Source of the DNA: a virus | Virus record (IMG/VR): IMGVR_UViG_3300028400_000004 | Coordinates: 1 to 64,000 of that record | Length of the DNA: 64,000 nt | Strand: one strand, 5' to 3' | Shown: in pieces, positions 1 to 64,000 of the stretch | How the letters are laid out: every line of letters begins with the position of its first letter | Numbering within the stretch: position 1 is the first letter of the stretch | Position numbers and translations under genes: made by a program | The notes under the pieces: generated by a model | Databases searched by the model: none | What the model was told of the DNA's origin: nothing | What the model saw: the letters and a program-made list of their open reading frames with translations, nothing else

Positions 1-188
1 CTGAAGTTTCTGCATTAGTCAAATGCCGAAAAATCCCATATTCTATATTTGTTGTAAGGGTAAATAGTAAAGGGGAATTGCGACTAGCAAAACCTTGTGA
101 ATCTTGTATGCTTGCCTTGGAACAGGTAAATATAAAAAATATTTATTATAGTGATAATAATGGTAATATACAACATATTGCGCTATAA
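1..188 (+). CDS. Deaminase-fold protein, C-terminal fragment (partial)
   Basis: The reading frame is open from base 3 to a TAA at 186-188, and its start lies outside the window. The 61 visible residues contain AKPCESCMLAL, a P-C-x-x-C zinc-ligand motif, preceded by a beta strand and followed by a short strand (IKNIYYS). This is the arrangement of the second half of cytidine/deoxycytidylate deaminase-like domains. The HxE half would lie upstream, so catalytic competence cannot be judged. It is a different protein from the complete dCMP deaminase at 15681-16172. The substrate is unknown. Confidence 0.6.
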   Translation, partial: EVSALVKCRKIPYSIFVVRVNSKGELRLAKPCESCMLALEQVNIKNIYYSDNNGNIQHIAL

Positions 189-192
189 GCGC

Positions 193-209
193 CTGAGAGC
201 CTTTCTCAG
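193..209 (+). terminator. Weak hairpin after the deaminase-like gene
   Basis: The arms CTGAGA and TCTCAG enclose a 5-base loop 4 bases after the stop codon, followed by a T-rich stretch. The stem is short, so termination would be weak. Confidence 0.35.
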
Positions 210-238
210 CTTATTTTGTATAAAACTAATGGTTCGGT

Positions 239-808
239 ATGGGTACATTAAAGAAAACGTCTCAGAAACGATCACAGGCAGTCAAGATTGTCGGTATTGA
301 TCCTGCATTACGAAATACAGGCATAGTTTCCGCTGATTTAATAAATAATGATATAAAAATAAATTATGTTAAGCTGATTGAAACGACAACATTAAATGAA
401 AAACCAAAGGCCGTTGATGATTACAAACGTATAAATTTTATTTATAATAATTTAAGGCTGATTATAGATAATCATGATCTGATTATAGCGGAGTTCCCTA
501 TAGGTTCGCAATCAAGCCGCGCCATGGTTTCCTATGCTACTTCTATTAGTATATTAGCATGTTTTAATAAACCAATTATTCCTGTCACGCCGAATGATAT
601 AAAGAAATATATTGGCATAAAAAATGCAAGTAAGTCTGATTCAATAAATTATGTCAGGCAACATTATCCTAATTTTCCATTTATATTAAAAAACAATAAA
701 ATATTAAATAAGAACGAACATTTAGCGGATGCGATGATTGCCATACTTGCAGGCATAAAAAAAGCCGACGATGAGCCGGCTTTTATTAATTTTTTTCAAT
801 TATTATAA
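239..808 (+). CDS. ruvC: RuvC-type Holliday junction resolvase
   Basis: This 189-residue protein has the RNase H-like fold signature of RuvC. KIVGIDPALRNTG holds the first catalytic Asp near residue 21. IIAEFPIGSQSSR supplies the Glu, and EHLADAMIAILAG supplies the C-terminal Asp near residue 165. Length fits the family. In phages such enzymes resolve branched replication and recombination intermediates before packaging. No Shine-Dalgarno is obvious before the chosen ATG. The 3' end overlaps the convergent gene at 796-1095 by 13 bases, so the two transcripts collide here. Confidence 0.85.
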   Translation: MGTLKKTSQKRSQAVKIVGIDPALRNTGIVSADLINNDIKINYVKLIETTTLNEKPKAVDDYKRINFIYNNLRLIIDNHDLIIAEFPIGSQSSRAMVSYATSISILACFNKPIIPVTPNDIKKYIGIKNASKSDSINYVRQHYPNFPFILKNNKILNKNEHLADAMIAILAGIKKADDEPAFINFFQLL

Positions 809-1095
809 TTTTTCCAATATTTTTCCGCATTTTTCATTGCTAATATTATTCTATCACGTCCAATTGGATTTGCGGAATGTACTTGCCAGTTTATCTTGCT
901 TATTTCATTATTAAATGCCTTTTCTTCTATCCATCTCGCTATATCATATCCTGATTTTTCTTCCCCTAGATCATGGTCAAAAGAAATAAAAGTAACTTTG
1001 TATTTTCTTAATAATTTAATAGCATGGGCAAATGTTTTTGCCTCTAAGTCGAAGTCATCAGGTTTTGGTCTAACATCGTCTATCCATAGTTTCAT
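796..1095 (-). CDS. Cyclic-phosphate-processing receiver-like (cREC) domain protein
   Basis: This 99-residue protein begins MKLWIDDVRPKP and carries FISFDHDLGEE, the DDxR...P and DHDLG motifs of the small receiver-like family annotated as cyclic-phosphate processing receiver domain. It resembles a CheY-type fold with an acidic pocket. The ATG at 1095 is preferred over an in-frame GTG at 1104 because AGGTG lies just upstream. It is the last gene of a minus-strand operon of small genes. The family occurs in phages, but I know of no established role there. The molecular function is inferred from motifs only. Confidence 0.65.
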   Translation of the reverse strand: MKLWIDDVRPKPDDFDLEAKTFAHAIKLLRKYKVTFISFDHDLGEEKSGYDIARWIEEKAFNNEISKINWQVHSANPIGRDRIILAMKNAEKYWKNYNN

Positions 1096-1104
1096 ATTTT
1101 TCAC

Positions 1105-1419
1105 CTAGTGTAGTGTTTTGTTTTTATTTATTACGGCAATGTTATTATTCAAAATCAAAAAGTTTAGTGTTTTAGTCTGATTTTTCAATGCCTCAAAGTC
1201 TTCAGGCATTAAGGTTTTTTCTATTTCTGGCCCCGGCATAGGTATTTCTTTTAATGGTGTAATGCCGAAGTTATCTAGCAATGCTTTCGTGGCATCGTCC
1301 AATTGTATCCTAAGCTGGACGTACATATTGCGTTTATAGATTTTTTCAATATCCTTGTTTGATAGTTTTTCCATGTCATCAATTCCTAGCATAGCCTTTA
1401 GGGTTTTCAAAATATTCAT
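1105..1419 (-). CDS. Hypothetical protein, 104 aa
   Basis: This protein is not recognised. It is small and mostly helical in the N-terminal half (KLSNKDIEKIYKRNMYVQLRIQLDDATKALLD), with a Pro-rich middle (EIPMPGPEIEKTLMPEDF). It has no signal peptide or metal motif. It overlaps the next upstream gene by 4 bases and ends 9 bases before the start of the cREC gene, so it is translationally coupled within the operon. Confidence 0.6.
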   Translation of the reverse strand: MNILKTLKAMLGIDDMEKLSNKDIEKIYKRNMYVQLRIQLDDATKALLDNFGITPLKEIPMPGPEIEKTLMPEDFEALKNQTKTLNFLILNNNIAVINKNKTLH

Positions 1420-1607
1420 CGCATGGACACCAAAATTAAGGCTAGTTTCAGCTTTAATTCACAATAAGAAATGTCTGTATGATTATCAAATTTTTTAATA
1501 ATATATTCTTTTTGTTGTATAGATAAATTTTCCCATTTAAGCATTTCATGATTAACCAAATTGTTCCATTGATTATTGATTGCCTTGATTAGGTTTTTGG
1601 TTTGCAT
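1416..1607 (-). CDS. Hypothetical protein, 63 aa
   Basis: A small lysine-rich helical protein without recognised motifs. It shares a 4-base stop/start overlap with the downstream 104-aa gene. It is the first gene after a strong internal terminator (1629-1660), so it would be expressed by read-through. Confidence 0.5.
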   Translation of the reverse strand: MQTKNLIKAINNQWNNLVNHEMLKWENLSIQQKEYIIKKFDNHTDISYCELKLKLALILVSMR

Positions 1608-1628
1608 GTTTATTCTCCCATGGAAAAC

Positions 1629-1660
1629 AAGGTGCTAGTGCTATCATGCACTAGCACCTT
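1629..1660 (-). terminator. Rho-independent terminator inside the minus operon
   Basis: Perfect 12-bp arms (AAGGTGCTAGTG / CACTAGCACCTT) enclose an 8-base loop. On the minus strand they are followed by TTGTTTT. The hairpin sits just past the stop of the 58-aa gene and would reduce expression of the last three genes. Confidence 0.75.
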
Positions 1661-1665
1661 GCTAG

Positions 1666-1842
1666 TTAGATCATTCCCAAGTAAAGCAACCAAGACGGAT
1701 AACCGTGTTCACAGACGCCATCAGGTTCGACGATGCATCCGTCTGTTGCCTCACAAATGCCCTCATATACCCATTCCTTTAGAGTTTCAATGTTGGGCTC
1801 GTCTGTAGTTGGTTCAGGGTAAGTAAGATTCCGGTTTTCCAT
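1666..1842 (-). CDS. Conserved small phage protein, 58 aa
   Basis: The protein begins MENRNLTYPEPTTDEP and contains GICEATDGCIVEPDGVCEHG then YPSWLLYLG. This EATDGC-x-VEPDG-x-CxHGxPSWLLxLG signature is one I recognise from many phage and mobile-element proteins of proteobacteria, whose function is unknown to me. The three Cys and one His could bind metal. Start 1842 is chosen over an upstream in-frame codon (1905) because AGAGGA lies about 9 bases before it and it avoids a long overlap with the neighbour. Confidence 0.65.
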   Translation of the reverse strand: MENRNLTYPEPTTDEPNIETLKEWVYEGICEATDGCIVEPDGVCEHGYPSWLLYLGMI

Positions 1843-1846
1843 TGTC

Positions 1847-2524
1847 TTAATCCTCTTTTGGTCCACGTATCGGCATGATAATAGCAAACGCTTTATTTGA
1901 CTCAAGATAATCCGTTTCTACTTTAATTTGTGCATCAGGTTCATTCCAATACATTTGGAACAAGGTTTCGCTATTCAAGGCATCGTCTAGATAAGCCTTG
2001 TTAATATAAATGAAGTTTTCATCATCAATTTTTATTTTATAAGCAAAATATTTGCCTACTTTTACAGTCTCAAAATCGCTAACATTAAAAACCTTAATGT
2101 TTTCGTAGGTTTTGTTAATGATTTGCAGAAAGCTGTTATTCCAATTAAATTGCAAGTTTTCACGGGTTACCCGATTGTATGCTTTATCATAGGTACCAGG
2201 ATCAATTGATGGAATCTTTTTTACATGCAGTCTATACCCGTCTGTGGCAAACATTAAATTATGAACGTCTGAAACCTGAATATAATTAGTCCACCCACGA
2301 ACGTCATAAGATTTAGGCAATGCTTTTTTGATCCAATCTTCGGCTGATTTTGCTTTTTTAGGAACGCTTGGCATGAAATATGTATAAAGTTTGGCTAGTT
2401 CATATTCTGATGGAACATGGCCGCTTTCGATCATATTTTCGACGATTGAAAAACATTCCTTTTTGGTCGGCTTTTTTGAGAGCAATTGATATGCAGCAAG
2501 ATTAATAATGTTTTGTTTGTCCAT
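1847..2524 (-). CDS. DNA polymerase III beta-clamp-like protein
   Basis: This 225-residue protein contains LMFATDGYRLHV, matching the ATDxxRL signature in bacterial beta-clamp domains, and ends with AIIMPIRG, resembling the conserved clamp C-terminus (xxMPMR). It is far shorter than a bacterial clamp (about 370 aa), so it may hold only part of the domains or be a diverged phage clamp-like factor. A second clamp-like protein is encoded at 62202-63200. AAGGGGAAA lies upstream of the start. The clamp assignment rests on motifs. Confidence 0.6.
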   Translation of the reverse strand: MDKQNIINLAAYQLLSKKPTKKECFSIVENMIESGHVPSEYELAKLYTYFMPSVPKKAKSAEDWIKKALPKSYDVRGWTNYIQVSDVHNLMFATDGYRLHVKKIPSIDPGTYDKAYNRVTRENLQFNWNNSFLQIINKTYENIKVFNVSDFETVKVGKYFAYKIKIDDENFIYINKAYLDDALNSETLFQMYWNEPDAQIKVETDYLESNKAFAIIMPIRGPKED

Positions 2525-2558
2525 GATTTTCCCCTTTTAGATTTAATTAATCTTGCTA

Positions 2559-2584
2559 TTAATGGGGGAACATTCCCCCATTAA
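2559..2584 (-). terminator. GC-core hairpin between operon genes
   Basis: A 26-base near-perfect palindrome with 12-base arms (TTAATGGGGGAA / TTCCCCCATTAA) starts immediately beside the stop codon of the 128-aa gene. No clear T-run follows on the minus strand, so it may stabilise or process mRNA rather than fully terminate. Confidence 0.5.
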
Positions 2585-2971
2585 TTAGATAGAAATATCC
2601 CCATGGAAAAATTCGTTTTCCTGAAGATTTTTCAAAAAAGCATACAGGTGTTTCCGCGCAGTTTTTGCAGTTTTGTATGCTTGGTCGGAATCAGGGCGAT
2701 AAATAGTCCGGCCTTCCTTATCAAATACAACGCCCCGATAAATCCGTTCACCTTCCCAAGCGAACGGCAGGGATTCGACGATATAGAAAAAATCGCCGTA
2801 ATGTTCTGATTTTTGGTCGGCAGGAAAGATTCCTGCCTCAAGGATACGCGCATTAAAGAATTTTAGCGTATCGTCATCGACGTAATGGGTTCGGCCATTA
2901 AGCTGATCCTGCGCATAATCGACAGGACGGGAAAAATATTTTTCTTGATACTTTGTTCCTTTTCTAGCCAT
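2585..2971 (-). CDS. Hypothetical protein, 128 aa
   Basis: This soluble protein begins MARKGTKYQEKYFSRPVDYA and includes RTHYVDDDTLKFFNARI, GDFFYIVESL and RIYRGVVFDKEGRTIYRP. The Y-x-DDDT-x-x-FF-x-x-RI pattern resembles small uncharacterised phage and plasmid proteins, and I cannot name a function. It lacks membrane segments and Cys motifs. The gene is flanked by a hairpin on its 3' side, suggesting an independently tuned cistron. Confidence 0.6.
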   Translation of the reverse strand: MARKGTKYQEKYFSRPVDYAQDQLNGRTHYVDDDTLKFFNARILEAGIFPADQKSEHYGDFFYIVESLPFAWEGERIYRGVVFDKEGRTIYRPDSDQAYKTAKTARKHLYAFLKNLQENEFFHGDISI

Positions 2972-3076
2972 GGTTTTGATCCTCTTGGTTGGTTAATGAC
3001 TTTCCCTAATGGGCCATTATATGTTAGCAAGTTTCATGTTCGAATACAACATAAAAATTTTTATAAGGTTATAAAT

Positions 3077-3340
3077 TTATTTTCTATGTCGTCTTAAATA
3101 TCTGCGCCACGCTTTTCCATAGGGATATCGAACGCGGACTTGTACTTTCTTTTTAGTTTTTCTTGCAAGCTTTGCAGTTTCAATTAAATCTTTATGATAA
3201 TTCATTAGTTTTTCTTTAATTGTTTTGCCTTTATAATGTCGTAAATAGTGTTCCAACGCGGCATGATTATTTGGAGGGTTTTTAAGTAAATTTCTAACCC
3301 AAGCTGCATCTTGCAGTAGGATATGCATGGAACGGTTCAT
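3077..3340 (-). CDS. Basic hypothetical protein, 87 aa
   Basis: The C-terminal half is strongly basic (KLARKTKKKVQVRVRY, then AWRRYLRRHRK), suggesting nucleic-acid contact. The N-terminal half is helical. No family is recognised. A gap of about 105 bases separates it from the downstream gene. Confidence 0.5.
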   Translation of the reverse strand: MNRSMHILLQDAAWVRNLLKNPPNNHAALEHYLRHYKGKTIKEKLMNYHKDLIETAKLARKTKKKVQVRVRYPYGKAWRRYLRRHRK

Positions 3341-3358
3341 TGCATTATTCTCCGTTAT

Positions 3359-3685
3359 TTATATTAAGTTTAGTTTGAATTGCCCGTGATTTTCCAGAAT
3401 GATTTTATGCACAATGGGCATAATTGTTTCATCATCCCATTCAATGGGTTTATCCTTGTTAGTCAATCCTAAATATTTCCATGCTTGGCGTAATAAATTT
3501 GCTTTTTCTAATATTTCATTATCTACTAATATTCTGGTACTGAATTGCGCCAGACAAGAATATTCAGGAATTCCGTTAAACATTGCAAACGTTACGATCC
3601 AGTCGCTATTGTAATATTCGGCGACGATGCTAGTATCTTCAGAATCAATAATTTCTAGCTGATTGCCTTGCGGCTTAATGTTCAT
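3359..3685 (-). CDS. Hypothetical protein, 108 aa
   Basis: The protein is not recognised. It begins MNIKPQGNQLEIIDSEDTSI and alternates short strands with a C-terminal helix. Start 3685 is preferred to an in-frame codon at 3697 because GGGA lies upstream at a usable distance. It belongs to the same minus operon as its neighbours. Confidence 0.5.
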   Translation of the reverse strand: MNIKPQGNQLEIIDSEDTSIVAEYYNSDWIVTFAMFNGIPEYSCLAQFSTRILVDNEILEKANLLRQAWKYLGLTNKDKPIEWDDETIMPIVHKIILENHGQFKLNLI

Positions 3686-3708
3686 GATTTTTCCCATAAC
3701 GACAGGTT

Positions 3709-4008
3709 CTAAGAAACGATCGGTTCAATCAAACCTTGATCAATTGCTTGCTTAACCGTTTCTTGAAACGCTTTTTCATAATTGAAGGATGCACCGTTTT
3801 CTACCAAAAAATCAAGCATTTCTTCGATATAATCGGTGCCTGATTGGCTAATAAATTCATCGCTATCAAGCAAAATCCATTGCGCGATGAAGTTTTCAAC
3901 GGTTTCAGTATAATATCCATTAGAATATATAAATGAACCGTTATCATTAAGGTTATTAATAGCAGTTACAACGTCATCGATTGTATTCATGTCGGCAAAG
4001 TATTCCAT
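3709..4008 (-). CDS. Acidic hypothetical protein, 99 aa
   Basis: An acidic, mostly helical protein beginning MEYFADMNTIDDVVTAINNL, with no recognised motif or membrane segment. Small acidic early proteins are common among phage host-takeover factors, but nothing here proves that role. Confidence 0.55.
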   Translation of the reverse strand: MEYFADMNTIDDVVTAINNLNDNGSFIYSNGYYTETVENFIAQWILLDSDEFISQSGTDYIEEMLDFLVENGASFNYEKAFQETVKQAIDQGLIEPIVS

Positions 4009-4025
4009 AATTATATTCCTCTATT

Positions 4026-4289
4026 TTAGTCTTCAAGATATGTTTTTGCGTCCTTTTGATCCTGAATCAGAAAAAAATCAGATGGGCCGAATATTTTTCC
4101 GTCATCGCGTACGACGCGTGCGGTTCCGATACGAACACGCGGCCCATTGGATGGAAAAAGATCGATCGGGTTATGATATTTTTTCCATATTCGCCATGCA
4201 CCGATTGGCGTGCTTGCATGGCCTTTTTCGGCCCAGAAAAGGCGACCATGCTTGTCTGCGTTAGCGACTTGGATAGTGTATTTTGCCAT
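4026..4289 (-). CDS. Hypothetical protein, 87 aa
   Basis: Translation starts at MAKYTIQVANADKHGRLFWA, with GAGGAA upstream. A longer in-frame start (4346) would overlap the neighbour and is rejected. The sequence contains IGAWRIWKKYHNP and RVRIGTARVVRDDGKIFGP, suggesting a small beta-rich fold. Base composition is noticeably more GC-rich than the adjacent genes. No function is recognised. Confidence 0.55.
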   Translation of the reverse strand: MAKYTIQVANADKHGRLFWAEKGHASTPIGAWRIWKKYHNPIDLFPSNGPRVRIGTARVVRDDGKIFGPSDFFLIQDQKDAKTYLED

Positions 4290-4308
4290 GGTTATTTTTT
4301 CCTCAGAT

Positions 4309-4536
4309 TTATCTAGTAAAACAAGGATCAGAATTAAAAGTGGCATCGCTCCATTTATTATTGTTTTTCAATGCCAGTTTAATTCCGGTTTCTGACAAAA
4401 TAATAATCTTCGTGTTTTTATTTTTCTGATTCACGCTAGCAATTCGTTTTGCATCATGCAACGAATTTGCCTCAATTTTATAAGCTGGTGGAAAGGTTCC
4501 AGGTTTTGATATTTCAATTATTTGATAAATAGCCAT
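4309..4536 (-). CDS. Hypothetical protein, 75 aa
   Basis: This small protein begins MAIYQIIEISKPGTFPPAYK and continues with an alternating strand-helix pattern (NSLHDAKRIASVNQ, KIIILSETG). The layout recalls small phage proteins with a ferredoxin-like fold, but no family is recognised. A strong terminator separates it from the promoter-proximal gene. Confidence 0.5.
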   Translation of the reverse strand: MAIYQIIEISKPGTFPPAYKIEANSLHDAKRIASVNQKNKNTKIIILSETGIKLALKNNNKWSDATFNSDPCFTR

Positions 4537-4561
4537 GATTTTATTCCTCTTTTTAATAACT

Positions 4562-4595
4562 AAAACCCATGGGGGAATTTTCCCCCATGGGTTTT
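4562..4595 (-). terminator. Strong terminator after the first gene of the minus operon
   Basis: Long arms AAAACCCATGGGGGAA and TTCCCCCATGGGTTTT are followed on the minus strand by TTTTAGTTATT. It overlaps the stop codon of the 127-aa gene and would attenuate the rest of the operon. Confidence 0.8.
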
Positions 4596-4977
4596 ATTCG
4601 GTATCGCGTTCAATTTTGATTCCCGTTTCCTGTTCAAGGGAATCATAAAATTCTTTATCATAGGCCAGTTTGTGAGCGTACCATTCGACGGCCGTCCACA
4701 ATAATTCCCCTAAAGAGCGCGCGGGATATGCTTCCCCCGTAGTGTCTTCATATTCCGCCAAAAAATCGTCGATGGCGGACAGGTGGCGGGGAAGATAAAT
4801 AGAAAAGTCCATATGATGAATAAGGTTATAATCGAGCGGGAGACTGCAATTCGGCCCGTTGGCCGAATCCAGATAATAGGCGATAGCGGACTGCTTTGGT
4901 CTTTCACCGAAATAATTTTCTTCGAGTAGTTCGACAATATGCTCAAAAATATCATTAATGATAGTGTTTTTCTGCAT
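4594..4977 (-). CDS. Hypothetical protein, 127 aa, promoter-proximal
   Basis: An acidic soluble protein beginning MQKNTIINDIFEHIVELLEE and ending ETGIKIERDTE. It is helical throughout and no motif is recognised. It is the first gene behind the operator-overlapped promoter at 5014-5043 and is closed by a strong terminator, so it should be the most highly expressed gene of this operon. Confidence 0.55.
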   Translation of the reverse strand: MQKNTIINDIFEHIVELLEENYFGERPKQSAIAYYLDSANGPNCSLPLDYNLIHHMDFSIYLPRHLSAIDDFLAEYEDTTGEAYPARSLGELLWTAVEWYAHKLAYDKEFYDSLEQETGIKIERDTE

Positions 4978-5006
4978 TATCTTAATCCCCTTTTTGGTTT
5001 GCCTGT

Positions 5007-5043
5007 GGTCCTAATAGTAGGACCGCCTTTTGAATCATGTCAA
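5007..5043 (-). promoter_or_regulatory. Sigma70-type promoter with an inverted-repeat operator over the -10
   Basis: On the minus strand TTGACA (5038-5043) is followed 18 bases later by TACTAT (5014-5019). A perfect inverted repeat GGTCCTA-ATAG-TAGGACC (5007-5024) covers the -10 box. It points toward the gene ending at 4594 and the minus operon. The overlap suggests a repressor site. Confidence 0.6.
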
Positions 5044-5352
5044 GCCTTTTTGTCATGCTCGACACGATTATATCTAAGCATCGACAAGCCTAGACAATGC
5101 TATAGCCAAATACAAGTAAAAAGATTTTATGATGACGATTAAATTTATTTATGATCTGATTATTAAATAATCTGGCATGATTATTGTATAACATGCCTGG
5201 TTGGCATGATTGTATGACATGCCTAACTGGCATGATTAATGCATTATATATTAGAATTTGATAACATAATGTTACCCTGATTCGCCTGATTGTTATATAA
5301 TTATTTTATTATATAATTATTTTATTATATAAGAATTTTATTAATTACTAAT

Positions 5353-5368
5353 TGGCATGCTTGTTGCA
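5353..5368 (+). promoter_or_regulatory. TTGGCATG-N4-TTGCA promoter element, cassette 1
   Basis: TGGCATG-CTTG-TTGCA has the GG/GC spacing of a sigma54 -24/-12 promoter. The same bases can be read as a sigma70 promoter, TTGGCA then 17 bases then TACATA. Sequence alone does not decide. Downstream AATTCATTACATATAAGG is shared with 6059 and nearly with 7031. Confidence 0.5.
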
Positions 5369-5472
5369 ATTCATTACATATAAGGAGAAACCGGCTTTGG
5401 GCTTATTTGGTATGCTTTTTGTAAGCAAACTATTCAATAATTTTGTTTATACCCTTATAAAAAATTTTAGCA

Positions 5473-5500
5473 TTTACAAAGACCATGTTTGTGATATTCT
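5473..5500 (+). promoter_or_regulatory. Cassette 1 second promoter
   Basis: TTTACA, 16 bases, TATTCT with an extended -10 TGA. The block GTGATATTCTA followed by CTTGCCA is shared with cassette 2. The leader contains a TTGCCA-AACG-TGGCAA hairpin. Confidence 0.5.
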
Positions 5501-5544
5501 AGGCTTGCCAAACGTGGCAATAACCAGAACCAGGAGACAATATC

Positions 5545-5916
5545 ATGGAAAATTTAATTTTTTATAAGATTGACCAAATTCCTGAGGTTTTCGCCCCCGA
5601 AGCGGCTTATCTTGATGCCTCGGGATATGCCTTCGTCGGGGTCCTGAAGGGCTCTGATGGCATCATCAAGGCGGCAATATGGTTAGGCCGCCCGCCTACG
5701 CAATCAACCCACATCTTAACTGGCCCCGAGCCGGTTCGGTTCCCTACACGAGAGGGTGTACTTATCCCCATCTCGACGGGGGATACCGGCTGGAATCAAA
5801 TTCCCGCCTTAGTACTACCTGCCCGGTACGGGGCGACTATCGCCCCAGAATATAAGGTAGCCGCTCCGTATCAGGCTGCGCTCATCGAGGCATTTGAGCT
5901 TGGGGAGTTAGCTTAG
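5545..5916 (+). CDS. Cassette 1 GC-rich accessory protein, 123 aa
   Basis: The start is fixed by CAGGAGA 8 to 14 bases upstream of the ATG. The protein begins MENLIFYKIDQIPEVFAPEA and looks like a small beta-rich domain (YAFVGVLKGSDGIIKAAIWL; EGVLIPISTGDTGW). No family is recognised. It is clearly more GC-rich than its surroundings. Its mRNA includes perfect 7-bp stem-loops at 5763-5785 and 5830-5846, a mild form of the pattern in cassettes 3 and 4. It has its own promoters and terminator, so it behaves as an independent accessory cassette. Confidence 0.6.
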   Translation: MENLIFYKIDQIPEVFAPEAAYLDASGYAFVGVLKGSDGIIKAAIWLGRPPTQSTHILTGPEPVRFPTREGVLIPISTGDTGWNQIPALVLPARYGATIAPEYKVAAPYQAALIEAFELGELA

Positions 5917-5922
5917 TGCAGT

Positions 5923-5960
5923 AAACAACCCCTCGACGCTATTTTGTCGAGGGGTTGTTT
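5923..5960 (+). terminator. Cassette 1 terminator
   Basis: A 15-bp stem with core ACAACCCCTCGAC / GTCGAGGGGTTGT starts 7 bases after the stop codon and ends in TTTT. Confidence 0.85.
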
Positions 5961-6058
5961 TATGTCAGTATATTAGAGTTTAATAATATAATGTTAGTCT
6001 GATTTGCCTGATTGTTATATAATAATTTTATTATATAATAATTTTATTAATTACTAAT

Positions 6059-6074
6059 TGGCATGTTTGTTGCA
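6059..6074 (+). promoter_or_regulatory. TTGGCATG-N4-TTGCA promoter element, cassette 2
   Basis: TGGCATG-TTTG-TTGCA, or TTGGCA plus 17 bases plus TATATA if read as sigma70. It is nearly identical to the element at 5353. Confidence 0.5.
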
Positions 6075-6112
6075 ATTCATTATATATAAGGCTGATTGTC
6101 TTTAACATTAAT

Positions 6113-6128
6113 TGGCATAATTATTGCA
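6113..6128 (+). promoter_or_regulatory. Second -24/-12-like element, cassette 2
   Basis: TGGCATA-ATTA-TTGCA. This copy has no good -10 hexamer at 17 bases, so it favours the -24/-12 reading if it is functional. Confidence 0.4.
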
Positions 6129-6170
6129 TTATAAATTAGTCTTATTTATGGCATTATAAAAAATTTAATG

Positions 6171-6198
6171 TTTGTGTTGGTGGATTTTGTGATATTCT
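6171..6198 (+). promoter_or_regulatory. Cassette 2 second promoter
   Basis: TTTGTG, 16 bases, TATTCT. The GTTGGTGG spacer is shared with cassettes 3 and 4, and the -10 region with cassette 1. Confidence 0.5.
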
Positions 6199-6241
6199 AC
6201 ACTTGCCAATTCTGGAAATAGATAATTTGGGGGATAAGACA

Positions 6242-6460
6242 ATGGAAAATTCGCAAGTTAATGCTGCTATTCTTTCTGCGGAAGAAGCGGGGCGCGCCGT
6301 TGTTCGCTTCGGCGCCAATTTCTCGACAATCAAAGAAATATCCGAGTATTTCTACCATGAACTTGCTTATGGATATTGGGATGACATTATCCCAACAATA
6401 TCCGTAGAGCAAGCGCGTGATGCCTTTATCCAAGGCGTGATCGCCGAACAAAACAAATAA
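6242..6460 (+). CDS. Cassette 2 accessory protein, 72 aa
   Basis: The protein begins MENSQVNAAILSAEEAGRAV and is helical and acidic (IKEISEYFYHELAYGYWDD). No family is recognised. Start 6242 is preferred because GGGGGA lies upstream and MEN matches the cassette 1 start; an in-frame codon at 6203 lies in the leader. The mRNA holds an imperfect stem around GGATATTGGGAT and ATCCCAACAATATCC. It has its own promoters and terminator. Confidence 0.55.
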   Translation: MENSQVNAAILSAEEAGRAVVRFGANFSTIKEISEYFYHELAYGYWDDIIPTISVEQARDAFIQGVIAEQNK

Positions 6461-6465
6461 CATAC

Positions 6466-6492
6466 ATTCCCCCACAGATTTTGTGGGGGAAT
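6466..6492 (+). terminator. Cassette 2 terminator
   Basis: An 11-bp perfect stem ATTCCCCCACA / TGTGGGGGAAT with a 5-base loop, followed by TTTT. Confidence 0.85.
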
Positions 6493-7030
6493 TTTAATGC
6501 ATTATATATTAGAATTTAATAATATAATATTAATCTGATTCGCTTGATTACATGCTATGTCATACATGGCATGATTAATGCATGATACATTGATTTAATT
6601 AAATAATTATATAAGTATATTTTTATTTAATCATGGTCTGATTTATGCCTGATTGTTATATAGTTATATAGTAATATAATGCTGATCTGATTCATCTGAT
6701 TGAATATAATTATTTTATTATACGTTGATTAGCTAATACGCCTGATTAAATATTAGAATATAATAATGTAATTGATTCCTGATTCGCCTGATTGGCTATT
6801 AGCATTTAATTATATACTGATTAACTGATTAACTAACACGCCTGATTGGCTATTAGCGTTTTATTATATTTTAATAAAATAATATTATTAAATAATTATA
6901 TTAGAATATAAGAATAAACTTAAGTAACAATATTAGAATATAAAAGAATTTAGGCTCGAGTACATTCTAAAATAAGAATATGATAAAATTCTAATATAGT
7001 TTATTAATTAAATAGGCCAATTTTAGAGTT

Positions 7031-7046
7031 TGGCATGGGTTTTGCA
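7031..7046 (+). promoter_or_regulatory. TTGGCATG-N4-TTGCA promoter element, cassette 3
   Basis: TGGCATG-GGTT-TTGCA, or TTGGCA plus 17 bases plus TATATA. The following AATTCTTTATATAAGG matches the downstream block at 5353 and 6059. Confidence 0.5.
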
Positions 7047-7107
7047 ATTCTTTATATAAGGGATTGCATAAGGATAAGATTAAGTTATGTGGCTATAGAA
7101 TTTTTTA

Positions 7108-7173
7108 GTGTTGCGTTGGTGGGCGAGTATGTTATCCTAGACTGGCCAATGTAGGATCACACTAAGAGGAGGA
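7108..7173 (+). repeat. 66-bp promoter/leader repeat, copy 1
   Basis: Bases 7108-7173 are identical to 8068-8133. The block carries TTGCGT (7111-7116), 16 bases, TATCCT (7133-7138), then a leader ending in AAGAGGAGGA, a strong Shine-Dalgarno. The identity stops exactly before the differing start-codon contexts, so it works as a portable expression leader. Confidence 0.9.
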
Positions 7174-7177
7174 GGTC

Positions 7178-7675
7178 ATGATCTATCCCGCTACTGATCG
7201 TCACTTTGTGATCTTCGGCGGGTACTCGCCCGCCGTCATCTACGTCACCCCCGCGTGGGGTGACGACCTGGACCGCTTTTTTGCGCTCCAGTTCATCCCC
7301 GCTTGGGCGGTCCCCGCCCAGGTGGACCGCTACGGGAAGGTCCAGGCGGCCTTCCCTGACCCGGAGGGCCTACGACTGGCCTTCCGGTCGGCCCCTTACG
7401 GCCGGGGGCCGGAACGGGTCTCGGTCTTTTCGCCAGAGGGGGATCATCCCCTCTGGCGGGTTTTCGAATTGGACGGGGTCAATCCCCGTCCAATTCGCCA
7501 ATGGGTGGTCCGGGGACCCCGGACCACCCCCATGGCCCACCCCGAACCTCAGTCGGGGTGGGTCCCACCCACCGAATGGGGGCGCTCGACCCCCTATTGG
7601 GTCAGCCCGTCAGGGCTGACTTTCCCCCAAGACGTGCCCGACCACCGGCGGCCACATTGGTGGCCGCCGGTTTGA
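7178..7675 (+). CDS. Cassette 3 open frame, 165 aa, or structured RNA
   Basis: An ATG follows AGGAGGAGG, so translation is well supported. The first part, MIYPATDRHFVIFGGYSPAV, looks protein-like. The rest is Pro/Trp/Arg-rich (PHWWPPV at the end) and no family is recognised. The region is very GC-rich, and other frames on the same strand are also open, so frame length alone is weak evidence. Nearly the whole message folds into successive perfect stem-loops (see 7216-7711). It may encode a protein whose mRNA is structured, or act as RNA with incidental coding. Confidence 0.45.
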   Translation: MIYPATDRHFVIFGGYSPAVIYVTPAWGDDLDRFFALQFIPAWAVPAQVDRYGKVQAAFPDPEGLRLAFRSAPYGRGPERVSVFSPEGDHPLWRVFELDGVNPRPIRQWVVRGPRTTPMAHPEPQSGWVPPTEWGRSTPYWVSPSGLTFPQDVPDHRRPHWWPPV

Positions 7676-7711
7676 CCCGCACCCCGCCCCACCAGATTGG
7701 TGGGGCTGGGT
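7216..7711 (+). other. Array of about 15 consecutive stem-loops in cassette 3
   Basis: Inverted repeats in order: 7216-7235 (7 bp), 7243-7265 (9), 7302-7322 (9, one GU), 7323-7344 (6), 7348-7370 (8, one GU), 7374-7389 (6), 7389-7411 (7), 7431-7458 (11), 7465-7497 (14, perfect), 7503-7529 (12), 7536-7562 (10), 7575-7598 (8, one bulge), 7601-7620 (8), 7644-7671 (12), 7681-7711 (terminator). Stems differ in sequence and loops are 3 to 10 bases. Confidence 0.85.
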
Positions 7712-7714
7712 TTT
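7681..7714 (+). terminator. Cassette 3 terminator
   Basis: GCCCCACC / GGTGGGGC with loop AGATT, extended by CCC/GGG past one mismatch and followed by TTTT. Confidence 0.8.
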
Positions 7715-7947
7715 CTATTGGCCAGAATATTAGAATATGATAATATAATTGCAAATTTATGTATATTTTTAATTATATTATTATATTCTGATTAGTGCCT
7801 GATTGGCATGACTGATGCATAACATGCCTGATTGGCCTGATTGCGAAGCAACATGGCCATGATTGGCCTATATCTTGCATGGCCTGCTGGCTAGAATGGG
7901 TCTTAGAATCAGTCTAATAATCATTACTGCTATGCAGTAATGTTAAC

Positions 7948-7969
7948 AATAATCATTATCATTATCATT
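7948..7969. promoter_or_regulatory. Fur-box-like hexamer array
   Basis: The minus strand reads as three consecutive GATAAT-like hexamers (GATAATGATAATGATTATT), the classical Fur recognition pattern. It lies upstream of cassette 4, directly before a TGGCACG-CATT-GTGCA element (7969-7984) and after a 9-bp hairpin (7922-7942). Short AT-rich matches can arise by chance. Confidence 0.3.
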
Positions 7970-8067
7970 GGCACGCATTGTGCATACATGCACGAATTGT
8001 GCCATGCTGAGGATGGCATGGTGTTTGCTAAAAATAATATGAGTTTATGGCAGGATAAGAAATTTAT

Positions 8068-8133
8068 GTGTTGCGTTGGTGGGCGAGTATGTTATCCTAG
8101 ACTGGCCAATGTAGGATCACACTAAGAGGAGGA
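8068..8133 (+). repeat. 66-bp promoter/leader repeat, copy 2
   Basis: Identical to 7108-7173, at an offset of 960 bases. TTGCGT at 8071-8076, TATCCT at 8093-8098 and the Shine-Dalgarno at the end drive cassette 4. Confidence 0.9.
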
Positions 8134-8139
8134 TTCGTT

Positions 8140-8532
8140 ATGACCCGCCCCACTACCAAAATTCGTACCACCACCATCTCCACCAAGCTTGTCGTGCAGG
8201 AAATATTCCTGCACGACACAGGGGAGCGTCACGTCAAGGGCCGTTGGGCCCAGGTCGGCACATGGAAGTGCCGGCATATCTACGTCCGCCACGACGTGTG
8301 GCGGACCCTCCAAGGCCGCCCAAACCCCCCAACCCTCGTCCTTGAGGTCTTGGACCTCAGGGACGAAATCCTCAGGGCGTCCCTCTCAGGGGACGTGGGC
8401 CCCCTGACAGTCACCCGCAGGTCCGAGCGACGGCACATCGGTGGGCCGTCCTCCATGGCCACCGCCCAGGTCCAATGGTGGGACCTGGGCGGGGTCGTCG
8501 GGATCGGAGGGATACCGCCGTCCGATCCCTAA
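8140..8532 (+). CDS. Cassette 4 open frame, 130 aa, or structured RNA
   Basis: The ATG lies 8 bases after AGAGGAGGA of the repeated leader. The product starts MTRPTTKIRTTTISTKLVVQ and is basic and Arg-rich, with no family recognised and no similarity to the cassette 3 product. It is very GC-rich and several frames are open. As in cassette 3, the message is a chain of perfect inverted repeats, so RNA function or protein plus RNA structure both remain possible. Confidence 0.45.
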   Translation: MTRPTTKIRTTTISTKLVVQEIFLHDTGERHVKGRWAQVGTWKCRHIYVRHDVWRTLQGRPNPPTLVLEVLDLRDEILRASLSGDVGPLTVTRRSERRHIGGPSSMATAQVQWWDLGGVVGIGGIPPSDP

Positions 8533-8567
8533 CCAGCACCCCACCATGCCGAGCAGGCATGGTGGGG
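8190..8567 (+). other. Array of about 10 consecutive stem-loops in cassette 4
   Basis: Inverted repeats: 8190-8218 (13 bp, perfect), 8238-8251 (5), 8254-8275 (8, one GU), 8284-8306 (9, perfect), 8341-8361 (9, one GU), 8378-8395 (7, one GU), 8429-8450 (6), 8462-8492 (12, perfect), 8500-8529 (9, perfect), 8539-8567 (12, terminator). Arms are unrelated in sequence to those of cassette 3. Confidence 0.85.
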
Positions 8568-8570
8568 TTT
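8539..8570 (+). terminator. Cassette 4 terminator
   Basis: CCCCACCATGCC / GGCATGGTGGGG with loop GAGCA, then TTTCTTATT. Confidence 0.85.
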
Positions 8571-9156
8571 CTTATTGCCCACACTATCACCATATCCTTA
8601 TATTATTATATACTAATACCTAACCAATTCTTAGACTCATTCTAATTCTCACCTAAAATTCCCCCATATTTTACCCTATTTTTGTATTTTATAACTCCAT
8701 AAAATCCAGTAATAATGCGGCTTCCAGCATTATTATTTGCTTATTTTTTAATATTTTTCTATATACGCGCTTAACGCGCAATAATAATAAATCACCAAAA
8801 ACCCAACTTTCCTATATACGAAAAAACTCGGCTGTTGGATTTTTAACTTATCTTTTTGGATGGCCAAGAATCGCATAAAAATGCGCCTTTCAGCGCGCAT
8901 AACTTTCCATTTTTGCGCTTTATTGCGCATCAATGCGCGTATGCACTAAAAACACAAAAAAGCATAATGGCACAGAACGTGCAATATGCATGAATCGTAC
9001 CAGCATAATATGCCGATATGCTAATATAGCGCCTCAGATAACGCCTGAGCGCCAAAGGCGCGCAACATGGCATACCCTATGCATACATGCATGAAATGCG
9101 CCAGAATCGCACCACAGGCGCGTGTAGGACCATATAATAATATAATGGTATGCTAA

Positions 9157-9172
9157 TGTTTCACGTGGAACA
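9157..9172. promoter_or_regulatory. parS-like ParB-binding site
   Basis: TGTTTCACGTGGAACA matches the bacterial chromosomal parS consensus (TGTTnCACGTGnAACA) at every defined position. It lies in noncoding DNA close to other repeats. No ParA or ParB gene is seen in the window, so binding by host ParB is the simplest reading. Confidence 0.6.
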
Positions 9173-9194
9173 AGAGAAGGGGAGAGAATGGTGT

Positions 9195-9228
9195 CTAGTG
9201 TGGCCAGGTGGCTAGTGTGGCCAGGTGG
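9195..9228. repeat. 17-bp tandem repeat, two copies
   Basis: CTAGTGTGGCCAGGTGG is present twice head to tail without mismatch, 23 bases downstream of the parS-like site. Confidence 0.85.
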
Positions 9229-9314
9229 CGAGCGCCTACACGTCCCAGGGGGGGGGGCAATCGGCGCGTGTGGGGTGGCGCGGAAATTGCAATATAAGGA
9301 CAAATATTCTGGCC

Positions 9315-9437
9315 TCATTTTTTCATTTGAAAATATATTAAGTATTAATATTCTAATCTAATATGGCCAAAATATCATGACATCATTTTTTCATTTGGAA
9401 TTATAAAGAATTTCTTGGTCTTGTTTTTTCATTTGGG
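9315..9437. repeat. Three TTTTTTCATTTG direct repeats
   Basis: Copies at 9315-9329, 9383-9399 and 9421-9437, each preceded by a TGGCC- or TGGTC-like word. Spacing is irregular. They may be protein-binding iterons. Confidence 0.55.
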
Positions 9438-9566
9438 ATTTACTGGCTTACTATAGGCTGGTTTTTAATTAAGCCAATGTATTCCATCCTTATTATTTTG
9501 TAATAGTTTGTTACTTATCTAATCTAAAATAAGATATTATTATACCTTTTATTTGAGTTAATATAC

Positions 9567-10082
9567 TTATATATTCAATTCTTCCATTTTATTTTTTATT
9601 TGTTTAGCTAGATATAAAAAGTGATTAGTGCTTATACATGGTTTTTTGTTTTCAAAAATGAAATTGAATAAAACATTTATAGCTACCGTTTTATGATAGC
9701 CTATACCATTACTACAGTTATTTATGTTTAATAAACTGAGTGTTGTTATGAGGACGTTATATTTGTCTATTTAGCTGAGTTTAATATCGCGATATAGTTT
9801 ATGCGTATATAATTTTATGTAGGTCCCTACTTACATATTATTTATTTTTATGTAATTGTTTTTGCCATAGGTAGGGCAGAAGCTAATAAAAGTATTTCGG
9901 TTGATAAGTATTTTCTGTGGTAAAGTGCTATTTAATATAGTAATTTCCTTTGTTATACTGTTCAATATAGTAGGCTCTGTTCTATCTAACAATACTTTAT
10001 AATAATATAAGTCTTTGTATAGATTGTAAATAGTATTTAGACTGGTTTTATTTAGGTTTGGTATGAAAAGATTTGTATCCAT
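9567..10082 (-). pseudogene. Paralogous family member 1 with two in-frame TAA codons
   Basis: The frame starting at 10082 (MDTNLFIPNLNKTSLNTIYN) stops at TAA 9831-9833. The same frame continues through a second TAA (9771-9773) to a final TAA at 9567-9569. The distal part (DKYNVLITTLSLLNINN ... KQIKNKMEELN) matches the C-terminal half of the neighbouring paralogues, and total length (172 codons including the two internal stops) fits them. Two nonsense changes without a frameshift suggest recent decay. Stop-codon read-through is a less likely alternative. The first 83 residues could still be made. Confidence 0.75.
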
Positions 10083-10084
10083 TG

Positions 10085-10567
10085 TTAGCTGATTAATGGC
10101 TTTCCATACATTATAGTGTGTAGGGTGTTTATTTTTTGTTTGAAGGATTCAGCCGCAAATATATAATAAGATGAGGTCGGAGGCATTTTGGTTAAATAGA
10201 TATATAATAGTAATGAAGATAATGGATAATAACGAAAAGTCTTATCTTGTTTAAGATTAAGCAATGATATGCTTATTATATAAAGAAATGCAAATCTGTT
10301 TGGTTTTGTAAATATCTCAAATGTATCTATAGAATAATTATATAATTCTGTGTATATAAAACACAAAGAAGGCACTATATGTAATCTGCCGTCACTTACA
10401 TAATAAGAAATGTTTTTATCATAAGATAGTGTCCTCAATTTTTTGATGAATAATGTGGTTAAGGGCCTTGGAAAATTGTCTGTTAATTCTTGGTAGTTAT
10501 TTATGTCATTATATAATTCGTATAACTCATGTAGTTCTGATTTGGTAGGTGTATAGTCAATAAACAT
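10085..10567 (-). CDS. Paralogous family member 2, 160 aa
   Basis: Members share an N-terminal segment of the type ELYxLYNDIxNYxxL, a middle strand region (here RLHIVPSLCFIY), a hydrophobic helix followed by LLxLK/D (ISISLLNLKQDK), and a C-terminal K-x-KI-x-x-L-x-xI-x-Y motif (ESFKQKINTLHTIMYG). No known family is recognised. It overlaps the start region of member 3 by 11 bases, so the genes are translationally linked. Confidence 0.65.
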   Translation of the reverse strand: MFIDYTPTKSELHELYELYNDINNYQELTDNFPRPLTTLFIKKLRTLSYDKNISYYVSDGRLHIVPSLCFIYTELYNYSIDTFEIFTKPNRFAFLYIISISLLNLKQDKTFRYYPLSSLLLYIYLTKMPPTSSYYIFAAESFKQKINTLHTIMYGKPLIS

Positions 10568-11075
10568 TTAATGTCTCATTAAATAATAAATTTAGCTGAC
10601 GGATTTTGTTTTTAAATGCATTAAATATTATACTAGTACAAGTAGATTGCCTTATACTATAATTTATGTTGTTTGCTTTATATGTTCTTTCTAATAAAGC
10701 GTACTCATTAAATATGATAACATCGTTTGCTATTTTACTTTGGGTATGGGTATATTCAAACAAACAAGTTGTAAGCATGTATAAAAATTGGAATTTTAAA
10801 TCTTTTTCATGTGAAAGCCTTTCCCAATTTATAATTGTATAAGCATTTAATTCTTTTATGTATATAAAATTTCTATGATAAAGATTGAAAACTATAATGT
10901 CATCCCTTAAATATAAAGGATCGCCATGCATTGTAGTATTTAATTGTTTTAGCTTGTTTGATAGAATTTTGATGAGTTTTTCATTATAAGTGTCCATAAG
11001 ATAATAGTATTTAAATATATCATTATAAATACTATAAATTTTAGGTATGTCGTCCTTATTGAAATCCACGAACAT
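10557..11075 (-). CDS. Paralogous family member 3, 172 aa
   Basis: It begins MFVDFNKDDIPKIYSIYNDI, close to the openings of members 2 and 5, and keeps the NTTMHGDPLYLRDD mid-segment and a C-terminal KNKIRQLNLLFNE. It is more diverged in the central hydrophobic helix (LYMLTTCLFEYTH). The function is unknown, and it is AT-rich like the rest of the operon. Confidence 0.65.
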   Translation of the reverse strand: MFVDFNKDDIPKIYSIYNDIFKYYYLMDTYNEKLIKILSNKLKQLNTTMHGDPLYLRDDIIVFNLYHRNFIYIKELNAYTIINWERLSHEKDLKFQFLYMLTTCLFEYTHTQSKIANDVIIFNEYALLERTYKANNINYSIRQSTCTSIIFNAFKNKIRQLNLLFNETLNVY

Positions 11076-11076
11076 T

Positions 11077-11307
11077 TTATTTGTTGAACGACAATGTAAC
11101 GCAAATTACACCACAATTTGTGGCAACCGTATGAATCCTAGAGACGCCGAATACGACGAAATCTCGTTTTTCCCTAGAATTTTCAGTGCAATAACAACTA
11201 TTTACCATGTCATAATAAAAAAGTTTGTTGCCGTAACCAACAAAATCACAAAAAGGATCGCGATCATTACAGGCAAATTCTGTATAAATCTGTAATGGAA
11301 ATAACAT
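11077..11307 (-). CDS. Cys-rich hypothetical protein, 76 aa
   Basis: The minus-strand frame has AAGGAAG just before the ATG and lies in the operon direction, ending one base before the member 3 start. The sequence contains scattered Cys (EFACNDRDPFCDF, SCYCTENSRE, NCGVICV) and no CxxC pair. A plus-strand frame across the same bases (11047-11295) lacks context and is rejected. No family is recognised. Confidence 0.45.
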   Translation of the reverse strand: MLFPLQIYTEFACNDRDPFCDFVGYGNKLFYYDMVNSCYCTENSREKRDFVVFGVSRIHTVATNCGVICVTLSFNK

Positions 11308-11325
11308 AACTTCCTTTTTGAAACC

Positions 11326-11559
11326 TTAAATTCCTATAAACCACGCATCATCATGAGCACCTATCCCGAATAGAAACTTATGTATTATAACTTCCTTTAC
11401 GTTAAATTGTTTGTTCAATTCTAAAAGAAAAGTATCAGAAAAATCTAAAACACTGATGGCAGGATTATCTTGAAATGGCTTTTTGTGTGTCCGTAATTGT
11501 ATTTCTGTGTCTGACAAGTAATCAACTAGGGCTTGGTAAATATCTTTATAGTTTTCCAT
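11326..11559 (-). CDS. Hypothetical protein, 77 aa
   Basis: The gene starts behind AGGAGCC and begins MENYKDIYQALVDYLSDTEI. It ends in FGIGAHDDAWFIGI, a short Gly/Trp-rich tail. It is soluble and acidic with no motif assigned, and sits between two paralogue-family genes. Confidence 0.5.
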   Translation of the reverse strand: MENYKDIYQALVDYLSDTEIQLRTHKKPFQDNPAISVLDFSDTFLLELNKQFNVKEVIIHKFLFGIGAHDDAWFIGI

Positions 11560-11588
11560 ATATTGGCTCCTAAAGAAGTAATAAGAAA

Positions 11589-12131
11589 TTATTTACTGTA
11601 CATGATTGATTTTAATTCGGTTATTTTTCTTTTTATATTTTTATACATGAAATCGTAATAAACATCAGCCGGCATAGTTAAATAATGATCAAAAACAATT
11701 TTATATAACCTATAAGAATCTACTGGATAAAATTCTTTTTTTGGATACTCTGAATCTTTTTTTATATCAAGTAAGCACATTGATAATATAAAGAAGAAAT
11801 AATTATCAAGTTCACTTTTATTTATACTTGTAAATAAATAATGGCCATCTATTCTTATACCAGTATCGTAGTATTCTACATGTTTTGAAAGGAAAGTTGG
11901 CGCAAAATAGACACTATCATTCGATATTATTAGTATATCACGATGCAAATTTGCATTTAATGTGGTAATATCTGTTAATAGTGTATCCACCAACACTCTA
12001 TTTTGTCCGTTAAGTAGGGTTTGGTAATTATATAAATCTATAAATTTGTTATATAACTCAATAATTTGTTTTTTCGTCGGTAATGTGTCTATAAAAATGT
12101 CTTTAGGGGTCATTGGTTTAATCCTAAACAA
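11589..12131 (-). CDS. Paralogous family member 4, 180 aa
   Basis: The clearest representative of the family: IIELYNKFIDLYNYQTLLNG, LLTDITTLNANLHRDILII, SVYFAPTF, FFFILSMCLLDIKKD, then KNIKRKITELKSIMY. Its N-terminus (MFRIKPMTPKDIFIDTLPTK) is slightly longer than in the others, and the ATG at 12113 is a possible alternative start. It directly abuts the methyltransferase gene. Likely helical; function unknown. Confidence 0.65.
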   Translation of the reverse strand: MFRIKPMTPKDIFIDTLPTKKQIIELYNKFIDLYNYQTLLNGQNRVLVDTLLTDITTLNANLHRDILIISNDSVYFAPTFLSKHVEYYDTGIRIDGHYLFTSINKSELDNYFFFILSMCLLDIKKDSEYPKKEFYPVDSYRLYKIVFDHYLTMPADVYYDFMYKNIKRKITELKSIMYSK

Positions 12132-12812
12132 TCAATCACTGAACGCAAGTGTGATAAGTGCCGTTGCCGCCACAATTGGAACTTGTCCGTTTCCAATGCA
12201 GCGAAATCTATCCATCCTATGGGCCATCCCATTAACCATTCTTCCGTTTCTGGGATTCTCCGCCCAAACACTTTGGTATGATTTTTGCAACTTTTCCATT
12301 TCTGCATAGATGGTGCATTGTAATTTGCTTTTGTCGTCGGCGTATGCAAGTAACCAATATCTTCTCCGAACGTGGTCACTACCCAAGTCTTTCGCGGAAA
12401 GGGAAATACCTTGGACTTTGTAACCCAGCCCAGCCAAATCCCTTCCTGCATGTTCAATCGCGTTCTTGCTGACATTTTCAGCAAAGACATACCATGGGGC
12501 GACTTCTCGTACGATTCGGAGCATTTCTGGCCACAAGTCTTCTGCAACTTTTCTGCCTCTACTTGCACTAGAAAATGCCTGGCACGGATAACCGCCCGAA
12601 ATGATATCCACAAGTCCTTCCCAACGTCTTCCATCAAATTCTTTGACATTTTCAAAGATTGGGAAAGGTGGCAAATGGCCTTCGTTTTGCCGCATAAGCA
12701 CAATGTTCCTGGCGTATTCGTTGATTTCAACACCGCATACTGGATGGATACCGACCAATGTGGAGGCCAAAATGCCTCCACCGCAGCCTGTGAAAAGTGA
12801 TAGTTCATTCAT
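12132..12812 (-). CDS. DNA (cytosine-5-)methyltransferase
   Basis: This 226-residue protein has the C5-methyltransferase motifs in order: SLFTGCGGG (motif I, AdoMet loop), GGYPCQAFS (motif IV with the catalytic Cys), FAENV (motif VI), VRRRYWLLA (motif VIII) and IGNGQVP (motif X). It is short for the class, with a compact target-recognition region, so specificity cannot be read. AAAGGAG precedes the ATG. No cognate restriction enzyme is seen. It probably protects phage DNA or alters host methylation. It is more GC-rich than its neighbours, suggesting separate acquisition. Confidence 0.9.
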   Translation of the reverse strand: MNELSLFTGCGGGILASTLVGIHPVCGVEINEYARNIVLMRQNEGHLPPFPIFENVKEFDGRRWEGLVDIISGGYPCQAFSSASRGRKVAEDLWPEMLRIVREVAPWYVFAENVSKNAIEHAGRDLAGLGYKVQGISLSAKDLGSDHVRRRYWLLAYADDKSKLQCTIYAEMEKLQKSYQSVWAENPRNGRMVNGMAHRMDRFRCIGNGQVPIVAATALITLAFSD

Positions 12813-12827
12813 TTGCTCTCCTTTATC

Positions 12828-13616
12828 TTATATAAATAATTTTTTCATCGCAGCTTGTTGCTGTCTTTTAGTCAAATCATCGATAGAGACTAAGCTTGAA
12901 CCATTATTATATAGAATATAACGCAAGGAAGGTTTTACATACTTTATATCATATTCCCCATATAAAAACTTACAATTATCAACTACATAATGGTCTAGGT
13001 TTACTTTAGATTTTTTTATTAAAGTATTTAATTGCCTTTTGTAAAAATCATTAAAAAATGAGGGGCTATAATGCGAAGATAATAATTCTTCATTATCCAA
13101 AATACTTAAATAATAAGTACTAGTATAAACCTTTCTATATATATTTTTATCAGCCAAACTTAAGAATAAAAATGTATATAAGTCATATTTATTTATTTTA
13201 TTATCAAAAAACGAATAAGAAAAAGCTGTTGTATTTACCAGACAAACAAAAAATGCTTTTCTCATTTTTTGCTTTTTTAACAAGTCTTTATATCTATTTT
13301 TATTATAAAACAGTGCATACAAAAGTAATATATACTTATTATACTCAGAATACATTTTAACTTTATTAGAAATTATAAGCCTCAAATACATCTCCAAATC
13401 AAAAGTATTCAAAAATTCAACAAATATTTCATAATATTCTTGTTTATTGTATCCATCCCTGTATAAAATGCAAAAAGGCTCATTTTTAATTGTTTTTTTA
13501 AACTCAAAAATGTCTAGTTTGTTCGTATTTAAACAAAAATGCATCTTCGCGATTTCTTTACGAACGTTTCTATCATTCACACAAAATAAAAAATTTGATA
13601 GTCTGAAAGTACACAT
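12828..13616 (-). CDS. Hypothetical protein, 262 aa
   Basis: A Lys/Tyr/Phe-rich AT-biased protein starting MCTFRLSNFLFCVNDRNVRK behind AAGGAGC. It is helical, with no transmembrane or catalytic motif recognised. It ends LTKRQQQAAMKKLFI. It sits in the paralogue-family operon but does not show the family signature by eye. It could be a longer relative or an independent gene. Confidence 0.55.
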   Translation of the reverse strand: MCTFRLSNFLFCVNDRNVRKEIAKMHFCLNTNKLDIFEFKKTIKNEPFCILYRDGYNKQEYYEIFVEFLNTFDLEMYLRLIISNKVKMYSEYNKYILLLYALFYNKNRYKDLLKKQKMRKAFFVCLVNTTAFSYSFFDNKINKYDLYTFLFLSLADKNIYRKVYTSTYYLSILDNEELLSSHYSPSFFNDFYKRQLNTLIKKSKVNLDHYVVDNCKFLYGEYDIKYVKPSLRYILYNNGSSLVSIDDLTKRQQQAAMKKLFI

Positions 13617-13641
13617 AAAAGCTCCTTAAAATATTGTCACA

Positions 13642-14139
13642 TCAACTAACAACAATCGAATGTAATTGCTCTATTTTATATTTTATCAACTCAGCAAACC
13701 CCGTATAGTAACTGTTTTTATCATTCATAAATATAATTAGATAAATAAGATTAAAAGAAGTGGGGCGGGCAACTTGAACACCTTTCTCTGATTTTATATC
13801 CAATAAACAAATGGAAGTCAATAGAAGAAAAGTGTTGATATAAGGCTGGCTAAAACGTTCATTATAATAATATAAATTTGTATAAAGTATGCTTGAATAC
13901 TTATTACCATTATATACAATAAGATTAAGCCCAATGGTAGGGCTAAAATATAATATGTTGTTCTGGATTATTAAAACGTTTTTTGGTAATTTATTATTTA
14001 TGCTTCTTAAAGAAGCAATTAAATCATCTACTAAGCCTTTGTTATACACCCCTACAAGTAAATAATATTCATAAATATTAACAAATAGCTGGTATGCAAA
14101 GTCTAAGTGTTCTTTGTCTGGCAACTTATCCATAAACAT
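13642..14139 (-). CDS. Paralogous family member 5, 165 aa
   Basis: It carries all family landmarks: FAYQLFVNIYEYYLLVGVYN, SINNKLPKNVLIIQNNILYF, SPTIGLN, LLLTSICLLDIKSE and LIKYKIEQLHSIV. It begins MFMDKLPDKEHL, parallel to members 2 and 3. It overlaps member 6 by one base. Function unknown. Confidence 0.65.
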   Translation of the reverse strand: MFMDKLPDKEHLDFAYQLFVNIYEYYLLVGVYNKGLVDDLIASLRSINNKLPKNVLIIQNNILYFSPTIGLNLIVYNGNKYSSILYTNLYYYNERFSQPYINTFLLLTSICLLDIKSEKGVQVARPTSFNLIYLIIFMNDKNSYYTGFAELIKYKIEQLHSIVVS

Positions 14140-14660
14140 TATAAAAGTTCATTATAAATTTTATATATTTTAGGTTTTACTATATTAACTATTTTATGGT
14201 ATAATGTGTTGCTACAACTAGTAACTTTAGTTAAATGATCTATCAAAAAACTAATACTTATAATTTTATAATCAACATTTTTATTTCTAATAACCATACA
14301 AGACGAAAAATAAAGTAATATTGCGAACTCAAGTTTTATATCTTTACAGCGAAATCCTTGACAAAAATAATCAGAAAACGCTATATAAATATTATCCTCT
14401 TTTAGATTTACATAAGCATTACCATCAAAAGTTATATTGAAAAAGAGATTATTATTGGATTCATATAATACAAAAGGAGAAATTATAGAATCATTCATTT
14501 CCATTAGTATTTTATTAAACTTTAATAATAGTTCTGATGAATAAACTTCAAGTATTTCCCGATATTTATGAATATCAACATACAGCTTGCATAATTCCTC
14601 TATATAATAGTTATTTACATCAATATTCGAACTCATAATAAAATCTCTATAAAAAATCAA
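14139..14660 (-). CDS. Paralogous family member 6, 173 aa
   Basis: A diverged member: ELCKLYVDIHKYREILEVYS and ILLYFSSCMVIRNKN correspond to the N-terminal and hydrophobic segments, and IVKPKIYKIYNELL to the C-terminal motif. It is packed between members 5 and 7 with one-base spacing on each side. Confidence 0.6.
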   Translation of the reverse strand: MIFYRDFIMSSNIDVNNYYIEELCKLYVDIHKYREILEVYSSELLLKFNKILMEMNDSIISPFVLYESNNNLFFNITFDGNAYVNLKEDNIYIAFSDYFCQGFRCKDIKLEFAILLYFSSCMVIRNKNVDYKIISISFLIDHLTKVTSCSNTLYHKIVNIVKPKIYKIYNELL

Positions 14661-14661
14661 A

Positions 14662-15228
14662 TCAAAAATACTTTGTTATATTGAACAAACATTTATACAT
14701 ATGAGTAAATTCCCTCAATATTTCTTTAGGAATATATCTATCATATTGTTTATTAAAAACGATTGACTTATATATAAGATTAAAAAATAACTCTCCTTCT
14801 CCAAATATAATATCTCTTTTAAGTGTTTTTCTTTCTTTATAATACTTACATAAAGATATGACCAAAATAAACGGAAATTCATATACAATGTCTCTTATTT
14901 TTCCTTGTTCATATACAATAGTACTATATCCATAAACTTTATAATATGTAGCATCGTACCTAAAAAGACTATAAAGAATTTTAGTGGAAAGACTTAAACA
15001 ATTAATCCCATTTGTCTCATAAGTAACACATTCCATACCAAACACATTATTGTAATAATTAAAACTGTCCAACAACTTATTATCTACATCATTCGTTAAA
15101 ATATAATAATTATACAACGCTAGATAAGCATTATACATTTCCTTTATAAAGGAAATGTCTTCAACAAGTTCTATCTTTTTCTTATCAATCCAATCATTTT
15201 CTGCCAGTCGATCCAAATCCATTTTCAT
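14662..15228 (-). CDS. Paralogous family member 7, 188 aa
   Basis: The longest member, with an added acidic N-terminus (DLDRLAENDWIDKKKIELVE) before MYNAYLALYNYYILTNDVDN, the family opening. It retains FPFILVISLCKYYKERK. Its start overlaps the end of dut by 35 bases, so it was probably appended to an existing dut gene. Confidence 0.6.
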   Translation of the reverse strand: MKMDLDRLAENDWIDKKKIELVEDISFIKEMYNAYLALYNYYILTNDVDNKLLDSFNYYNNVFGMECVTYETNGINCLSLSTKILYSLFRYDATYYKVYGYSTIVYEQGKIRDIVYEFPFILVISLCKYYKERKTLKRDIIFGEGELFFNLIYKSIVFNKQYDRYIPKEILREFTHMYKCLFNITKYF

Positions 15229-15670
15229 TCCTTCCAGTTTTGATACCCTTAGCCATGTTTTTCAAAATTTTAATTTCTGGGATAATAACAGGCATAAATA
15301 AAATTTGACAAACGCGCTCATTATGCTCCAATTCATATGCCTTATCACTTGTATTTACTAATGTAACATACACAACGCCATGATAGTCACTATCAATAAC
15401 ACCAATTTGGTTTCTTAGTTGAATACCATGCTTAGCGCTAATACCAGAACGCATGGTAACAATACCGACGATATTTGGGTTTCTAATATAAAACTTCCAA
15501 CCAGTAGAAAATTTTTTAACTTCTCCAGGCTCTAAATAGTACTTAAATAAACCTTCTCTCAGTAAATCCACCCTAAGGTCAAATCCTGCGGACCCATCCG
15601 TAGCCCGCTTTGGCATAGAAGTATCTCCATCTTTCTGAATATGAACGACTGCCTGTAAATCTTCTAACAT
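15194..15670 (-). CDS. dut: dUTP diphosphatase (trimeric dUTPase)
   Basis: All five dUTPase motifs are visible: ATDGSAGFDLR (1), MRSGISAKHGI (2), IGVIDSDYHGVV (3), ERVCQILFMP (4) and GRNENGFGSTG (5). Length (158 aa) is typical. The enzyme hydrolyses dUTP to dUMP, keeping uracil out of DNA and feeding ThyX (55650-56495) with substrate. It directly follows dCMP deaminase in the operon, the preceding step of the same pathway. Confidence 0.95.
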   Translation of the reverse strand: MLEDLQAVVHIQKDGDTSMPKRATDGSAGFDLRVDLLREGLFKYYLEPGEVKKFSTGWKFYIRNPNIVGIVTMRSGISAKHGIQLRNQIGVIDSDYHGVVYVTLVNTSDKAYELEHNERVCQILFMPVIIPEIKILKNMAKGIKTGRNENGFGSTGRK

Positions 15671-15680
15671 TTTTACCTCT

Positions 15681-16172
15681 TTATTGAATCAATTTATCTT
15701 TTAACAGAATATAAATAGGAATATCCGCTTCTTTACATATTTTATATGTTTTTTGCAAGGATTCATTCCATCTGGAAAACCTTTTATTCATAACAATGAA
15801 GTCTTGATGCACTACTATACCAGAAATTCCGGCAGTAATCAACTGTACACAGCACCTAATGCACGGCGGCATTGGGTATAAATAAAGCCAAGTACTCCTA
15901 ACATCTTTATGGGCATTGAGTACAGCATTGATTTCTGCATGTATAATTAAATCATATTTAACACTTCGATCATTATATCTATCATCATCTTTTATATTTG
16001 GGGGAAACCCATTATATCCAAACGAATAGAACTCTTTGCCTTTGGCTAATACTGCACCTACTTGCGTACTGGGGTCTTTAGACCAGCTTGACACATGCTT
16101 TGCTAATTCAACCCATCTACTATGCCATTTTATTTCGTTTGACAAGACAATGGTCTCCGTGATTTTTGCCAA
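15681..16172 (-). CDS. Deoxycytidylate (dCMP) deaminase
   Basis: This 163-residue protein contains HAEINAVLNA (zinc His and catalytic Glu) and MPPCIRCC (zinc Cys pair), plus the N-terminal WSKDPSTQVGAVL and GYNGFPP motifs of dCMP deaminases. It converts dCMP to dUMP. It overlaps the upstream 274-aa gene by 43 bases and ends 10 bases before dut starts. Confidence 0.95.
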   Translation of the reverse strand: MAKITETIVLSNEIKWHSRWVELAKHVSSWSKDPSTQVGAVLAKGKEFYSFGYNGFPPNIKDDDRYNDRSVKYDLIIHAEINAVLNAHKDVRSTWLYLYPMPPCIRCCVQLITAGISGIVVHQDFIVMNKRFSRWNESLQKTYKICKEADIPIYILLKDKLIQ

Positions 16173-16954
16173 TTTTTTATAATACTATCCCATTCTTTTA
16201 ATGTAGTGTCTCTATTCGATTTCCAAATAAAAGGATTATTCCAATTAAAATAAACAAACATAATTACGACTTCCTCCATCTCTGGCTGACCTACTACTTT
16301 ATAATACCAAATCATTTCGTCAAGTACGCAAATACGGGTCATTTTATCTATATTACATAACTTGCGTCGGCATTGTGCTATATATTTATCCGTATTTTTT
16401 ATATAATTGTGCATATACAATTCAACTTCTAAACCGTTCTTTATTACTATATCATCATTAATAGTTTTTAATTTTTCTACAATACTATCCATGTTGAAAT
16501 TTGTTAAATAATATTCTCGCATTAACTTAGTCTTCGTATATCCAACATATAGTAAACAAGCAAAATATTCTATTTCTTTTTCTTCTAATATAAATGTCTT
16601 GTGTAAATGCTGGTTAAAGAACTCTATTAGTATGTCTATTGTCCCTTCCGCTAATCCTTCTTCTTTCTCTATAATGTCATTATCTTCTTTTTTATTATAT
16701 ATACGATAGGCTATTCTTCTTATCTGTAAATTAGATAAAGATAGATTATTTACTAATTTTTTAGTTTCTGGATCATTCAAATCTATATGCGTCTTTACCT
16801 TATAATTTGGATCAATACTTTTTATTTTCTGCTGTACATAAGGTCTATTTATGTTCAAGGCTTTGGCAATATAACTGTATGGATATTTTTTTTGCATTAA
16901 CTGTTTTAGTAATATATATTTCTTATCGTCCCAAATAATACGTTTTTTTGTCAT
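16130..16954 (-). CDS. Putative HTH DNA-binding protein, 274 aa
   Basis: The N-terminus IIWDDKKYILLKQLMQKKY followed by SYIAKALNINRPYVQQKIKS has the spacing of a helix-turn-helix (W-x-x-x-K-x-x-L ... IAxxLxxxxxxVxxKI). The remaining 220 residues are helical and unrecognised. It is the first gene of this minus operon, divergent from the portal gene, a location typical of a regulator or a packaging factor. I cannot distinguish a transcription factor from a diverged small-terminase-like protein. Confidence 0.55.
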   Translation of the reverse strand: MTKKRIIWDDKKYILLKQLMQKKYPYSYIAKALNINRPYVQQKIKSIDPNYKVKTHIDLNDPETKKLVNNLSLSNLQIRRIAYRIYNKKEDNDIIEKEEGLAEGTIDILIEFFNQHLHKTFILEEKEIEYFACLLYVGYTKTKLMREYYLTNFNMDSIVEKLKTINDDIVIKNGLEVELYMHNYIKNTDKYIAQCRRKLCNIDKMTRICVLDEMIWYYKVVGQPEMEEVVIMFVYFNWNNPFIWKSNRDTTLKEWDSIIKNWQKSRRPLSCQTK

Positions 16955-16981
16955 ATAGACACCGTTAGTTTATTAACAAGT

Positions 16982-17010
16982 TTGACATTAAATAATTTTA
17001 CTGATAAAAC
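16982..17010 (+). promoter_or_regulatory. Promoter of the head-tail operon
   Basis: TTGACA (16982-16987), 17 bases, TAAAAC (17005-17010), 30 bases before the portal start codon in the 85-base divergent intergenic region. Confidence 0.55.
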
Positions 17011-17039
17011 CTTTTTATAAAACCCTAGGGCATAGTATA

Positions 17040-18491
17040 GTGTTTTTTCGCAAAAAAAGTAAAGACCGCAAACAAATAGAATCGTCTCCTACAGAGATTT
17101 TAGGTTATAAGAAAAGTTCGCCACCCTCTTATGGGTCTGTAGAATTACTAGATGCGTACAACAAAATGCCATGGCTTCGTGCTGTGGTGGGAAAAATAGG
17201 CCAAGCTGTAGGTACTACAGAATGGCATGTATATAAAGCAACAGATCAAAATAATAAGTCAAGAAAAATAAAAAATTTAACTGTAACTTCAAAGGAAAAA
17301 CGCAACAAAGTATACGAGCAAGGCTTCTATAAAAGCGGAAAGTCTATTTATCCGGTAGAGGAAGTTTTAGACCATCCTATTCTAGACTTGCTTTATAAAG
17401 GAAATGAGTATTTTATAGGAAGCGTTGTTTTACAAATTACCCAAATACATTTAGATTTGGTTGGCGAAGCATTTTGGCTATTAGAGAAAAATAAATTGGG
17501 CCAACCCATCGGTATTTGGCCATTACCTCCTACCTGGATCAAAGATTTACCAACTAATGAGCATCCTTTCTATAAAATACAGTTTGGCAATTCTGCAGCT
17601 CAACGAGAAATACCAGTAACAGAAATTATAAAATTTGTTGATCCTAACCCATTAAACCCCTATGGCCGTGGTAGTGGTATTTCAAGAGCATTAGGTGACG
17701 AATTAGAAACGGACGAGTATTCTGCTAAGTTTTTGAAAACATTTTTCTATAACAAAGCCACGCCTGACGTTATCATTTCAGCAGAAGGTTTACAAAGAGA
17801 GGATACCGAAAGACTAGAAGCTAATTGGTTAGCAAAACACCAAGGATTCTTCAAAGCATTTAAGCCCTATTTTATAAATAGAAAACTTGATATAAAAACC
17901 ATAGGATATGACATGCGTGCCCTTCAAATGACTGAACTAAGAAAAGTCGAAAGGGATATTATTATGCAAGTATTCGGTATCCCGCCAGAAAAATTAGGGC
18001 AAAACTCTGCTTCTAATAGATCAACGATCACTGCCGCAGATTTATTCTGGACAAAAGACATATTAATGCCACGGATTGAAAATATTAGAAGAACATTACA
18101 GCTTCAATTAGTGCCCTTGTTTGATGAGACACTAATTTTAGATTTTGACTCACCTATTGTAGAAGATAAAGAATTAGAATTACAAATAATGCGAGCAATG
18201 CCGGGTGCCTTTACAAAAAATGAATGGCGTGCCGCAGCAAATAAACCATCATTAGGAGAAGCCGGCGACGTATTTATTTTACGAGCAGGGGAAATGGAAG
18301 TATCCATAGATAATAACCAAACTGAAAATCAACAAACTACGGATACACAAAATGCTTCTTATGAATTATTTAATGAATTAAAAAATAAAATAGTATCTAA
18401 TTTAACAAAAGAACAAATTAAAAAAATAGAAAAATCCATAGGAATAGATGAGTTTGTAAAACAAGCATTACAACATTACGAGGGTAAATAA
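17040..18491 (+). CDS. Portal protein (HK97-type)
   Basis: This 483-residue protein has the portal layout: an N-terminal arm, SYGSVELLDAYNKMPWLRAV, then FVDPNPLNPYGRGSGISRAL and IMQVFGIPPEKLGQNSASNR, which are characteristic of phage portal family proteins, and a C-terminal charged tail. It forms the dodecameric ring at the capsid vertex. The start is GTG with AGGG upstream. It is followed two bases later by the prohead protease, the usual HK97 order. The terminase normally upstream is missing. Confidence 0.9.
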   Translation: MFFRKKSKDRKQIESSPTEILGYKKSSPPSYGSVELLDAYNKMPWLRAVVGKIGQAVGTTEWHVYKATDQNNKSRKIKNLTVTSKEKRNKVYEQGFYKSGKSIYPVEEVLDHPILDLLYKGNEYFIGSVVLQITQIHLDLVGEAFWLLEKNKLGQPIGIWPLPPTWIKDLPTNEHPFYKIQFGNSAAQREIPVTEIIKFVDPNPLNPYGRGSGISRALGDELETDEYSAKFLKTFFYNKATPDVIISAEGLQREDTERLEANWLAKHQGFFKAFKPYFINRKLDIKTIGYDMRALQMTELRKVERDIIMQVFGIPPEKLGQNSASNRSTITAADLFWTKDILMPRIENIRRTLQLQLVPLFDETLILDFDSPIVEDKELELQIMRAMPGAFTKNEWRAAANKPSLGEAGDVFILRAGEMEVSIDNNQTENQQTTDTQNASYELFNELKNKIVSNLTKEQIKKIEKSIGIDEFVKQALQHYEGK

Positions 18492-18493
18492 TA

Positions 18494-20011
18494 ATGCGTA
18501 GAAAACGTAAACAAATTAAGAAAGAATTACTTAGGAAAACGATCAATCCTAGTGAAATTAAAGCCATGGATGGAAAAGATAATAATAGACGTATGAAATT
18601 TATTATTTCCACAAGTTCTCCCGACCGTGACGGAGATATTATTGAAGCATCTGGATGGGATTTAACTAATTACAAGAAAAACCCCGTCGTATTGTTTGCC
18701 CACGATAGTTGGCGTCCGCCCGTGGGTAAAGGAGTTTCTGTGGAAGTTGATGGAGACAAACTGATCGCAGAAGCGGAATTCATGGATGAATCTATTGATA
18801 AAACAGGATTTTCAGAAACTATTTATCAAATGCTAAAACACGGATTTTTGAACGCCACTTCTATTGGAATGATTCCGCATGAATGGGAAGAACTAACCGA
18901 TGAGAGAGGTAATATCAAAGGATTCCACTTCAAAAAACAAGAACTTTTAGAATTTTCAATTGTGCCTGTCCCAGCAAATCCAGAGGCATTATCTTTAGCA
19001 CAAGAAAAAGGAATCAACATTGATCCTTTAGAAGATTGGTTTGAAGAAGCCCTAGATTGTTGGACAGAATATAAGAATATTCTAATATTACCAAAGAAAG
19101 ATATTGAAACTTTATATAGAAAAGCCAAAAAATTAACTAAAGGTTCTAAACAAATGGCAAAAGAAACTGATGCTAAAGAAAAAATGGTAATTACCTATGA
19201 TATGGCTCATCCAAACGGTACACCAAAGGAGCCTAAAGAATCCGATTGGGACGGTCCTTATGAAGTAACGCAGGCTACTGTAGAAGACCTTATGGTGATG
19301 TGTGCTTGGCATGAAGACAAGCCGGAAGAAGACCTAGTAAAAGTGGACTTCAAACTACCTCACCATCGAGCAGAAGGAGATCATGCACTTGTATGGCGTG
19401 GCGTTGTAGCTGCCATGGCGGCTCTTATGGGGGCCAGAGGCGGTGTTGATGTTCCTGAAGAAGACAGACGGGGTATTTATGACCATTTAGCAAAACACTA
19501 TGCGGATTTTGAAGAAACACCACCAGAATTTAAGCATGTAGAGGAACAAACACTAAAGTCTGATGAATTTTACATGGACACTATTACAGGACAAATTAAG
19601 CAAAAAGAAGAAAAAACAATTAGGGATAAGGATACCAATGTAGAAAACGAGACTAAAAAAGAAAAAACAGACGAAAAAGATGAAAAAATTGATGAAAATA
19701 TTATGTCAAAAGAAGATAAAAATACTGAAATTTGCAAAGAAAATAAAGAATATTATGTTGCTATCAAACAGGCTGATTTGTCTGTAGAAATTAAGGCAAA
19801 TTCTTTTGAGGAAGCGAAAGAATTGCTTAAAGAAGTAAAAGATTTGGTAAATACTAATAAGGAAATGGTTGAAAATAAAGAGGAAAACAAGGACGTGAAA
19901 AAAGCTGAAGAAAAAGAGGTGGATGATAATATAGACACTTTATTAAAATCCGTAATAGATGATTTACCAAAACTAATTGATGAAACTTTGAAAGAAAAAC
20001 TAGGCAATTGA
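18494..20011 (+). CDS. HK97-type prohead protease fused to a scaffold-like tail
   Basis: Residues about 30-180 form the U35 protease: MKFIISTSSPDRDGDIIE, VVLFAHD (catalytic His region) and LLEFSIVPVPANPEALS (Ser region). A second module, KVDFKLPHHRAEGDHALVWR to IYDHLAKHYADFEETPPEFK (residues about 280-350), is known from larger phage proteases. The last 130 residues are highly charged coiled coil (Lys/Glu-rich), matching a scaffolding delta-like region supplied in cis. At 505 aa it is more than twice the size of simple HK97 proteases. Confidence 0.85.
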   Translation: MRRKRKQIKKELLRKTINPSEIKAMDGKDNNRRMKFIISTSSPDRDGDIIEASGWDLTNYKKNPVVLFAHDSWRPPVGKGVSVEVDGDKLIAEAEFMDESIDKTGFSETIYQMLKHGFLNATSIGMIPHEWEELTDERGNIKGFHFKKQELLEFSIVPVPANPEALSLAQEKGINIDPLEDWFEEALDCWTEYKNILILPKKDIETLYRKAKKLTKGSKQMAKETDAKEKMVITYDMAHPNGTPKEPKESDWDGPYEVTQATVEDLMVMCAWHEDKPEEDLVKVDFKLPHHRAEGDHALVWRGVVAAMAALMGARGGVDVPEEDRRGIYDHLAKHYADFEETPPEFKHVEEQTLKSDEFYMDTITGQIKQKEEKTIRDKDTNVENETKKEKTDEKDEKIDENIMSKEDKNTEICKENKEYYVAIKQADLSVEIKANSFEEAKELLKEVKDLVNTNKEMVENKEENKDVKKAEEKEVDDNIDTLLKSVIDDLPKLIDETLKEKLGN

Positions 20012-20023
20012 GGTAGAAAATAA

Positions 20024-21211
20024 ATGTCTGATAAACAAGAACTTCTAAACCAGATTAAGGAAATGATCGCCGCTAAGGTGGATGAGGCGGTAAAACCTTT
20101 GAAAGAGGCTTCCACTGCCGATTGGAAGAAAGATATTTACGGAGCCGACAAGGTACAGAATAAAGCTGTTCCTGCCGCTCGTATTGTTCGCGCCCTGGCA
20201 GCTGCTCGTGGTGACATTGAAAAGGCTGCTCGTTTCGCCAAGCGTGCTTGGGATGACGAAGTAGGCAAAGCCATCAGTGCCACTTTTGAAAAAGCCCTAG
20301 ATGCCGGCGTTCCTACTTCTGGCGGATTTATGATCCCCGAGGATATGGTATCCGATATTATTGATCTTCTGCGTCCTCGGTCTGTAGTCCGTGCTGCTGG
20401 TGCTCCTACCGTACCTATGCCTCGTGGTACTCTTACTCTGCCCAAGCAGACCGGAGACGTAACCGCCAGCTATGTTGGTGAGTCCACCGATATTACTAGC
20501 TCCACCCCTGCTGGTGACCAGATTGTATTGTCCGCTAAAAAGCTGGCGGCTCTTGTTCCTGTATCAAATGACCTGCTAACTTATGATGTTGGCGACAGTG
20601 CTGATCGGTTTGTCCGAGATTCTCTTGTTCGTCGTATCGCTGTCCGCGAAGATGCTGCCTTCCTGCGCGACGATGGTACTGCCAATACTCCTACTGGCCT
20701 TCGCTACCAAGCTGCCGCTGGTAATGTAATTGCTTCTGCCGCTACTAGCGCCACCGATGCTGCTAATATTGAAGTCGATCTTATCGGTGCCATCAATGCC
20801 CTTGAAAGTTCCAATGTTGATATGAGTGGCCCCGCTTGGTTCATTTCTCCCCGAACCAAGAATAACCTGATGAAACTTCGGGATGCCAACGGCAACCTTA
20901 TTTATCCTGAGCTTCGCAGTGATACGCCAACTCTATATACCTTCCCTGTGTTTGTAACTACAAACATTCCTACCAACCTAGGCACCGGCACTAACGAATC
21001 AGAAATTTATCTAGCCAATATGCCTGACACTCTTATTGCAGAAACCGGAGGTCTTGAAATCACTGCCGATCCTTCTGCTGCGTATATTGAGGGTGGTACT
21101 CTTGTATCTTCCTTCTCTCGTGACCAGACTGTAGTTCGTGCCATTGTACGCCACGACTTCACCGTGCTTTATCCTGAGTCTGTGGCTGTACTCACTGGCG
21201 TCCTATACTAA
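20024..21211 (+). CDS. Major capsid protein (HK97 fold)
   Basis: This 395-residue protein has a helical, charged N-terminal delta-like domain (about 100 residues) followed by the HK97 fold: GGFMIPEDMVSDIIDLLRPR, MPRGTLTLPKQTGDVTASYV, LAALVPVSNDLL and a C-terminal RAIVRHDFTVLYPESVAVLT. It uses many more GC-ending codons than neighbouring genes, consistent with high expression. A strong terminator follows at 21233-21261. Confidence 0.95.
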   Translation: MSDKQELLNQIKEMIAAKVDEAVKPLKEASTADWKKDIYGADKVQNKAVPAARIVRALAAARGDIEKAARFAKRAWDDEVGKAISATFEKALDAGVPTSGGFMIPEDMVSDIIDLLRPRSVVRAAGAPTVPMPRGTLTLPKQTGDVTASYVGESTDITSSTPAGDQIVLSAKKLAALVPVSNDLLTYDVGDSADRFVRDSLVRRIAVREDAAFLRDDGTANTPTGLRYQAAAGNVIASAATSATDAANIEVDLIGAINALESSNVDMSGPAWFISPRTKNNLMKLRDANGNLIYPELRSDTPTLYTFPVFVTTNIPTNLGTGTNESEIYLANMPDTLIAETGGLEITADPSAAYIEGGTLVSSFSRDQTVVRAIVRHDFTVLYPESVAVLTGVLY

Positions 21212-21232
21212 TAATAATATAATGACGATATT

Positions 21233-21261
21233 GGCCCTGTACTAAGTACAGGGCCTTTTTT
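21233..21261 (+). terminator. Terminator after the capsid gene
   Basis: GGCCCTGTACT / AGTACAGGGCC followed by TTTTTTA. It should separate abundant capsid mRNA from the connector genes. Confidence 0.85.
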
Positions 21262-21275
21262 ATTGAAATCAAACT

Positions 21276-21303
21276 TTGCATAAATTAGACTTTCATATAT
21301 AAT
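21276..21303 (+). promoter_or_regulatory. Promoter for the connector and tail genes
   Basis: TTGCAT, 16 bases, TATAAT, placed just after the capsid terminator and 35 bases before the next start codon. Confidence 0.55.
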
Positions 21304-21338
21304 ATGTTAATACTCATTTATACTTTTTGGAGGTATTT

Positions 21339-21536
21339 ATGAAAACAGTAAAATTTAATTACAAATCTGGTATTTATAATCCCGGCGATATTGCTACTTT
21401 TGAAGATGATGTGGCTGAAAAAATCGTAGAACGAAACTATGGGGAATATGTTGAACTACCTAAAGAAACTGTAGTATCAAATAAAAAGCAAATGAAACCT
21501 AAGTCTAATAGACGTAAAGGTTACATTACCAAATGA
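21339..21536 (+). CDS. Small head-region protein, 65 aa
   Basis: The start MKTVKFNYKSGIYNPGDIAT is fixed by GGAGGT 8 bases upstream; an in-frame TTG at 21327 overlaps that site. The pattern YNPGDIATFEDDVAEKIVER, followed by a basic tail, is common for the small protein between capsid and connector genes in HK97-like clusters. Its precise role is unknown. Confidence 0.6.
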   Translation: MKTVKFNYKSGIYNPGDIATFEDDVAEKIVERNYGEYVELPKETVVSNKKQMKPKSNRRKGYITK

Positions 21537-21565
21537 TTGATATAACTCCCATAGAAGGAAATAAT

Positions 21566-22168
21566 ATGACAACTATTGATTTAGTGTCTAAAGCACTAAA
21601 TCTAACTAATGATGAATTATTAGAAAATAAACAATATATAGATTTATTGATAAAAGGAGCATCTAATTATATTGAACAATATACAGGTAGAGTTTATAAT
21701 TATTCAGATGTTATAGAAAAATTACCTGGAAATGGTCAACTAAATATATATGTCAGTGTCAGACCTATAAAAGAATTGGTAGAAATAAAAATCTTTGATA
21801 CGGTAATTGATCCAAGTTTATATGAAATAGACAATCCAAATACAGGTTCTATCTACAAAGAGACTGTATGGGTTGATTACACAAAATACCATGGATATAT
21901 AGAAAAACAACCAGCCATGTCTAAACATGCTTATACAATTACTTATAAAGCTGGTTATTATATGCCAGGGTCTAACCAAAGGGACTTTCCTTATGATTTA
22001 GAAATTGCATGTATAGAATTAGTTAAGCATTTATACCATAGTAAAGATAGGAACTATCTAGTATCTAGAGAAGTAATTGGGGACGCGCAAAGAACTTTCG
22101 CTACAATTGGAAGTGTAGGCGTGCCAGATATGGTAACAGAAATACTAGATAAATGGAAGGCATTTTGA
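21566..22168 (+). CDS. Head-tail connector protein (gp6/gp15-like)
   Basis: The helical N-terminus (MTTIDLVSKALNLTNDELLE, then LLIKGASNYIEQYTGRVYNY), a central beta domain and a C-terminal helix with IACIELVKHLYHSKDRN match the connector family that docks onto the portal. Start 21566 has AGAAGGA upstream; an ATG at 21533 overlaps the previous gene. Confidence 0.75.
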   Translation: MTTIDLVSKALNLTNDELLENKQYIDLLIKGASNYIEQYTGRVYNYSDVIEKLPGNGQLNIYVSVRPIKELVEIKIFDTVIDPSLYEIDNPNTGSIYKETVWVDYTKYHGYIEKQPAMSKHAYTITYKAGYYMPGSNQRDFPYDLEIACIELVKHLYHSKDRNYLVSREVIGDAQRTFATIGSVGVPDMVTEILDKWKAF

Positions 22169-22500
22169 TGGATATTAGTTTTGCATTAAATCAAAAAGCC
22201 ACTTATTGGGAAAAAAATGGTATTGATGGTTTTGGTAAACCTGTATTTTCAACACCAAAACAAATAAAAGTTAGATGGGAAACAAAAGAAAGATTAAAAA
22301 TAACACCTGCCGGTGAAGTTTATGATTATAGAATAGAAGTTTGGTTTTCTTTTGAGCCAAAAAAAGGAAGTTACATAGCTAAAGGAGTTTATACAAATAC
22401 CGACCCAAACACTATTACAGATGAAGTGTACATAATTGAAAATATATTATCTACCCCGTCTGTGGACGGTAAAACATTTGTATATAAGGCAATACTGTAA
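22168..22500 (+). CDS. Head closure / head-tail joining protein
   Basis: A beta-rich protein of 110 aa (MDISFALNQKATYWEKNGID to DGKTFVYKAIL) with the size and position of SPP1 gp16-like stoppers. Its ATG overlaps the TGA of the connector gene, and it ends one base before the next start. Confidence 0.6.
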   Translation: MDISFALNQKATYWEKNGIDGFGKPVFSTPKQIKVRWETKERLKITPAGEVYDYRIEVWFSFEPKKGSYIAKGVYTNTDPNTITDEVYIIENILSTPSVDGKTFVYKAIL

Positions 22501-22892
22501 TGAAAATTACCTTATCAGATGACTTCAATAAAATAGTAGAAAAAGAAATAAAAAATAAAATAGAAAAAGAATTATTACATATGGGAACCATAATTGTCGA
22601 GGAAACAAATCCTGTGACTCCCCTTGAGTACGGAAGTTTACGTTCTACTATAAGGGCAGAAACAGAAAGTTCTTCAAAAATGATTAAAATGCAAGTGGGT
22701 GTGGCTGGAAATTATAAAGGAAAAGAATCACCTAACGCACCTACAGGTTATGTAGATTATGCTATCGTTATGCATGAAGACTTAACTTATACACCACATA
22801 CACCGGGCACCGGTCCTAAATATTTAGAAAAAACTGTTAACTCTTTAGAAACCAAATTGCACGATGAGTTCATAAAAAGAATTAAGTTATGA
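22500..22892 (+). CDS. HK97 gp10-like head-tail protein
   Basis: This 130-aa protein contains VEETNPVTPLEYGSLRSTIR and AIVMHEDLTYTPHTPGTGPK with YLEKTVNSLETKLHDEFIKR, the P-V-x-T-G-x-L-R / YA..vH / yLe.a motif series of the HK97 gp10-like (tail completion) family. It is coupled to its neighbours by one- to four-base overlaps. Confidence 0.75.
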   Translation: MKITLSDDFNKIVEKEIKNKIEKELLHMGTIIVEETNPVTPLEYGSLRSTIRAETESSSKMIKMQVGVAGNYKGKESPNAPTGYVDYAIVMHEDLTYTPHTPGTGPKYLEKTVNSLETKLHDEFIKRIKL

Positions 22893-23311
22893 ATCCTGTA
22901 ACCATTGACCTAAAAGATATATTAGAAGCAAATGGTGTTGGAACTTTTGGTGCTACCAATGGTTGGGGAATCTACATAGGCTTTGAGCCTGAAACACCTG
23001 ATACTACAATAACATTGTATGATACTGGCGGTGGCAGTCCTTTACCTAATTTATTACTAGATTTTCCTACTATACAAACAAGAATAAGAGGCTCTGTAGG
23101 AGATTATGAAGCAACCTACCAAAAAGCATTAGAGGTTAGGGATGTTTTACTAGGTTTGCCATCACAAACAATAAATGGAACTTTATATGATGGTGTGTGG
23201 GCTAATTCAGATATTATTTATTTGACAAGAACAAAAGACAGGCCGGTTTTTGTTATAAATTGGCGTATTGCTAGAGAACCGGCTACAGGTAATAATAGAA
23301 ATCCACTATGA
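22889..23311 (+). CDS. Tail terminator / minor capsid-like protein
   Basis: A 140-aa protein with TITLYDTGGGSPLPNLLLDF, then PTIQTRIRGSVGDYEATYQK and an amphipathic helix, matching small phage proteins annotated as minor capsid or tail terminator. Position immediately before the major tail protein fits a terminator that caps the tail tube. Confidence 0.6.
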   Translation: MNPVTIDLKDILEANGVGTFGATNGWGIYIGFEPETPDTTITLYDTGGGSPLPNLLLDFPTIQTRIRGSVGDYEATYQKALEVRDVLLGLPSQTINGTLYDGVWANSDIIYLTRTKDRPVFVINWRIAREPATGNNRNPL

Positions 23312-23323
23312 GGTTAAAATAAA

Positions 23324-24343
23324 ATGGCAAAAAAAATTAATGTATATGATGGTACTAACTGGTTAACACTTCCAGGTTCATCCGGCGAATATACCGAGGA
23401 AGCTGCGACTACTGACGATACTGTATTTGGTGCTACTTTTAGTTCTAATGAGTCAACACTTATTACTTGGTCTGTGAGTGCTAATGCATACTTCAAAGGT
23501 TTTGCAGGTTATAAGGCCAAGCTATTAAAGTTCTCTGCTAGTGCTGCCAATACCGGGGTTGCAATGACACAGGAAACCGGTCAGATTTATACTTTAGGTA
23601 CCGGGCAGGCCTTTGACCGTAATTTTCCCGTTACTGTTTATGATGGTGCTACAGATGTAACTGCACAAGTAGAATGGATTGATTATTTATTTGGTCGTAT
23701 TAAATTTGTTGATACCTATACTGTAACAGGTTCCGTTACTGTTGATGCCTATATCATTAGTTTTACTACCGTCGGTACTGCTTCTTCTTTTACACTAACT
23801 CAAAATGCCGACGCAATCCAAACCACCGATTTTGCCACTGCACAGGGCAATAATGGTTTCCATACTTATAATCCAGGCCTTCGTACTGTAAGTTTAGACC
23901 TTACCGGATTTTATACAGTTTCAAACGACTTCAGTAATATTTTACAAGGCCGTCAAGAAATTATGATTGAGGTAAATCCTGATGGAAACAGTAAGAGCAT
24001 TGCTCGTGGCTACTTTAAGGCGGCCTCTCATGGGCAGAGCGGTGATGTAGGTGCTTTAGAAGAAGAAACTATTACTTTCAATCTAAATGTGCCTGACGAC
24101 CAAAAGCTATATTTGCCTTTCTCTTGGCAACATGCTTCCGATACTACACTATCTCCAGCAGTAAAAGTTGTCCTCGATAACTGGCTGTCTGAAACCAAGA
24201 CTAATGTTCAGTACCTATATAATGGTACAAATGGTTATCAGGGTACTAGCGTTATTACTGATGTTAGTTTAGAATCTTCATTGGAAGGTATGAACACTTT
24301 TAGTGTTTCCTTCCAAGGCGACGGTGCTCCAACAGCTATCTAA
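23324..24343 (+). CDS. Major tail tube protein
   Basis: A 339-aa beta-rich protein rich in Thr, Ser and Gly (FSASAANTGVAMTQETGQIY; SFTLTQNADAIQTTDFATAQ; SVSFQGDGAPTAI at the end). Position between tail terminator and gpG/GT, length and GC-elevated codon use like the capsid gene identify it. A preceding AGG spacing of 8 bases marks the start. Confidence 0.8.
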   Translation: MAKKINVYDGTNWLTLPGSSGEYTEEAATTDDTVFGATFSSNESTLITWSVSANAYFKGFAGYKAKLLKFSASAANTGVAMTQETGQIYTLGTGQAFDRNFPVTVYDGATDVTAQVEWIDYLFGRIKFVDTYTVTGSVTVDAYIISFTTVGTASSFTLTQNADAIQTTDFATAQGNNGFHTYNPGLRTVSLDLTGFYTVSNDFSNILQGRQEIMIEVNPDGNSKSIARGYFKAASHGQSGDVGALEEETITFNLNVPDDQKLYLPFSWQHASDTTLSPAVKVVLDNWLSETKTNVQYLYNGTNGYQGTSVITDVSLESSLEGMNTFSVSFQGDGAPTAI

Positions 24344-24351
24344 GGTGATCT

Positions 24352-24666
24352 ATGAGTAACGATATTCGTAATAAACTTCTAACTGATATTAAACCGGAAC
24401 GTGTAAAAATTAACCTACGTGGTGTTGAAGTAGAAGTACAACAGCCAGTAGTTAAGGATATTCTTAATGCCGATACAGAGGACACGACCTTTATTATTGA
24501 TATGATGGTAAGATATTGTTATGTGCCTGGAACAAATGAACGTGTGTTTGAAGAATCAGACAAGGAAATTATCCTGCAATGGCCTATGGGGGATTGGTTT
24601 ACTACATTCGGCGAAGCATTTAATAAATTAGCTTCAGTAGGAAAAGACGAGGCCAAAAAAAAGTAA
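24352..24666 (+). CDS. Tail assembly chaperone gpG-like (0-frame product)
   Basis: A 104-aa acidic protein (MSNDIRNKLLTDIKPERVKI ... SVGKDEAKKK) immediately after the tube gene and before the tape measure, where lambda-like phages carry gpG. It ends at an A-rich slippery stretch, and most ribosomes should stop at TAA 24664-24666. Confidence 0.75.
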   Translation: MSNDIRNKLLTDIKPERVKINLRGVEVEVQQPVVKDILNADTEDTTFIIDMMVRYCYVPGTNERVFEESDKEIILQWPMGDWFTTFGEAFNKLASVGKDEAKKK

Positions 24667-24863
24667 AAGAGAACCCCCTACTGCAAATGGTACTTGCAGT
24701 AGGGGAACTTTTACACTTAACAATAAAAGAAGTTATAGAACTAGATTATAATGAATTTTTAACTTGGGTAAGCTGGATTGAGTTTAAAAACGAGGAAGAA
24801 GAAAAGGCCATTAAAAAACAAAACAATACAAAAAGTAACAAAAAAGTAGTAAGAAGAATATAA
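24352..24863 (+). CDS. gpG-T fusion by -1 frameshift
   Basis: The canonical slippery heptamer A AAA AAG lies at 24657-24663 in the gpG frame. Slipping back one base continues as V-K-ENPLLQMVLAVGELL through WVSWIEFKNEEEEKAIKK to TAA 24861-24863. The fusion would be about 170 aa. The downstream -1 frame has no start codon in a good context and reads like a tail chaperone T domain. gpG/GT pairs coat the tape measure during tail assembly. Confidence 0.8.
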
Positions 24864-24901
24864 TTACCCCAAATAATAAATAATATTTGGGGTAATTTTT
24901 T
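24864..24901 (+). terminator. Terminator-like hairpin directly before the tape measure start
   Basis: TTACCCCAAATA / TATTTGGGGTAA with an 8-base loop followed by TTTTTT. The tape measure GTG is the base after the T-run, and the only Shine-Dalgarno-like bases (GGGG) are inside the stem. Confidence 0.75.
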
Positions 24902-27900
24902 GTGACTATTTCAGTAGGTGACATTACCTATACTGTAAATGTAGATATTAGTGGTGTCTTAAAGGCACAAAAAGCAATAAAGGATTTTGAAAAAAGTCTA
25001 AAGTCCTTAAAGCAATTATCAAACAATATTAATATAAAAATAAATTTATCTGGATATGGGCAGGCAGCAAAAAACCTGAGAGAGCTTAGTAAGCTAGCTA
25101 AAGATAAAACTATAAATATAAAAGTAAACAATGCTGATATAAAAAACGTAAATGATAACTTAAAAAAGGTACGACAAAAATCAAAAACAAGTCTTAATAT
25201 AAAAGTAAATAATGCTGCAAAAGTAAAAAAAGATTTAAGAGAAATAGATAGATTATTAGCCAATATAAAACAAAACAAAAATATACAAATAATAGCAGCA
25301 ACTGATGTTGTAAGTCGCGGTAAATCAAGTGGTAATAGTAAGACAGCCGCTAGGGACAGTAGTGAAATAAGGAAATTACGACAAGAAGAAACAATACAAC
25401 GATTACTTTTACAAAATAGAAAATTATTACAATCAGCTAGACAGTTTTCTGGGTTAGCATCTCAAAGAATAAAGGAACCTCTATTAGAAGCGAGAAAGGA
25501 ATTATTATCTCTTAATAGGGCATTTAGGTCTGGAAAATTAGATTATGCTGACTATGTAGAAAGTGTAGGCAATGTAAGATTAGAACTTAAAAAAGCATCA
25601 GATCAGCTTACCAATTACAAACTAAATGTAAGGGAAACAGGTAGGCTTATGAAACAAATGGAATTAATGCAAACCAGATATTCATCCGCTTTAGAAAAAA
25701 TAAAAACTGCTGGAATTTCAGATTATAAATCAAATTTTGAAGAAAAGTTTATATCAGCGCAACAGATTTTACGATCAAAAACCACACCTATTTCTCAAAA
25801 AACAAAAGCCGTAGCGGAACTAGATAGAGAGCTACAAAAAGTAATAAGAGACCAACAACGATTTACACAGGAAGTTAAACGAGTTAAAGGTCTAGCTGGA
25901 CTATTTGGAAAACTATCAGATGCTATTAAGAGTGTAGGTGCAGCTTACGCAGCCTTCTTAATATTCAGTGGTATAGAAAAATTAATAAAAACTACTGTAA
26001 CATTAGCCGATGAAACTAAAGGGCTTAGAGGACAACTAAAATTATTAGTAAAAAATCAAAAAGAATTAGATAAAACTTGGAATGACTTAATAAAAGTAGC
26101 CATACAAACCAGGACAGATTTAGCACCTACAGTAAAATTATATACAAAGGTAGCGGCTGCATTATTAAACTTAGGATATAGCAGCGAAGTAGCATTAAAA
26201 ACAGTAAAAGCTATAAACACATCACTTGTTCTTAGTGGATCAAGTGCACAAGAAGCTGCATCAACAGTTATACAGCTGTCTCAGGCTTTCTCAAAAGGCA
26301 AACTAGATGGTGAAGAACTAAGATCAGTATTAGAAAATAATCAAGTCTATGCACTAGCATTGGCTAAAGCCCTAAAAGTTGCAGGCGATAATACCGCCGT
26401 TACCACTAGAAACGTGCTAATGGCAAGCCGTGCAGGGAAAATAACACTCGATGTTATGGTTAAAGCTGGCCAAGCTATAAATAAAGAATTGGGGGATTCT
26501 TTAAACAATATTCCAATACGACTAGGACAAGCTGTCTCTATTCTGAAAACCCGGTTCATGGAAGTTATTTCTGCGATACAGTCAGCGGTAGATTATACTG
26601 CAATGTTATCTAAAGTTGTTTTAGGTTTAGCAAATAATATAAAAATAGTTACAGTAACCATTGTTAGCTTAATAGGCGCTTTAGGAAGTATGGGAACTGG
26701 AGCACTAATAAGTAAAGTATTTAAGTATCTTAGTAAGAATATGTTTGTGTCTTCAGCCAAAGGAATCATGAAGATAGTAAAATCATTTAAGACACTAAGA
26801 GGCGCTTTTGGTTGGATAGGATTGGCTTTAACAGGAGTTAGCGCAGCTATAGCTGTATATAAAAACGATTTAATAAGTATAAAAGGAGAAACTTATACTG
26901 TAGGGGAAGTACTACAGGCAGTTTGGCTAGCAATAAAAGATGTAATAAGTAAAGTAGTAGATAGGGTAAAAACAAAGCTAAAAAATTACATAGAATTTTT
27001 CAAGGCATATAAAAAGCTAACAGTGGAAATATTTAGGGTTATAAAGAAAAATCTAATTGATTTTTATAATTCTGTAAGTAAAACATTAAATAAATTAAGT
27101 GGTCCATTTGTTGCTTTTGCTAAAGTAATAAAACATTCACTTATTACTGGCCTGGCTGCTATTAAAACATTTAGGGAGGCTTTGGGGAAGGCATGGGAAG
27201 AGAAATCACTATCTGCTGGTATTGAGTATTTTAAGAAGAATATAAATAAAAATATTAAGGAGGCACAAGATCAAACATTTATTACAAACCTTTTAGAAGC
27301 ATTTTTGCCAGACAATGCCGCAAAACAGGTTGATGAAAAAGTAATAAAACCTATAGGAAATGCAATTGATTTTATTAAGGATAAAACAGAAAATGTTAGA
27401 AAAATGCTTGAAAAAGTTGGTTGGCTATTTTCCCCACAAGGATTTAAGGAAAGTTTAGAACTGGCCAATAAGTACTTTGATGAATTTGCATATAAATATC
27501 TAAAGAAATCAAAACAACTATCAGAACGTCAAGCAGGCTTTGGCGCGCTCCGTTTTGGTGGGGAAATAGTACCAAATAATGTATTAGATGATATTGATAG
27601 ATTTAACTCTGCTATGGATAAATATGTTGCAATTAGTATGAATATAACAAAGCTACAAAAAGCATTAAGTACGGATATTGGTGTTAAATTTGTTGCTTTT
27701 GGAAATGAAGGTCTAATGAATAATTATTTGTCTGCTTTACAAAAGGCAGCTGACTATACCAGAGCATTATCCAATGAGACACTAAAATTCTATAACTTCT
27801 ATATAGGAAAACCACTGGGTTTTCAAGCAAAAACAACTGAAGAATTTATTGCAAAACTAGCAGAACAAATAGTAAAACAAAAACAATTAAATACACAAAC

Positions 27901-29095
27901 AAAAGCTACAATTTCTATAATCAATAAGTTGAACAGTAGCTATTATGATCTAAATACCGCTTTAGAAGAAATAACTGCTTATAAGAAGAATAATCCATTT
28001 GATTCTGAATTTGTTAAGGAATTAAAAAATCTTAATGTAGAACTTAATTCTATGGAATTTAATTTAGAACTTATAAATGCCGTACAGGAAAAAATGGGCA
28101 GAAGAAAGTTTGCTAATTTGGATGAGTTCAAAAAATATTTACTAAACGTTCAATCAATGACTAAGTATGCTAAGGATTATGCTGAAGCACTAAGACTAAT
28201 GAATGAGACAAATCGTTATGACAGTGCCTTCAATAATAAACGAGATTTAGAATTATTCTACAAAAATTCATACATAGCGATTAAAAATATAATAAAAACT
28301 AAGGAAGAACAACAACGAGCGCTAAACCAGCTGTATGAATTTTACAGGCAACAGTATAAAATAATTACAGGATATACAATTTTAAGGACTGAATCGGACA
28401 CTACTTATAGAGGTATAATTGATAACTCCAAAAAAGCAAATAGATCAATTGGCGCATCAGCAAAGCAAATGTTAAATGGGATTTCTGATGGGCTTGTTAA
28501 ATTTTATAATGGACTTATTAATCTAAGAAAACATGCTTTGAGAATAAAAACGGCATTGTTAGAAGTGTCTGATGCCTTTAAGTATAATGCGAAAAATATA
28601 ATGAAAGACTTAGCCAGTCTTATCGACAACTGGGTGGATCAGATGTCTGATAGATTGGCAGAATTTGTAGCCAAAGGAAAGGCTGACTTTAGATCATTAT
28701 TGCAAGATATGAACAGACAATTAACATCATTAATACTAAGGCAGGCTATTGTACAACCATTTATGGAAGGTATAAAATCATTAGTGATAAATACCTCGGC
28801 AGCCAATGCAGTACCTACTGTAGATGCTAACCAAATAGGAATAGGACAATCAGTAGATTTATCACAACCTGCCGGCGTTGTTAGTGCAAGATCAAGAACA
28901 AAAACCGCAAGCCCGGTTACTGTTAATGTGATTAACAAGACAAGCCAAGAAGTTACTGCAAATGCTACTGTAGAATATAATGACGCCGGAATGAGTATAA
29001 ATGTTATAGTAGAAGCTGCTGTAGCGGAAATGGCTGCTAATGGCAAGCTAGACAGAATAATGGCACAATATGGCGCTAGACGTAGAGGTGTTTAA
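24902..29095 (+). CDS. Tail tape measure protein
   Basis: 1397 aa, the second largest gene. The N-terminal 350 residues are coiled coil. Residues about 360-560 hold a tape-measure domain (LADETKGLRGQLKLLVKNQK; SSEVALKTVKAINTSLVLSG; FSKGKLDGEELRSVLENNQV). Hydrophobic helices follow (IVTVTIVSLIGALGSMG; IGLALTGVSAAIAVY), then long helices and a small C-terminal domain with GLVKFYNGLINLRKH. Using the usual 1.5 angstrom per residue, a tail near 200 nm is inferred. Translation begins at GTG behind a hairpin. Confidence 0.95.
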   Translation: MTISVGDITYTVNVDISGVLKAQKAIKDFEKSLKSLKQLSNNINIKINLSGYGQAAKNLRELSKLAKDKTINIKVNNADIKNVNDNLKKVRQKSKTSLNIKVNNAAKVKKDLREIDRLLANIKQNKNIQIIAATDVVSRGKSSGNSKTAARDSSEIRKLRQEETIQRLLLQNRKLLQSARQFSGLASQRIKEPLLEARKELLSLNRAFRSGKLDYADYVESVGNVRLELKKASDQLTNYKLNVRETGRLMKQMELMQTRYSSALEKIKTAGISDYKSNFEEKFISAQQILRSKTTPISQKTKAVAELDRELQKVIRDQQRFTQEVKRVKGLAGLFGKLSDAIKSVGAAYAAFLIFSGIEKLIKTTVTLADETKGLRGQLKLLVKNQKELDKTWNDLIKVAIQTRTDLAPTVKLYTKVAAALLNLGYSSEVALKTVKAINTSLVLSGSSAQEAASTVIQLSQAFSKGKLDGEELRSVLENNQVYALALAKALKVAGDNTAVTTRNVLMASRAGKITLDVMVKAGQAINKELGDSLNNIPIRLGQAVSILKTRFMEVISAIQSAVDYTAMLSKVVLGLANNIKIVTVTIVSLIGALGSMGTGALISKVFKYLSKNMFVSSAKGIMKIVKSFKTLRGAFGWIGLALTGVSAAIAVYKNDLISIKGETYTVGEVLQAVWLAIKDVISKVVDRVKTKLKNYIEFFKAYKKLTVEIFRVIKKNLIDFYNSVSKTLNKLSGPFVAFAKVIKHSLITGLAAIKTFREALGKAWEEKSLSAGIEYFKKNINKNIKEAQDQTFITNLLEAFLPDNAAKQVDEKVIKPIGNAIDFIKDKTENVRKMLEKVGWLFSPQGFKESLELANKYFDEFAYKYLKKSKQLSERQAGFGALRFGGEIVPNNVLDDIDRFNSAMDKYVAISMNITKLQKALSTDIGVKFVAFGNEGLMNNYLSALQKAADYTRALSNETLKFYNFYIGKPLGFQAKTTEEFIAKLAEQIVKQKQLNTQTKATISIINKLNSSYYDLNTALEEITAYKKNNPFDSEFVKELKNLNVELNSMEFNLELINAVQEKMGRRKFANLDEFKKYLLNVQSMTKYAKDYAEALRLMNETNRYDSAFNNKRDLELFYKNSYIAIKNIIKTKEEQQRALNQLYEFYRQQYKIITGYTILRTESDTTYRGIIDNSKKANRSIGASAKQMLNGISDGLVKFYNGLINLRKHALRIKTALLEVSDAFKYNAKNIMKDLASLIDNWVDQMSDRLAEFVAKGKADFRSLLQDMNRQLTSLILRQAIVQPFMEGIKSLVINTSAANAVPTVDANQIGIGQSVDLSQPAGVVSARSRTKTASPVTVNVINKTSQEVTANATVEYNDAGMSINVIVEAAVAEMAANGKLDRIMAQYGARRRGV

Positions 29096-29445
29096 TGGCA
29101 ACAATAAACTGGCCTAGTAGTTTACCTAGTCCTTTACTGGAAGGATACAAAAAAGATATTGTGGAGTCTGTATTAAGACAAAACCCCGATAGCGGTCCAC
29201 CAATAGCAAGACGAAGATTTACTTCTAGCGGGGAAACTATTGTATTCAAAATTTTAGTAGATGATGTACAGTTGAATACATTAGAAAATTTTTATTACAA
29301 TACAACGAATTACGGTGTTGAACTGTTTAATTTTACAGACCCATTAACGAACACAAATAAAGAGTGCCAATTTATGGCGCCACCATCTTATGAAGTAGTC
29401 AGTCAAAATCAAATAAAAGCGACCATACAGGTAAGAGCACGATGA
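29095..29445 (+). CDS. Minor tail protein, gpM-like
   Basis: A 116-aa protein starting MATINWPSSLPSPLLEGYKK with RRRFTSSGETIVFKILVDDV, the W-P-x-x-LP and RRRFT pattern of tail-tip M-like proteins. It overlaps the tape measure stop by one base and precedes L- and K-like genes in lambda order. Confidence 0.65.
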   Translation: MATINWPSSLPSPLLEGYKKDIVESVLRQNPDSGPPIARRRFTSSGETIVFKILVDDVQLNTLENFYYNTTNYGVELFNFTDPLTNTNKECQFMAPPSYEVVSQNQIKATIQVRAR

Positions 29446-29939
29446 CTAGGGTTATAGACTCTAATAGACTTGCAGATTTATTATCTAGTACGCCTGATGA
29501 TATTATATTGCAAACCGTTACATATAGCGATACTAATGGCAACTTATACAGATTCGTAAGTAATCTAGAAGATATTACGGTAGGAGCAGACACCTATAAA
29601 GCATTACCATTTCAAATTACGTTACCAAAAGAAAGTTATAATAATTATGTAAACAAAGCATCATTATCTTTTGATAATATATCTCAAGATTTGACTACTT
29701 ATTTACGGCAAAACGCTAGGGGAGCTTCTATAGATTTAGGATTAGTGGCAAAAGATACCAATGGTAACTTTTCATTTATATATGGTCCCGTAAGATTTGA
29801 TGTATTAAGTGTTTCATATAGGTTGGGATTACTGGCGATTGAATTAGGCTTTAGAACTATTAACATAAACTCTGCATTTATTCGCCATAAATTAGATACT
29901 ACTATTGCACCCGGTATATGGCTAGATAACAAACTATGA
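29442..29939 (+). CDS. Minor tail protein, DUF1833/gpL-like
   Basis: A 165-aa protein. YKALPFQITLPKESYNNYVN and KASLSFDNISQDLTTYLRQN match the DUF1833 pattern (F-x-x-xLP, IdNv, lR). In many siphoviruses it sits between the M-like and NlpC/P60-like genes as here. It is a probable hub component at the tail tip. Confidence 0.7.
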   Translation: MTRVIDSNRLADLLSSTPDDIILQTVTYSDTNGNLYRFVSNLEDITVGADTYKALPFQITLPKESYNNYVNKASLSFDNISQDLTTYLRQNARGASIDLGLVAKDTNGNFSFIYGPVRFDVLSVSYRLGLLAIELGFRTININSAFIRHKLDTTIAPGIWLDNKL

Positions 29940-30292
29940 TGACAAAAGAAGAATGGCTACAACAAGCATTATATACACCATATATCCATAACAAAGAACA
30001 ATTAAGGATAGGCTTTGACTGCTTTGGATTAATAAAAAATTATTACAAGAATGTTCTTGGAATTAAATTAAATAATGATTTATTGAAAATGAAAAATATG
30101 TTTATAAAAAAGTTTGCCCCAAAAAACAATGGAGATATACTAATACTACATGGAAAACCAACACATGCAGTATTATATTGGGGTGAAGGACTATGTTTAC
30201 ACATAACAAGTAGTACTATTTATCCTGTATTTGAAAGACTGACAAATCCAGAAATAAAAAATTACAGAGCAGTATATGCGAAAAAACACTAA
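29936..30292 (+). CDS. NlpC/P60-type tail tip peptidase, gpK-like
   Basis: A 118-aa protein. GFDCFGLIKNYYKN holds the catalytic Cys and KPTHAVLYWGEG the His of the NlpC/P60 fold. The fold cleaves peptidoglycan peptides, and in tails it helps cell-wall penetration. It is smaller than lambda gpK, keeping only the peptidase domain. It overlaps the tail-tip gene by 17 bases. Confidence 0.8.
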   Translation: MMTKEEWLQQALYTPYIHNKEQLRIGFDCFGLIKNYYKNVLGIKLNNDLLKMKNMFIKKFAPKNNGDILILHGKPTHAVLYWGEGLCLHITSSTIYPVFERLTNPEIKNYRAVYAKKH

Positions 30293-33200
30293 AGTTTTAA
30301 TTTATAATAATCCACTAGAAAAGGTTACAGACACAGTCATATACTGCAAGCCTGGATTTTGTATTAATGATCTTAATATAAATAAAGATAATTATATTTT
30401 CTATGTTAATGGGAAGCCTTGTGACTTTGACTACAAATTGAAAGCTGAAGACATTTTATCAATTTATGTATTACCTAAAGATACAAATAATACTTATGTA
30501 AGGCAAGGTATTAAATTAGCTGCTGTATTGGCCGTTGCATCTTTAACCCAAAATTGGGTCGCCGGATGGAAAATGGCCGCATTATTATCAACCAATTTAA
30601 TAGCAAATTATTTACTGCCAGATTTGCCATTAGATGAAACAACACCGGAAGAGTTACTTAGTGGAACACTAACAGAGCCAAAAGAAGGTCTTAGGATTCC
30701 AAAAATATTTGGAAATGTTCATTTCACACCGCCAATGGCTGCACGTCCTCATTTGAACCCTGGATCAGGAAATGACGCTAGTATTGTATACTGCGTAGCT
30801 TTAGGATATGGGCCACTAGACTTAGTAGGAACATCCACTAGCCTGCAGCTTAGTGGTACTAGAACGACTCCACATACTATAAACGATATACCGGATGGAT
30901 CAATTACACTGGGTGGTACAGATATAAAGCAAGCTAAAGGTGTGGAAATAGAAATAGGTGATCCAAACACTTTTTCTATCTATGATGAATTAGTATATGA
31001 CCAAGTAGTCAATTTTTCATATACAAGAACGAACGGTGTTGAAGATAATTGGACACCGGATAATGTAGAGCATATACAAACTATGGGGGTAGCTGGTAAA
31101 AATATCACTATAAATATACACTTTCCTAGTGGATTATACACAAAAGGCGGAGATAATAAAGTAAATAAGCGGTTCCAAGATATAGTTGAGTTTCAAATTC
31201 AATATAAAAAATCAACAGACACTACTTGGACTTCATTTAACTTACCCTCTAAATTTTTAGATTATAGTTATCCAGACTCAACAAAAGGATGGATATATGG
31301 AGGAAAAACAAAACCATTTTGGGTTAAAATAAATTTAGAATTACCTACAGAAGATATTTATGACATAAAATTAGTAAGAATAAGAACTCACACAGGAGAT
31401 AGTGAAGTAGTACGCGCTACATTCGTATGGGAAACCTTGGTAATAACTAAGTCCGGACAACCAATAAAACAATTATATTCCCCTAAAGTTGATAGTGGTG
31501 AAGAACCAATATGGATGGCTATCAAAGTAAAAGGAAAAGATAGAATAAAATCAGCTTATGATCTAAAGGTTAATCTAGGCGGTTACTGCTTTAATGGAGC
31601 AACAAAAGTAAGAACCCAATCTCCTGCCTTAGCAGCTTTAGAAATATTAACAACGTCTGTCAATAAGAATAGAGTTGACCCTTCAAAAATAGACATAAAT
31701 AGTTTTACTTCCTGGGATAGTTGGTGCTCGTCAGTAGGATATACATTTAATACTGCATATTATAAAGACGAAACACTAAAGTCTGTATTGGATGACGCCA
31801 GCCGTGCTGGATTAGGGCGGGTAATCATTACTGACCAAGGATTCAGGGCTGTATATGATGCGGGTGCTGCAAATGCTACGCCAACCCAAATATTCACACC
31901 TCGTAATTCTTGGAACTTTTCTGCTACACAATCAGCAGATAAAATTCCTGATGCCGTAAAATTAATGTATCTAAATGAGGATACTGCAACCCAAGATTCT
32001 GTCATTGTTTATAATACTGGATATGACGAGAGTACAGCTTTTGATATAACCGATTATAGTTTTAGAGGTATTACTACCCATGATCATGCCGCTAGTATTG
32101 CTTCATTTTTATTAAATACCGCCAATTTACGACCTACTACATATAAATTTATAACCACAATTGAAGCGTTACGCAGTATTGTTGGTGACAAAGTTAAATT
32201 ACAACATGATAGCATTGCAGTAGGATATGGATCGGGTCGTGTAATAGAAACAACCACATCAGCAGGAAATATTACTGCTGTTAGACTGGATGAACGCATT
32301 GTATTAGGGGGCGCCACTTCTGGAGACAATTCTATTCTATTTAGAGCTAGTGACGGCGTAGTTTATATTTCCCAAATACAAGAATTTAATGTAGAAACAG
32401 ATACTTTTACATTATCTAATCCTATAAGTGATACTGTTAACTTATTAGATGCTATAGCTACTGTAGGAAAAACATCGCAAGAAACTATAGATTTAGTTAT
32501 AAGCGATATTGAATATTCTAACGACTTTTCAGCTACAATTACTGGATTTGATGCTGCACCTGAAGTACATAATCATACAGGCAGAATACCACCTTATACA
32601 CCGCCAGCATATTTACCTCCAAATATAGAACAACTAACTCCACCAACGCCAAGTATTGTTAGTGCCTTTGCTTCAATAGAAGATAGTGACGTATTGCCGG
32701 ATGGAACACCTTTAGCAGAGCTAAAAGCATTATTCAAGTCAGCAGACAATTCTGTACCTGTTGAAAAAATAGAAGTACAGGTTTGGGCAGATTCTTCTGT
32801 AGATAGCCAAGCACAACCTATTACTTATGTAATTGATCCATGGGAAGGTTTAAGTGTAAAAGTAAACTTCGATGATAATATTTATTTAAGGGCTAGAAGC
32901 GTAAGTCCGTACGGTAAAACTTCTGATTGGACGGATTTACAAACAATTACCCCTACATGGACATGGCCGCCAGGTGCTGTTACTAATTTACAAATTGAAA
33001 ATTTTGATGACAAAATAAAACTATCATGGGATAAGCACGAAAGACCTTCTGTAAAAGAATATGAAATAAGACGTGGAACATCTTGGTCAACTGCTACAGT
33101 TTTAGGCAGAACTACAGATACATTTTTTATTGATTATGCACAAGGTGTAGGAAATACTACTTATTTGGTCGCACCTATTGATAGTACAACGAATGAAGTC

Positions 33201-36200
33201 GGTGCGGTTGCTTCCGCTATTTTAACTGTTACTAATCCTATTGTGTCTGGATTAACAGCTACAATAATACAAAATAGGGTTAAATTATCATGGGGAACTT
33301 CACCCGGCACATGGCCTATTGATAGACACGAAATAGTTATAGATGGAGATGAAGCGAACAAAATAAAAATAAATGGCAATAATAATGCCTATTGGCTAAA
33401 TGACTTATCATTAGGAACACATACTGTTATTGTTAGGGTTGTATCCATTGTTGGCGCATCCCATGAGCAATCAACAACTTTTGACATTATAGACCGGCCT
33501 GTAGGTACAGTAGATGATAGTGGTGTCTTTGTTAGAAATTGGGAAACAGATGCACAAATAAATGAATTACAAAGTACTACTTATACCTTATTAGCAAAAA
33601 GCAATTTAGGTCGTAATGGCGGTAATTGTTTAGATATTACTCCAGATAGTTCAGGCAAACATTCACATTATACATCCACATGGGCAACTTCTTTATTACC
33701 TGATAAAGTACAAACTGCGTTATTAGCAAAACGAGTAAGGTTTCAATCTTACATAAAATCAAAAGATGGAACAACCCCTCCGAGTGCTGGAAATATTATT
33801 TACTGGGATGCTAATTTTAATGATGACATAATGACAACGGGGAATCAAGAACATAGTGGTAATGGTTACCCATTTTTTAGTGAAATTATTTATGATGCCA
33901 CCGATCCAGATAATTATATTGTTAGACCCGGAGATGTTTTAAGAGTACAAGCAGAATTAAAGGTTGACAGTGTTGCTCAAGCTGCTGGAGTGAATTCTCG
34001 TCTATTTGTATATATTGTAGGGAAAAATAAAAATGATAATACAACACTATGGTTAGATTCAGTAAGCATTTCTTCCAATTCTACTACTTATCAATTATTA
34101 GATACAGAATTTGTAATAGCTAATGATGTAGCGATAAATGATTATACAATATATAAAGTAGGTATAGATGTTTATCACTTTCCTTCATCAATAACTGATG
34201 GAATAGCCTATGCTAGAAACATAAAAGCCACAATACATGGAAAAGCATTTTCAATATCAACACAAAATTCAGTTATAACAGACGATTGGATTAATATAGG
34301 TGCTATAGTTAAAATTCCTTCATATGCAACAAATATCCGATATGGTGTAGCTCCTTCGCATGATCGCGCAGATGGAAATGGATGTTTATTGGATGACTTT
34401 TCCATATTCCCAGTACCTGACAAAATAGATTCAAATAATATTGAACAATGGATTTCAAAGGCTGCAATTGGCGATGCGTACATTAATAGTTTAATTGCAG
34501 ATAAGATTAAAAGCGGAACAATATCATCAGAAGTTATTTATGTAGGCGATCAATCTATACAAATAGATGGGGCAAATAATTGGATTTTAATAAAAGACAA
34601 ACAGGGGACTCCTAAAAGCAGGGTAGTATTAGGTAAAACGGGACCTAATGCTACCGATTATGGTATTACAATATATGATGAAAATGGTAATGTATTATTA
34701 GGAACAAACAGATCTTTTGATAGTAGTTTAGTTGATGCTTTAAGTACGCAAAATGCACCGAAAGAAGCCGGAGCCACCGCTACTGACCCAGCAAACATGG
34801 TCCGCAACGGCTCTCTGATAGCAGACAATGACAACTTCTCGACTTGGGGCTATGATTCTGACGACGGCGATCAGACGAAAGGCTGCGTGTACCAGGTCGG
34901 GAAATACTGGAAATATTCGGATCAGTACATCCCCGTTGATCTCAACAAGGCTTATGAGCTTTCTGCCAGCTTCCGCACCTTGCTTCCTAACACAACGCTG
35001 TATGCGGGTTTTTCGTGCTACGACAAGAACAAGAAAAACATTTTGTTCCGGCATTGTTGGCGTTACGCCGGGCGCGACACGACCCTATATGCAGCCGCGA
35101 ATGTAGGCGACACGGCGGTTCAGATTGTGCCGCCGCCTACCGCGTGGGACGCGCCTGGAAATTCATACATTGTTTTCGCAGTACAACCCGACTATTCGGA
35201 CCTGCCAAATTTCAACGACTACAAGATCACAAACATAGACACGTCCACGGAAGCAAGCGGGTATTGGATCATCACGTTGGATACCGCGCTGACCGACAGC
35301 TACGCGGCCGGGACCAGTGTCGGCAACGTGCGCGGCGGCAATACATGGCAGTATGCTCTACTTGCGAATCAAGTCGTCGGCACTTCATGGGTCCGTAAGC
35401 AGGCCAAAATAGCAGGCGTCAATGATCCTACCTCGCCGGCAGGATATACGCAGTTTCGCCGTGGGACAGCGTACATCAAGTTCATGGTGTACACGAATGT
35501 AAACCAAACCGACACAACGAAAGTCGATGACGTGCTGCTCTTACCCTTGCCAGACGAGCAAAATCTGGATGCGCTGAATCTGTCAAACGCGCCGCGCGAG
35601 GCCGGAGCAGACAACACCGGCAACCGCATCTACGGCACCGGCGGACTGCTGCCGAATTGGAATCTTGACATCATCGATGGCGAAGGCAAGCCCGCTGGTA
35701 TTCAGCCTGTTGAAGGCGTCTCGGACCGAAACGGCATCGCCGCGACGGCGGACGGGCTGAAGATTCAGCACCCGTCGGATTGGAATGTTGCTTATGGCTT
35801 CCCGGCAATACCGATTGATGACAAGCAGCGATACCGCGTTGTCATCACGCACCGGAGCGGGCAGTCCACGACGACGGGGCTGTATTTGAGGTTCAACGAG
35901 CTCAACACGGCGTTGCCGCAGGGGCAGACTCACGTAACCGCCCGCACGAGCTTCAAAGACCTACTCGCCAATGGCCCGATGCCCGGCCCCGCCTGGGTCA
36001 CAGATGAGTATAACTACACCCCAACACTGGGGACGAAATTCGCTTCGTTCTCAATGTATCACTGGGGCAACGCCGTCTCGTTTGAGTACGAAATCGATCG
36101 CGTGCAAATCATCCCGATAGCAAAGACGGCAAGTGACATTGACTACAGCGATGGCACGAACGTTGATTCGTTGAAACCGAAAGAGCCGAACGCGGATACG

Positions 36201-37127
36201 ACAAAAGGCGCCATCGAATCCGTAGTCACCATCAACGACCAGGGGGCGATCCAAAATGCTTCATGGGACACCGGAACGAAGAAAATCAAGATCGACTTCG
36301 CTAATCAGCGGATTGCTATTGGCGATGATGTTTACAGAAGTAGTATTCCTCACGTCCTGCAAGAATACAACGGTGGTCAACCAAGGTTTGAAGTTTCAAA
36401 TGGAGATCAATCTTACATAAGATTCGATTCAATTAATAATTTATTAGAAATAGGTCCAGAAATAAAAACAAAAGGACTATATGGGTATTTTAATAAAAAT
36501 CCTGTATATAGATCGTTATTAATAGACACAATAGCTTCCTATGTAATTTCATCTATTACCAAAGACTACGGTAAAGGTGGACTAATAATCAATCCTTATG
36601 GATTCTTATATAGGTTTATGCCTTTCAATAAAAATGGAGATTTTTCTACATACAATATCAGGCGCTATTATTTTACTATAGATACGGATTCAAACATTAA
36701 TTACAATTTAAATTTTTATTTTGGAAGGAACACAGATGATAGCAGTTACGTTTTTCCAACAAATCCTTATATAGATATAAAAATAAGTTTAAGTTATAAT
36801 AATATATCTATAAGTTTTTTTACTGAAAACGGGGAAACTATAAGAAGTACATCTACATCCTTTGGTAGTGGTAATGATAATATTGAAATAGTTATATATT
36901 CTTACTTATCAACATCAGGATTAATAACAGAATACACAACTACCGTCGATATATATGCTTACGGATTGAAAATCTTTGGAGGAAGTATTGCAACCTCGTA
37001 TAGTCCACTACTTCCAGAATTTTTTATGATAAAAAGTACAGATTCAACTTATAACATAATTTTATATGAGTTTAATTACACAGAATACTATAAAGATATG
37101 CCTACTGATTACATAGTATTGATATAA
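30276..37127 (+). CDS. Central tail tip / host specificity protein (gpJ/TipJ-like)
   Basis: 2283 aa. The N-terminus (VLIYNNPLEKVTDTVIYCKP) resembles the gpI-like start of TipJ proteins, followed by a hydrophobic segment (residues about 78-115) and the hub region (EPKEGLRIPKIFGNVHFTPP). FN3-like repeats are near residues 895-1070 (NLQIENFDDKIKLSWDKHER). A gpJ-type stem follows near 1400-1480 (AIGDAYINSLIADKIKSGTI), then beta-sandwich modules and a C-terminal receptor-binding tip. Bases 34750-36340 are strikingly GC-rich compared with both flanks, and the module linkers NAPKEAGATATD and NAPREAGADNTG repeat. This looks like an imported receptor-binding cassette. Confidence 0.9.
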   Translation: MRKNTKVLIYNNPLEKVTDTVIYCKPGFCINDLNINKDNYIFYVNGKPCDFDYKLKAEDILSIYVLPKDTNNTYVRQGIKLAAVLAVASLTQNWVAGWKMAALLSTNLIANYLLPDLPLDETTPEELLSGTLTEPKEGLRIPKIFGNVHFTPPMAARPHLNPGSGNDASIVYCVALGYGPLDLVGTSTSLQLSGTRTTPHTINDIPDGSITLGGTDIKQAKGVEIEIGDPNTFSIYDELVYDQVVNFSYTRTNGVEDNWTPDNVEHIQTMGVAGKNITINIHFPSGLYTKGGDNKVNKRFQDIVEFQIQYKKSTDTTWTSFNLPSKFLDYSYPDSTKGWIYGGKTKPFWVKINLELPTEDIYDIKLVRIRTHTGDSEVVRATFVWETLVITKSGQPIKQLYSPKVDSGEEPIWMAIKVKGKDRIKSAYDLKVNLGGYCFNGATKVRTQSPALAALEILTTSVNKNRVDPSKIDINSFTSWDSWCSSVGYTFNTAYYKDETLKSVLDDASRAGLGRVIITDQGFRAVYDAGAANATPTQIFTPRNSWNFSATQSADKIPDAVKLMYLNEDTATQDSVIVYNTGYDESTAFDITDYSFRGITTHDHAASIASFLLNTANLRPTTYKFITTIEALRSIVGDKVKLQHDSIAVGYGSGRVIETTTSAGNITAVRLDERIVLGGATSGDNSILFRASDGVVYISQIQEFNVETDTFTLSNPISDTVNLLDAIATVGKTSQETIDLVISDIEYSNDFSATITGFDAAPEVHNHTGRIPPYTPPAYLPPNIEQLTPPTPSIVSAFASIEDSDVLPDGTPLAELKALFKSADNSVPVEKIEVQVWADSSVDSQAQPITYVIDPWEGLSVKVNFDDNIYLRARSVSPYGKTSDWTDLQTITPTWTWPPGAVTNLQIENFDDKIKLSWDKHERPSVKEYEIRRGTSWSTATVLGRTTDTFFIDYAQGVGNTTYLVAPIDSTTNEVGAVASAILTVTNPIVSGLTATIIQNRVKLSWGTSPGTWPIDRHEIVIDGDEANKIKINGNNNAYWLNDLSLGTHTVIVRVVSIVGASHEQSTTFDIIDRPVGTVDDSGVFVRNWETDAQINELQSTTYTLLAKSNLGRNGGNCLDITPDSSGKHSHYTSTWATSLLPDKVQTALLAKRVRFQSYIKSKDGTTPPSAGNIIYWDANFNDDIMTTGNQEHSGNGYPFFSEIIYDATDPDNYIVRPGDVLRVQAELKVDSVAQAAGVNSRLFVYIVGKNKNDNTTLWLDSVSISSNSTTYQLLDTEFVIANDVAINDYTIYKVGIDVYHFPSSITDGIAYARNIKATIHGKAFSISTQNSVITDDWINIGAIVKIPSYATNIRYGVAPSHDRADGNGCLLDDFSIFPVPDKIDSNNIEQWISKAAIGDAYINSLIADKIKSGTISSEVIYVGDQSIQIDGANNWILIKDKQGTPKSRVVLGKTGPNATDYGITIYDENGNVLLGTNRSFDSSLVDALSTQNAPKEAGATATDPANMVRNGSLIADNDNFSTWGYDSDDGDQTKGCVYQVGKYWKYSDQYIPVDLNKAYELSASFRTLLPNTTLYAGFSCYDKNKKNILFRHCWRYAGRDTTLYAAANVGDTAVQIVPPPTAWDAPGNSYIVFAVQPDYSDLPNFNDYKITNIDTSTEASGYWIITLDTALTDSYAAGTSVGNVRGGNTWQYALLANQVVGTSWVRKQAKIAGVNDPTSPAGYTQFRRGTAYIKFMVYTNVNQTDTTKVDDVLLLPLPDEQNLDALNLSNAPREAGADNTGNRIYGTGGLLPNWNLDIIDGEGKPAGIQPVEGVSDRNGIAATADGLKIQHPSDWNVAYGFPAIPIDDKQRYRVVITHRSGQSTTTGLYLRFNELNTALPQGQTHVTARTSFKDLLANGPMPGPAWVTDEYNYTPTLGTKFASFSMYHWGNAVSFEYEIDRVQIIPIAKTASDIDYSDGTNVDSLKPKEPNADTTKGAIESVVTINDQGAIQNASWDTGTKKIKIDFANQRIAIGDDVYRSSIPHVLQEYNGGQPRFEVSNGDQSYIRFDSINNLLEIGPEIKTKGLYGYFNKNPVYRSLLIDTIASYVISSITKDYGKGGLIINPYGFLYRFMPFNKNGDFSTYNIRRYYFTIDTDSNINYNLNFYFGRNTDDSSYVFPTNPYIDIKISLSYNNISISFFTENGETIRSTSTSFGSGNDNIEIVIYSYLSTSGLITEYTTTVDIYAYGLKIFGGSIATSYSPLLPEFFMIKSTDSTYNIILYEFNYTEYYKDMPTDYIVLI

Positions 37128-37157
37128 AGATAAAGTTATAACTATGAATATATTTTA

Positions 37158-37382
37158 TCACAAAAATAAACGAATACCACAATCAGGGTAGTCAGCGCTC
37201 TCTGCCAACAACTCTATCGTAAAAAGTTCGCGTTCTTTTTTAAATCCAATTTTATTTTTATCAAGAAAACTTCTTAATTTGTTATATGCTTCTGTAGGAT
37301 CATTAGCAACTACATAAGCAACTCCATTAATATTAGATTGTCTCATTCCACGACATTTTACTAAACATAGTTTATTGCTCAT
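37158..37382 (-). CDS. Hypothetical protein, 74 aa
   Basis: It starts MSNKLCLVKCRGMRQSNING and includes NGVAYVVANDPTEAYNKLRS, the strand-then-helix layout of small phage proteins that follow a V-A-x-D-P-x-x-A-Y pattern. No function is known. It is convergent with the tail-tip gene, with 30 bases between stops, and overlaps its upstream neighbour by 11 bases. Confidence 0.55.
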   Translation of the reverse strand: MSNKLCLVKCRGMRQSNINGVAYVVANDPTEAYNKLRSFLDKNKIGFKKERELFTIELLAESADYPDCGIRLFL

Positions 37383-37668
37383 TTTTCAAACCCTCTTTAT
37401 ACAAAGAATATTTATACCCATAACCCAGTAAAGCAAAAAATTCATCTACATTTATTTCGTTATACCAATCCTTCCATCTGCTAATATATATCTTAGGATT
37501 TTGGTTTGTTACAATATCCATCAAATGTAATAAAACATTTTCATCTAATTTTTCATTACTGAATGAAATTAGCCTTTGTAATTCTTCTAATTGCTCACCG
37601 TTTTCATCAAAAAATAATGCGTTTCTATTAGTGAATATCCAAATACTTTGTATTTTTACATTTTTCAT
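37372..37668 (-). CDS. Hypothetical protein, 98 aa
   Basis: Start 37668 (MKNVKIQSIWIFTNRNALFF) is chosen because GGAG lies 8 bases upstream; a farther in-frame codon lacks a site. A soluble alpha/beta protein, not recognised. Confidence 0.5.
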   Translation of the reverse strand: MKNVKIQSIWIFTNRNALFFDENGEQLEELQRLISFSNEKLDENVLLHLMDIVTNQNPKIYISRWKDWYNEINVDEFFALLGYGYKYSLYKEGLKNEQ

Positions 37669-37719
37669 CACAAAATCTCCATATAATTGTAAAGCCAAAC
37701 AAACCCATATCGCTTATTG

Positions 37720-38082
37720 TTATGTATGGTACTGTTTTAATGTAACCTCCGCCGCAGTTAATTTTGCTTTTGCTTCTTCTAATCGACGTTCACAATGTTT
37801 AGTATAACACTTCATTCTAGCAACAAGACTCTCAACAGCCTCCTTTTCAGTAGGCCACGCAAATCGCTTTTTCGCATCATTTCTAATAAAATGCATAGGG
37901 CAGTAAGGCCCTCTAGCTACCCAATAACCTTTTTTTGTGTATTTAACAGCATAATATTTTGTTATTTGCACAGAAACTCTATATCCAGAAACGTTCCCAT
38001 ACTCATCCAATGTACCAAATAAATAAGATTCGGCTCTATATAATATTTTAGCATTTTTTGGGATGTAGTCTTTGAAAATCAT
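37720..38082 (-). CDS. Conserved hypothetical phage protein, 120 aa
   Basis: The protein contains RFAWPTEKEAVESLVARMKC and a C-terminal coiled helix (HCERRLEEAKAKLTAAEVTL), an F-x-x-PTxxEAxxSxxxRxxxQ layout I associate with small phage proteins of unknown function. There is no Shine-Dalgarno before the ATG; the start lies about 25 bases after the structured RNA at 38100-38262, which may act as its leader. Confidence 0.55.
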   Translation of the reverse strand: MIFKDYIPKNAKILYRAESYLFGTLDEYGNVSGYRVSVQITKYYAVKYTKKGYWVARGPYCPMHFIRNDAKKRFAWPTEKEAVESLVARMKCYTKHCERRLEEAKAKLTAAEVTLKQYHT

Positions 38083-38099
38083 TTTTTAGTCAAACAATT

Positions 38100-38262
38100 T
38101 GTAAATATAGGCGGCGATCCACAGACTGGTCGGTCGCTACTCCGGCTACGTAGTACAGTTGGCCGACTGTACAAGGAGCATCGAGCTTCGCCTTGCTCAA
38201 GGACTACACACCCTAGCGTGTCTGCGATTTTCCACGCCGCAGCCAGCTTCACGCCATTACAC
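38100..38262 (-). ncRNA. Structured RNA of about 160 nt (new candidate)
   Basis: A GC-richer island in AT-rich DNA behind a strong minus-strand promoter. On the minus strand the ends pair GCGGCG with CGCCGC; after an internal loop CGCAGAC pairs with GUCUGUG; then CGCUA with UAGCG. Inside are hairpins GUACAGU-CGGCCA-ACUGUAC and GAGC-AAGGCGAA-GCUC. No coding frame of note. It resembles no RNA family I can name; a long closing helix with a side bubble could recall 6S-like or leader RNAs. It may be a separate RNA or the 5' leader of the 120-aa gene. Confidence 0.6.
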
Positions 38263-38267
38263 TAACT

Positions 38268-38296
38268 ATTATACAATTCAAGTTTCTATAAGTCAA
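38268..38296 (-). promoter_or_regulatory. Strong sigma70 promoter for the structured RNA
   Basis: Minus strand TTGACT (38291-38296), 17 bases, TATAAT (38268-38273), placing the start near 38261. Confidence 0.75.
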
Positions 38297-38354
38297 CCCC
38301 AGAACATGGCTCCTTAAAACAAATTAATAATACCTAAATATTACTTTTTTAATT

Positions 38355-38666
38355 TTATATCCTGCATCCACAATGTTTACATAATTTATGCACTTTAGCA
38401 CAATCATCACATAAAATATCAACGTTAGTATTCCCAAATAATAACTCTTTACCGCACGCAGCACATTCTGTTTCTGTGACGGCACTGCCTCCAGCCAGTG
38501 GTCCATAATAGCATAATACACATAAGTTTTTAGACTTTCTTATGTTCTTATCAGGATCATTTTTTAGTTTATCAGCAAACTCTATATAATTTCTAATTCT
38601 GCTTCTAGTGGTGTTAGTCCACAACTCAATATTACCTTTATTGAACTTTTTTCTAGGAACTTTCAT
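38355..38666 (-). CDS. Zinc-ribbon protein, 103 aa
   Basis: A basic N-terminus (MKVPRKKFNKGNIELWTNTT) with RSRIRNYIEF is followed by Cys pairs CVLC, CAAC, CDDC and CKHC, enough for two zinc ribbons. Phage proteins with this layout are known, function unknown; nucleic-acid binding is likely. It lies near the end of the minus operon that starts at 40826. Confidence 0.65.
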   Translation of the reverse strand: MKVPRKKFNKGNIELWTNTTRSRIRNYIEFADKLKNDPDKNIRKSKNLCVLCYYGPLAGGSAVTETECAACGKELLFGNTNVDILCDDCAKVHKLCKHCGCRI

Positions 38667-38689
38667 AAAAATTACCTATTATAAATATT

Positions 38690-38851
38690 TTATACAATTT
38701 CCCAAGCGCCTGTTGTTTTATAAATTAATACTGGTTCGTTAGACTTTCTTGCCCTTTTATGTCTTAACCTTTTTAGAAGTCTTTTATCATTTATTAATGC
38801 CTTTTTAGGCTTACGCATTGCACAAGATTTCTGCCAGCTTTTCTTTTTCAT
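38690..38851 (-). CDS. Small highly basic protein, 53 aa
   Basis: An ATG frame in the gap between two operon genes: MKKKSWQKSCAMRKPKKALI then a Lys/Arg-rich stretch and LIYKTTGAWEIV. AGGT precedes the start. It is in the same direction and density as its neighbours. Possible RNA- or DNA-binding peptide; no family. Confidence 0.5.
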   Translation of the reverse strand: MKKKSWQKSCAMRKPKKALINDKRLLKRLRHKRARKSNEPVLIYKTTGAWEIV

Positions 38852-38853
38852 AA

Positions 38854-39093
38854 TTAATACCTATTAAATTTTAGTTTATATATTCTTGATATATTCTTTA
38901 TTTTATTACGTTTATTCCTAAATACCAAACATTCTCTTTCCTCATACTTAGACTTCCTAGTATTTACCATTACTAATTTTTTGAACTCTCTATAATCACG
39001 CTTACCCTGCCAGAAATATTTAATATGTTTTTTCCTGTGTGATCTAATTAAATCGTAAAACCTACTTCCAAATACATTTTTAGTATCAAACAC
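38854..39093 (-). CDS. Basic hypothetical protein, 79 aa, duplicated
   Basis: The first 50 residues (MFDTKNVFGSRFYDLIRSHR, then KKHIKYFWQGKRDYREFKKL) are paralogous to the 58-aa protein just upstream. Both genes share the leader GTTTGTGAGG. Very basic, so nucleic-acid binding is plausible. Function unknown. Confidence 0.55.
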   Translation of the reverse strand: MFDTKNVFGSRFYDLIRSHRKKHIKYFWQGKRDYREFKKLVMVNTRKSKYEERECLVFRNKRNKIKNISRIYKLKFNRY

Positions 39094-39151
39094 AATTAAG
39101 CCTCACAAACATAATAATTTATAATAAATTGATATATAATTTTTACATTAC

Positions 39152-39328
39152 CTATTTCATTATATTTATTTCAAAAACTGATTTAGGTCTTCTACTATTC
39201 AAAATAAGTAACTTCTTATACTTTCTATATTCCCGCTTGACATGCCATCTATATTTAATATTACTTTTTTTATAATTATTGATTAAATTATAAAACCTAT
39301 AACCAATCATTTTATTATAGTTAAACAT
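39152..39328 (-). CDS. Basic hypothetical protein, 58 aa, paralogue of its neighbour
   Basis: MFNYNKMIGYRFYNLINNYK, then KSNIKYRWHVKREYRKYKKL aligns without gaps to the 38854-39093 product. The leader GTTTGTGAGG with ATG 9 to 10 bases on is shared. It is shorter at the C-terminus. A local tandem duplication is the simplest origin. Confidence 0.6.
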   Translation of the reverse strand: MFNYNKMIGYRFYNLINNYKKSNIKYRWHVKREYRKYKKLLILNSRRPKSVFEINIMK

Positions 39329-39337
39329 TATTAAACC

Positions 39338-39940
39338 TCACAAACATAGTAACTCATAATAACTCAATATATCTTTATAAATATTTTTAATTAAATCATT
39401 ACTTATGCTTTTCAAAGTTCTATTACAAAAGCCTATGGTACTATCCACAGGATAACCGCACATTTCCACATTTTCTATGAAATAAGAAACATATTGACCT
39501 TTATTATCAATAAACAAATGCTCATAATTTCTAATTACATAAAAATCATCAGATAATAAATCAATTGTATTGATTAATGTTGTTTTTGTAAAACTTACCT
39601 TTAATAACAAATTATATAACGATAAATAATTATCCTTTATATATGAATCAAAATTACCGTTATCTACTATTTCAAATAATCTAATAAACTTATTAGTATC
39701 TTTATTAGTAAATTTTTTGAACTCTGCAATACACTTGTAATTTCCAACTTTATTATACCAATAAATTAAACTTATTAAGTGATGCTTTATCTCATCATCG
39801 CTAATAAAAGGATTTTGTACTATAAAATCATGTAGTAATTGTATATTCTTAACAGAAAAATTTTCTTTTGCTAAACTATCTAACTCCAGTTCTACTTTTA
39901 AGAACGTGTCTGAAAAAAGTATTCCTTCTTCATATAGCAT
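39338..39940 (-). CDS. Hypothetical protein, 200 aa
   Basis: A helical AT-rich protein starting MLYEEGILFSDTFLKVELEL, with no recognised motif. It ends KDILSYYELLCL; a decayed echo of its 3' end sits at about 39104-39140, apparently carried along in the duplication of the next gene. Confidence 0.5.
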   Translation of the reverse strand: MLYEEGILFSDTFLKVELELDSLAKENFSVKNIQLLHDFIVQNPFISDDEIKHHLISLIYWYNKVGNYKCIAEFKKFTNKDTNKFIRLFEIVDNGNFDSYIKDNYLSLYNLLLKVSFTKTTLINTIDLLSDDFYVIRNYEHLFIDNKGQYVSYFIENVEMCGYPVDSTIGFCNRTLKSISNDLIKNIYKDILSYYELLCL

Positions 39941-39955
39941 AATTAAAACATCCTG

Positions 39956-40624
39956 CTATGTTAAATTTAAGTTTAGGCCATAATCATTAACAAACTTATT
40001 CACTCTTTTATATACTTTTATCCTATCGATACCTGTCTCTGTCCATAGTAATAATTTGTTAATAATACTATATAAGCAAAAATTTAAAGCATGTAAAGAA
40101 TCGCCATAGTAGCAAAAGCAGCAATGGTAAAAATCAAAGTGTTTTTCAAGTACGTTTACAACCGACTCTCCATTATTAATATTCTTAAATATCTTGTTTA
40201 ATTCCTTATTAAAAATAACCTGAACACCATTGCTCAGTTTAATTAAAAAATACTTATCATTTTTATCTGTATAAAGATAATCTACATATCCATAATAATC
40301 TATAACATCTTTTATATATAAATCAAAATCTTTAGGATTAAAAACTACAAATAAATCTATGTCTGTAAATTTTCCAAAATAAAATAACGTATATAGGCTG
40401 CTACCGCTAATAAAACAATTATTAGCATTAAGCACTTCCTTTCCATAATATCTATTTACTATCTTTATAGTTTCTTCTAATTTGCCTTTATATAAATTTT
40501 TAATGTTTAATAGTTTATCTTTATAATCATCAATCCATTTATTATAATCATAACCTCTATCAGAAATATATATTTTAAGAGGAACCAAATTACCTTTCCC
40601 GGTATAAATATTAATCATATCCAT
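39956..40624 (-). CDS. Nucleotidyltransferase-fold protein
   Basis: A 222-aa protein with CFISGSSLYTLFYFGKFTDI followed by DLFVVF. The GS(x)n DxD arrangement is the signature of the Pol-beta-type nucleotidyltransferase fold, with a third acidic candidate downstream (VQVIFNK region lacks a clear one). The C-terminal half is Cys/Phe/Tyr-rich and helical (FDFYHCCFCYYGDSLHALNF). The substrate is unknown; phage members may modify nucleotides, tRNA or proteins. Confidence 0.65.
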   Translation of the reverse strand: MDMINIYTGKGNLVPLKIYISDRGYDYNKWIDDYKDKLLNIKNLYKGKLEETIKIVNRYYGKEVLNANNCFISGSSLYTLFYFGKFTDIDLFVVFNPKDFDLYIKDVIDYYGYVDYLYTDKNDKYFLIKLSNGVQVIFNKELNKIFKNINNGESVVNVLEKHFDFYHCCFCYYGDSLHALNFCLYSIINKLLLWTETGIDRIKVYKRVNKFVNDYGLNLNLT

Positions 40625-40643
40625 TATAGCTCCTTAAACATTT

Positions 40644-40826
40644 TTACTTTAACCTGTACTTATCTCTACATCTCGCACAAACACCATCTACCAGTCTAGG
40701 GCTTTCTTTATCACAATAATCGCATACTCCAGGTTCTCCTTTAGGAATTTCTCTATTAACTCTACTAAGGTTGTCCTTCAACCAACGCTCATAATATTCA
40801 TTTGCAACGTCAATTTTGTCTGCCAT
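40644..40826 (-). CDS. DksA/TraR-like C4 zinc finger protein, 60 aa
   Basis: CDYCDKESPRLVDGVCARCR is the C-x2-C-x12-C-x2-C finger of short DksA/TraR-like phage proteins, after a helical N-terminus. Such proteins can bind the RNA polymerase secondary channel, but this one is short and the key coiled-coil tip is not evident. It is the first gene behind the consensus promoter at 40857-40886. Confidence 0.65.
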   Translation of the reverse strand: MADKIDVANEYYERWLKDNLSRVNREIPKGEPGVCDYCDKESPRLVDGVCARCRDKYRLK

Positions 40827-40856
40827 TAAAATACCTTTTTAATTTGAATTTTCCAT

Positions 40857-40886
40857 ATTATAACATGACGCAAAACATCATGTCAA
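40857..40886 (-). promoter_or_regulatory. Consensus sigma70 promoter with internal inverted repeat
   Basis: Minus strand TTGACA (40881-40886), 18 bases, TATAAT (40857-40862). An inverted repeat ACATGA...TCATGT spans the spacer between the two boxes, a likely operator. Confidence 0.8.
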
Positions 40887-40955
40887 CCTATAAAATATAC
40901 ATAAACTTAATAATAAATATAATATTATTTATATTTATTATGGAGGTACACTTTA

Positions 40956-41258
40956 ATGATAGACAAAATAAAATACATAATTGAAAACATACCAAGAGAT
41001 AAAATCCTACACTTCTCTGTAGGTATTTTATTATGTATAAATATAACAACTATATTTTCTATAGTGTTTAATCATGTCAACAAAATAACAGTTTCAATAA
41101 CCGCTTTCGTAATTACCTTTATTATACTTTATATAGATGAATATTTTATACAAGCACGTAAGCCTAACAGAAATGCAAAGGATTATAAAGATTTACTAGC
41201 AGGAACTTTGGGGGCACTGTCAATAACATCATTTGTTATTTTAATGATATTACTATGA
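40956..41258 (+). CDS. Small membrane protein, 100 aa
   Basis: It starts MIDKIKYIIENIPRDKILHF behind GGAGG. Three hydrophobic segments are visible: LHFSVGILLCINITTIFSIV, VSITAFVITFIILYI and a C-terminal SITSFVILMILL. The KxLHFxxG start is typical of small phage membrane proteins near lysis genes. Coupled by a 4-base overlap to the next gene. It may be holin-related; not certain. Confidence 0.6.
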   Translation: MIDKIKYIIENIPRDKILHFSVGILLCINITTIFSIVFNHVNKITVSITAFVITFIILYIDEYFIQARKPNRNAKDYKDLLAGTLGALSITSFVILMILL

Positions 41259-41488
41259 ACCTAGACAAAAACGAAATGATAAAATTAGTCATATCATCAG
41301 TTTTTATAGCAGGGTATTTTATTGTTACTTATATGTTTTTAATAGGTAAAGTATCAGTCAAAGAGGAACTAATACCTACATTACAAATAATCATAGGTGT
41401 ACTTACTGGCGGTGTAGTGCAAGTATTAAATTATTGGATAGGATCGAGTAATGGTAGTGCGGTAAAAACTAATATGATGAAAAAATAA
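41255..41488 (+). CDS. Holin-like membrane protein, 77 aa
   Basis: Two membrane segments (LVISSVFIAGYFIVTYMFLI and a second through IIIGVLTGGVVQVLNYWI) and the tail GSSNGSAVKTNMM, an ending seen in phage membrane proteins of the two-TM type. It faces the lysis operon convergently. Holin or holin partner is inferred. Confidence 0.6.
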   Translation: MNLDKNEMIKLVISSVFIAGYFIVTYMFLIGKVSVKEELIPTLQIIIGVLTGGVVQVLNYWIGSSNGSAVKTNMMKK

Positions 41489-42271
41489 TTACACAAAGTT
41501 TCTCATTTTATTATAAGAAATAAATTGAAAATCTAATCCTTCGTCTTTATATAACATAACTACGCCAGTCCACCAGTCTCCTATACCTGCACTGTTTTTT
41601 GCATACTCTGGAATATAATCAAAATAGTTTCCAACATTTATGGCTATTTTTTGTTTATAACCATATTCTGTTTTAGTTGACATAATATCTACTCCAATCC
41701 TATGTGTGTGTCCAAATACAATATGCGTATTATAAAGTTCTAAGGCTCGTCTACAAACATACTTTCCGCTAATAGGTTGGTTAGCTCCATTCATTGGTAT
41801 ATGCGTAAAACCGACATCTTGTATATAATAAGTGTCCCGGTATCCTACAATCTTCCACCCTTTTTTTCTACAATCCAAGATATCATCTGAATCTATAATA
41901 CCTTCTATTTGCGGATTTTCATGGATGTATGAAACTAACCTATCCTCATGATTACCATAAATATAAACTTTAATAGGGTCATAGATACGTTTCTTGAGTT
42001 TCCTTTTCTTTTTATTGTAACTATCAATATAACTATCTATTATATCTAATGACTCTTTTCCACTTTCTATTTCAATCATTAATCTTTTTCCCTCTGCTAA
42101 TAATGGCTTTCCCTTATTATGCCTGCTAACTGAATCTAATGTTAAAAAATCTCCCATCAATACAATATAATCCGGCTTTTCTTTTATTATAAATTTTCCT
42201 AAAACATGGAATCTATCCTTACTGCAACCAACATCATCATGCACGTCGCCTACAACTAAAATTTTACTCAT
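41489..42271 (-). CDS. Calcineurin-like metallophosphoesterase
   Basis: 260 aa with the metal-binding series VVGDVHDD, VLMGDFLTLD, YIYGNHEDR, GFTHIP and HIVFGHTHRIG. These phage enzymes hydrolyse phosphodiesters; the substrate is unknown here. It overlaps the spanin gene by 8 bases, so it is co-transcribed with lysis genes though not obviously part of lysis. Confidence 0.9.
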   Translation of the reverse strand: MSKILVVGDVHDDVGCSKDRFHVLGKFIIKEKPDYIVLMGDFLTLDSVSRHNKGKPLLAEGKRLMIEIESGKESLDIIDSYIDSYNKKKRKLKKRIYDPIKVYIYGNHEDRLVSYIHENPQIEGIIDSDDILDCRKKGWKIVGYRDTYYIQDVGFTHIPMNGANQPISGKYVCRRALELYNTHIVFGHTHRIGVDIMSTKTEYGYKQKIAINVGNYFDYIPEYAKNSAGIGDWWTGVVMLYKDEGLDFQFISYNKMRNFV

Positions 42272-42503
42272 TCTTATACCATTCTTTTATGGTATTTAAG
42301 TTACTTATACATTGTTTCAAATCATTTTGAATATTTAGTGTATATTCTACCAAATCCCTATAAGTTGTTCCATTAAATTCTTTATATTCAATTGAATTTA
42401 TATCTGGAAATTTGACCTGCCTATCCTCATAAGACTTTACTAAAACCCTATTTGAGCAGCCTAACAACATCAGCAGGAATAGGACTATCAAGGCATTTTT
42501 CAT
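42264..42503 (-). CDS. Outer-membrane spanin lipoprotein (Rz1-like)
   Basis: A 79-aa protein with a signal peptide MKNALIVLFLLMLLGC whose LLGC lipobox places the lipidated Cys at 16. The rest is a short periplasmic helix region. It overlaps the Rz-like gene in another frame by 56 bases, the hallmark of Rz/Rz1 pairs. It is larger than typical Rz1 and not strongly proline-rich. Confidence 0.75.
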   Translation of the reverse strand: MKNALIVLFLLMLLGCSNRVLVKSYEDRQVKFPDINSIEYKEFNGTTYRDLVEYTLNIQNDLKQCISNLNTIKEWYKNE

Positions 42504-42822
42504 TTGGAATCGCCTTTAGACTTTGTAATTTGTTATCCAGTTCCTTATTTTGTTTTAATATATATTTTATTCTTTTCTCCAATAAAGCATTTCTTCTTTG
42601 AAAATCACTTTCAATATTAGATATAGTTAAAGCTAATTCTTTATTGGCTTCTTCATATAAAGCTAATGATTTTTCTGCATCTATTAATTTAGATTGTAGC
42701 CTAAAATAATTTATTATAGTAAAAACAAAAAATATAATAACAAATACCAATGCTAACTCTTTTTTATTGTTTCTTATTTTAGTTATTATATTTTTTGCTT
42801 TCAATAGTAACAATATATTCAT
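42448..42822 (-). CDS. Inner-membrane spanin (Rz-like)
   Basis: One N-terminal membrane segment (ELALVFVIIFFVFTIINYF), a periplasmic coiled coil of about 70 residues, and an ending DSPIPADVVRLLK, close to the P-x-P-x-x-V-x-x-LL tail of Rz proteins. Start 42822 overlaps the TGA of the upstream gene by 4 bases; a longer in-frame start is rejected. Confidence 0.8.
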   Translation of the reverse strand: MNILLLLKAKNIITKIRNNKKELALVFVIIFFVFTIINYFRLQSKLIDAEKSLALYEEANKELALTISNIESDFQRRNALLEKRIKYILKQNKELDNKLQSLKAIPNEKCLDSPIPADVVRLLK

Positions 42823-43121
42823 TTTATTGTTCTGATAGCATCCCAAACCACCCTAGCAATTCCAGCAGTAATCATGGTAATCAATGTTATAATCAAAATA
42901 GTAACAGACTTTTCTGATAATTTTCTCCACTTCCTTAATGTTATGAAATCAGTTTGTAACTCTTTTACATTATCAGTATCAAAGCCCAGCTTTTTTAACA
43001 CTTCGTCAACGGCTTCCTCTGCGGCTTTTTTAGCTAAAGATTCCAACTCAGGTTTGGATGCTTGAATCGATTTTTCTACAATCGTTTCAATTAAAATGAT
43101 TTGTTCTTTCTCGTTATTCAT
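42819..43121 (-). CDS. Holin-like protein with one membrane segment, 100 aa
   Basis: A soluble helical N-terminal domain (ELESLAKKAAEEAVDEVLKK), a basic stretch (FITLRKWRKLSEK) and a single C-terminal membrane helix (VTILIITLITMITAGIARVV). Proteins with this layout sit beside endolysin genes in proteobacterial phages. Its position between endolysin and spanins supports a lysis role. Confidence 0.6.
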   Translation of the reverse strand: MNNEKEQIILIETIVEKSIQASKPELESLAKKAAEEAVDEVLKKLGFDTDNVKELQTDFITLRKWRKLSEKSVTILIITLITMITAGIARVVWDAIRTIK

Positions 43122-43560
43122 TTTTGAATATTTCGTTTATTGTCACATATATTTGTTTATTATTTTTATTAATACCAGCCCAAGCGGCGGGCTTTCCAAT
43201 TACCTTATCTTCCCTTACATCTAAATGAAGACCAGGATAAGGTTTCCAATCAGGATAAACACCAATACCAGTAAATCCTAAACTTCTTGCTAGTATAAAC
43301 GCTTGCTTCAATTGGGGAATACTTAATCCTACGCCATTTTCATTTACAGGCATAATATCTATAGCATTAACTTTTCCCCATTTATTTATATTGTGCTGTG
43401 ATTCTGAATTATCATTTCTTCCTATAGCACCTTCTGCTGGACTTATAATTATTCGTTTATGTAAGTGCATCCTATAAATATCTAATAACTTTAATAATAT
43501 TGGATTTATTTGCTCATACCACCCTCTAAACTCCTCCTCTATAAAATATCTAAGTTTCAT
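43114..43560 (-). CDS. Endolysin, peptidase M15-like
   Basis: A 148-aa protein with IISPAEGAIGRNDNSESQHN followed by INKWGKVNAIDIMP, then GIGVYPDWKPYPGLHLDVR. The S-x-H ... D ... H-x-D spacing matches M15 D-Ala-D-Ala/L-Ala-D-Glu peptidases used as phage lysins. No signal peptide, so holin is needed for release. Overlaps the holin-like gene by 8 bases. Confidence 0.8.
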   Translation of the reverse strand: MKLRYFIEEEFRGWYEQINPILLKLLDIYRMHLHKRIIISPAEGAIGRNDNSESQHNINKWGKVNAIDIMPVNENGVGLSIPQLKQAFILARSLGFTGIGVYPDWKPYPGLHLDVREDKVIGKPAAWAGINKNNKQIYVTINEIFKNE

Positions 43561-43793
43561 AGTTCCATGCCTGCAAATCTATATCTTACAGGCCAGTTAT
43601 CCCACAACTTGTATAAAAAGCAATCATCTGGATGATATATTTTTGGTGTTTTTATTTTTACTTCTTTAACGCTTATAAGTATCATATCTTCTAATGGATT
43701 AGAAAAATCAACCAACATACCTGCCAACGGACCGTCTATCAAAATAGCTTTTCTCATTTTTATAATATTAGCAATATCTAATTTATTTGACAT
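43557..43793 (-). CDS. Hypothetical protein, 78 aa
   Basis: It contains MRKAILIDGPLAGMLVDFSN and ends NWPVRYRFAGMEL. Small phage proteins with a DGPLAG motif near virion genes are known without function. It overlaps both neighbours (11 and 4 bases). An internal ATG at 43757 is a possible alternative start. Confidence 0.55.
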   Translation of the reverse strand: MSNKLDIANIIKMRKAILIDGPLAGMLVDFSNPLEDMILISVKEVKIKTPKIYHPDDCFLYKLWDNWPVRYRFAGMEL

Positions 43794-44088
43794 GTAAATT
43801 CACTATTTCAGAAAGAAGCTCATCATCTGTCGTTGGTGCTATAATTTCTATCTTATAAAACCCTTTAGACATTCCGTTACTCAAAATAATTTGTACTTTT
43901 GTTTGATCACTAGACAAAGTAGGATTACCAACAATGGCACTTGAAGTTATATCTGTACCAGTATCGTCAAATACTTTAACAGATAAATTTCCTTTATTAT
44001 TAGAAGTAGTTAAATTTTCATTAACATTAAGTGGCCATGTGGAAAAATCTACTTCAAACAAGAAAAGATCATTTATTAATTTCCACAT
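43783..44088 (-). CDS. Putative virion-associated beta protein, 101 aa
   Basis: MWKLINDLFLFEVDFSTWPL opens an Ig-like beta pattern (LSVKVFDDTGTDITSSAI; KVQIILSNGMSKGFYKIEII). Position among virion-type genes suggests a structural or fibre accessory role. Start 44088 has AGGTG upstream. Confidence 0.5.
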   Translation of the reverse strand: MWKLINDLFLFEVDFSTWPLNVNENLTTSNNKGNLSVKVFDDTGTDITSSAIVGNPTLSSDQTKVQIILSNGMSKGFYKIEIIAPTTDDELLSEIVNLHVK

Positions 44089-44099
44089 GGCCACACCTA

Positions 44100-44576
44100 T
44101 TATGCGTACTCAACATTCAAAGTGGCTTGGTCATTTGCCAAGTTAGTAGCACCTGCATTGACAATACGTTTTACCCAAACTCTGACATAACTACCAGCAG
44201 CTACATCAGGCAAGGATAACTTAGTCGTAGCATTGTAATGACCAAAAGTAATTCCAGTAGGTGCAGTGCTTTCGTCTGCAATTGAAAGGGTACTTCCTAC
44301 TGAATCTGGCCCCAAATCAAGTTGGGTATCTACGCTAGTAGTTTCTGGGTCAACATAAATACTAATTGCAGTAGCAGTAGCATCTCCAGAATTATAAATA
44401 TCAATGGCACGATATTCTGTATCACCTGCACTTGCTTCAGCGGGGGAAACATCATCAAAAAGATTGTTAAGCGCAGTAGTGCTTAATTGTACGCTAGAAG
44501 AAGTACCGCCCAAGGAAAGATTGGGGTCTGAATTAGAAGCCCCGCCAGTATAACGAAATTCTAGGACAGCAGCCAT
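44100..44576 (-). CDS. Putative virion surface protein, 158 aa
   Basis: A Ser/Thr/Ala/Gly-rich beta protein (MAAVLEFRYTGGASNSDPNL; YVRVWVKRIVNAGATNLAND) with elevated GC codon use, similar to that of the capsid and tail tube genes, suggesting high expression. No signal peptide. It resembles small phage structural proteins encoded next to fibres; the exact role is unknown. Confidence 0.6.
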   Translation of the reverse strand: MAAVLEFRYTGGASNSDPNLSLGGTSSSVQLSTTALNNLFDDVSPAEASAGDTEYRAIDIYNSGDATATAISIYVDPETTSVDTQLDLGPDSVGSTLSIADESTAPTGITFGHYNATTKLSLPDVAAGSYVRVWVKRIVNAGATNLANDQATLNVEYA

Positions 44577-44649
44577 TTATTTATTACCTCTTAATTGTAT
44601 ATTTTTGTTTATTTTATGTCACTAAAAAACTACAACAAAATAAAAGTAT

Positions 44650-45954
44650 TTATGATCGTTGTTTTGCATAAAAAATTCTATCCCTAGTTTTACTAAAAAT
44701 CAATCTTTCTCTCGTTGAAGCGTTTATAGTAACCGCAGGTTTCAATTCTAATATACCTAGCTTCCAAGCAGTTACTAATAAAGTATTCTTAAATACTTTC
44801 CAGGCTATGTTTTTTGTAATCAATGATTTTATATTCCAAGACAAACTTGCTACTTTATTTGTTAATATATTCCAAGATGTTGTATTTTTTATTTTATTAA
44901 ATACCTTCCAATAAGATAAAGCTGTTTTTATTGTAAGTATATTCCAAGACACTTCATTATAAAAAGTATTTAAAAGTCTCCAAGCAGTAGTTTGTGTTAT
45001 TTTTGTTTTTACATTCCAACTAGAATTAGAATTATTTGATATTAGTATTTTCCAAGATGTATCTAAAGAATTATCAGTCTTTATATGCCAAGCAGTGTTT
45101 GCTGAAGATGTATTAAATATTTTCCAAGCAGTGTTTATAGAGACTAACCCAGAAGTAAGTATTCTCCAAGCAGTATCAACAGGCTTCTTTATAAATACTT
45201 TCCAAGCAGTGTTATTTGTTATTATATTTTTAATGTTCCAAGCAGTTACTAATGTTTTAGCAATAAAAACATTCCATGAAGTATTAATGTAACTTCTATT
45301 TTTTATGTACCAAGAAGTTAATACATTTTTTATGGTTCTAATGTTATAAGAGGTGTTTCTGCTAAATTTTGTTTTTATGTTATAAGATATATCTATTAGC
45401 TTATTCCCTAATAAGTTCCATGAAGTGCTTGTGTTTAATCTACTTAATAAATTCCATGATGTTTGTTTAACATTTTTAGTTAAAATATTCCAAGCAGTAT
45501 TAATGCTAGAAATAGCAGTAGTTAATATTCTCCAAGAAGTATCTTGCGATTTCTTCGTAAATATTTTCCAAGAAGTATTGTAATTATTTAAGGTTTGTAT
45601 ATTCCATGAAGAATTAATACTATTTAATGTTTGTATATTCCAAGACGTATTACTGTCAACAAAGTTTAATATATTCCAAGAAGTATTATTAACATTTACA
45701 TTTTTAATATTGTATGAGATGCTAACATTATCTATAGTTTTGAGAAGCCATCCAATATCAGTTTTGTTTGATGATAATATATTCCAAGAAGTTGCTTTTG
45801 AATATAATGTAAATAATTTCCATGATGTAACAGTCGTTAATAAATTATAAATCGAGCTTGGTTGTTCAGTTAATGGCCCTAAAAATGGCCTTATTTTCCA
45901 TATACCAGAATTTGAATCTGTCCAAGGTCCCCAAGTATCTAAACGCCAAGCCAT
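44650..45954 (-). CDS. Twelve-residue Trp-repeat protein, 434 aa
   Basis: Residues about 40-400 consist of some 29 tandem repeats, nearly all exactly 12 residues long, with consensus T-S/A-W-N/K-I-L/K-x5-N (for example TSWNILNFVDSN, TSWNIQTLNSIN, TAWKVFIKKPVD). Three repeats have 14 residues. Regular Trp and Ile spacing predicts a beta-solenoid or stacked-strand rod. The non-repeat N-terminus (MAWRLDTWGPWTDSNSGIW) and C-terminus (NASTRERLIFSKTRDRIF) could be attachment and tip. It lies beside the beta-helix gene, so a fibre or surface rod is inferred. Confidence 0.8.
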   Translation of the reverse strand: MAWRLDTWGPWTDSNSGIWKIRPFLGPLTEQPSSIYNLLTTVTSWKLFTLYSKATSWNILSSNKTDIGWLLKTIDNVSISYNIKNVNVNNTSWNILNFVDSNTSWNIQTLNSINSSWNIQTLNNYNTSWKIFTKKSQDTSWRILTTAISSINTAWNILTKNVKQTSWNLLSRLNTSTSWNLLGNKLIDISYNIKTKFSRNTSYNIRTIKNVLTSWYIKNRSYINTSWNVFIAKTLVTAWNIKNIITNNTAWKVFIKKPVDTAWRILTSGLVSINTAWKIFNTSSANTAWHIKTDNSLDTSWKILISNNSNSSWNVKTKITQTTAWRLLNTFYNEVSWNILTIKTALSYWKVFNKIKNTTSWNILTNKVASLSWNIKSLITKNIAWKVFKNTLLVTAWKLGILELKPAVTINASTRERLIFSKTRDRIFYAKQRS

Positions 45955-47240
45955 TAAATCACCTCAACGGCTGGGTCAACATAAACTGTGATATTAGGTG
46001 AGGCTACATGAAAAACAATTTCTGCATGGGCATCTCCTGCTACATCGGCTGGGATGGAAATATCAATATATTGTGCATTTGGCGTTGTTAGTCCAGTCCA
46101 AGAACTCGTTGTATCTATGGGTAATGTTGTCCCTGCGATATGCGGAGAAACTGGATGCGTCTCAACAACAACTCCAAGACCAGTAGAAGGTTTGCGATAT
46201 TTGGCGACTGCCCAAATATCTTGATCCGTTAAAGTCGCACCACCATCTTGAGAAAAATAAATGCGAAGCGTTTTCGCAGTAGATAAGTCAAGAATTTTGC
46301 GATCGATAGGAATAGCAAAACTTTTAACACCAGTCTTAGTTACTGATGTAGTAGCTATTGTAATTGATATTGGTGAACCACCTACAACAGCACCACCAGA
46401 ACGGTAAACAGCGGTCGTAATACTTGCCATACCTTCTGCCCAAACCACATCATAACTTCCAGAAGCATTACTATATAAAACTTCACATCCAGATAGAAAA
46501 TCAGCGCCAGGACTTGTGGTTGAGAATAAAGATACTCCATTAGGTATTGGAGTATTTCTAACGATAAGTTTTCCATTACGGGACGCATTAATTAAAGCAC
46601 CAGACGTCATTGATGAAATATCTAAACCATCTATAACAATATGACCGCCATAAGGCGCAATTACACCATCAGTTCCAGGATCAGTAGTTATAGTACACCC
46701 AATAATTTCAGCATTTGCTTCTCCCAAACATAAAATTCTATATCCAGAAGCAGGTAAAATATCACAATTTATAATACGAATCCTGGTTGAGTAGGCAGTA
46801 GAAGTATTTTGCCTTCCAACTATTTTTATATCTGTATTATTTGTTGAAATTTGACAATCATGCAAAAAAATGTCGCAATTTGAATTTGTAGAACCAACAT
46901 TCATCCAATATCCAGTAGTATTATTATGTATTACTAAACCATAAGCTGCCGCAGCACCATTAACATTCTGTCCACTGTATTTCCTAAACCCAGCCCCTCG
47001 CAGATAAGTCTCATCTCCATTGCCTGTACCTGTGGCCCAATCAACTGAAATGATTTCAATTGGAGGACCATTCAATGGATCTGGGCCACTAACTATCTCA
47101 CTTGTACTATGTGCAGAATCAACCAAAATTCTATCACCATTAGTAAAAGGAATAGCTCCTAAAGTAGCATAAGGCAATGCCTTAGTTCCGTCTGCCGTAG
47201 CATCATCTCCATTAACACTAGACAAGTAATACAAAGCCAT
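45954..47240 (-). CDS. Beta-helix tail spike/fibre-like protein, 428 aa
   Basis: The opening MALYYLSSVNGDDATADGTK and following DGTKALPYATLGAI match phage spike proteins that begin with a G-x-D-A-x-x-G-T-x-x-x-P-xxT pattern. A pectate-lyase-like right-handed helix follows (IRIINCDILPASGYRILCLG; AEIIGCTITT; HIVIDGLDISS), then a beta-sandwich tail. No catalytic site is identified. It overlaps both neighbours by one base, forming a virion-protein operon. Confidence 0.75.
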   Translation of the reverse strand: MALYYLSSVNGDDATADGTKALPYATLGAIPFTNGDRILVDSAHSTSEIVSGPDPLNGPPIEIISVDWATGTGNGDETYLRGAGFRKYSGQNVNGAAAAYGLVIHNNTTGYWMNVGSTNSNCDIFLHDCQISTNNTDIKIVGRQNTSTAYSTRIRIINCDILPASGYRILCLGEANAEIIGCTITTDPGTDGVIAPYGGHIVIDGLDISSMTSGALINASRNGKLIVRNTPIPNGVSLFSTTSPGADFLSGCEVLYSNASGSYDVVWAEGMASITTAVYRSGGAVVGGSPISITIATTSVTKTGVKSFAIPIDRKILDLSTAKTLRIYFSQDGGATLTDQDIWAVAKYRKPSTGLGVVVETHPVSPHIAGTTLPIDTTSSWTGLTTPNAQYIDISIPADVAGDAHAEIVFHVASPNITVYVDPAVEVI

Positions 47241-47767
47241 TAAAAGTTCCCTCCAGCTTGTTGCATCAAAAGTGATGCTTGAATCGCAGCAGACGCTTTA
47301 TCTCTCAATGCTTGTATACCTACAGAATCCAATCCTGTAATAGCCATTAATTCATTATCTGTAAGAGACTGTACAAGCCTTGCACCAATTATCTTATCTT
47401 TAGGGTCTATTGACATAGTTAACTCGTTAAATATACGACCTGCTAATTCTGCATATGTCAAGTGTTCGGTTCCTATAGTATTTCCTAAAGAGTCCCGTAA
47501 GGGGTTATCTCCCCTACGCAACGCATCTAAAACTTTTAATGTTTCTTGTTCCTGTTTTAATTTAATTTTATTTATAGCAGCTTTATTTATTAAATAATTT
47601 ACTTTAGCAGAACTCCATAAATTTGCATTTTTCGGAGCTACTATACGTTCTTTAAGCGTTTGTCCTGTAGCTACATCTTCCATTGAAAACTCTATAATAA
47701 CACCACTATTAGTAGGTATAGTTTTTATTATATTTATGTTTCCTATTAATGAAGAAGCTGGCGGCAT
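47240..47767 (-). CDS. Hypothetical protein, 175 aa, upstream of the spike gene
   Basis: N-terminal beta strands (GNINIIKTIPTNSGVIIEFS) followed by helices, including a possible helix-hairpin-helix-like ITGLDSVGIQALRDKA. Position directly before the spike gene and one-base overlap suggest a structural or adaptor role. No family recognised. Confidence 0.55.
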   Translation of the reverse strand: MPPASSLIGNINIIKTIPTNSGVIIEFSMEDVATGQTLKERIVAPKNANLWSSAKVNYLINKAAINKIKLKQEQETLKVLDALRRGDNPLRDSLGNTIGTEHLTYAELAGRIFNELTMSIDPKDKIIGARLVQSLTDNELMAITGLDSVGIQALRDKASAAIQASLLMQQAGGNF

Positions 47768-47785
47768 TTTTTTATTATTTATTTA

Positions 47786-48025
47786 TTATTTATTAGAAAC
47801 TATAAGTACACCGACAGACCCAGTTGATGGGTCTTCACAAGTTAAATTTACTTGTACTTGTCTGCAAGCCTCTGGATCATATACATCGTTACTAGCAAGA
47901 CAATACTCTCTTAAATTAGCAATTTCATCACCATCTAAACAAACCATAACTTGAATCCCTTTATCTCCGTAGGCACATCCTACTAATAGCACAAATAAAA
48001 ACACTAAAATAATTTTATTTATCAT
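47786..48025 (-). CDS. Lipoprotein, 79 aa
   Basis: The signal peptide MINKIILVFLFVLLVGC has a LVGC lipobox (Cys 17). The mature part has four more Cys (MVCLDGD, EYCLAS, EACRQ, LTCEDP), compatible with two disulfides in the periplasm. Small Cys-rich phage lipoproteins can act in superinfection exclusion or lysis; no direct evidence here. Confidence 0.65.
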   Translation of the reverse strand: MINKIILVFLFVLLVGCAYGDKGIQVMVCLDGDEIANLREYCLASNDVYDPEACRQVQVNLTCEDPSTGSVGVLIVSNK

Positions 48026-48035
48026 TACAATACCC

Positions 48036-48230
48036 TCATAAAATACTATTTAAGTAGTCTATAAATTCTACTGAAAACTCATTCTCAACCAAATCCATTG
48101 CTACTTTTGCAATCTGTTCTAATTTTTCATTCTCAAAATCTGATTTAATTAATACTTTATTAATAAGATAAAAAAGTTCTGTAGAATTTAATGATAATAA
48201 ATAATCTTCAATTTCTGTATATTTATTCAT
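48036..48230 (-). CDS. Hypothetical protein, 64 aa
   Basis: An acidic helical protein, MNKYTEIEDYLLSLNSTELF to EFIDYLNSIL. First gene of the long minus operon, behind the promoter at 48264-48293. No family. Confidence 0.5.
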   Translation of the reverse strand: MNKYTEIEDYLLSLNSTELFYLINKVLIKSDFENEKLEQIAKVAMDLVENEFSVEFIDYLNSIL

Positions 48231-48263
48231 ATAACCACACCTAATATAAAACTCAAATTTTAG

Positions 48264-48293
48264 TTAATAAAGAAAACTTATCATATATGTCAA
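48264..48293 (-). promoter_or_regulatory. Promoter of the lysis/virion minus operon
   Basis: Minus strand TTGACA (48288-48293), 18 bases, TATTAA (48264-48269), 34 bases before the first start codon. Confidence 0.55.
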
Positions 48294-48337
48294 GACAATT
48301 CAAGAAAGGAGAAGTTGATACTGATGCTTGTAAATGA

Positions 48338-48358
48338 AAATGAGAATCATTCTCATTT
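48338..48358. promoter_or_regulatory. Perfect 21-bp palindrome, Fur-box-like or terminator
   Basis: AAATGAGAAT-C-ATTCTCATTT. The core TGAGAATCATTCTCA fits the Fur 7-1-7 pattern closely. On the minus strand it would form a 9-bp hairpin followed by TCATTT, so it could instead end a transcript coming from the noncoding locus. Confidence 0.35.
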
Positions 48359-48461
48359 GGCGGCATAAAAATAAACACCAAGCCACTTTTCAATTACTAC
48401 TATACTTGCAAAATGCCAATGCTTATTTATTAAGCAAGGGCAATCTTGCCTTTAATCCTGC

Positions 48462-49027
48462 AAGGAGACCACCACCTCTGGTATCTAAAAATTAAATATA
48501 TAAATATAAACGTTAGATTCGTCCTACTTCGTAGGACTCATCTTGTAACAAAATATAAATATAAAAATTACCTACAAGGAGAATCTACCTACTTAATTAC
48601 TTTTAATTATTTAATATATTGTAACGCTAGATTCGTATCACTTCGTGATACTCATCTTTTAGCTAAAACAAATTATTATAATTTAATACAAGGAGAACTT
48701 AACCACTATTTTCTTATTTATTTCTTATTTAATTAGTATTGTTATCCTCGTATCACTTCGTGATACTCGTCTAGTAACTTTACTATAAAATAAAATTTAA
48801 TTTTTTCCTACAAGGAGATTCTATCCTCTATTAATTTTCTTACTTTGGTTTTAATACCTAGTATTGTTAGATTCGTCCTACTTCGTAGGACTCATCTTGT
48901 AACTATTACTAATTTATTAAAATTAAAATAATTTATTTTCCTATAAGGAGATACATACACTTAGAAATTTTAAATTAAATTTTATTATTTTATATAGAAT
49001 TGTTATCCTCGCACTACTTCGTAGTGC
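48462..49027. repeat. Five-unit array: AAGGAG element plus conserved hairpin
   Basis: AAGGAG occurs at 48462, 48576, 48690, 48812 and 48945, each followed 59 to 66 bases later by a 7-bp hairpin with a TTC loop (48521-48537, 48635-48651, 48750-48766, 48875-48891, 49011-49027). Stem arms change in a compensated way (GTCCTAC/GTAGGAC, GTATCAC/GTGATAC, GCACTAC/GTAGTGC) while flanks stay conserved. No start codon follows any AAGGAG. On the minus strand the hairpins read as GA[stem]GA, a tandem-GA motif with GAA loops. Confidence 0.8.
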
Positions 49028-49139
49028 TCGTCTAGTAACTTTTCTAATAAAATCAATAACTTATGGTTTTGAGTTTACTCAAACTCAAGACACACTTATC
49101 CTTAAATCCCTTTAACTCTGGCCACGTAGCCATTTTATT

Positions 49140-49310
49140 TCTTTATTTAACTTCTTTATTCTTTTAATTTCTTTATTTTCTTATTTTTTCTTAATTTCTT
49201 TATTTAATCCTTTATTTTTAATTCTTTTAATTCTATCTTTTTAGATACTTCTTATTTAATTCTTTATATTTGATTCTTTTAATTTCTTTATTTTATTTTT
49301 TTTATCATAT
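49140..49310. repeat. Low-complexity T-rich repeats
   Basis: Degenerate copies of TTTAATTTCTTTATT fill about 170 bases, making a strong pyrimidine/purine strand bias. No gene is visible. Confidence 0.7.
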
Positions 49311-49319
49311 GTCACTCCG

Positions 49320-49864
49320 TTCTTGCGGATTCTTTCATCCTCGTCGGGCTGTTCGCCCGACTCGTTTCAAGCATCCGCATGTTCGAACTTACATTCATAT
49401 TTCAGTTTGTTTAACTTTATGGCTGGCGCGTGGGAAAAAGGCACAATTTGGCCTAGCAGACCAAAGTTGTACCTGCCAAAAATTTGGCTTTTTTCTTGAA
49501 AAAATTAATGAAAAGGCACCTTACCAATGGTTACGTTTTTACACGCGGGGACGGGAGGCCCGTGTCGCCCCTCTTACACATACTTGGGTATCGCTACGCC
49601 TCGGCAGACACATACGACCTGGTAAGTAGCCGTATGGTTCACACCCCTTAATTCTATGGGGTCTCTTGTAGATTCTTTGCCCTCCGGGCGGCCCGCGGCG
49701 ATCTACTTACCGCTAGCCTTGTTGCCTCACCCAACCTGCGCAGCATTACCTGCGCCAGGAATCTAGGCATCTGGATATTCACAAGACCCGTCCAGACCGC
49801 GGTATATCAAATTGTAGGGAGAGCACCCGTAACGAAACTCAGCTAGTGCTTGGTTTCATTACGC
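49320..49864 (-). ncRNA. Large structured noncoding RNA candidate
   Basis: A GC-rich island after an AT-rich tract, with a consensus minus-strand promoter at its right edge. Stems visible: 49829-49838 with 49852-49861 (9 of 10), GGTAAGTAG/CTACTTACC (49621-49629 with 49703-49711) enclosing ACCCC/GGGGT (49642-49661), ACGGG/CCCGT near 49555, and TGCGGAT/ATCCGCA (49324-49330 with 49373-49379) enclosing GTCGGGC/GCCCGAC. The last hairpin shares ATCCTC...TCGT flanks with the five-unit array, so both may belong to one transcript of up to 1.5 kb. Comparable in style, not in sequence, to phage GOLLD or ROOL RNAs. Confidence 0.55.
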
Positions 49865-49869
49865 TAGCA

Positions 49870-49898
49870 ACAATAGCACATGCAAATACGCTTGTCAA
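49870..49898 (-). promoter_or_regulatory. Consensus promoter for the noncoding locus
   Basis: Minus strand TTGACA (49893-49898), 17 bases, TATTGT (49870-49875), directed leftward into the structured region. Confidence 0.7.
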
Positions 49899-50074
49899 CT
49901 ATGTTGCAAAATCAGCATCAACACGTTTATTGAAAAATGCGTGCTGAGAACCGTTACACATATATTATCGGCATGACCCCTCAATAGTTTAACTATCCTA
50001 GTAGCTTATCTGCTTGGTTGTTTTGTCTCCTATAACGTGCTAACATAATTGATAAAAATTAATGGTATATAGGT

Positions 50075-50794
50075 ATGAAAAAGGACTTTTACAAAAAATA
50101 TTTTGGATTTATAAATTCAATAATAGAAAAGACGGTTTGTGATCCTTATAATCCAGAACGTAGAGATGATTATCTACAGGAATGTTATTTGGCATTGCTT
50201 GAGGCTAAAGAGAAGTATGATGACAAAAAATCGTCATTCTCTAATTATGCCTACATCGTTGTTAGAGGACGATTGCTTGACTACATAAGAAAGCAAACTT
50301 CTTTATCTAGAGAAGATTACAAGATAGTAAATACGATTCAAAATTTGATTAGTGAGAAAGGTATAGTACGCTATGAGGATATAAGTAAGAATTTTAACGT
50401 AAGTAAAGAAAGGTTTTATAGATTGTTGTCTTTAAGTAAAAATAGTAATTACAAAGATTTATTATATTTTAATTATGATTATTATAGTAATGATGATTTT
50501 GAAGTGGTTGTAGAAGATAAGAAAGAATTAAAAATGCAGTTATATATAAAACCGACACAAGTACATAGGATTGATAATAATAAATTTAGAAAAAAATTAG
50601 ATATTTATTTAGATAGGTTGACTGCTAAGGAGCGTACAGTTATAAAACTGAAATATTATCACGATAAAAGTATTAGTGAGATAGCTTCAATATTTAATGT
50701 TTCGGTAGCTGCGGTTAGTCATATGCATAAAAAGGCAATTAAAAAATTAAAGTCATATATTGGTGATAACGTAAATGAATACCTACATGATTAA
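50075..50794 (+). CDS. Phage-encoded RNA polymerase sigma factor
   Basis: 239 aa with sigma70-family regions: region 2 (DDYLQECYLALLEAKEKYDD, then FSNYAYIVVRGRLLDYIRKQ), a region 3-like segment (VRYEDISKNFNVSKERFYRL) and region 4 with HTH (LTAKERTVIKLKYYHDKSIS; IASIFNVSVAAVSHMHKKAI). Length and layout fit FliA/WhiG-like group 3 factors. It probably redirects host polymerase to phage promoters. It heads the plus-strand replication operon and is preceded only by a weak AGGT ribosome site. Confidence 0.85.
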   Translation: MKKDFYKKYFGFINSIIEKTVCDPYNPERRDDYLQECYLALLEAKEKYDDKKSSFSNYAYIVVRGRLLDYIRKQTSLSREDYKIVNTIQNLISEKGIVRYEDISKNFNVSKERFYRLLSLSKNSNYKDLLYFNYDYYSNDDFEVVVEDKKELKMQLYIKPTQVHRIDNNKFRKKLDIYLDRLTAKERTVIKLKYYHDKSISEIASIFNVSVAAVSHMHKKAIKKLKSYIGDNVNEYLHD

Positions 50795-50963
50795 AATAGT
50801 TAAGTCAGAATCAGCAGATGATTGGTATCATGACCTTATAGGATACCTACTTCCATTAGTAAGAGAAGAATCCGATTGTTATCTTAGCCGAGATGTAGCA
50901 GGTTACATTAGAAAAGTAAATAAAGAAGATGCAGAGGTTGTATATGATGAAGCGCCCTGGTGA
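50775..50963 (+). CDS. Hypothetical protein, 62 aa
   Basis: An acidic protein (MNTYMIKIVKSESADDWYHD ... EDAEVVYDEAPW) overlapping the sigma gene by 20 bases and the next gene by 20. No motif. Possibly a small partner or regulator of the sigma factor, but only position suggests this. Confidence 0.5.
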   Translation: MNTYMIKIVKSESADDWYHDLIGYLLPLVREESDCYLSRDVAGYIRKVNKEDAEVVYDEAPW

Positions 50964-51177
50964 CGTTGTATATGAAAAGATGAGCGCTCTTGGTATGTCG
51001 GTAGATGAACTTGCAAAGGCCCTGGGATTGACGTATAGGCGTTTTGAGGAGCTGCTAGACTCAGAGCTTGTCATTACGCCAGAATTGGCTGAGAAGCTGT
51101 CTAAGGCGCTTGGTGGATGTTCTAAGTATTGGATGGATTTGGAAAATAAATATGTCAGAGATTACAACGGGTTTTGA
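50944..51177 (+). CDS. HigA-like Xre-family HTH protein, 77 aa
   Basis: KRPGDVVYEKMSALGMSVDE, then LAKALGLTYRRFEELLDSEL and ITPELAEKLSKALGGCSKYW matches HigA-type antitoxins (helix-turn-helix with P-x-x-A-x-x-L and W at the end). GAGG lies upstream of the ATG. No toxin gene is adjacent, so it is more likely a regulator or an antitoxin against a host toxin. Confidence 0.75.
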   Translation: MMKRPGDVVYEKMSALGMSVDELAKALGLTYRRFEELLDSELVITPELAEKLSKALGGCSKYWMDLENKYVRDYNGF

Positions 51178-51183
51178 TATTAT

Positions 51184-52260
51184 ATGTCTGTGAAAGTATT
51201 TAATATAAAGAAAGCTGTTGTTCCTGTAGAAGCGCAAAAATTGTTTTTGGGCGAATATTCTGGTTTTCAGCGTTATGATATTTATCGGTATCCTCAATTA
51301 AGAAAAATTGAGGAAACTATGCGTAATAATTTTTGGAATCCAGAAGAAATCAGTCTTACAGAAGATGCCTTGAAGTTTCAAGAGCTTGATGATGCAATCA
51401 AGGAAGTGTTTACGCAGAATCTTTTGTATCAAACTACTATGGATTCTGTTCAAACAAGAGGACTTCAGGCTGCACTATTAAAAGTTACTTCAATGCCTGA
51501 ATTGGAAAGTTGTTTTAACACACAGGCATATTTTGAGCAGATACATAGTACAAGCTATTCTCATATTGTTCGTTCATTATTTTCTAATGGAACCGAAATT
51601 TTCGATAAAATTGATGATATTCCTGCTATAAAAAATAGGATGGAAGTCGAGGTTTATAATTATAATTTTATAGCATCAAATGATTTTGATGGTTTGAGCA
51701 TCAGCACCAAGCGTAAGTATGTGTTTGAAATGCTTATTCATATTTATGCTATGGAAAGTGTAAAATTTTATTTGTCTTTCTTGATTACATACATGTTGAA
51801 TGATGTTACCAGCAACAGCTTGCAGAGGACTTCTCGCATTATCAAAATGATCCAGTTCGATGAGAATTTACATGTAACTTTGTTTAGGCATCTATTCAAC
51901 ATATTAAAGAAAGAAACTAGAGAGGGGTTTACAAATTATTTTGACAATGAAAAATTTATTTCAATTTTTAATAAAGTAAAGGAAGATGAAATTAATTGGG
52001 GTAAATATTTATTAACTATTTATAATATCCCAGGATTGTCAGAAAAATCTATTGAAAATTTTGTATCATACCATGTTGATAGGGCACTATATACTTTGAA
52101 TATTACAAATAAGAAGCCCGTTAAGGATGATTTGATTAATTGGTTTAATATGGTTTCTAATATTGATAGTGAGAATGTAGCCCAACAAGAAGCCGAGTCT
52201 GTAGCATACCAGATTGGTATTCTTAAAAATGATTTTGAACCTGGTCCCTTGAAGATTTGA
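51184..52260 (+). CDS. nrdB: Ribonucleotide reductase class I, beta subunit
   Basis: 358 aa with the metal ligands in FNTQAYFEQIHSTSYSHI (E-x-x-H), a later MESVKFYLSF (Glu) and DENLHVTLFRHL (E-x-x-H), as expected for a di-metal NrdB. It supplies the radical for NrdA. It ends in a short C-terminal tail that would dock to alpha. Followed directly by nrdA. Confidence 0.95.
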   Translation: MSVKVFNIKKAVVPVEAQKLFLGEYSGFQRYDIYRYPQLRKIEETMRNNFWNPEEISLTEDALKFQELDDAIKEVFTQNLLYQTTMDSVQTRGLQAALLKVTSMPELESCFNTQAYFEQIHSTSYSHIVRSLFSNGTEIFDKIDDIPAIKNRMEVEVYNYNFIASNDFDGLSISTKRKYVFEMLIHIYAMESVKFYLSFLITYMLNDVTSNSLQRTSRIIKMIQFDENLHVTLFRHLFNILKKETREGFTNYFDNEKFISIFNKVKEDEINWGKYLLTIYNIPGLSEKSIENFVSYHVDRALYTLNITNKKPVKDDLINWFNMVSNIDSENVAQQEAESVAYQIGILKNDFEPGPLKI

Positions 52261-52265
52261 TAAAC

Positions 52266-54596
52266 ATGAAAAATAAAAATATTGTAAATCTTTCTCAGTT
52301 TGAGAAAGCATTAGAGTCTAATACTCAGTTAAATAATATAGATGTTCCTAATATTGTAGTCATTAAAAGAGATGGAAGGGAGGAACCTTATTCAATTAAA
52401 AAAATGCATAAGGTTCTTTCCTGGGCTTGCGAAGGTAATGATTTTTTTGTAAAGGAAATTTTGGAAGGAGTGCAGTTCAAGTTAAAGGATAAAATAAAGA
52501 TTACTGATTTGTATGATGAGGTTATTAAAACTGCTGCACAGAAAATATCTATGTTATATCCGCAGTATGAATATATTGCGGCTAAGCTATTTTTATTGAA
52601 AATTTATAAAGAATCTGGATGTAAGGTCGGCTTTTATCCGAAACTAGGTGACGTTTTGTCTAAGGGAGTTCATTACAAGGTTTATGACAAAGAGGTTGTT
52701 TTGTCATTTACAAGTGATGAGCTAGAAAAGTTAGATGCAGCGATAGATCATACTAGAGATTTTTTATTTAATTACAAAGCATTAACCACTTTTTATAATA
52801 AGTATTGTATTAATTATAGAAAAAATAAGAAATTAGAGTTACCTCAACATGCATATATGCGTGTTGCTATTTTCTTGAATTGGAAAGAAGAAGAAAATCG
52901 TATTGATAAAATAATCGAGACTTATAATCATTTATCTACACATAAGTATGCAGTAGCTACGCCTATTATGCTGCGTAGTTTAACGAATAAACCACAAACG
53001 GCTTCTTGTGTTCTTACTGTAATGCCAGATGATACTGATGGCATTATGGATACTGTTCATAACCTAGCTTTGTACAGTAAGTACAATGGTGGTACTGCTA
53101 CAGATATTTCCGAAGTAAGAGCCAGTGGTTCTTACATCAAAGGCAATAATGGGTATAGCAGTGGTCCTGTAGCCTATTTGAAAATAATAGAATCTGTTAT
53201 GAAGGGGTTTAACCAAGGATCATTAAGAAGTGGCGCCAATTGTAGTTATTTTCCATTCTGGCATTATGATTGGGATAAGCTAATTGTGTTAAAGTCAAAT
53301 GGTGGGACTAGCGAAACACGCTGTCGCACATTAAAGTATGCTGTCAAATTGAGTAATTTTTATTTTGACAGAGTAAAAGAAGATAAAGAAATCACGTTGT
53401 TTGATCCAAAGGATGTTCCTGAACTTTTAACATCTTTTGGTGATGAATTTGTAAAATGGTATGAATACTATGAAAATAAAACGGGAATAAGAAAAAAGAA
53501 GACTAGTGCTAGGGAACACTTTTATCAGTTAATGAAAGAACGTACTGAGACTGGAAACATTTATATATTTTTTACTGATAATGTTAATGAAAACAATATT
53601 TTAGGTAGATACATAAATTCAAGTAATTTGTGCACTGAGGTTTTGATTCCCGCACGTCCTAGTACAGTTAAATTTGAAAAGTTAGTTACTTATGAGGACG
53701 GTCATACTAATACAATTATAGAAAAGGAGACTGGTGAAATAGGTCTATGTAATTTGGCAAGCGTTAATCTTGTAGAATGGTATAACAAGGATGATATTGA
53801 TAGATTTTATTATATTTATAACCTTGTAAGAATCATGGATAACACAATTGATTATGCTTATTATCCTGTAAAAGATGCAAAGTATAGTAATATAAATTAT
53901 CGTTATTTAGGTATTGGTGTTAATAATTATGCTAATTTATTGGCCAGTTTAGGGATCAAATTTGATTCTCAGGAGTCACTAGAGTTTACAGATGAGTTGT
54001 TTTATAAGTTATCTTATAATCTAATTAAGGCAAGTGTAGAATTAGCAAAACAAAGAGGAAGGTTCAAAGCATTTAATACTACTTTATGGTCAAAAGGAAA
54101 ATTGCCAGTAGATTTTGCAAACAAAAATGCAATTAAATTAACAAAAAATAAATATCACGATGATTTTTATTGGAAAGATTTGCGAGATGATATTAGTAAA
54201 TACGGAATTAGAAATGCTTATTTAATGGCTATCATGCCAACGGCTACTTCTGGTAAAGCATTAAATGCTACAGAATCCATAGAACCTGTTTTGGATTTAG
54301 CTTATAAAGAGGAAGGTACGTTCAGCGTTACAACCTTAGCGCCTAATTTTAGAAAGAATAGTACTAAGTATGTAAAGGCTTTTGATTGCGATCCATATAA
54401 GCTAATAGAACTAGCTGCTGTTAGACAGAAATATATAGATCAGACACAATCATTAAATATGTATATAACAAAACCTGATAGCTTGACAGAGTTATTCAAA
54501 TTACATTACTATGCTATGAATCTTGGAATTAAGACTTTGTACTACTTAAAGCAACGTAAAGACACTTCTGAATATGTTTGTGAGTCTTGTACATGA
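52266..54596 (+). CDS. nrdA: Ribonucleotide reductase class I, alpha subunit
   Basis: 776 aa from ATG 52266. An N-terminal ATP-cone (VIKRDGREEPYSIKKMHKVL), the substrate-site Cys (TASCVLTVMPDDTDGIMDTV), SNLCTEVLIP and GLCNLASVNLVEW of the barrel, and the C-terminal redox pair in YVCESCT. The enzyme reduces ribonucleotides to deoxyribonucleotides. The presence of the ATP-cone suggests dATP feedback control. Its stop overlaps the next start. Confidence 0.95.
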   Translation: MKNKNIVNLSQFEKALESNTQLNNIDVPNIVVIKRDGREEPYSIKKMHKVLSWACEGNDFFVKEILEGVQFKLKDKIKITDLYDEVIKTAAQKISMLYPQYEYIAAKLFLLKIYKESGCKVGFYPKLGDVLSKGVHYKVYDKEVVLSFTSDELEKLDAAIDHTRDFLFNYKALTTFYNKYCINYRKNKKLELPQHAYMRVAIFLNWKEEENRIDKIIETYNHLSTHKYAVATPIMLRSLTNKPQTASCVLTVMPDDTDGIMDTVHNLALYSKYNGGTATDISEVRASGSYIKGNNGYSSGPVAYLKIIESVMKGFNQGSLRSGANCSYFPFWHYDWDKLIVLKSNGGTSETRCRTLKYAVKLSNFYFDRVKEDKEITLFDPKDVPELLTSFGDEFVKWYEYYENKTGIRKKKTSAREHFYQLMKERTETGNIYIFFTDNVNENNILGRYINSSNLCTEVLIPARPSTVKFEKLVTYEDGHTNTIIEKETGEIGLCNLASVNLVEWYNKDDIDRFYYIYNLVRIMDNTIDYAYYPVKDAKYSNINYRYLGIGVNNYANLLASLGIKFDSQESLEFTDELFYKLSYNLIKASVELAKQRGRFKAFNTTLWSKGKLPVDFANKNAIKLTKNKYHDDFYWKDLRDDISKYGIRNAYLMAIMPTATSGKALNATESIEPVLDLAYKEEGTFSVTTLAPNFRKNSTKYVKAFDCDPYKLIELAAVRQKYIDQTQSLNMYITKPDSLTELFKLHYYAMNLGIKTLYYLKQRKDTSEYVCESCT

Positions 54597-54922
54597 AAAA
54601 AGAAGAGCTTGGTAAAAGATTTAATAATGGAAAGCTAAAGATGTCATTATTATTAGAGTGTGATGATGCATTAGATGGGGCTGTTAGATGTTTGATGCAT
54701 GGAGAAAAAAAGTACGGCAGAAATAATTGGAAGAAAGGATTAAAATACACAGAAATTATTGATAGTTTACTTAGACACTTAAACCAATTTATGCGAGGGC
54801 AAGATGTTGATTTAGAAAGCAATTCAGAGTATAATCACGTTGACGCTATTGTAGTTAATGCGTTGTTTTTGTCTTACATGTTTTATAAACGAAAAGATTT
54901 AGATGACAGGGGTGCAAAATAA
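54593..54922 (+). CDS. dATP/dGTP diphosphohydrolase-like protein
   Basis: 109 aa: GKRFNNGKLKMSLLLECDDA, HGEKKYGRNNWKKGLKYTEI, SLLRHLNQFMRGQDVDLESN then HVDAIVVNALFL. This G-x-R-x-N-x-GK / G-x-x-KYGxxNWxxGL / RH / D-x-ES motif set belongs to a phage family annotated as dATP/dGTP diphosphohydrolase. Some phages use it with modified-base pathways; here it may simply adjust purine dNTP pools. Confidence 0.75.
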   Translation: MKKEELGKRFNNGKLKMSLLLECDDALDGAVRCLMHGEKKYGRNNWKKGLKYTEIIDSLLRHLNQFMRGQDVDLESNSEYNHVDAIVVNALFLSYMFYKRKDLDDRGAK

Positions 54923-55287
54923 TGGCATTGATTTTATATGCTAGAAAAGGTGATGTTTTTTACATTGATGATGTAAAGCTAAAAGTTGAGAAGTTAATTT
55001 TTGAACCTACTAAGACAAAGAATCCAATTGTAAAAAAGAGTTTTCCATATTCTATGGTTTTGTCTGTTTTTACAGATAAAGGCATGGAAAAATTTTTGAT
55101 TACTAAGGAATGTTTTACTAGTGTACCTGGTTATCCAGACTGGTTACTTGCAGTAGGTTCTCGACACAAAGAAGATAGTAGAAGTTTGTCATTAATGTTT
55201 GAAGTTCCTAAAGAAAATAAGATTTATCGAAAGAAGATTTACGATAAGATTAAGAAGCAAGAGGTGGAAAATCAAAATGGATGCTAA
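54922..55287 (+). CDS. Hypothetical protein, 121 aa
   Basis: The opening MALILYARKGDVFYIDDVKL recalls the N-terminus of CsrA-like RNA-binding proteins, but the rest (GYPDWLLAVGSRHKEDSRSL; a basic tail) does not. Function unknown. One-base overlap with the previous gene. Confidence 0.5.
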   Translation: MALILYARKGDVFYIDDVKLKVEKLIFEPTKTKNPIVKKSFPYSMVLSVFTDKGMEKFLITKECFTSVPGYPDWLLAVGSRHKEDSRSLSLMFEVPKENKIYRKKIYDKIKKQEVENQNGC

Positions 55288-55648
55288 GAATATGTTTATT
55301 GCTAAAGAAGCCTATGAAGATATGGAAGTATTAGGGCTAAAGGAAGATACTGTTCGTGATATGGTTAAATTGTCTGTTCCGTATAATCATGTAATGGGAA
55401 ATCGCAGGTATAAGCAATTTATTTTCGATTATGATCCAGACAATAACACTTTAAATACTATTGCCCTTCGTGTCCTTAAAATTTATGGCAAAGATGCTGA
55501 GAATGTTTGTAAGACATGTTATGGCGAACGCTATGTAACTATTATCAAACATTATAAGGAACATGATGTGCCTTATGTTGGCAGAGTAAAGTGTAATGAT
55601 GATCACTGCGTTAATGGCCTCTATGTAACTTCAACGAGGGATTACTGA
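55277..55648 (+). CDS. Zinc-finger-like protein, 123 aa
   Basis: MDAKNMFIAKEAYEDMEVLG opens at an ATG with GAGGTGG upstream; a longer in-frame start lies inside the previous gene and is rejected. CKTCYGERYVTIIKHYKEHD and KCNDDHCVNGLYV give CxxC and C-x4-C pairs resembling a DnaJ-type zinc finger with the CxxCxG motif. Partner unknown. Confidence 0.6.
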   Translation: MDAKNMFIAKEAYEDMEVLGLKEDTVRDMVKLSVPYNHVMGNRRYKQFIFDYDPDNNTLNTIALRVLKIYGKDAENVCKTCYGERYVTIIKHYKEHDVPYVGRVKCNDDHCVNGLYVTSTRDY

Positions 55649-55649
55649 T

Positions 55650-56495
55650 ATGAGCAAAGAATCCGTATTAAAAGGATATTCGGAGCCTTATAAAATCCAT
55701 AATGATGGATTTGTGCGTGTTGTTGATGTTATGGGTGATGACGATGCGGTAGTTCAGATGGCCAGAACAAGCTATGGAAAAGGAACAAAAACGGTAAATG
55801 AGGATGCTAATTTAATTAGATATTTAATGCGTCATCGGCATACTTCTCCGTTTGAAGGTGCTGAAATCAAACTTCATATCCGTTGTCCTATTTTTGTTGC
55901 TAGGCAATGGTTGCGCCATAGAACTGCTAGTGTTAATGAATTATCAGCAAGATACTCAGAAATGGAAGATTCTTTTTACGTTCCTGAATTGGATTATGTT
56001 GCTGCGCAAAGTTCCGAAAACAAACAGGTAAGTGGTAATCCAGTAAATGTAGAAGATGCAAGTATTTACAGGGAAAAGTTAACTGAGATACAAAAAATAA
56101 CCTATAATATTTATAAGCAAGCGTTAGAGGTAGGCATTTCCAGAGAACGTGCTCGTGAACTATTACCAGTAGGTATTTATACTGAGTTTTATTGGAAAAT
56201 TGATTTGCATAATCTTTTACATTTTCTTGAATTGCGTATGCATCCACACGCGCAGAGAGAAATTAGGGATTATGCTAATGTTATTGGCAATGAGATTGTA
56301 GCAGAATGGGTACCTATTACTTGGAAGGCTTTTTTAGATTATAGATATAATGCAAAAACTTTTTCTAAAAAGGCATTTGATACATTAAAAGAATTGCTAG
56401 GAACTGGTGGTGTGGAATCCTTCTTAGAAGGTCTGAAGGACAAAGGGCTTACTAAACGAGAAATAAAAGAATACGAAAATATGTTTTTACAATGA
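55650..56495 (+). CDS. thyX: Flavin-dependent thymidylate synthase
   Basis: 281 aa with the ThyX signature RHRTASVNELSARYSEM, preceded by RHRHTSPFEGAEIKLHIRCP and followed by RELLPVGIYTEFYWKIDLHN and FLELRMHPHAQREIRDYA. It converts dUMP to dTMP using FAD and methylene-THF, completing the dCMP-dUMP-dTMP route with the deaminase and dUTPase. Confidence 0.95.
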   Translation: MSKESVLKGYSEPYKIHNDGFVRVVDVMGDDDAVVQMARTSYGKGTKTVNEDANLIRYLMRHRHTSPFEGAEIKLHIRCPIFVARQWLRHRTASVNELSARYSEMEDSFYVPELDYVAAQSSENKQVSGNPVNVEDASIYREKLTEIQKITYNIYKQALEVGISRERARELLPVGIYTEFYWKIDLHNLLHFLELRMHPHAQREIRDYANVIGNEIVAEWVPITWKAFLDYRYNAKTFSKKAFDTLKELLGTGGVESFLEGLKDKGLTKREIKEYENMFLQ

Positions 56496-56989
56496 AAAAT
56501 AAAAGAATTTCTACGAGAACATACAAATTTCTCATAAAAGATGAGAATAATGTCTATGCAAAATTAGAGAATTTATTTAGGGTAATTGTTTTGCTAAGGA
56601 GAATTTTGATTGAGGATCGGAGACGTGTCCAGGCGAGTTCCGATAGAATTATGGGTACAAATGAGCAGGTTTCTAGGTTTATTGATATTAAAGACGAGAC
56701 ACCATTAAATTTAATACCATATGATACTGCATTGGCAATTATAAAAGATATTTCTGCTTATCATAATAAGAATAAACATGTTCCTAATATTGGTGAATTT
56801 TATAACATAAAAGTGCCATTTTATTGTTCAGTATCATATAGATATGATGAGATGAATGTGCCTGGCATTGGAGTCATCAAAATTAAAAGAGATAAGCCTA
56901 TTCCTAGAGATAGGAGTGTCATTGTTTCTAATATTTATAAAAAAGGCAAATCATGGTACGCAGACTTAGTGACGAAAAAGAAGGAATAG
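56492..56989 (+). CDS. Hypothetical protein, 165 aa
   Basis: A basic protein (MKNKRISTRTYKFLIKDENN) with a helical region and a C-terminal beta part (PGIGVIKIKRDKPIPRDRSV). Not recognised. Overlaps thyX by 4 bases and the next gene by 37. Confidence 0.5.
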   Translation: MKNKRISTRTYKFLIKDENNVYAKLENLFRVIVLLRRILIEDRRRVQASSDRIMGTNEQVSRFIDIKDETPLNLIPYDTALAIIKDISAYHNKNKHVPNIGEFYNIKVPFYCSVSYRYDEMNVPGIGVIKIKRDKPIPRDRSVIVSNIYKKGKSWYADLVTKKKE

Positions 56990-57585
56990 TATTATTAGAA
57001 GTAATAAGGACATTAGACTTATTTTCAGAAAAAAGCCTAAAGATACTCAAGAATAAAATAAATAAAAAGTTAGGGACGAATATAGAAGAAAAGGACCATT
57101 TAATATTTCTTACATATTTATTAGATGAATTAAAATCTATCGGAATAGTTTTAGGTGATGGTAATGTTTATTACGATTTATCACGATATAATCTGGATAA
57201 AGATTTGTTTATAAAGGCATTTGAAACCCTACAGACATCAGCCGCAACATTTAATGTAAAATCACGGGTTGATTTTTATAATTATATAAAATTTGTAATA
57301 CATTTAACTGTAAAATATATATCTAATAATTATATAAATAATGATTTTACGGATACGATTCGCATTTTAATAAAAAATGGATTGGAAAATAATTTAATAG
57401 ATAAAGAAACTGCAAAGAAGTTGCGGGGAAAGTTAAAGCATTTTAATAGTAGATCATTGTCATTGAATAATATATGCCACGTTATTTCTGAGGAGCTGTA
57501 TTACGTCTTTGATTATTCATTTCCCGGTTATTCTAATTCCGAATTTTTTGTAAAGGCAGCTTTGAAAAGGTTTAATAATAAATGA
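56953..57585 (+). CDS. Hypothetical protein upstream of the helicase gene, 210 aa
   Basis: A helical protein, MVRRLSDEKEGIVLLEVIRT ... FVKAALKRFNNK. The position directly before the DnaB-like gene is where helicase loaders or replication accessory factors often lie, but no AAA+ motif is present. Function unknown. Confidence 0.5.
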   Translation: MVRRLSDEKEGIVLLEVIRTLDLFSEKSLKILKNKINKKLGTNIEEKDHLIFLTYLLDELKSIGIVLGDGNVYYDLSRYNLDKDLFIKAFETLQTSAATFNVKSRVDFYNYIKFVIHLTVKYISNNYINNDFTDTIRILIKNGLENNLIDKETAKKLRGKLKHFNSRSLSLNNICHVISEELYYVFDYSFPGYSNSEFFVKAALKRFNNK

Positions 57586-58952
57586 ATTTATCAAAATCTA
57601 TCCAAGAGAACATTCTCCGTATTATTTCATTTGATGATGAGAATTATAAGATTTTCCGGGGATTAGTACCATTGCGGGTTTATGATTCAAAGTATAAGCC
57701 TATTGTAAAGCGGGTTTATAATTATATTGATGAATTTGATGAACCGCCGAAAGCACATTTAGTAGATATTACTGAGGATTTGTTGAAGGAAGATAAATCA
57801 TATTTATCGGTTATTGAAGGTGTTTATGAATTAGAAGATGTAAATGTAGAATATACATTAAAAAAAGTTAGAGCCTTTATTAGGTTACAGGAAATAAAGT
57901 TAGGCATATTAAAAGCTGCCGAAGTTTTAGATACGGCAGATGATGAGGAGTCTTTAGAAGAAGCCGAAGATATTATATTAAAATCAATAAAGAATACACA
58001 TAAAACCTTTGATCCAGGTTTAGAGTTTTCCATAGATGCTTTAGATTCTTTAGATCAAGAAGCTATTGAGTATTTTAGAACTGGTATTAAGTTTTTAGAT
58101 ACTCATAATTTGGGACCTGCACGAAAGAAGTTACACCTATTTATGGCTCCTGCCAAGTTCGGGAAAACTTGGTGGCTTATTCATTTAGGAAAAGAAAATG
58201 TTATGGATGGCAAAAAAGTATTACATTTAACATTAGAAATGAGTCAGTCTAGTGTTGCTAGGCGTTACTTGCAGTCATTCTTCTCTATATCTAATAGAAA
58301 TGAATTGTATAACATATATAAATTTATTCACGATTTAGATGGAAAGATGAGTGATCTTGAGGAATATGAGTTATACCCTAAACACACATTTGAAGAAGGC
58401 AGCTTGAAAGAAAAATTAAAAAATAAAATAGAGAAAGGTAAAAGATATTTTGATAATTTAATAATAAAAGAGTTCCCCACAAGTTCTTTAGCTGTCAGAG
58501 AATTGGACAGTTATTTGGACATGCTGGAGCGTGTAAAAGGTTTTATTCCTGATATTATTATAGTTGATTATGCAGATTTGTTACGCTTAGAAGGCAATGA
58601 TAAACGTATTGCTACTGGAGAGATTTATAAGAATCTACGGGGGCTTGCCATGTCACGAAATGTGGCTATTGCTACAGCCACCCAAACTAATAGGGGGGCA
58701 TTGAACAAGCGCCTTGTTAGTGAGATAGATGTAGCAGAGGATTATTCTAAGATACAGACGGCAGACTGTGTTATTACGTTGAATAAGACAGAAGCAGAAC
58801 GTGAACTAGGTCTTGCCAGGTTATATGTAACTGCTGCGCGTGATGACGTAGATAAAATGGAGATTTGCATTTCACAGGCTTATGGGATTGGCCAATTTGC
58901 GTTAGATAGTGCTTTAACACCTAAAGATTATGAAACATTTATAAACAAGTAA
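57582..58952 (+). CDS. Replicative DnaB-like helicase
   Basis: 456 aa. Helical N-terminal domain, then a RecA core: MAPAKFGKTWWLIHLG (Walker A variant with A-x-x-x-GKT), VLHLTLEMSQSSVARRYL (the DnaB LSLEM equivalent), IIIVDYADLLRLEGND (Walker B) and IATATQTNRGALNKR (H3/Q). The 5'-3' helicase would work with the primase at 60459. Only one of the usual Walker A glycines is kept. Confidence 0.85.
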   Translation: MNLSKSIQENILRIISFDDENYKIFRGLVPLRVYDSKYKPIVKRVYNYIDEFDEPPKAHLVDITEDLLKEDKSYLSVIEGVYELEDVNVEYTLKKVRAFIRLQEIKLGILKAAEVLDTADDEESLEEAEDIILKSIKNTHKTFDPGLEFSIDALDSLDQEAIEYFRTGIKFLDTHNLGPARKKLHLFMAPAKFGKTWWLIHLGKENVMDGKKVLHLTLEMSQSSVARRYLQSFFSISNRNELYNIYKFIHDLDGKMSDLEEYELYPKHTFEEGSLKEKLKNKIEKGKRYFDNLIIKEFPTSSLAVRELDSYLDMLERVKGFIPDIIIVDYADLLRLEGNDKRIATGEIYKNLRGLAMSRNVAIATATQTNRGALNKRLVSEIDVAEDYSKIQTADCVITLNKTEAERELGLARLYVTAARDDVDKMEICISQAYGIGQFALDSALTPKDYETFINK

Positions 58953-58953
58953 G

Positions 58954-60462
58954 ATGGGTTATATATCAAAACAATATAAATACGATTATTTCAATAGAGA
59001 CTTTAATGATTGGAGAGGGCTCAAAAAATTAAAAGAAGATAAAATTGATCTATTGTATAAGGAAACTGTAGGTAATTTAGAGCTTAAATACCAATTAAGG
59101 AAGCATCAGAAAATAGGTGTTATTTTAGGCTGTATGCTTGAAAAGTTTTTATTAGGATATGATATGGGGTTAGGAAAAACCTATATGTCATTGGTCATAT
59201 TGAAGAAGAAATTTGATGAAAAAAGGATAAATAAATGTTTGTTTTTAGTACAAAATTTATCAAATATTTATAATATATCAGATGAAATAGATAAATTTGA
59301 ATTAGGAATGTCCTATGTTTCATTAGATGGAGGCAGCCAAAGTAGAAAGGAACTCTTTAATAAAGATTATCAAATATATATATTAAATTACCAAGGATTT
59401 ACTGCTTATATAAAGAGATTCGGTTATAAGGATTTGTTAGGCAAGTTCGATGCTTTTATTTTTGATGAAATGCATAATTTAAAAAATAAAAAAACAAAGT
59501 TATATAAATATTGTAAGCTGTTATCTAAAGATTCAGTAGTAAAGATTGGATTAACCGGTACCCCTTTTGACAGAAACCCATTAGATTTTTGGACGCAGTT
59601 GGATATATTAGATGGTGGACAAACATTAGGAAGTTATAATACATTCTTAAATATGTTTTTTATAAAGAAATATAATTATATGGGTTATCCAGAATGGAAG
59701 TTTGATAAAAGAAAAGTAAACAAGTTTTTATCGATATTATCTAATAGATTTATTTATTATGGCACAGAAGAATGTAATGATCTACCTAAAAAAGTTTACA
59801 ATACTATAAGGTTTAAGTTGCCAGATAATGTATATAAAGAATACAGAAAGATGTATAACGAGTTTAAGAAACAGTTTAAGGGGGACGAGAATGATTTAGA
59901 TAAACTGTCATTAGATGTTAATTACATAAAGTTAAAACAATTATCTTCTGGGTTTGTTAACTTGACTGAGCGGTTGGATGATTATAAAGTAAGCAAGATA
60001 GTAGAATTTGATAATCCAAAGTTGGACTTGTTGGTTGATAATTTGCGAGCCATACCTAAAGGAAAAAAGTCAATAGTATTTGTTAATTTTATACATTCAG
60101 GTAAAACTATATTTAAGAGATTAAACAAGGAAAAGATAGGATGTGTTCTTATTGATGGCGATACTAAAGATTTAAGAAAATCTTTTTATGAATACAAAAC
60201 TTCAAAAACAAAAAATGTTTTGATTATAAATGCTATCAGAGGAGGTACTGGACTTAATTTACAATTTGCCAATTATTGCTTTTTCTATGAGACGCCTATA
60301 ACTGTAAGACACAGAAAGCAGGCAGAAAAAAGAATACATAGGGATGGCCAGGTTAATACTTGTTATTATTATGATTTTGTTGCATTAAACACTTACGATG
60401 AGCGTGATTTGGTGAACCTAAAAATTGGCATAGAGACTTTTGATAAAATGATGAAAAAATGA
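58954..60462 (+). CDS. SNF2-family DNA helicase/translocase
   Basis: 502 aa: LRKHQKIGVILGCMLEKF, GYDMGLGKTYMSLVIL (motif I), FDAFIFDEMHNLKNK (motif II, DEMH), KIGLTGTPFDRNPLDFW (III), then RGGTGLNLQFANYCFFYETP (V) and RHRKQAEKRIHRDGQ (VI). A compact phage SNF2-like ATPase, likely involved in replication or recombination. Confidence 0.9.
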   Translation: MGYISKQYKYDYFNRDFNDWRGLKKLKEDKIDLLYKETVGNLELKYQLRKHQKIGVILGCMLEKFLLGYDMGLGKTYMSLVILKKKFDEKRINKCLFLVQNLSNIYNISDEIDKFELGMSYVSLDGGSQSRKELFNKDYQIYILNYQGFTAYIKRFGYKDLLGKFDAFIFDEMHNLKNKKTKLYKYCKLLSKDSVVKIGLTGTPFDRNPLDFWTQLDILDGGQTLGSYNTFLNMFFIKKYNYMGYPEWKFDKRKVNKFLSILSNRFIYYGTEECNDLPKKVYNTIRFKLPDNVYKEYRKMYNEFKKQFKGDENDLDKLSLDVNYIKLKQLSSGFVNLTERLDDYKVSKIVEFDNPKLDLLVDNLRAIPKGKKSIVFVNFIHSGKTIFKRLNKEKIGCVLIDGDTKDLRKSFYEYKTSKTKNVLIINAIRGGTGLNLQFANYCFFYETPITVRHRKQAEKRIHRDGQVNTCYYYDFVALNTYDERDLVNLKIGIETFDKMMKK

Positions 60463-61433
60463 GCTTTGATATAATAAAGTTTTTAGAAGAAAATAAAATA
60501 GACTATGCAAGTGATGGGAAGAATTGTGCCCAGGGAAACGTTGTAATAAAGTGTCCTTGGTGTAGCGATGATCCTTCAAAACATTTAGGTATTAGGGTCA
60601 ATGGAAAGTTTGCATATGGATGTTGGAGAAACCCTATGCATAGGGGAACTAAGCCTTATAAGTTGGTGGCAAAGTTACTTAATGTTTCAAACAAAAAGGC
60701 TAAGGAAATAGTTGGAAATATTATAGATTATAAGGTTGATGATTTTATGGATGTAATAAATAGTTTAAAAGGCTACGCAAATAAAGAGATTGAAGATAAT
60801 AACGTAACTCCTATTAGATTGTATAAGTTACAAAATAACACTTTAATGGGAAAGATTGTTTTTGGATATTTAGAGACTAGAATTAATAATGAAATTGATA
60901 TATATGAATTTATAGATATGTTTAATTTATGTTATTCTGATGGGAAAGGGGCTTATAGGGTTTTCATGCCAGTTAAGTTTGGCGGAAAGTTCGTGTCTTT
61001 TGTTGGAAGAAGTGTTAGTGATAGTAAGATGCCAAGATATTTAAGTGGTTCTAAAAAATTTGGAGTAGGTAACTTAAAAGATTATATATATGAACATGAT
61101 GATAAATCAGATTTTTTGTTTATAACTGAAGGCCCATTTGATATGATGCGCTTTCATTATTTATTAAAAAAGAATAATATAAATGCAGATGCTACTTGTT
61201 TATTTGGTATAAATGCAAGCAAGAAGCAAAAAATAATTATTGATGAATTATCTAAAAAATATAAAAAGATATTTATACTTTTTGACGATGGGTTTGATAT
61301 GACAGCAGCCCAATTGAAATTGTCATTGACTTGTGATAACGTATTTGTTAGTAAAATACCTAATGGTTATAAAGACCCAGGCGAATTAGACACTAAAGGT
61401 GTGTATGAAATTATCCAATCTGTCGGATTGTGA
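60459..61433 (+). CDS. DnaG-type primase
   Basis: 324 aa. An N-terminal zinc-ribbon region (VIKCPWCSDDPSKHLGIRVN, YGCWRNPMHRGT) is followed by a Toprim domain: FLFITEGPFDMMRFHYLL (Glu) and KIFILFDDGFDMTA (D-x-D-like). It would synthesise primers at the fork. It is shorter than bacterial DnaG because it lacks a helicase-interaction domain. Confidence 0.85.
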   Translation: MSFDIIKFLEENKIDYASDGKNCAQGNVVIKCPWCSDDPSKHLGIRVNGKFAYGCWRNPMHRGTKPYKLVAKLLNVSNKKAKEIVGNIIDYKVDDFMDVINSLKGYANKEIEDNNVTPIRLYKLQNNTLMGKIVFGYLETRINNEIDIYEFIDMFNLCYSDGKGAYRVFMPVKFGGKFVSFVGRSVSDSKMPRYLSGSKKFGVGNLKDYIYEHDDKSDFLFITEGPFDMMRFHYLLKKNNINADATCLFGINASKKQKIIIDELSKKYKKIFILFDDGFDMTAAQLKLSLTCDNVFVSKIPNGYKDPGELDTKGVYEIIQSVGL

Positions 61434-62205
61434 CGTTATTATATTAGATGACTATACTAAGTTTGTAAAAGAGAAATGTAAAGCATCATCATTTTCTTAT
61501 ATATTACCTGATTTTTATCTTACTAGAAGGGAATATATAAAAGCTCTATTTTTATCTATTATAAATAAATGCATTTATTATAAAGTAAAATTAGATGATA
61601 TAGGAGGTAAGTTGGGTGAGTGGGTTGTTTATGTTTTAGAAAATATATTAAATATAAGGGATTTTACAGACAGCAGAAATGTTGAATATCTTTTTGATGG
61701 ATTACCGTATGAAATACCAGATTATCAATACATAGATGATGATGGTAATTTGGTATTTTATGTTGATTATATAAAAAGTAAAGAATTTAATTTTGACTTA
61801 AAGAAGGGAATGGAAGATTTTGCTATAAAAGAAAAACAGTCTATAAAAGGTAATAAAAAGTTATATGATGTGTATGGGATTGATCCAGAAGATTTTGAAT
61901 CTATATATTATCCGTTCCTTAGAGAAGTTTTTAAGTCTTTTCCTAAGAAAAGAAAACAAGGTATTGTAGTGCGTCCTTCTAAATATTTAGTTTTTTATTT
62001 AATTTTCTTGTATGGCACCAAAACAAGTATGGATTTATTGTTAAGGGCACTTCGAGAAATGAATATTCCAGTATCAAGATATACATATCAGGAATATAAA
62101 AGGGCTTATATATTTATTGTGAGGTTGCTTAAAGCAAAGGGAGTTATTGATAAAGATTTTGACCATAGAGAAGGCTATTTTAATTATAAAAATAGGAGAA
62201 AATGA
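61405..62205 (+). CDS. Hypothetical replication-region protein, 266 aa
   Basis: Start 61405 is preferred since AAAGG lies just upstream; it overlaps the primase end by 29 bases. The protein (MKLSNLSDCDVIILDDYTKF ... DHREGYFNYKNRRK) is helical with a basic C-terminal half (SFPKKRKQGIVVRPSKYLVF). No family recognised. It may be a polymerase or clamp accessory factor by position. Confidence 0.5.
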   Translation: MKLSNLSDCDVIILDDYTKFVKEKCKASSFSYILPDFYLTRREYIKALFLSIINKCIYYKVKLDDIGGKLGEWVVYVLENILNIRDFTDSRNVEYLFDGLPYEIPDYQYIDDDGNLVFYVDYIKSKEFNFDLKKGMEDFAIKEKQSIKGNKKLYDVYGIDPEDFESIYYPFLREVFKSFPKKRKQGIVVRPSKYLVFYLIFLYGTKTSMDLLLRALREMNIPVSRYTYQEYKRAYIFIVRLLKAKGVIDKDFDHREGYFNYKNRRK

Positions 62206-63200
62206 TGGATGCTAGGATTTTAAAGTCTGTGGTAGAGTTTAATAAAAAATTGAATCCTTATGGGTTTGAAGTAAACAATGGTATTAAGTTTTGTAATGAT
62301 AGGATAGAAAATATAGGTAATAATTACTTTTTTATTTATAATACAGATTGTAATGTAAATGGTTCTATTAACTCTTCAAAACTAGACAAGTTTTTACGAA
62401 GTATTAAATCAAAGGAAGTTTCAATTGAACAGAAAGAAGATTCCTTGTTATTTAATTCCGGTCGTGTTGGTTTACAGATTGGTAAGTTTCCCACTATTGA
62501 TTATGATGGCAGCATTGGTGGTGATTTATTATGTACTTTTACTAAAAAAGAAAGAAAACATTTAGAATTATTACTATCTATTATATCAAAGGATAAGGCA
62601 ATAAACCCTTCTTTTTCTGGCATTACCATTACAAGCAATAACGGAAACTTATCATTATACACTACGGATGCTATAAGGCTTGCAAGATATATAAAGGATG
62701 GGGTTTCTTTAGATATTGAACTGGTTATTTCCAAGTTCTTTTTTGAGGCGTTGATTTACTCGTTACGAGTATTTGATTATATAGATATTTTGTGGAATGA
62801 CGGATTAATTATAGCTAAGAATGACGGTGTTATTTTTGGAACTTCCGCTATGGCGGTAGATATTTTTGATTTTGATGAGCATTTTAGTTCCTTTGAATCT
62901 TATGTAGATGTAGTATTAGATGATAACAATAAAGATGTCATATCTACCATTTCTAAGTATTCAAACGGAGTTTTACATTTTATAGCGAATGATGTTTTAA
63001 CTGTAGCTTCACATAATGATACGAATCCAACAGATATAATGACCGGAGAATGTAGTGCTATTGTAAATGACCCTTATAGTAAAGTTTTTAATTTACAGGG
63101 GATAGTAAAATATTTAGATTTATTTAATAATTTGATCTTGTCTGATCATTTAATTCTAGATAGTGATAACTTAACTGTACTATTGACTGAACAAGAATAA
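62202..63200 (+). CDS. Sliding-clamp-like protein, 332 aa
   Basis: SLYTTDAIRLARYI matches the beta-clamp (A/T)TDxxRLA signature and overall length is close to a bacterial clamp (about 370 aa). Repeating strand-helix segments (ISSFESYVDVVLDD-type) fit clamp domains. It lies immediately before the DNA polymerase gene. AGGAG precedes two adjacent ATG codons (62202 and 62205). The C-terminus lacks the canonical MPMR ending. Confidence 0.65.
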   Translation: MMDARILKSVVEFNKKLNPYGFEVNNGIKFCNDRIENIGNNYFFIYNTDCNVNGSINSSKLDKFLRSIKSKEVSIEQKEDSLLFNSGRVGLQIGKFPTIDYDGSIGGDLLCTFTKKERKHLELLLSIISKDKAINPSFSGITITSNNGNLSLYTTDAIRLARYIKDGVSLDIELVISKFFFEALIYSLRVFDYIDILWNDGLIIAKNDGVIFGTSAMAVDIFDFDEHFSSFESYVDVVLDDNNKDVISTISKYSNGVLHFIANDVLTVASHNDTNPTDIMTGECSAIVNDPYSKVFNLQGIVKYLDLFNNLILSDHLILDSDNLTVLLTEQE

Positions 63201-64000
63201 TGGCATTTTTACTTAAAAAGAAATCAAAAAACAGCCACACTAATAAGTTTTTTAATGATATAGTATCCAAAGGGTGTGCTTATTGTCCATTGAGTGTTGA
63301 GGAGGATCATAGATTTGATCCCATAGGGACAGACAGACCATTGTTTTATGTTGTTATGGATAAGCCAGTTGAACAAGATTACAGGCTTAAAAAATCTTAT
63401 GGATCATTCCTTGGAAGAAAAGTAATAAAAGTAATAGCAGATGCCTTTACTGCATATAAAAAAGAAATTGTTTCTTCTTCTGATGTTTTGTCTTATGTAC
63501 GGTTTGGATATTTATTAAGGACTTTTACAAAAAATAAAAAATTAGATTCAAGTTATGCTTTTTGTATTAATAAATTTATAGAAGACGTTAGACAAACAGA
63601 CCCAAGGTTTATAGTTGTTTTTGGAGCAGGTGCTTTAGGCCGGATAGCCAACATAACGAATATAAGAAATATTAGGGGAAAACCTTTTCCTTATCATATA
63701 GGTGGTAAAACACGTTGGGTCATTGGGTTTGATGATCCATATAAAATGTTAGATGATAATAACAACTATTGGGGAAAGACTTTTTCTGGACAGTTGGTTC
63801 GTTCTTTTGATTTTGGAACTCCACCTGACATAGATAAATACAAAAAAATAGAATCAAAGAAAGTCCTTCCTGGTGAATATGTAACTGTTACGCATGAGCA
63901 AGATTTTGAAAAAGTTATTCATTCTTTCTCCGTCTTGGAGAAGTCAAATACCGTTGGATTCGATATAGAAACTACGTCTAAGGAGACTGTGCAATCTAGG
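63200..64000 (+). CDS. UDG-like domain fused to family A DNA polymerase (partial)
   Basis: The gene runs off the window with 267 codons visible. Residues 1-200 look like a family 4-type uracil-DNA glycosylase: GCAYCPLSVEEDHRFDPIGT, a later Cys (SYAFCINKF) and DPRFIVVFGAGALGRI. After a linker, TVGFDIETTSKE is motif Exo I of a 3'-5' exonuclease, as at the start of phage PolA-type polymerases. The ATG overlaps the clamp stop by one base. The polymerase domain itself is not visible and is inferred. Confidence 0.7.
   Translation, partial: MAFLLKKKSKNSHTNKFFNDIVSKGCAYCPLSVEEDHRFDPIGTDRPLFYVVMDKPVEQDYRLKKSYGSFLGRKVIKVIADAFTAYKKEIVSSSDVLSYVRFGYLLRTFTKNKKLDSSYAFCINKFIEDVRQTDPRFIVVFGAGALGRIANITNIRNIRGKPFPYHIGGKTRWVIGFDDPYKMLDDNNNYWGKTFSGQLVRSFDFGTPPDIDKYKKIESKKVLPGEYVTVTHEQDFEKVIHSFSVLEKSNTVGFDIETTSKETVQSR

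Follow-up and report, generated by a model that had tools for sequence, protein, structure and literature searches.

The morons and other accessory cassettes of tailed phages are small genes with a promoter and a terminator of their own and with a composition unlike that of their neighbours. Integron gene cassettes are also unrelated short genes arranged in a row, with a hairpin after each of them. Regarding regulation, the -24/-12 promoters of sigma-54 follow the consensus TGGCACG-N4-TTGCW, in which the GG and GC doublets are 10 nt apart. Palindromes within reading frames are known from the Rickettsia palindromic elements, which are copies of repeat families. Reading frames made of chained perfect palindromes are rare, and the best described case that was found is that of the hairworm mitochondria. 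The mitochondrial genes of Nematomorpha contain perfect inverted repeats that are embedded in the reading frames and mutually unrelated; their arms reach 142 bp, the genes concerned are conserved respiratory genes and the long repeats avoid phase 3 (PMC6649704, PMC10380579). The hairworm study interprets near-perfect stems as the mark of repeat conversion (PMC6649704).

The locus analysed here belongs to a siphovirus record of 83,753 bases (~83.7 kb), of which the window, i.e. the whole analysed stretch of 64,000 nucleotides, is a part. It is read as an accessory-gene array of a novel siphovirus, in which a dual-promoter leader would have been duplicated and the payload swapped at the start codon, two of the payloads being highly structured mRNAs; this reading is given an even chance of being correct. 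The genes for portal, prohead protease and HK97-type capsid follow the cassette locus at 17-21 kb. The prohead protease has less than 60% identity to any INPHARED entry, and the capsid relatives in IMG/VR are found on short contigs only, being 27-64% alike across the matched part. No relative spanning the cassette site was detected in IMG/VR scans with CDS3, CDS4, CDS1 plus CDS2, the capsid, the DNA polymerase and two leader motifs, and none carrying the cassette locus was detected in scans of GTDB genomes (capsid alignment; CDS4). Altogether, the IMG/VR and GTDB scans yielded distant capsid relatives alone, on short contigs lacking the cassette locus. When phage and plasmid sequences were searched by blastn with the locus, no useful match appeared, and the combination of four copied two-part switches with palindrome-built genes had no second case among the records searched. 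A replication origin at the cassette locus was considered as well and rejected, as the curve of cumulative GC skew does not turn clearly there.

The sequence-only reading had described four short genes in a row, all built on one plan (element, second promoter, ribosome site, gene and terminator), and each of these parts was located in its place. The four reading frames, all of them on the + strand and preceded by a purine-rich ribosome site (SD), encode orphan proteins of 123 aa (CDS1, 5545-5916), 72 aa (CDS2, 6242-6460), 165 aa (CDS3, 7178-7675) and 130 aa (CDS4, 8140-8532). The hairpin terminators that had been announced are present after the four genes and begin 5-10 nt past the stop codon in every case; they are predicted as G+C-rich hairpins with a T-rich tail at 5923-5960 (15-bp stem), 6466-6492, 7686-7706 and 8538-8568, also on the + strand. 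The same reading held the genes to be clearly GC-richer than their surroundings, which is true of CDS1, CDS3 and CDS4 (0.54, 0.67 and 0.65, respectively, versus 0.33 for the window), whereas CDS2 is merely moderate (0.45).

The upstream element had been given as TTGGCATG, which makes up the opening half of TGGCATG-N4-TTGC(A/T), a sequence with the exact -24/-12 form of a sigma-54 promoter. It is real in cassettes 1-3, whereas the box of cassette 4 reads ATGGCATG instead. The motif scan places the whole element at 5353-5368 (TGGCATGCTTGTTGCA), 6059-6074, 7031-7046 and 8014-8029 (TGGCATGGTGTTTGCT) on the + strand, with a weaker second box in cassette 2 at 6113-6128. The strict form TGGCAYGN4TTGCW starts at 5353, 6059, 7031 and 8014, once per cassette, and has no further occurrence in the 83.7 kb, both strands included; 0.014 occurrences are expected from base composition, and the four sites are not independent because the leaders are duplicates. 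These sites lie 126-192 nt upstream of each ATG, and in all of them the GG and GC doublets are spaced by 10 nt, Y standing where the consensus has the C of CAC. In cassette 4 the -24 and -12 positions are retained although the flanking sequence has diverged from that of cassette 3. A looser form (TGGCAYN5TTGCA, one mismatch) occurs 20 times in the window, where 2.3 would be expected, and 15 of these occurrences lie between 5.1 and 9.3 kb. From the motif we infer that the cassette elements may be used as sigma-54 promoters. Among the phage proteins scanned there was no clear sigma-54 activator; the best PF00158 score, which is under the cut-off, fell in a MoxR-like AAA protein.

The second promoter is located 79-142 nt downstream of the sigma-54-type element and is of the extended -10 type (TGN-TATYCT), which is a sigma-70-type sequence. 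Its -10 regions, previously noted as GTGATATTCTA and GTTATCCTAG, were found as TGA-TATTCT and TGT-TATCCT. The -35 hexamer is TTTACA in cassette 1 (5473-5500, + strand, with TGA preceding the -10 TATTCT), TTTGTG in cassette 2 (6171-6198, + strand, -10 TATTCT) and TTGCGT in cassettes 3 and 4 (-10 TATCCT; 7111-7138 in cassette 3), always with 16 nt between both hexamers. Several other leaders of the phage have the usual TTGACA-type -35 instead. With two inputs of this kind, the sigma-70 promoter would provide basal expression of the cassettes, and extra expression would be added once the host RpoN and an enhancer-binding protein become active.

When the 300 nt upstream of each ATG were compared, the leaders proved to be related to one another. 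Those of cassettes 1 and 2 share 72% identity across 276 nt (E 1e-40), and the values are 96% across 77 nt (E 6e-32) for cassettes 3 and 4 and 77% across 70 nt (E 5e-8) for cassettes 2 and 4; the matches of cassette 3 with cassettes 1 and 2 are shorter, still significant and in part due to simple AT-rich sequence. The core of the leader, 66 nt that include the extended -10 promoter and the SD, is identical in cassettes 3 and 4 (7108-7173 and 8068-8133, + strand), and the identity stops 4-6 nt upstream of the ATG. On the other hand, the four CDSs compared mutually as DNA and as protein have no significant similarity, apart from the first ten bases, ATGGAAAATT, which are common to cassettes 1 and 2. 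The earlier proposal that the regulatory frame was copied while the payloads are unlike is thus borne out, leader homology ending at the start codon. Because the leaders are mutual copies and the genes are unlike, the simplest account is that the leader was duplicated and that the payload, which comprises the gene and its terminator, was replaced at the start codon. An AT-rich motif, ATATTAGAATTTAATAATATAAT, and variants of it follow terminators 1, 2 and 3 and also precede cassette 1.

The four CDSs look like real genes, judging from the SD, the closeness of stop codon and terminator (5-10 nt in all four) and, in CDS3 and CDS4, the coding-like GC at codon positions 1, 2 and 3 (0.69, 0.55 and 0.77 in CDS3; 0.63, 0.51 and 0.80 in CDS4). 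The suggestion that the genes were imported finds some support for these same two genes. Outside the stems discussed below, their third positions are 58-78% GC, while GC3 is 18-53% in nearly all other sampled phage genes, the exception being a GC-rich stretch of 700 nt in the gene of a 2,283-aa protein (69%). GC-rich third positions outside the stems are more in keeping with an origin in a GC-rich source than with GC acquired through the stems alone; import of cassettes 3 and 4 is plausible. None of the four proteins had a match in Pfam, NCBIfam or PADLOC, the latter covering defence and not counter-defence proteins, and tblastn of CDS1, CDS3 and CDS4 against INPHARED gave none either. The only match in PHROGs, a weak one, is that of CDS4 to phrog_36329 (E 0.019), which has no assigned function. 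A resemblance of CDS1 to BamC (PDB) was discarded (E 0.49). Single-sequence AlphaFold models, built without an alignment, were unusable (pLDDT 43 for CDS1 and 52 for CDS4), and a Foldseek comparison between the CDS4 model and models of viral proteins gave no match below E 0.04. For genes of this kind, a host-directed accessory role of the products is the default assumption, and anti-defence action would be one option among the candidate roles.

The most unusual part of the locus, which is absent from the sequence-only reading, is the array of palindromes inside CDS3 and CDS4. When perfect stems of 7 bp or more that do not overlap are counted, CDS3 has 11, the longest of 14 bp and all with short loops, and CDS4 has 6, the longest of 13 bp, whereas synonymous-codon shuffles give 1.35 and 0.62, respectively. 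The whole record has 29 GC-rich hairpins with a stem of at least 8 bp, and 14 of them lie between 5.9 and 8.6 kb. The folding energy for spans of up to 50 nt, expressed against synonymous shuffles, is -10.7 s.d. for CDS3 and -6.0 s.d. for CDS4, compared with -3.8 for CDS1, -3.1 for CDS2 and a mean of -0.91 (s.d. 1.27, minimum -4.8) for 90 other ORFs; whole-gene folding of 22 stretches is concordant (CDS3 -11.2, CDS4 -7.0). The stems of both genes are all different and none is a copy of another one; among about 158 stem positions there are 4 G-U pairs and 1 mismatch. Six of the 17 stems are in phase 3, the phase that most restricts the amino acids, so the palindromes seem to override the peptide in places and the avoidance of phase 3 by long repeats is not seen here. 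The CDS3 and CDS4 mRNAs are predicted to fold into chains of stable local hairpins. These hairpins may well be kept at the RNA level, where they would give small host-directed proteins a compact, RNase-resistant message whose translation is slow. A fold-back artefact of assembly was considered but rejected, the hairpins being many, small and all different, with loops of 3-12 nt, and lying within intact frames. At a relaxed threshold, Rfam returned scattered sub-threshold matches, e.g. HepC_CRE, which were dismissed as chance hairpin matches.

Other explanations have to be weighed for both the switches and the palindromes. Concerning the former, the TGGCATG-N4-TTGC boxes could serve a phage regulator as operators or belong, as -35 parts, to sigma-70 promoters of the form TTGGCA-N17-TAYATA, leaving no role for sigma-54. 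This is a real possibility, although the balance is somewhat against it. Related boxes in the spacers, with ATGC or GTGC replacing TTGC, form operator-like inverted pairs of 36 bp at 7969-8004, 8968-9003 and 9068-9103; the one at 7969-8004, a dyad of two inverted TGGCAC-N6-TGCA boxes, is a candidate operator upstream of cassette 4. Besides, cassettes 1-3 also match the sigma-70 form (TACATA or TATATA 17 nt past TTGGCA), and the phage encodes a sigma-70-family factor of its own. Nevertheless, the strict TTGC form is confined to the four cassette leaders, and cassette 4 keeps the -24/-12 positions yet lacks a good -35/-10 pair at the TTGGCA-N17 spacing.

As for the palindromes, it is rather unlikely, though worth consideration, that they are functionless products of repeat conversion at the DNA level, with template switching from one quasi-palindrome arm to the other, in genes under weak constraint, in which case the cassettes would otherwise be ordinary morons. 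The near-perfection of the stems, with so few G-U pairs, fits palindrome conversion as well as it fits RNA selection; the share of stems in the most amino-acid-constraining phase looks as if the peptide mattered little, and conversion is how the authors of the hairworm mitochondrial study explain their palindromes (PMC6649704). Both strands of CDS3 and CDS4 fold far better than shuffles because palindromes fold either way. However, just two phage genes are affected, their frames are intact and their GC pattern is coding-like. Moreover, in all four CDSs folding is stronger for the sense than for the antisense strand (z_diff -3.4, -3.1, -1.7 and -1.5; mean of other ORFs -0.32, s.d. 1.14), a bias that was examined post hoc and is modest in the case of CDS3 and CDS4. 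The mispairs flanking the perfect stems include five of the G-T type and none of the A-C type, which is what a sense RNA should show, in small numbers uncorrected for local base composition. The sense bias and the G-T mispairs weakly favour selection on the sense RNA. A third explanation takes cassettes 3 and 4 as non-coding structured RNAs with incidental ORFs. The extreme structure of both sequences, the overriding of amino-acid choice by palindromes and the lack of relatives of their proteins speak for it; the good SD, the terminator that closely follows the stop codon in each of the four cassettes, the codon-position pattern of GC and the lack of any Rfam match at gathering score in the window make it very improbable. 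Within the reading as an accessory-gene array, a stronger version is unlikely as it stands: the duplicated sigma-54 plus sigma-70 leader would be a swap-in platform that takes up new payloads at the start codon, and the payload messages would be dual-purpose, coding for a protein and carrying arrays of selected hairpins, an RNA device that would work during infection as a decoy, a shield or a timer.

If the sigma-54 elements are true ones, expression of phage accessory genes would be tied to a host regulator of stress or nutrients, a link with no precedent in a limited literature search. Besides, with two palindrome genes and two neighbours of ordinary appearance, all behind the same leader, this one phage locus offers a small and tractable system in which to tell RNA selection from template switching.

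Compared with the tailed-phage morons, the likeness is direct: each of the four is a single small gene framed by its own predicted promoter and terminator, with a GC content (0.45-0.67) unlike that of the phage (0.33). The differences are the tandem arrangement of four units, the copied dual-promoter leader, the probable swapping of the payload at the start codon and the sigma-54-type element. Regarding sigma-54 (RpoN) promoters, the TGGCAYG-N4-TTGCW sequence and the GG-N10-GC spacing are alike, and here they are predicted elements that are phage-borne and stand before accessory cassettes. Integron gene cassettes resemble the array in general layout, but each gene here has promoters of its own, and its hairpin acts as a predicted terminator, the four hairpins differing in sequence and forming no attC-like family. 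The Rickettsia palindromic elements share the position of the palindromes within reading frames, whereas here the hairpins are all different. The closest parallel to CDS3 and CDS4 is with the coding palindromes of Nematomorpha, which are likewise perfect repeats embedded in the frame and in excess over codon shuffles (here 11 vs 1.35 and 6 vs 0.62); the phage arms are much shorter (7-14 bp) and occur at high density in orphan genes, with no avoidance of phase 3 and with a sense-strand bias.

Near the four small orphan genes with copied leaders (cassettes 1-4) there are three 36-bp dyads (window 7969-8004, 8968-9003 and 9068-9103), all of them with a short centre flanked by two inverted TGGCAY-N6-TGCA-like boxes, and from their sequence they are candidate operators. 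At window 9195-9260, between genes, GTGTGGCCAGGTGGC is repeated in tandem, and after the repeat come about ten consecutive G. Besides, the phage has its own sigma factor of the sigma-70 family (window 50075-50794, (+) strand), in which both region 2 and region 4 are present and which might recognise some of the phage's promoters.

In the left arm, the neighbour gene at window 2585-2971 (-) has an unusually structured sense mRNA (folding z of -4.8 against synonymous shuffles; sense-antisense difference of -3.5), and the palindrome arrays, the chains of perfect stems inside the genes of cassettes 3 and 4, are absent from it. Short AT-rich ORFs form a run on the (-) strand (window 10085-14139); those at 10085, 10557, 11589 and 13642 look like paralogues by eye, and the run is interrupted by a GC-richer C5-cytosine methylase (window 12132-12812).

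Beyond the window, in the region with the phage's tRNA genes (Thr, Arg, Lys and Leu), record 77843-78089 (-), that is L009:13843-14089, holds a group I intron that scores 108 bits against Rfam RF00028. The antisense frame at the intron reads LPGLEPGT, and readings of this kind are typical of a tRNA T-arm, so the intron may split a further tRNA. A MoxR-like AAA ATPase adjoins a DUF2201/vWA protein at record 74364-76585 (-) (L009:10364-12585), a pair that would not be expected in a siphovirus.

What the first reader, a model, noticed from the sequence alone, without database searches (positions are those of the whole stretch)
7178..8570. Two accessory cassettes made almost entirely of consecutive perfect stem-loops
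Cassettes 3 and 4 contain about 15 and 10 successive inverted repeats (up to 14 bp perfect) with short loops, each different in sequence, covering most of their transcribed length. They are expressed by an identical 66-bp promoter/leader and end in strong terminators. Chance GC-richness would not give tandem perfect arms with 3- to 10-base loops. They may be structured RNAs that also translate, decoys, nuclease-resistant messages, or remnants of repeated inverted duplication. I know of no described family with this layout.
Basis: partly seen in the sequence, partly recalled or inferred. Interest (0 to 1): 0.85.

Follow-up and report, generated by a model that had tools for sequence, protein, structure and literature searches.

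The report
Two phage genes built from hairpins
Two small, apparently translated accessory genes of an AT-rich uncultivated phage are written almost entirely as back-to-back perfect hairpins, far more than chance, GC-rich composition or codon choice can explain, and nothing like them was found in any database searched, so how they arose and what they do is open.

Summary
ORFs 7178-7675 (165 codons) and 8140-8532 (130 codons) of an 83.7-kb, 33% GC phage record are chains of short perfect hairpins. They contain 11 and 6 non-overlapping perfect stems of at least 7 bp, the longest 14 and 13 bp. Fold energy is z -10 and -6.5 below synonymous-codon shuffles. The sequence in perfect arms is 418 and 290 nt/kb, against at most 128 in any other gene of the window. 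GC-rich phages reach at most a third of the cassette 3 peak, and structured ssRNA-phage genes reach 0-78 nt/kb. A GC-rich stretch in the same genome shows nothing.

Both ORFs sit behind an identical 66-nt promoter-leader with a strong Shine-Dalgarno, look coding (G+C differs by codon position), and end at terminators. They have no detectable relatives, so covariation could not be tested. Neither strand is preferred, stems are nearly all Watson-Crick, and in cassette 3 the amino acids themselves have been bent to make stems.

I favour palindromes made and kept perfect by replication template switching in expressed accessory genes (confidence 0.4). The rival is selection for a nuclease- or guide-shielded message (0.3). 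A single genome cannot decide between them.

The parts
7108..7173 (+). Promoter/leader of cassette 3: extended -10 (TGTTATCCT at about 7130-7138), motif TATCCTAGACTGGCCAA (7133-7149), ends in SD AGAGGAGGA
   Evidence: Identical 66-mer found only at 7108 and 8068; core motif exact at only four places in the window, one per cassette
7178..7675 (+). Cassette 3 ORF, 165 aa, GC 67%, GC3 0.77
   Evidence: GC differs by codon position p=1.1e-4; no relatives
7216..7411 (+). First half of hairpin array 3: perfect stems at 7216-7235, 7243-7265, 7304-7320, 7334-7356, 7389-7411, plus 7361-7387 with one G-T mismatch
7431..7562 (+). Core of hairpin array 3: perfect stems of 11, 14, 12 and 10 bp (7431-7458, 7465-7497, 7503-7529, 7536-7562) separated by 5-6 nt
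7601..7671 (+). Last hairpins inside ORF 3: 8 bp (7601-7620) and 12 bp (7644-7671); the latter ends 1 nt before the TGA
7681..7711 (+). Terminator of cassette 3
8068..8133 (+). Promoter/leader of cassette 4, identical to 7108-7173
8140..8532 (+). Cassette 4 ORF, 130 aa, GC 65%, GC3 0.81
   Evidence: codon-position p=4.9e-6; no relatives
8190..8529 (+). Hairpin array 4: 8190-8218 (13 bp), 8256-8273 (6 bp), 8284-8306 (9 bp), 8336-8366 (14 bp, one mismatch), 8386-8407 (7 bp), 8462-8492 (12 bp), 8500-8529 (9 bp, 12 with one mismatch; ends directly before the TAA)
8538..8568 (+). Terminator of cassette 4 (13-bp perfect stem)
5495..5960 (+). Cassette 1: same promoter motif, ORF 5545-5916 (123 aa), 15-bp terminator stem 5923-5960; not significantly hairpin-rich
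6193..6492 (+). Cassette 2: same promoter motif, ORF 6242-6460 (72 aa), terminator stem 6466-6492; not significantly hairpin-rich

Best explanation
Cassettes 3 and 4 are two unrelated, translated accessory genes, each with its own host-type (sigma-70-like) promoter, strong ribosome-binding site and terminator. Their DNA has been rewritten into a chain of short perfect palindromes. I propose that the stems were created and kept perfect by short-range template switching during phage DNA replication: the nascent strand folds back, copies one arm from the other, and homogenises it. This acted on both synonymous and amino-acid-changing positions, while selection kept the frame open and the start region usable. 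The resulting mRNA is a beads-on-a-string of hairpins, which may have been kept because it does no harm or because it shields the message. Shown: the hairpins, their non-randomness, coding-like codon structure, identical leaders, strand symmetry, and stem formation at amino-acid-determined positions in cassette 3. Inferred: the template-switching mechanism, expression, translation, and any benefit.
For: Stems are almost entirely Watson-Crick: 4 mismatched positions in roughly 200 extended-stem pairs, 2 of them G-T. Sense and antisense fold similarly far from codon shuffles (z -9.6/-6.0 against -7.7/-5.5), with G-U pairs 18 sense against 22 antisense, so there is no sense-strand signature. Genuine RNA-structured coding sequences (MS2, Qbeta, PP7) reach similar z (-1.6 to -11.2) with imperfect stems, 0-78 nt/kb in perfect arms, against 418 and 290 here. 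Perfection, not stability, is the odd feature, and single-event perfect stems are what template switching makes (PMC8794818; coding-gene cases in yeast, PMC8604942). In cassette 3, stems in the register that needs amino acids to match (codon positions 1-2) are possible in the actual protein more often than in 200 residue-permuted proteins (8 against mean 0.95, 0/200). Hairpins therefore also shaped the protein. The arms, loops and ORFs show no common motif or significant similarity. An independent hairpin array in the same phage (48.5-49.05 kb) shows paired changes at 6 of 12 base pairs with no one-sided intermediate in five copies.
Against: A genome-wide replication process should mark other genes, yet another GC-rich stretch of this phage has no excess, and cassettes 1 and 2 with the same promoter type do not either. 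Something specific to these two loci is needed. No ancestor or relative exists in the data, so no switching event can be reconstructed. Strand symmetry is weak evidence, because selection for very stable stems also yields mostly G-C pairs. Cassette 4 shows the amino-acid effect only in one register and weakly (4/200).
Confidence: 0.4

Rival explanations
1. Armoured message: the hairpin chain is selected at the RNA level. Early accessory mRNAs made of consecutive 7-14-bp stems offer almost no single-stranded RNA to RNase E-type, toxin or RNA-guided nucleases, yet each stem is too short to be a good RNase III substrate. Ribosomes start at an exposed SD and unwind the stems as they go.
For: Fold z under synonymous shuffles is in the range of ssRNA-phage genes, a known case of structured coding RNA. 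The arrays start 38 and 50 nt after the start codon and end directly before the stop codon; the cassette 4 start region is 0.62-0.63 unpaired against 0.23-0.49 downstream. The two hairpin ORFs share one leader. T4 precedents exist: secondary structure protects mRNA from RegB and masks RNase LS sites (PMC3014915).
Against: No sense-strand preference, no stable-tetraloop preference, stems far more perfect than in RNA-selected coding sequences. The cassette 3 start region is not clearly open (0.43-0.45). No RNA data.
Confidence: 0.3
2. RNA is the product: the transcripts are non-coding decoys or regulators (for example sponges for a double-stranded-RNA sensor or RNA-binding protein) and the ORF is incidental.
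For: The amino-acid sequences have no relatives, AlphaFold confidence from single sequences is low (mean pLDDT 52 and 40), and stems shaped the cassette 3 protein. Diverse structured phage RNAs with no sequence homology but predicted hairpins can engage bacterial sensors (cabRNA, PMC10686824).
Against: Canonical SD plus ATG at matching places, an ORF filling the unit in both, G+C asymmetry by codon position (p=1e-4 and 5e-6). No shared loop or stem motif. No Rfam family at gathering score.
Confidence: 0.13
3. The DNA itself is the functional form: arrays of short cruciform-prone palindromes act as a landing or decoy site for a structure-specific protein (the phage carries a RuvC-like resolvase at 239-808 and SbcC/D-like genes) or as a recombination hot spot that diversifies the encoded proteins.
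For: Strand symmetry and perfect Watson-Crick arms; resolvase family match.
Against: The arrays are confined to transcribed ORFs with promoter, SD and terminator, and do not run through the intergenic DNA. Short arms with 3-12-nt loops extrude poorly as cruciforms (general knowledge). No population data.
Confidence: 0.1
4. Ordinary foreign GC-rich genes, or a sequencing or assembly artefact, happen to look hairpin-rich.
For: The ORFs have GC3 0.77-0.80 in a phage whose other genes are mostly near 0.25, suggesting a foreign or host-like origin.
Against: GC-rich phages (TM4, phiC31, BgVeeders33) peak at 66 nt of perfect arm per 500 nt against 208 here. Codon and dinucleotide shuffles do not reproduce it. 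Amplification chimeras would give long inverted copies, not about 20 different 7-14-bp ones with open frames and intact signals.
Confidence: 0.05

Closest known systems
Template-switch-generated hairpins (Monttinen and Loytynoja, PNAS 2022, PMC8794818; Abraham and Hazkani-Covo 2021, PMC8604942)
   Same: Perfect reverse-complement arms with short loops; arms change together; can occur in coding genes and alter several neighbouring amino acids
   Different: Described as isolated events reconstructed from relatives; here about 20 in a row in two small genes, with no ancestor to reconstruct an event from
Leviviricetes (MS2, Qbeta, PP7) structured coding RNA
   Same: Coding sequence folds far better than synonymous shuffles (z -1.6 to -11.2)
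   Different: Their stems are imperfect and partly long-range (0-78 nt/kb in perfect arms against 418 and 290); these cassettes are dsDNA-phage genes
cabRNA of staphylococcal phages (PMC10686824)
   Same: Phage RNA from a coding region folding into hairpins; different phages' RNAs share no sequence
   Different: Produced from terminase genes and active as a trigger of CBASS; no evidence of any such activity here
Phage accessory ('moron') genes with own promoter and terminator
   Same: Four autonomous promoter-SD-ORF-terminator units side by side; orphan small ORFs
   Different: Ordinary morons have no hairpin saturation; cassettes 1 and 2 of this locus are examples

Membership tests
Autonomous phage accessory (moron-type) gene | Own promoter, RBS and terminator around a non-core ORF | tested here: met
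   Motif TATYCTANRCTKGCCAA once per cassette; terminators; orphan ORFs
Autonomous phage accessory (moron-type) gene | Sporadic presence among related phages | tested here: inconclusive
   The only relatives found are fragments (IMG/VR, best MCP segments 39-64% identical), and the four searched lack the motif
Template-switch hairpin | Perfect or near-perfect Watson-Crick arms, short loop | tested here: met
Template-switch hairpin | Arm in one lineage is the reverse complement of the other arm while the ancestor differs | not testable with these tools
   No homologue or variant was found
RNA-selected structured coding sequence (Leviviricetes-like) | Fold energy well below synonymous shuffles | tested here: met
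   z -10.2 and -6.6, comparable to MS2/Qbeta/PP7
RNA-selected structured coding sequence (Leviviricetes-like) | Imperfect, partly long-range stems as in MS2/Qbeta/PP7 | tested here: not met
   418 and 290 nt/kb in perfect arms against 0-78
RNA-selected structured coding sequence (Leviviricetes-like) | Conserved pairs with compensatory change | not testable with these tools
   No homologues
cabRNA / structured trigger or decoy RNA | Binds and activates (or titrates) a host sensor | not testable with these tools
   Needs biochemistry
Known Rfam families | Score above the gathering threshold | tested here: not met
   (only sub-threshold hits)

The most novel reading that the evidence does not exclude
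A phage gene type in which the whole coding sequence is, by selection, a string of autonomous perfect hairpins: a self-shielding message for early counter-defence proteins, hidden from single-strand nucleases and RNA guides. The same promoter-leader would act as a plug-in expression module for such armoured ORFs.
Probability: 0.25. Interest if true: 0.9.

Novelty: new variant of a known kind. Interest (0 to 1): 0.6.

Why it matters
If the stems are selected, this would be a natural armoured mRNA and a new way for phages to protect early messages. If they are mutational, two genes caught in mid-rewriting would be an unusually clear natural case of template switching reshaping proteins. Either way the coding sequence is far more palindromic than any control examined here, including ssRNA phage genes known for structure.

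Tried and rejected
Homologues: viral-contig scans for all four cassette proteins, genome contigs for cassette 4, tblastn of cassettes 3 and 4 against phages and plasmids, and Pfam, PHROGs, PADLOC and PDB gave no significant relative. The weak PHROG_36329 hit to cassette 4 (E 0.019) and the E2-glycoprotein and Streptomyces hits to cassette 3 (E 0.015 and 0.05) are at chance or composition level and were not used.

The exact 27-nt promoter core does not occur in other viral contigs. Relatives by major capsid protein are fragments; the four searched lack the motif, and the stretches scanned have no hairpin cluster. A genome-contig scan with the capsid alignment to find a host found nothing.

Fold search with the cassette 4 model gave nothing (best E 0.72 in PDB and 0.054 in BFVD); the model is too poor to interpret.

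Shared-ancestry test of ORFs 3 and 4: no similarity. Cassettes 1 and 2 looked mildly structured against dinucleotide shuffles (z -3.1 and -4.5) but not by perfect stems under codon shuffles, so I do not extend the claim to them.

A stem-register test gave 9:6:3 over 18 stems, not significant by itself; the permuted-protein version is the informative one. A whole-window folding scan timed out and was replaced.

Full report
What was checked. The window is bases 1-64,000 of an 83,753-base virus record, 33% GC in the window, with a siphophage-like gene set (major capsid protein best match Burkholderia phage at 46%; DnaB-type helicase best match Edwardsiella phage ZHS at 36%). Four small autonomous units lie at 5.5-8.6 kb. 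Each has one exact copy of the motif TATYCTANRCTKGCCAA, found nowhere else in the window without mismatch, nor elsewhere in the record within two mismatches, then an ORF and a terminator-like stem. Cassettes 3 and 4 share an identical 66-nt leader ending in AGAGGAGGA, but their ORFs have no similarity.

The hairpins are real and not chance. Perfect stems of 7-14 bp with 3-12-nt loops follow each other through both ORFs, in the core of array 3 only 5-6 nt apart. MFE is 12.7 and 9.5 standard deviations below dinucleotide shuffles and 10.2 and 6.6 below synonymous-codon shuffles. In perfect-arm content, no codon shuffle of 200 reaches either ORF, and the two ORFs stand at 418 and 290 nt/kb while the next gene of 57 tested has 128. 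Controls: the GC-rich part of the 2283-aa tail protein (35.0-36.0 kb, GC3 0.69) shows z 0 to -2; about 1.1 Mb of phage loci have at most 2 stems of 9 bp or more within 600 nt, against 7 here; GC-rich phages TM4, phiC31 and BgVeeders33 peak at 66 nt of perfect arm per 500 nt against 208. So neither GC content, codon choice, nor phage origin explains it.

The ORFs look translated. Both have a canonical SD and ATG, fill the unit to within a few bases of the terminator, and G+C differs by codon position as in coding DNA (0.69/0.55/0.77 and 0.63/0.51/0.80; p = 1.1e-4 and 4.9e-6). Other plus-strand frames carry only 1-3 stops each, so open length alone would be weak evidence. The arrays begin 38 and 50 nt after the start codon and end directly before the stop. 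The proteins have no relatives, and single-sequence structure predictions are poor.

What made the stems. Three facts bear on this. First, there is no sense-strand signature: antisense folds are similarly extreme, and G-U pairs are 18 sense and 22 antisense. Second, ssRNA-phage genes, a recognised case of structure-selected coding RNA, have similar z-scores but 0-78 nt/kb in perfect arms. It is the perfection, not the stability, that is unusual here. Third, in cassette 3 stems exist in the register where codon positions 1 and 2 must match, which synonymous choice mostly cannot provide; the actual protein permits 8 such arms of at least 9 bp against a mean of 0.95 in residue-permuted proteins (0/200). 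Hairpin formation therefore overrode the protein sequence in part. These facts fit template switching, which creates or repairs perfect arms in single events (PMC8794818, PMC8604942). An independent array in the same phage (48.5-49.05 kb) has paired changes at 6 of 12 pairs with no one-sided intermediate in five copies. Against a purely mutational account stands the restriction to two loci.

Function. If selected, the most sensible role is a message with almost no single-stranded RNA, shielded from single-strand-specific nucleases or guides; T4 provides precedents for structure protecting mRNA (PMC3014915). That stems of 7-14 bp are poor RNase III substrates is general knowledge, not tested. 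A decoy role akin to cabRNA (PMC10686824) has no specific support: loops and stems share no motif and no Rfam family matches at gathering score.

Verdict. I rate it a new variant (hairpin-saturated coding sequence) of known kinds (accessory phage genes; template-switch or structured coding RNA), with a minority chance that it is a new strategy.

Noticed in passing
window 48499-49051: Five copies, 114-136 b apart, of a two-part hairpin (GTTA...TAAC outer stem; 7-bp inner stem with loop TTC). All 60 pair cells are paired and 6 of 12 pairs show changes on both sides. Most units are followed by an AAGGAGA motif, without an obvious ORF. Probably a structured RNA or DNA regulatory array upstream of the sigma-factor-like ORF 50075-50794; no Rfam match at gathering score.
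   Followed up: partly
window 49300-50040: About 700 bases with no ORF of at least 130 aa, containing GC-rich stems, between the divergent gene blocks; one 200-b window just before it (from 49201) has fold z -5.9 on + and -9.1 on -. Possible large non-coding RNA.
   Followed up: no
window 10085-15228 (-): Family of six paralogous 160-190-aa ORFs, 18-23% identical to the first, AT-rich; the two searched (10557-11072 and 14662-15228) have no PHROG match.
   Followed up: no
window 34900-36100 within ORF 30276-37127: Segment of a tail protein with GC3 0.69 in an otherwise AT-rich gene, looking like a recent foreign insertion; used here as a GC-rich control.
   Followed up: partly
L084 (record 74501-83753) 2638-5978: Four phage tRNA genes, Thr-TGT, Arg-TCT, Lys-TTT and Leu-CAA, mostly reading AT-rich codons; this would fit a GC-richer host and contrasts with the GC3-rich cassettes.
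   Followed up: no
window 5170-5260, 6060-6130, 6560-6600, 7800-7880: Recurrent TGGCATGATTnnTGCAT / GCCTGATTGG words in the AT-rich DNA upstream of the cassette promoters, possibly operator or UP-element repeats.
   Followed up: no

Follow-up and report, generated by a model that had tools for sequence, protein, structure and literature searches.

A single 16-mer, TGTTTCACGTGGAACA, located at positions 9157-9172 of the viral record IMGVR_UViG_3300028400_000004, fits exactly the consensus of the chromosomal parS site. We consider it probable (about 0.6) that it represents an orphan parS, that is, one loading site for the chromosomal ParB of the host on a phage without recognised ParB or ParA. 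The whole record comprises 83,753 bases, and its bases 1-64000 constitute the window, the whole stretch of DNA that was first read, to which the coordinates of this phage refer. The sequence-only reading of the window had proposed that the phage may recruit host ParB. We infer from the sequence that this proposal, which can be upheld to that extent, is the best reading of a true parS located in gene-poor phage DNA, in a phage in which no ParB of its own was found.

The parS site and its gene-poor surroundings

The site is a near-palindrome that joins two half-sites, TGTTTCAC and GTGGAACA, both of them known. Its minus-strand reading is TGTTCCACGTGAAACA, and either strand of 9157-9172 fits the 16-bp chromosomal-type consensus TGTTYCACGTGRAACA exactly, as had been claimed when the site was first noticed. 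In Pseudomonas aeruginosa, the sites parS2 and parS3 are TGTTCCAC and GTGGAACA, respectively (PMC4368675); in Bacillus subtilis, where the sites first described have the TTTCAC form, a site starts with tGTTtCAcGTG (PMC4368675). The comparison of the 83,753 bases with the canonical parS gave one exact match, none with one to three mismatches, and four matches with four mismatches. Furthermore, Markov models of order 1 to 3, computed on the window plus the stretch L122, predicted about 4e-5 sites of the TGTTYCACGTGRAACA family in the record. The hexamer CACGTG was observed once in the record versus about 4 copies expected under the Markov models, and this sole copy is inside the parS site. The low expectation and the empty range of one to three mismatches bear out the earlier statement that a match by chance is improbable, and we take 9157-9172 to be a true parS sequence.

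The parS is placed in a gene-poor interval of ~1.26 kb (8569-9830), delimited by the ORF map and a codon-position test, between convergent transcription units. On the upstream side, the plus-strand ORF 8140-8532 terminates at a strong terminator-like stem-loop of the plus strand (8538-8568; 13 pairs, 9 of them G-C, and a T-rich tail), which closes this gene. The downstream border is formed by minus-strand ORFs without assigned function, ending at 9831 and beyond. Roughly 10% of the genome lies outside ORFs, and the parS belongs to that fraction. The description of the site as being away from genes holds in the sense of this interval of ~1.3 kb, with the caveat that a 94-aa minus-strand ORF (9034-9318) spans the parS. 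The codon-position G+C of this ORF (0.52/0.58/0.52) has no coding signature, and therefore the interval was treated as noncoding.

The repeated elements that had been noticed beside the site are all present as described. A tandem 17-mer, GGTGGCTAGTGTGGCCA, adjoins the parS in 2.4 copies (9190-9229), and a G10 run is found on the plus strand (9248-9257), 75 bases from the parS, being the sole G or C run of at least 7 in the record. In addition, three diverged direct repeats around CATTTTTTCATTTG extend over 9302-9443 of the plus strand. The fold of the DNA in 9100-9300 was ordinary (z -1.37), and an Rfam search for structured RNA gave no match.

Two ORFs of this neighbourhood, 7178-7675 and 8140-8532, present a third-position G+C of 0.77-0.80, versus 0.25-0.40 in the other phage genes compared, in a phage whose G+C is 33%; this indicates that foreign DNA entered the neighbourhood of the site. 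Each of the two ORFs is followed by a strong terminator-like stem, and neither of them gave a family match. The idea that the region was imported from a plasmid or a known phage was considered and rejected, since no plasmid similarity was found for 7000-9400 and no phage DNA match for 7500-11500; genome contigs, too, contained no relative of the 8140-8532 protein.

Two other parts of the window differ from their context in composition or repeats. The segment 5183-7900 is AT-rich and gene-poor and contains tandem repeats as well as recurring GCCTGATTGGC-like words, and 35000-36200 is a patch of 50-63% G+C within a 2283-aa ORF (30276-37127) in AT-rich surroundings.

Gene content of the phage and search for par genes

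The structural and packaging genes found in the record are those for portal, capsid protease, major capsid protein, tape measure and terminase. Replication and other functions are represented by a DnaB-like helicase, a primase, a family A DNA polymerase, a recombinase, a reductase, ThyX, a dUTPase and a sigma factor. A model search of the whole record for an integrase gave no match, and from this result together with the tailed-phage gene set the genome looks like that of a large tailed phage of lytic type. The capsid resembles that of N15-like linear phage-plasmids (phiKO2, PY54), a likeness that might point to a plasmid prophage. The phage might still be a plasmid-like prophage, as the sequence-only reading had considered, although neither par genes of the recognised families nor an integrase were found.

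To look for a partition system, profile models were run on all six frames of the 83.75-kb record. For ParB, the models PF02195 (ParB_N) and TIGR00180 (parB_part) gave no match, and the control genomes were positive; for ParA, the model PF13614 (AAA_31) gave no match in the whole record, and 14 of 14 control genomes were positive. Thus, neither of the two genes of a self-contained ParABS, which has parB and parA in the same replicon, was found. The ends of the record (window 1-50 and L122 19704-19753) overlap by 50 bases with three differences, in a record classed as being without end repeats, and this overlap points to a record that is nearly complete or circularly permuted. Considering the negative models in the whole record and the overlapping ends, a canonical ParABS encoded by the phage itself appears unlikely. 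The sequence-only reading had also suggested that the phage could encode its own ParB outside the window; this did not hold, since the rest of the record contained no match to ParB_N, parB_part or AAA_31, and for the recognised families the idea of an own ParB or ParA beyond the window was rejected. The phage could possibly encode a ParB-like protein of unrecognised type.

No close relatives of this phage were found by capsid, terminase or reductase, nor by DNA match for 7500-11500. The relatives that could be obtained are distant or fragmentary, with 52-64% in the major capsid protein and 40-42% in the terminase. The available DNA of these distant relatives, most of it short fragments, contained no parS, and no parS with at most one mismatch was found among 80 reductase relatives (1.03 Mb, 25-26% identity). 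The search for a host through prophage-like capsids in genome contigs found nothing.

Recurrence of the same word in other phages

The exact 16-mer was found in at least 120 IMG/VR stretches. Two control words of the same composition, few as controls, were searched in the same way: the word with its letters reversed appeared in 1 stretch, and the word with its halves swapped in 10, among them a tandem made up of two parS sites. Compared with these numbers, most of the IMG/VR occurrences are not due to chance, as judged against only two control words. Among the 120 matches listed, 48 were noncoding, i.e. outside ORFs of at least 100 aa, versus 20.7 expected if the positions were drawn at random from these stretches; about 60% of the matches listed sit within ORFs. 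At least 47 of the 120 listed stretches have a gene in, or linked to, a phage cluster of structural or packaging type, and host DNA may be present among the rest of the matched contigs. As for the contigs with a noncoding site, 48 of 49 were without a ParB_N match and 1 had it. A canonical parS in the absence of ParB_N is found in phage genomes beyond what chance would give, and the same word is present in phages that are unrelated to the one studied here and have no obvious protein in common with it.

A few contigs carry 2-12 parS sites. Twelve canonical sites are present at 8906-12906 of L045, a 13.9-kb stretch of a 116-kb viral contig with 65% G+C, which may stem from the host or from a phage with an array of parS. 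L008 has parS at 6637, 6863 and 6879, with two copies directly adjacent, and L031 has parS at 884 and 1565, with three in its whole contig.

By protein clustering, about 31 of the 120 listed stretches share terminase or portal clusters, and many of them belong to one diverse podovirus family. The clusters shared are those of the large and small terminase subunits, the portal and a GroES-like protein, and the isolates of the family include the Pelagibacter phages HTVC023P and HTVC027P, the Roseobacter phages CRP-901 and CRP-902, the Planktothrix phage Pag-Yong1 and the Caulobacter phage RW. Many members have only 34-60% protein identity, yet the parS occupies the same positions, either between terS and terL (L018, L078, L086 and L120), near the terS start (L068 and L119), or immediately behind the portal gene (L012, L026, L066 and L111). 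L044, L237, L242, L246 and L311 likewise carry a parS, canonical or with one mismatch, close to terS, terL or portal. In L012, L026, L066, L068, L111 and L119 the reading frame that crosses the parS can translate it as VPRET, and the position and the protein concerned vary. This variation argues for selection at the DNA level and not at the protein level, in loci that were picked by the exact word and are no independent proof.

In a choice-free test, 80 loci of the family were fetched by the terminase protein only. A parS with at most one mismatch was present in 5 of these 80 loci (3 exact; one contig was already known from the site search), and all five sites are within ~1.4 kb upstream of terL. 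Seven control words, searched as exact words or with one mismatch in the same 80 loci, gave 0 matches. Regarding the isolates, HTVC027P (MN698241.1) carries CGTTTCACGTGAAACA, with one mismatch, at 16412-16427 in a gap near terS, and the Alcaligenes phage vB_Af_QDWS535 (OK172329.1) carries the exact TGTTCCACGTGGAACA at 47934-47949, inside a small annotated ORF; in seven of the nine isolate records there was no parS. ParB_N was found in none of 26 phage records, most of them from the podovirus family and including site-bearing contigs of near 62 kb. The frequencies in the loci (5/80) and in the isolates (2/9), together with the negative ParB_N search, indicate that only a minority of the family has the parS, which was gained or lost repeatedly and is not linked to a phage ParB.

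The G10 run beside the site was compared with the other phages. In the podovirus family, G/C runs of at least 6 were near the parS in 10 of 21 cases versus 4.1 expected, a count reached in 0 of 1000 null draws, where the null was taken from random noncoding places and the run threshold was chosen after seeing the data. Outside the family, the figures were 4 of 32 versus 2.2 expected, which is not significant. G/C runs as a general parS module were therefore upheld in the podovirus family and not outside it, and so the link between the G10 run and the parS in this phage is only suggestive.

Possible role of the site and comparison with known systems

Few bacterial machines have been studied as well as ParABS. 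Once bound to parS, ParB forms a closed CTP clamp and spreads; ParA moves the resulting complex, which also loads SMC. According to the explanation that we propose, the ParB of the host would recognise the 16-mer on the phage DNA, would close as a CTP clamp and would slide over several kb of this DNA. The bound ParB could then tie the phage genome to the host ParA and/or SMC machinery, and the copies of the phage genome might be positioned, separated or compacted during replication or, alternatively, handed to the daughter cells in a carrier state. In this scheme the binding of ParB, its spreading and the resulting benefit are what we infer. That ParB really loads at 9157-9172 is quite likely; a role in partition or positioning, rather than as a decoy or in SMC loading, can be proposed only tentatively. 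As precedents, a plasmid was stabilised by one perfect parS with parAB (PMC4368675), and fluorescent ParB supplied by the cell formed foci on phage lambda carrying an engineered parS (PMC13190303). Against the proposed explanation, there is a single site and the distant relatives, most of them short fragments, are without it; in addition, the benefit of partition is not obvious for a phage that looks lytic.

Other readings of the site have to be considered. The 16-mer could have arisen by chance, or could have come with captured host DNA, and have no function. Such a passenger would be in agreement with a single site, with the presumably large number of windows scanned, in which rare matches turn up, and with the foreign DNA that apparently entered nearby, as judged from the third-position G+C of the two ORFs mentioned before. 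However, the Markov expectation and the numbers of the IMG/VR controls are against it, and the searches with 7000-9400, 7500-11500 and the 8140-8532 protein revealed no source for the region. We consider a passenger rather unlikely; in particular, pure chance is disfavoured by the Markov estimate, by the absence of near matches in the record and by the two IMG/VR control words.

If the site does bind the host protein, it could instead act as a decoy, in which case the phage parS, instead of partitioning phage DNA, would titrate or misplace the ParB of the host together with ParA/Soj or SMC, and would upset chromosome segregation or replication control in the host to the benefit of the phage. 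The lytic-type gene set without integrase suits such a takeover as well as it suits partition, and one site per genome would become many per cell after replication. Nevertheless, at entry a single site would face the several parS of a typical chromosome, and a strong decoy would be expected to have several sites; the record has one, although a few contigs carry more, as mentioned above. A decoy is an unlikely role. It is very unlikely that the sequence serves another binder encoded by the phage, be it a ParB-like protein of divergent sequence or a regulator that recognises the CACGTG core: many phage ORFs, some of them close to the site, are without a family match, but the match spans the full 16-base consensus of chromosomal ParB, beyond the core, the two ParB models were negative in all six frames, and the word recurs in unrelated phages without an obvious protein in common. 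We favour a loading site for the host ParB.

On a broader scale, orphan parS of chromosomal type might be a widespread and undescribed strategy, by which many unrelated lytic-type phages, with a parS that they captured or evolved, would rely on the ParB of the host, and indirectly on ParA and SMC, for positioning, separating or organising their replicating genomes; we see the odds for this as even. This phage would then be one independent case, and the HTVC027P-like podoviruses a lineage with recurrence at fixed places. What would be new is that phages use a chromosomal centromere as an orphan site dependent on the host, and that this use recurs. No report of a chromosomal-type orphan parS in natural phages was found in the part of the open-access literature available to us, which is weak evidence and does not prove novelty. 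If the proposal is true, phages exploit the universality of parS and the segregation of the host chromosome is part of the infection. In that case, the positioning of phage genomes could be tested in the existing isolates HTVC027P and vB_Af_QDWS535, and a scan for the site only, instead of a search for par genes, would be needed to find such phages.

Fluorescent ParB on an engineered parS is a standard means of visualising phage DNA, and the phages P1 and N15 encode their own partition proteins. Phage-plasmids and extrachromosomal prophages carry a partition-type centromere on a phage, as is the case here; the mycobacteriophage prophages with ParABS (PMC7157519) and the parB-bearing Staphylococcus phage Lacachita (PMC10286716) also encode their own partition protein, whereas the site of this phage is chromosomal in type and the searches for par genes gave no match. 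The chromosomal parS of P. aeruginosa (parS2 and parS3) and the Spo0J sites of B. subtilis belong to the same class of 16-base sequences (PMC4368675, PMC7333895). Unlike them, the phage site, a putative target of ParB, is located on a genome without recognised parA or parB and away from a chromosomal origin. The lambda-parS reporter shows that phage DNA bearing parS is a place of assembly for ParB provided by the cell (PMC13190303); that reporter, however, is an artificial construct with ParB coming from an expression plasmid, and not a natural recruitment of chromosomal ParB. Finally, the HTVC027P-like podoviruses (L012, L018, L078, L086, L120, L237 and others) present a canonical or one-mismatch parS, usually 1-2 per contig, with no ParB_N in the records tested. 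The phage studied here differs from them in that it belongs to another lineage and its site lies between ORFs of unassigned function, far from the terminase.

Follow-up and report, generated by a model that had tools for sequence, protein, structure and literature searches.

A local family of seven diverged paralogous genes, one of them broken, in a probable early unit of a tailed phage

Seven homologous genes (m1–m7) were found on the minus strand at positions 9567–15228 of the window, i.e. of the whole 64,000-nucleotide stretch analysed (bases 1–64000 of an 83,753-base record). Sequence comparison identifies them as one real, local paralogous family with common ancestry. The family has no counterpart in the libraries and collections searched; paralog arrays in phages as such are already known. 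Our preferred reading, held tentatively at a probability of roughly 0.38, is an old family of non-enzymatic helical binding proteins that was duplicated in place and is subject to birth and death in an early unit, with copies that would face host partners.

BLASTP joined m1, m2, m4 and m5 mutually (E about 4e-7 to 2e-14, database size 1e6). An HMM of these four scored m3 at 35.8 bits, m6 at 13.9 bits and m7 at 12.3 bits, each above 500 of 500 own shuffles and above every unrelated ORF in the window, the best of which reached 4.6 bits. As extra decoys, 197 ORFs of at least 100 aa were taken from the rest of the phage, an IMG/VR record and the AT-rich phage Melnitz-3. With a five-member model, the members ranked top (m7: E 2.5e-5, m6: E 1e-4), and the best decoy had an E of ~2. 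The weakest test matched m6 to a model of all the remaining members; its 8.9 bits (E 0.02) still exceeded every shuffle and decoy, and m7 reached E 0.0009 in the full leave-one-out. Scores were 13.9–16.8 bits for m6 against core-member models and 12.3–18.8 bits for m7 against models of other members. With such modest scores, m6 and m7 are the weakest links, and a sceptic could grade their membership as probable.

The initial annotation had proposed this relationship, and BLASTP, leave-out profiles, shuffles and decoys all agree on it. It had named a profile alignment without significant relationship as the result that would speak against it; the relationship proved significant. Its description as a local expansion with low mutual identity also holds: a profile search of the whole record found exactly seven family places, all within 9567–15228, and pairwise identity was 15–31%. 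The number of full genes has to be corrected from seven to six, since two in-frame TAA codons interrupt m1. Two other ORFs were considered as members and rejected. The 262-aa ORF within the array scored no better with the family models than its own shuffles, and the ORF at 29936–30292 gave weak scores (E down to 0.009) but encodes NlpC/P60.

Table 1. Genes of the array and of the neighbouring part of the unit (positions in the window)
Feature	Position	Strand	Remarks
m1, broken member	9567..10082	-	in-frame TAA at codons 84 and 104
m2, 160 aa	10085..10567	-	BLASTP with m4 (1e-10 to 9e-14) and m5 (about 1e-8); profile
m3, 172 aa	10557..11075	-	35.8 bits with the m1/m2/m4/m5 model
Two short ORFs, non-members	11077-11559	-	
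m4, 174 aa from ATG 12113	11589..12113	-	BLASTP; AlphaFold2 model
C5 cytosine DNA methyltransferase, non-member	12132..12812	-	PF00145 E 2.5e-22; phrog_363 7e-44
262-aa AT-rich ORF, non-member	12828..13616	-	no Pfam or convincing PHROG match
m5, 165 aa	13642..14139	-	BLASTP, profile
m6, divergent, 165 aa from ATG 14636	14139..14636	-	profile
m7, most divergent member, 188 aa, longer N terminus	14662..15228	-	profile
dUTPase	15194..15670	-	phrog_135 8.9e-44
dCMP deaminase	15681..16172	-	phrog_174 2.1e-31
274-aa protein, first gene of the unit	16130..16954	-	sub-threshold HTH_28, E 0.19

In transcription order, the unit comprises the 274-aa protein (tentatively with an N-terminal helix-turn-helix), dCMP deaminase, dUTPase, m7, m6, m5, the 262-aa ORF, the methyltransferase, m4, the two short ORFs, m3, m2 and m1. 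At most junctions the genes overlap or are separated by between a few and about 25 bases: the end of m3 and the start of m2 overlap by 11 bases, the m5 start codon and the m6 stop codon share one base, and the start of m7 overlaps the end of the dUTPase gene. Longer ORFs starting with TTG extend m4 to 12131 and m6 to 14660; the ATG codons in Table 1 are the most likely starts of both genes. The unit is divergent from the structural genes, which begin at 17040. Judging from these neighbours, the array, the dCMP deaminase and the dUTPase probably form one close-packed early transcription unit. A promoter scan found sites no more numerous than in shuffled sequence. Several members have no clear ribosome-binding site, which would fit coupled translation.

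The array region has a GC content of 23–29%. The methyltransferase differs, with a GC content by codon position of 0.53/0.43/0.43 compared with about 0.3/0.2/0.2 in its neighbours, and it shares 53–55% identity with its counterparts in Pseudomonas and Klebsiella phages. Because of the higher G+C content and this identity, it is probably a later arrival. DNA methyltransferases are a classic route of restriction escape, and this one is a possible anti-restriction gene.

Outside the array, a sigma-54 (-24/-12) promoter-like sequence, TGGCAYRNNNNTTGC, had five exact matches on the plus strand at 5353–8028 (chance expectation in the whole window: 0.08). Such a pattern is unusual for a phage. Four matches (5353, 6059, 6113 and 7031) lie about 130–190 bases upstream of a short, G+C-richer ORF, and the fifth (8014) precedes the ORF at 8140 by 112 bases. 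A leader of about 65 bases, with AAGAGGAGGA at its end, is repeated at 7110–7176 and 8070–8139. It precedes different G+C-rich ORFs (7178–7675 and 8140–8532), neither with a Pfam match, which end in terminator-like hairpins; the whole reads as a set of repeated expression cassettes.

The phage origin assumed in the initial annotation is borne out by portal, head, tape measure, polymerase and terminase genes, which mark a tailed phage. Encoded in the window are the portal, a head protease, the major head protein, the tail tape measure, a RuvC-like resolvase, dUTPase, dCMP deaminase, the large subunit of ribonucleotide reductase and helicases. Beyond it lie DNA polymerase, a clamp loader, a single-strand binding protein, the large terminase, a sigma-factor-like gene and the small subunit of ribonucleotide reductase. 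The portal was less than 30% identical to those of named phages among the matches listed; relatives in IMG/VR were closer (terminase 42%, portal 47–50%, major head protein 55–64%). The family was not detected in these relatives, which are fragments of 4–51 kb that may miss the corresponding place.

The first 50 bases of the window and the last 50 bases of the record (the end of L012) agree save three mismatches. The record may thus be close to complete, a genome that nearly closes on itself and varies between strains at the join. Tandem pairs of small paralogous ORFs (44–47% identity) occur at 38854–39328 of the window and at 78853–79383 of the record. A group I intron (Rfam, 108 bits) lies on the minus strand at record bases 77843–78089 (L012:13843–14089). 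As it is overlain by an opposite-strand ORF (L012:13795–14202), the latter is probably spurious. Four tRNA genes (Thr, Arg, Lys and Leu) lie on the minus strand within L012:13138–16478.

Some of the motifs described for the proteins fade in m6 and m7. The proposed opening, YNxxxxYxxL, is better written as Y..Y.....Y..L and includes one invariant Tyr (model position 25), the only column invariant across the seven. LLDIK and KxKIxxLxSI stand out clearly in m2, m4 and m5 and can be recognised in m1; m3 and m6 have them in part, and m7 has nearly lost them. K.KI..L near the C-terminal end is frequent among members. Further well-conserved columns are Leu, Ile, Phe or Tyr, together with Asp4, Asn48, Ser106, Cys108, Lys156 and Lys158 (model numbering), and these columns are generally absent from at least one copy each. 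Conservation is thus chiefly of hydrophobic or structural positions. Since the well-conserved polar columns are each missing somewhere, no catalytic set is kept, and the seven-member alignment contained no enzyme-like set of polar residues common to all members.

An AlphaFold2 model of m4, computed from an alignment with the five further intact members, had a pTM of 0.79 and a mean pLDDT of 74. The predicted order is two helices (9–29, 34–47), a beta-hairpin (56–65) and three helices (94–109, 128–136, 146–167); residues 71–78 were not trusted. Helix 2 has a clear conserved face and helices 1 and 5 have a hydrophobic face. The hydrophobic helix 3 has neither type of face, and the C-terminal helix has no clear conserved face. 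A hydrophobic segment is present in every copy, and no signal or convincing membrane segment was predicted (best 19-residue Kyte-Doolittle mean 1.25, usual value 1.6).

Apart from its two TAA codons, the m1 frame is open to the end, and the residual N-terminal ORF has 83 aa (9831–10082). Upstream of the first stop 25/81 residues are identical to m4, and downstream of it 22/85. As both parts are equally similar to m4, m1 was lost late, or only its first 83 residues are now made. Rescue of m1 by stop-codon reassignment was rejected: TAA is an ordinary stop codon in this phage, where it terminates long core genes whose frames are open under table 11. The broken copy fits gene turnover, and with one copy dead and the others kept, the copies are individually dispensable.

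Divergence between members was near saturation at third codon positions (for m4 and m5, for example, 0.67; 0.68 expected from base composition) and well below expectation at second positions (0.41; 0.67 expected), a contrast that is partly a product of aligning the proteins. It fits old duplications and long selection on the protein sequence. The low identity and the near saturation of third positions argue that the duplications are old; a recent expansion with ongoing divergence does not agree with six intact members at 15–31% identity. At this divergence, rates of adaptive change are beyond measurement, and a tree of the seven members had no support above 53%.

No significant family match was found in Pfam, PHROGs, NCBIfam or PADLOC. 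The best values (E 0.018 to 0.18) were for one member each and for unrelated families. There was no significant match in a viral contig collection (queries m4, m5 and the four-member alignment), a genome contig collection (m5, m4), a phage collection (m4, m5, m7) or a plasmid collection (m4); these searches detect only close relatives of single proteins, and distant ones could escape. The seven-member profile gave a best E of 0.09 in PDB sequences, for haspin kinases, which was judged to be composition-driven. With the m4 model, Foldseek returned nothing at E <1 in PDB or BFVD, and VIA-align gave only uninformative Z values of 2.1–3.2. No Bcl-2 chain was among the fold matches, which excludes nothing; the model is of moderate confidence. 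Host-factor adaptation, immunity and paralogous subunits, the functions offered by the initial annotation, were supported by no homolog of known function, fold match or enzyme motif.

Under the preferred reading, a small alpha-helical binding scaffold would have been duplicated in place within a tailed phage, and its copies retained through gene birth and death in one early (non-virion) unit. The array genes would be made together early in infection. Each copy would retain the scaffold and show a different surface to a different partner, and the partners would be host proteins, most likely defence or takeover targets. We favour, on indirect grounds, a host-facing binding scaffold because there is no catalytic signature, because one copy could be lost and because a possible anti-restriction gene lies in the unit. 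Small orphan proteins from early phage regions often target the host, which also speaks for this reading. Anti-defence genes are reported to cluster (PMC7648647). What counts against it is that no member matched the anti-defence, defence or takeover families in Pfam, PHROGs, NCBIfam and PADLOC. The promoter scan and the missing conserved face on helix 3 and the C-terminal helix also speak against it, and the lone methyltransferase of other composition beside the array may be a chance arrival.

Four other explanations were weighed. The six intact copies could each take a separate position in a hetero-oligomer, such as one that includes the replication or nucleotide enzymes encoded upstream. Co-directional, overlapping genes suit coupled translation and fixed ratios, and the hydrophobic conservation would suit shared interfaces. 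However, a complex of fixed composition would not readily tolerate the loss of m1 with the rest kept, and the array is broken up by the unrelated 262-aa ORF and by the methyltransferase with its different base composition; we consider such a complex unlikely. A little less likely still is a paralog family of the virion, made up of internal head or ejection proteins that reach the cell together with the DNA. Among published large tandem paralog arrays of phages, the nearest precedent is of this type (PMC5694885), but it comes from giant myoviruses that carry virion RNA polymerases. The present array is on the minus strand behind nucleotide-metabolism genes, opposite to the head and tail module, with head genes on the plus strand from 18494 onwards; such placement is a weak criterion, as some known members do not follow it.

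That the family is largely neutral, decaying and accessory, with little present function, might be read from the broken m1 and from its AT-rich, orphan nature with no counterpart found elsewhere. Yet six copies have stayed open over 160–188 codons at 23–29% GC despite their low identity, and the codon-position contrast points to long-standing selection at the protein level, which makes decay quite improbable. The explanation we rate lowest is superinfection exclusion or immunity directed at later phages. Small, diverged, multi-copy proteins could each block a different competitor, and the hydrophobic segment of every copy would suit this, but the Kyte-Doolittle values stay below the membrane threshold and known exclusion families were unmatched in PHROGs and Pfam. 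The host-inhibitor battery, the multi-part complex and the ejected head proteins are separable by simple experiments. Should different members prove to inhibit different host systems, the array would supply new anti-defence proteins, ready made and all built on one scaffold.

Arrays of paralogs are not new in phages but are described as uncommon (PMC5694885). Most dsDNA phage genomes were reported to be without paralogs (Kristensen et al. 2011, cited in PMC5694885), and going by that citation, seven copies in an 84-kb genome are unusual and need a reason. The literature found on comparable phage arrays was mainly the work on SPN3US, whose head contains 20 members of paralog family B; phiKZ has five inner-head paralogs (PMC5694885). 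As in the present phage, these are families of numerous diverged paralogs; many of their genes are numbered consecutively, and the function of family B is unknown (PMC5694885). They differ in being virion head proteins of giant myoviruses, shown by mass spectrometry (PMC5694885), whereas m1–m7 are encoded away from the structural module, next to dUTPase and dCMP deaminase, in a tailed phage of 84 kb. In the library and phage-collection searches, there was no sequence match to them.

Clustered anti-defence genes (PMC7648647) likewise combine small orphan proteins with a DNA methyltransferase in one unit. Those clusters consist of tested inhibitors from different families, whereas the present array is a single family with no known anti-defence gene beyond the possible anti-restriction methyltransferase. 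The Bcl-2-like family of vaccinia and other poxviruses offers an analogy in the way of working only: several small helical proteins per genome have very low identity, and one scaffold is reused for different host targets (PMC2907574). For the poxvirus proteins, Bcl-2-like folds have been solved and targets tested (PMC2907574), while m4 is a predicted model that contains a beta-hairpin and orders its elements differently, and there is no sequence link. By this analogy, which we hold to be doubtful (somewhat less likely than virion proteins, somewhat more likely than decay), the phage might have followed a poxvirus-like strategy, turning a new scaffold into a battery of non-redundant inhibitors of different defence or takeover targets in one early operon.
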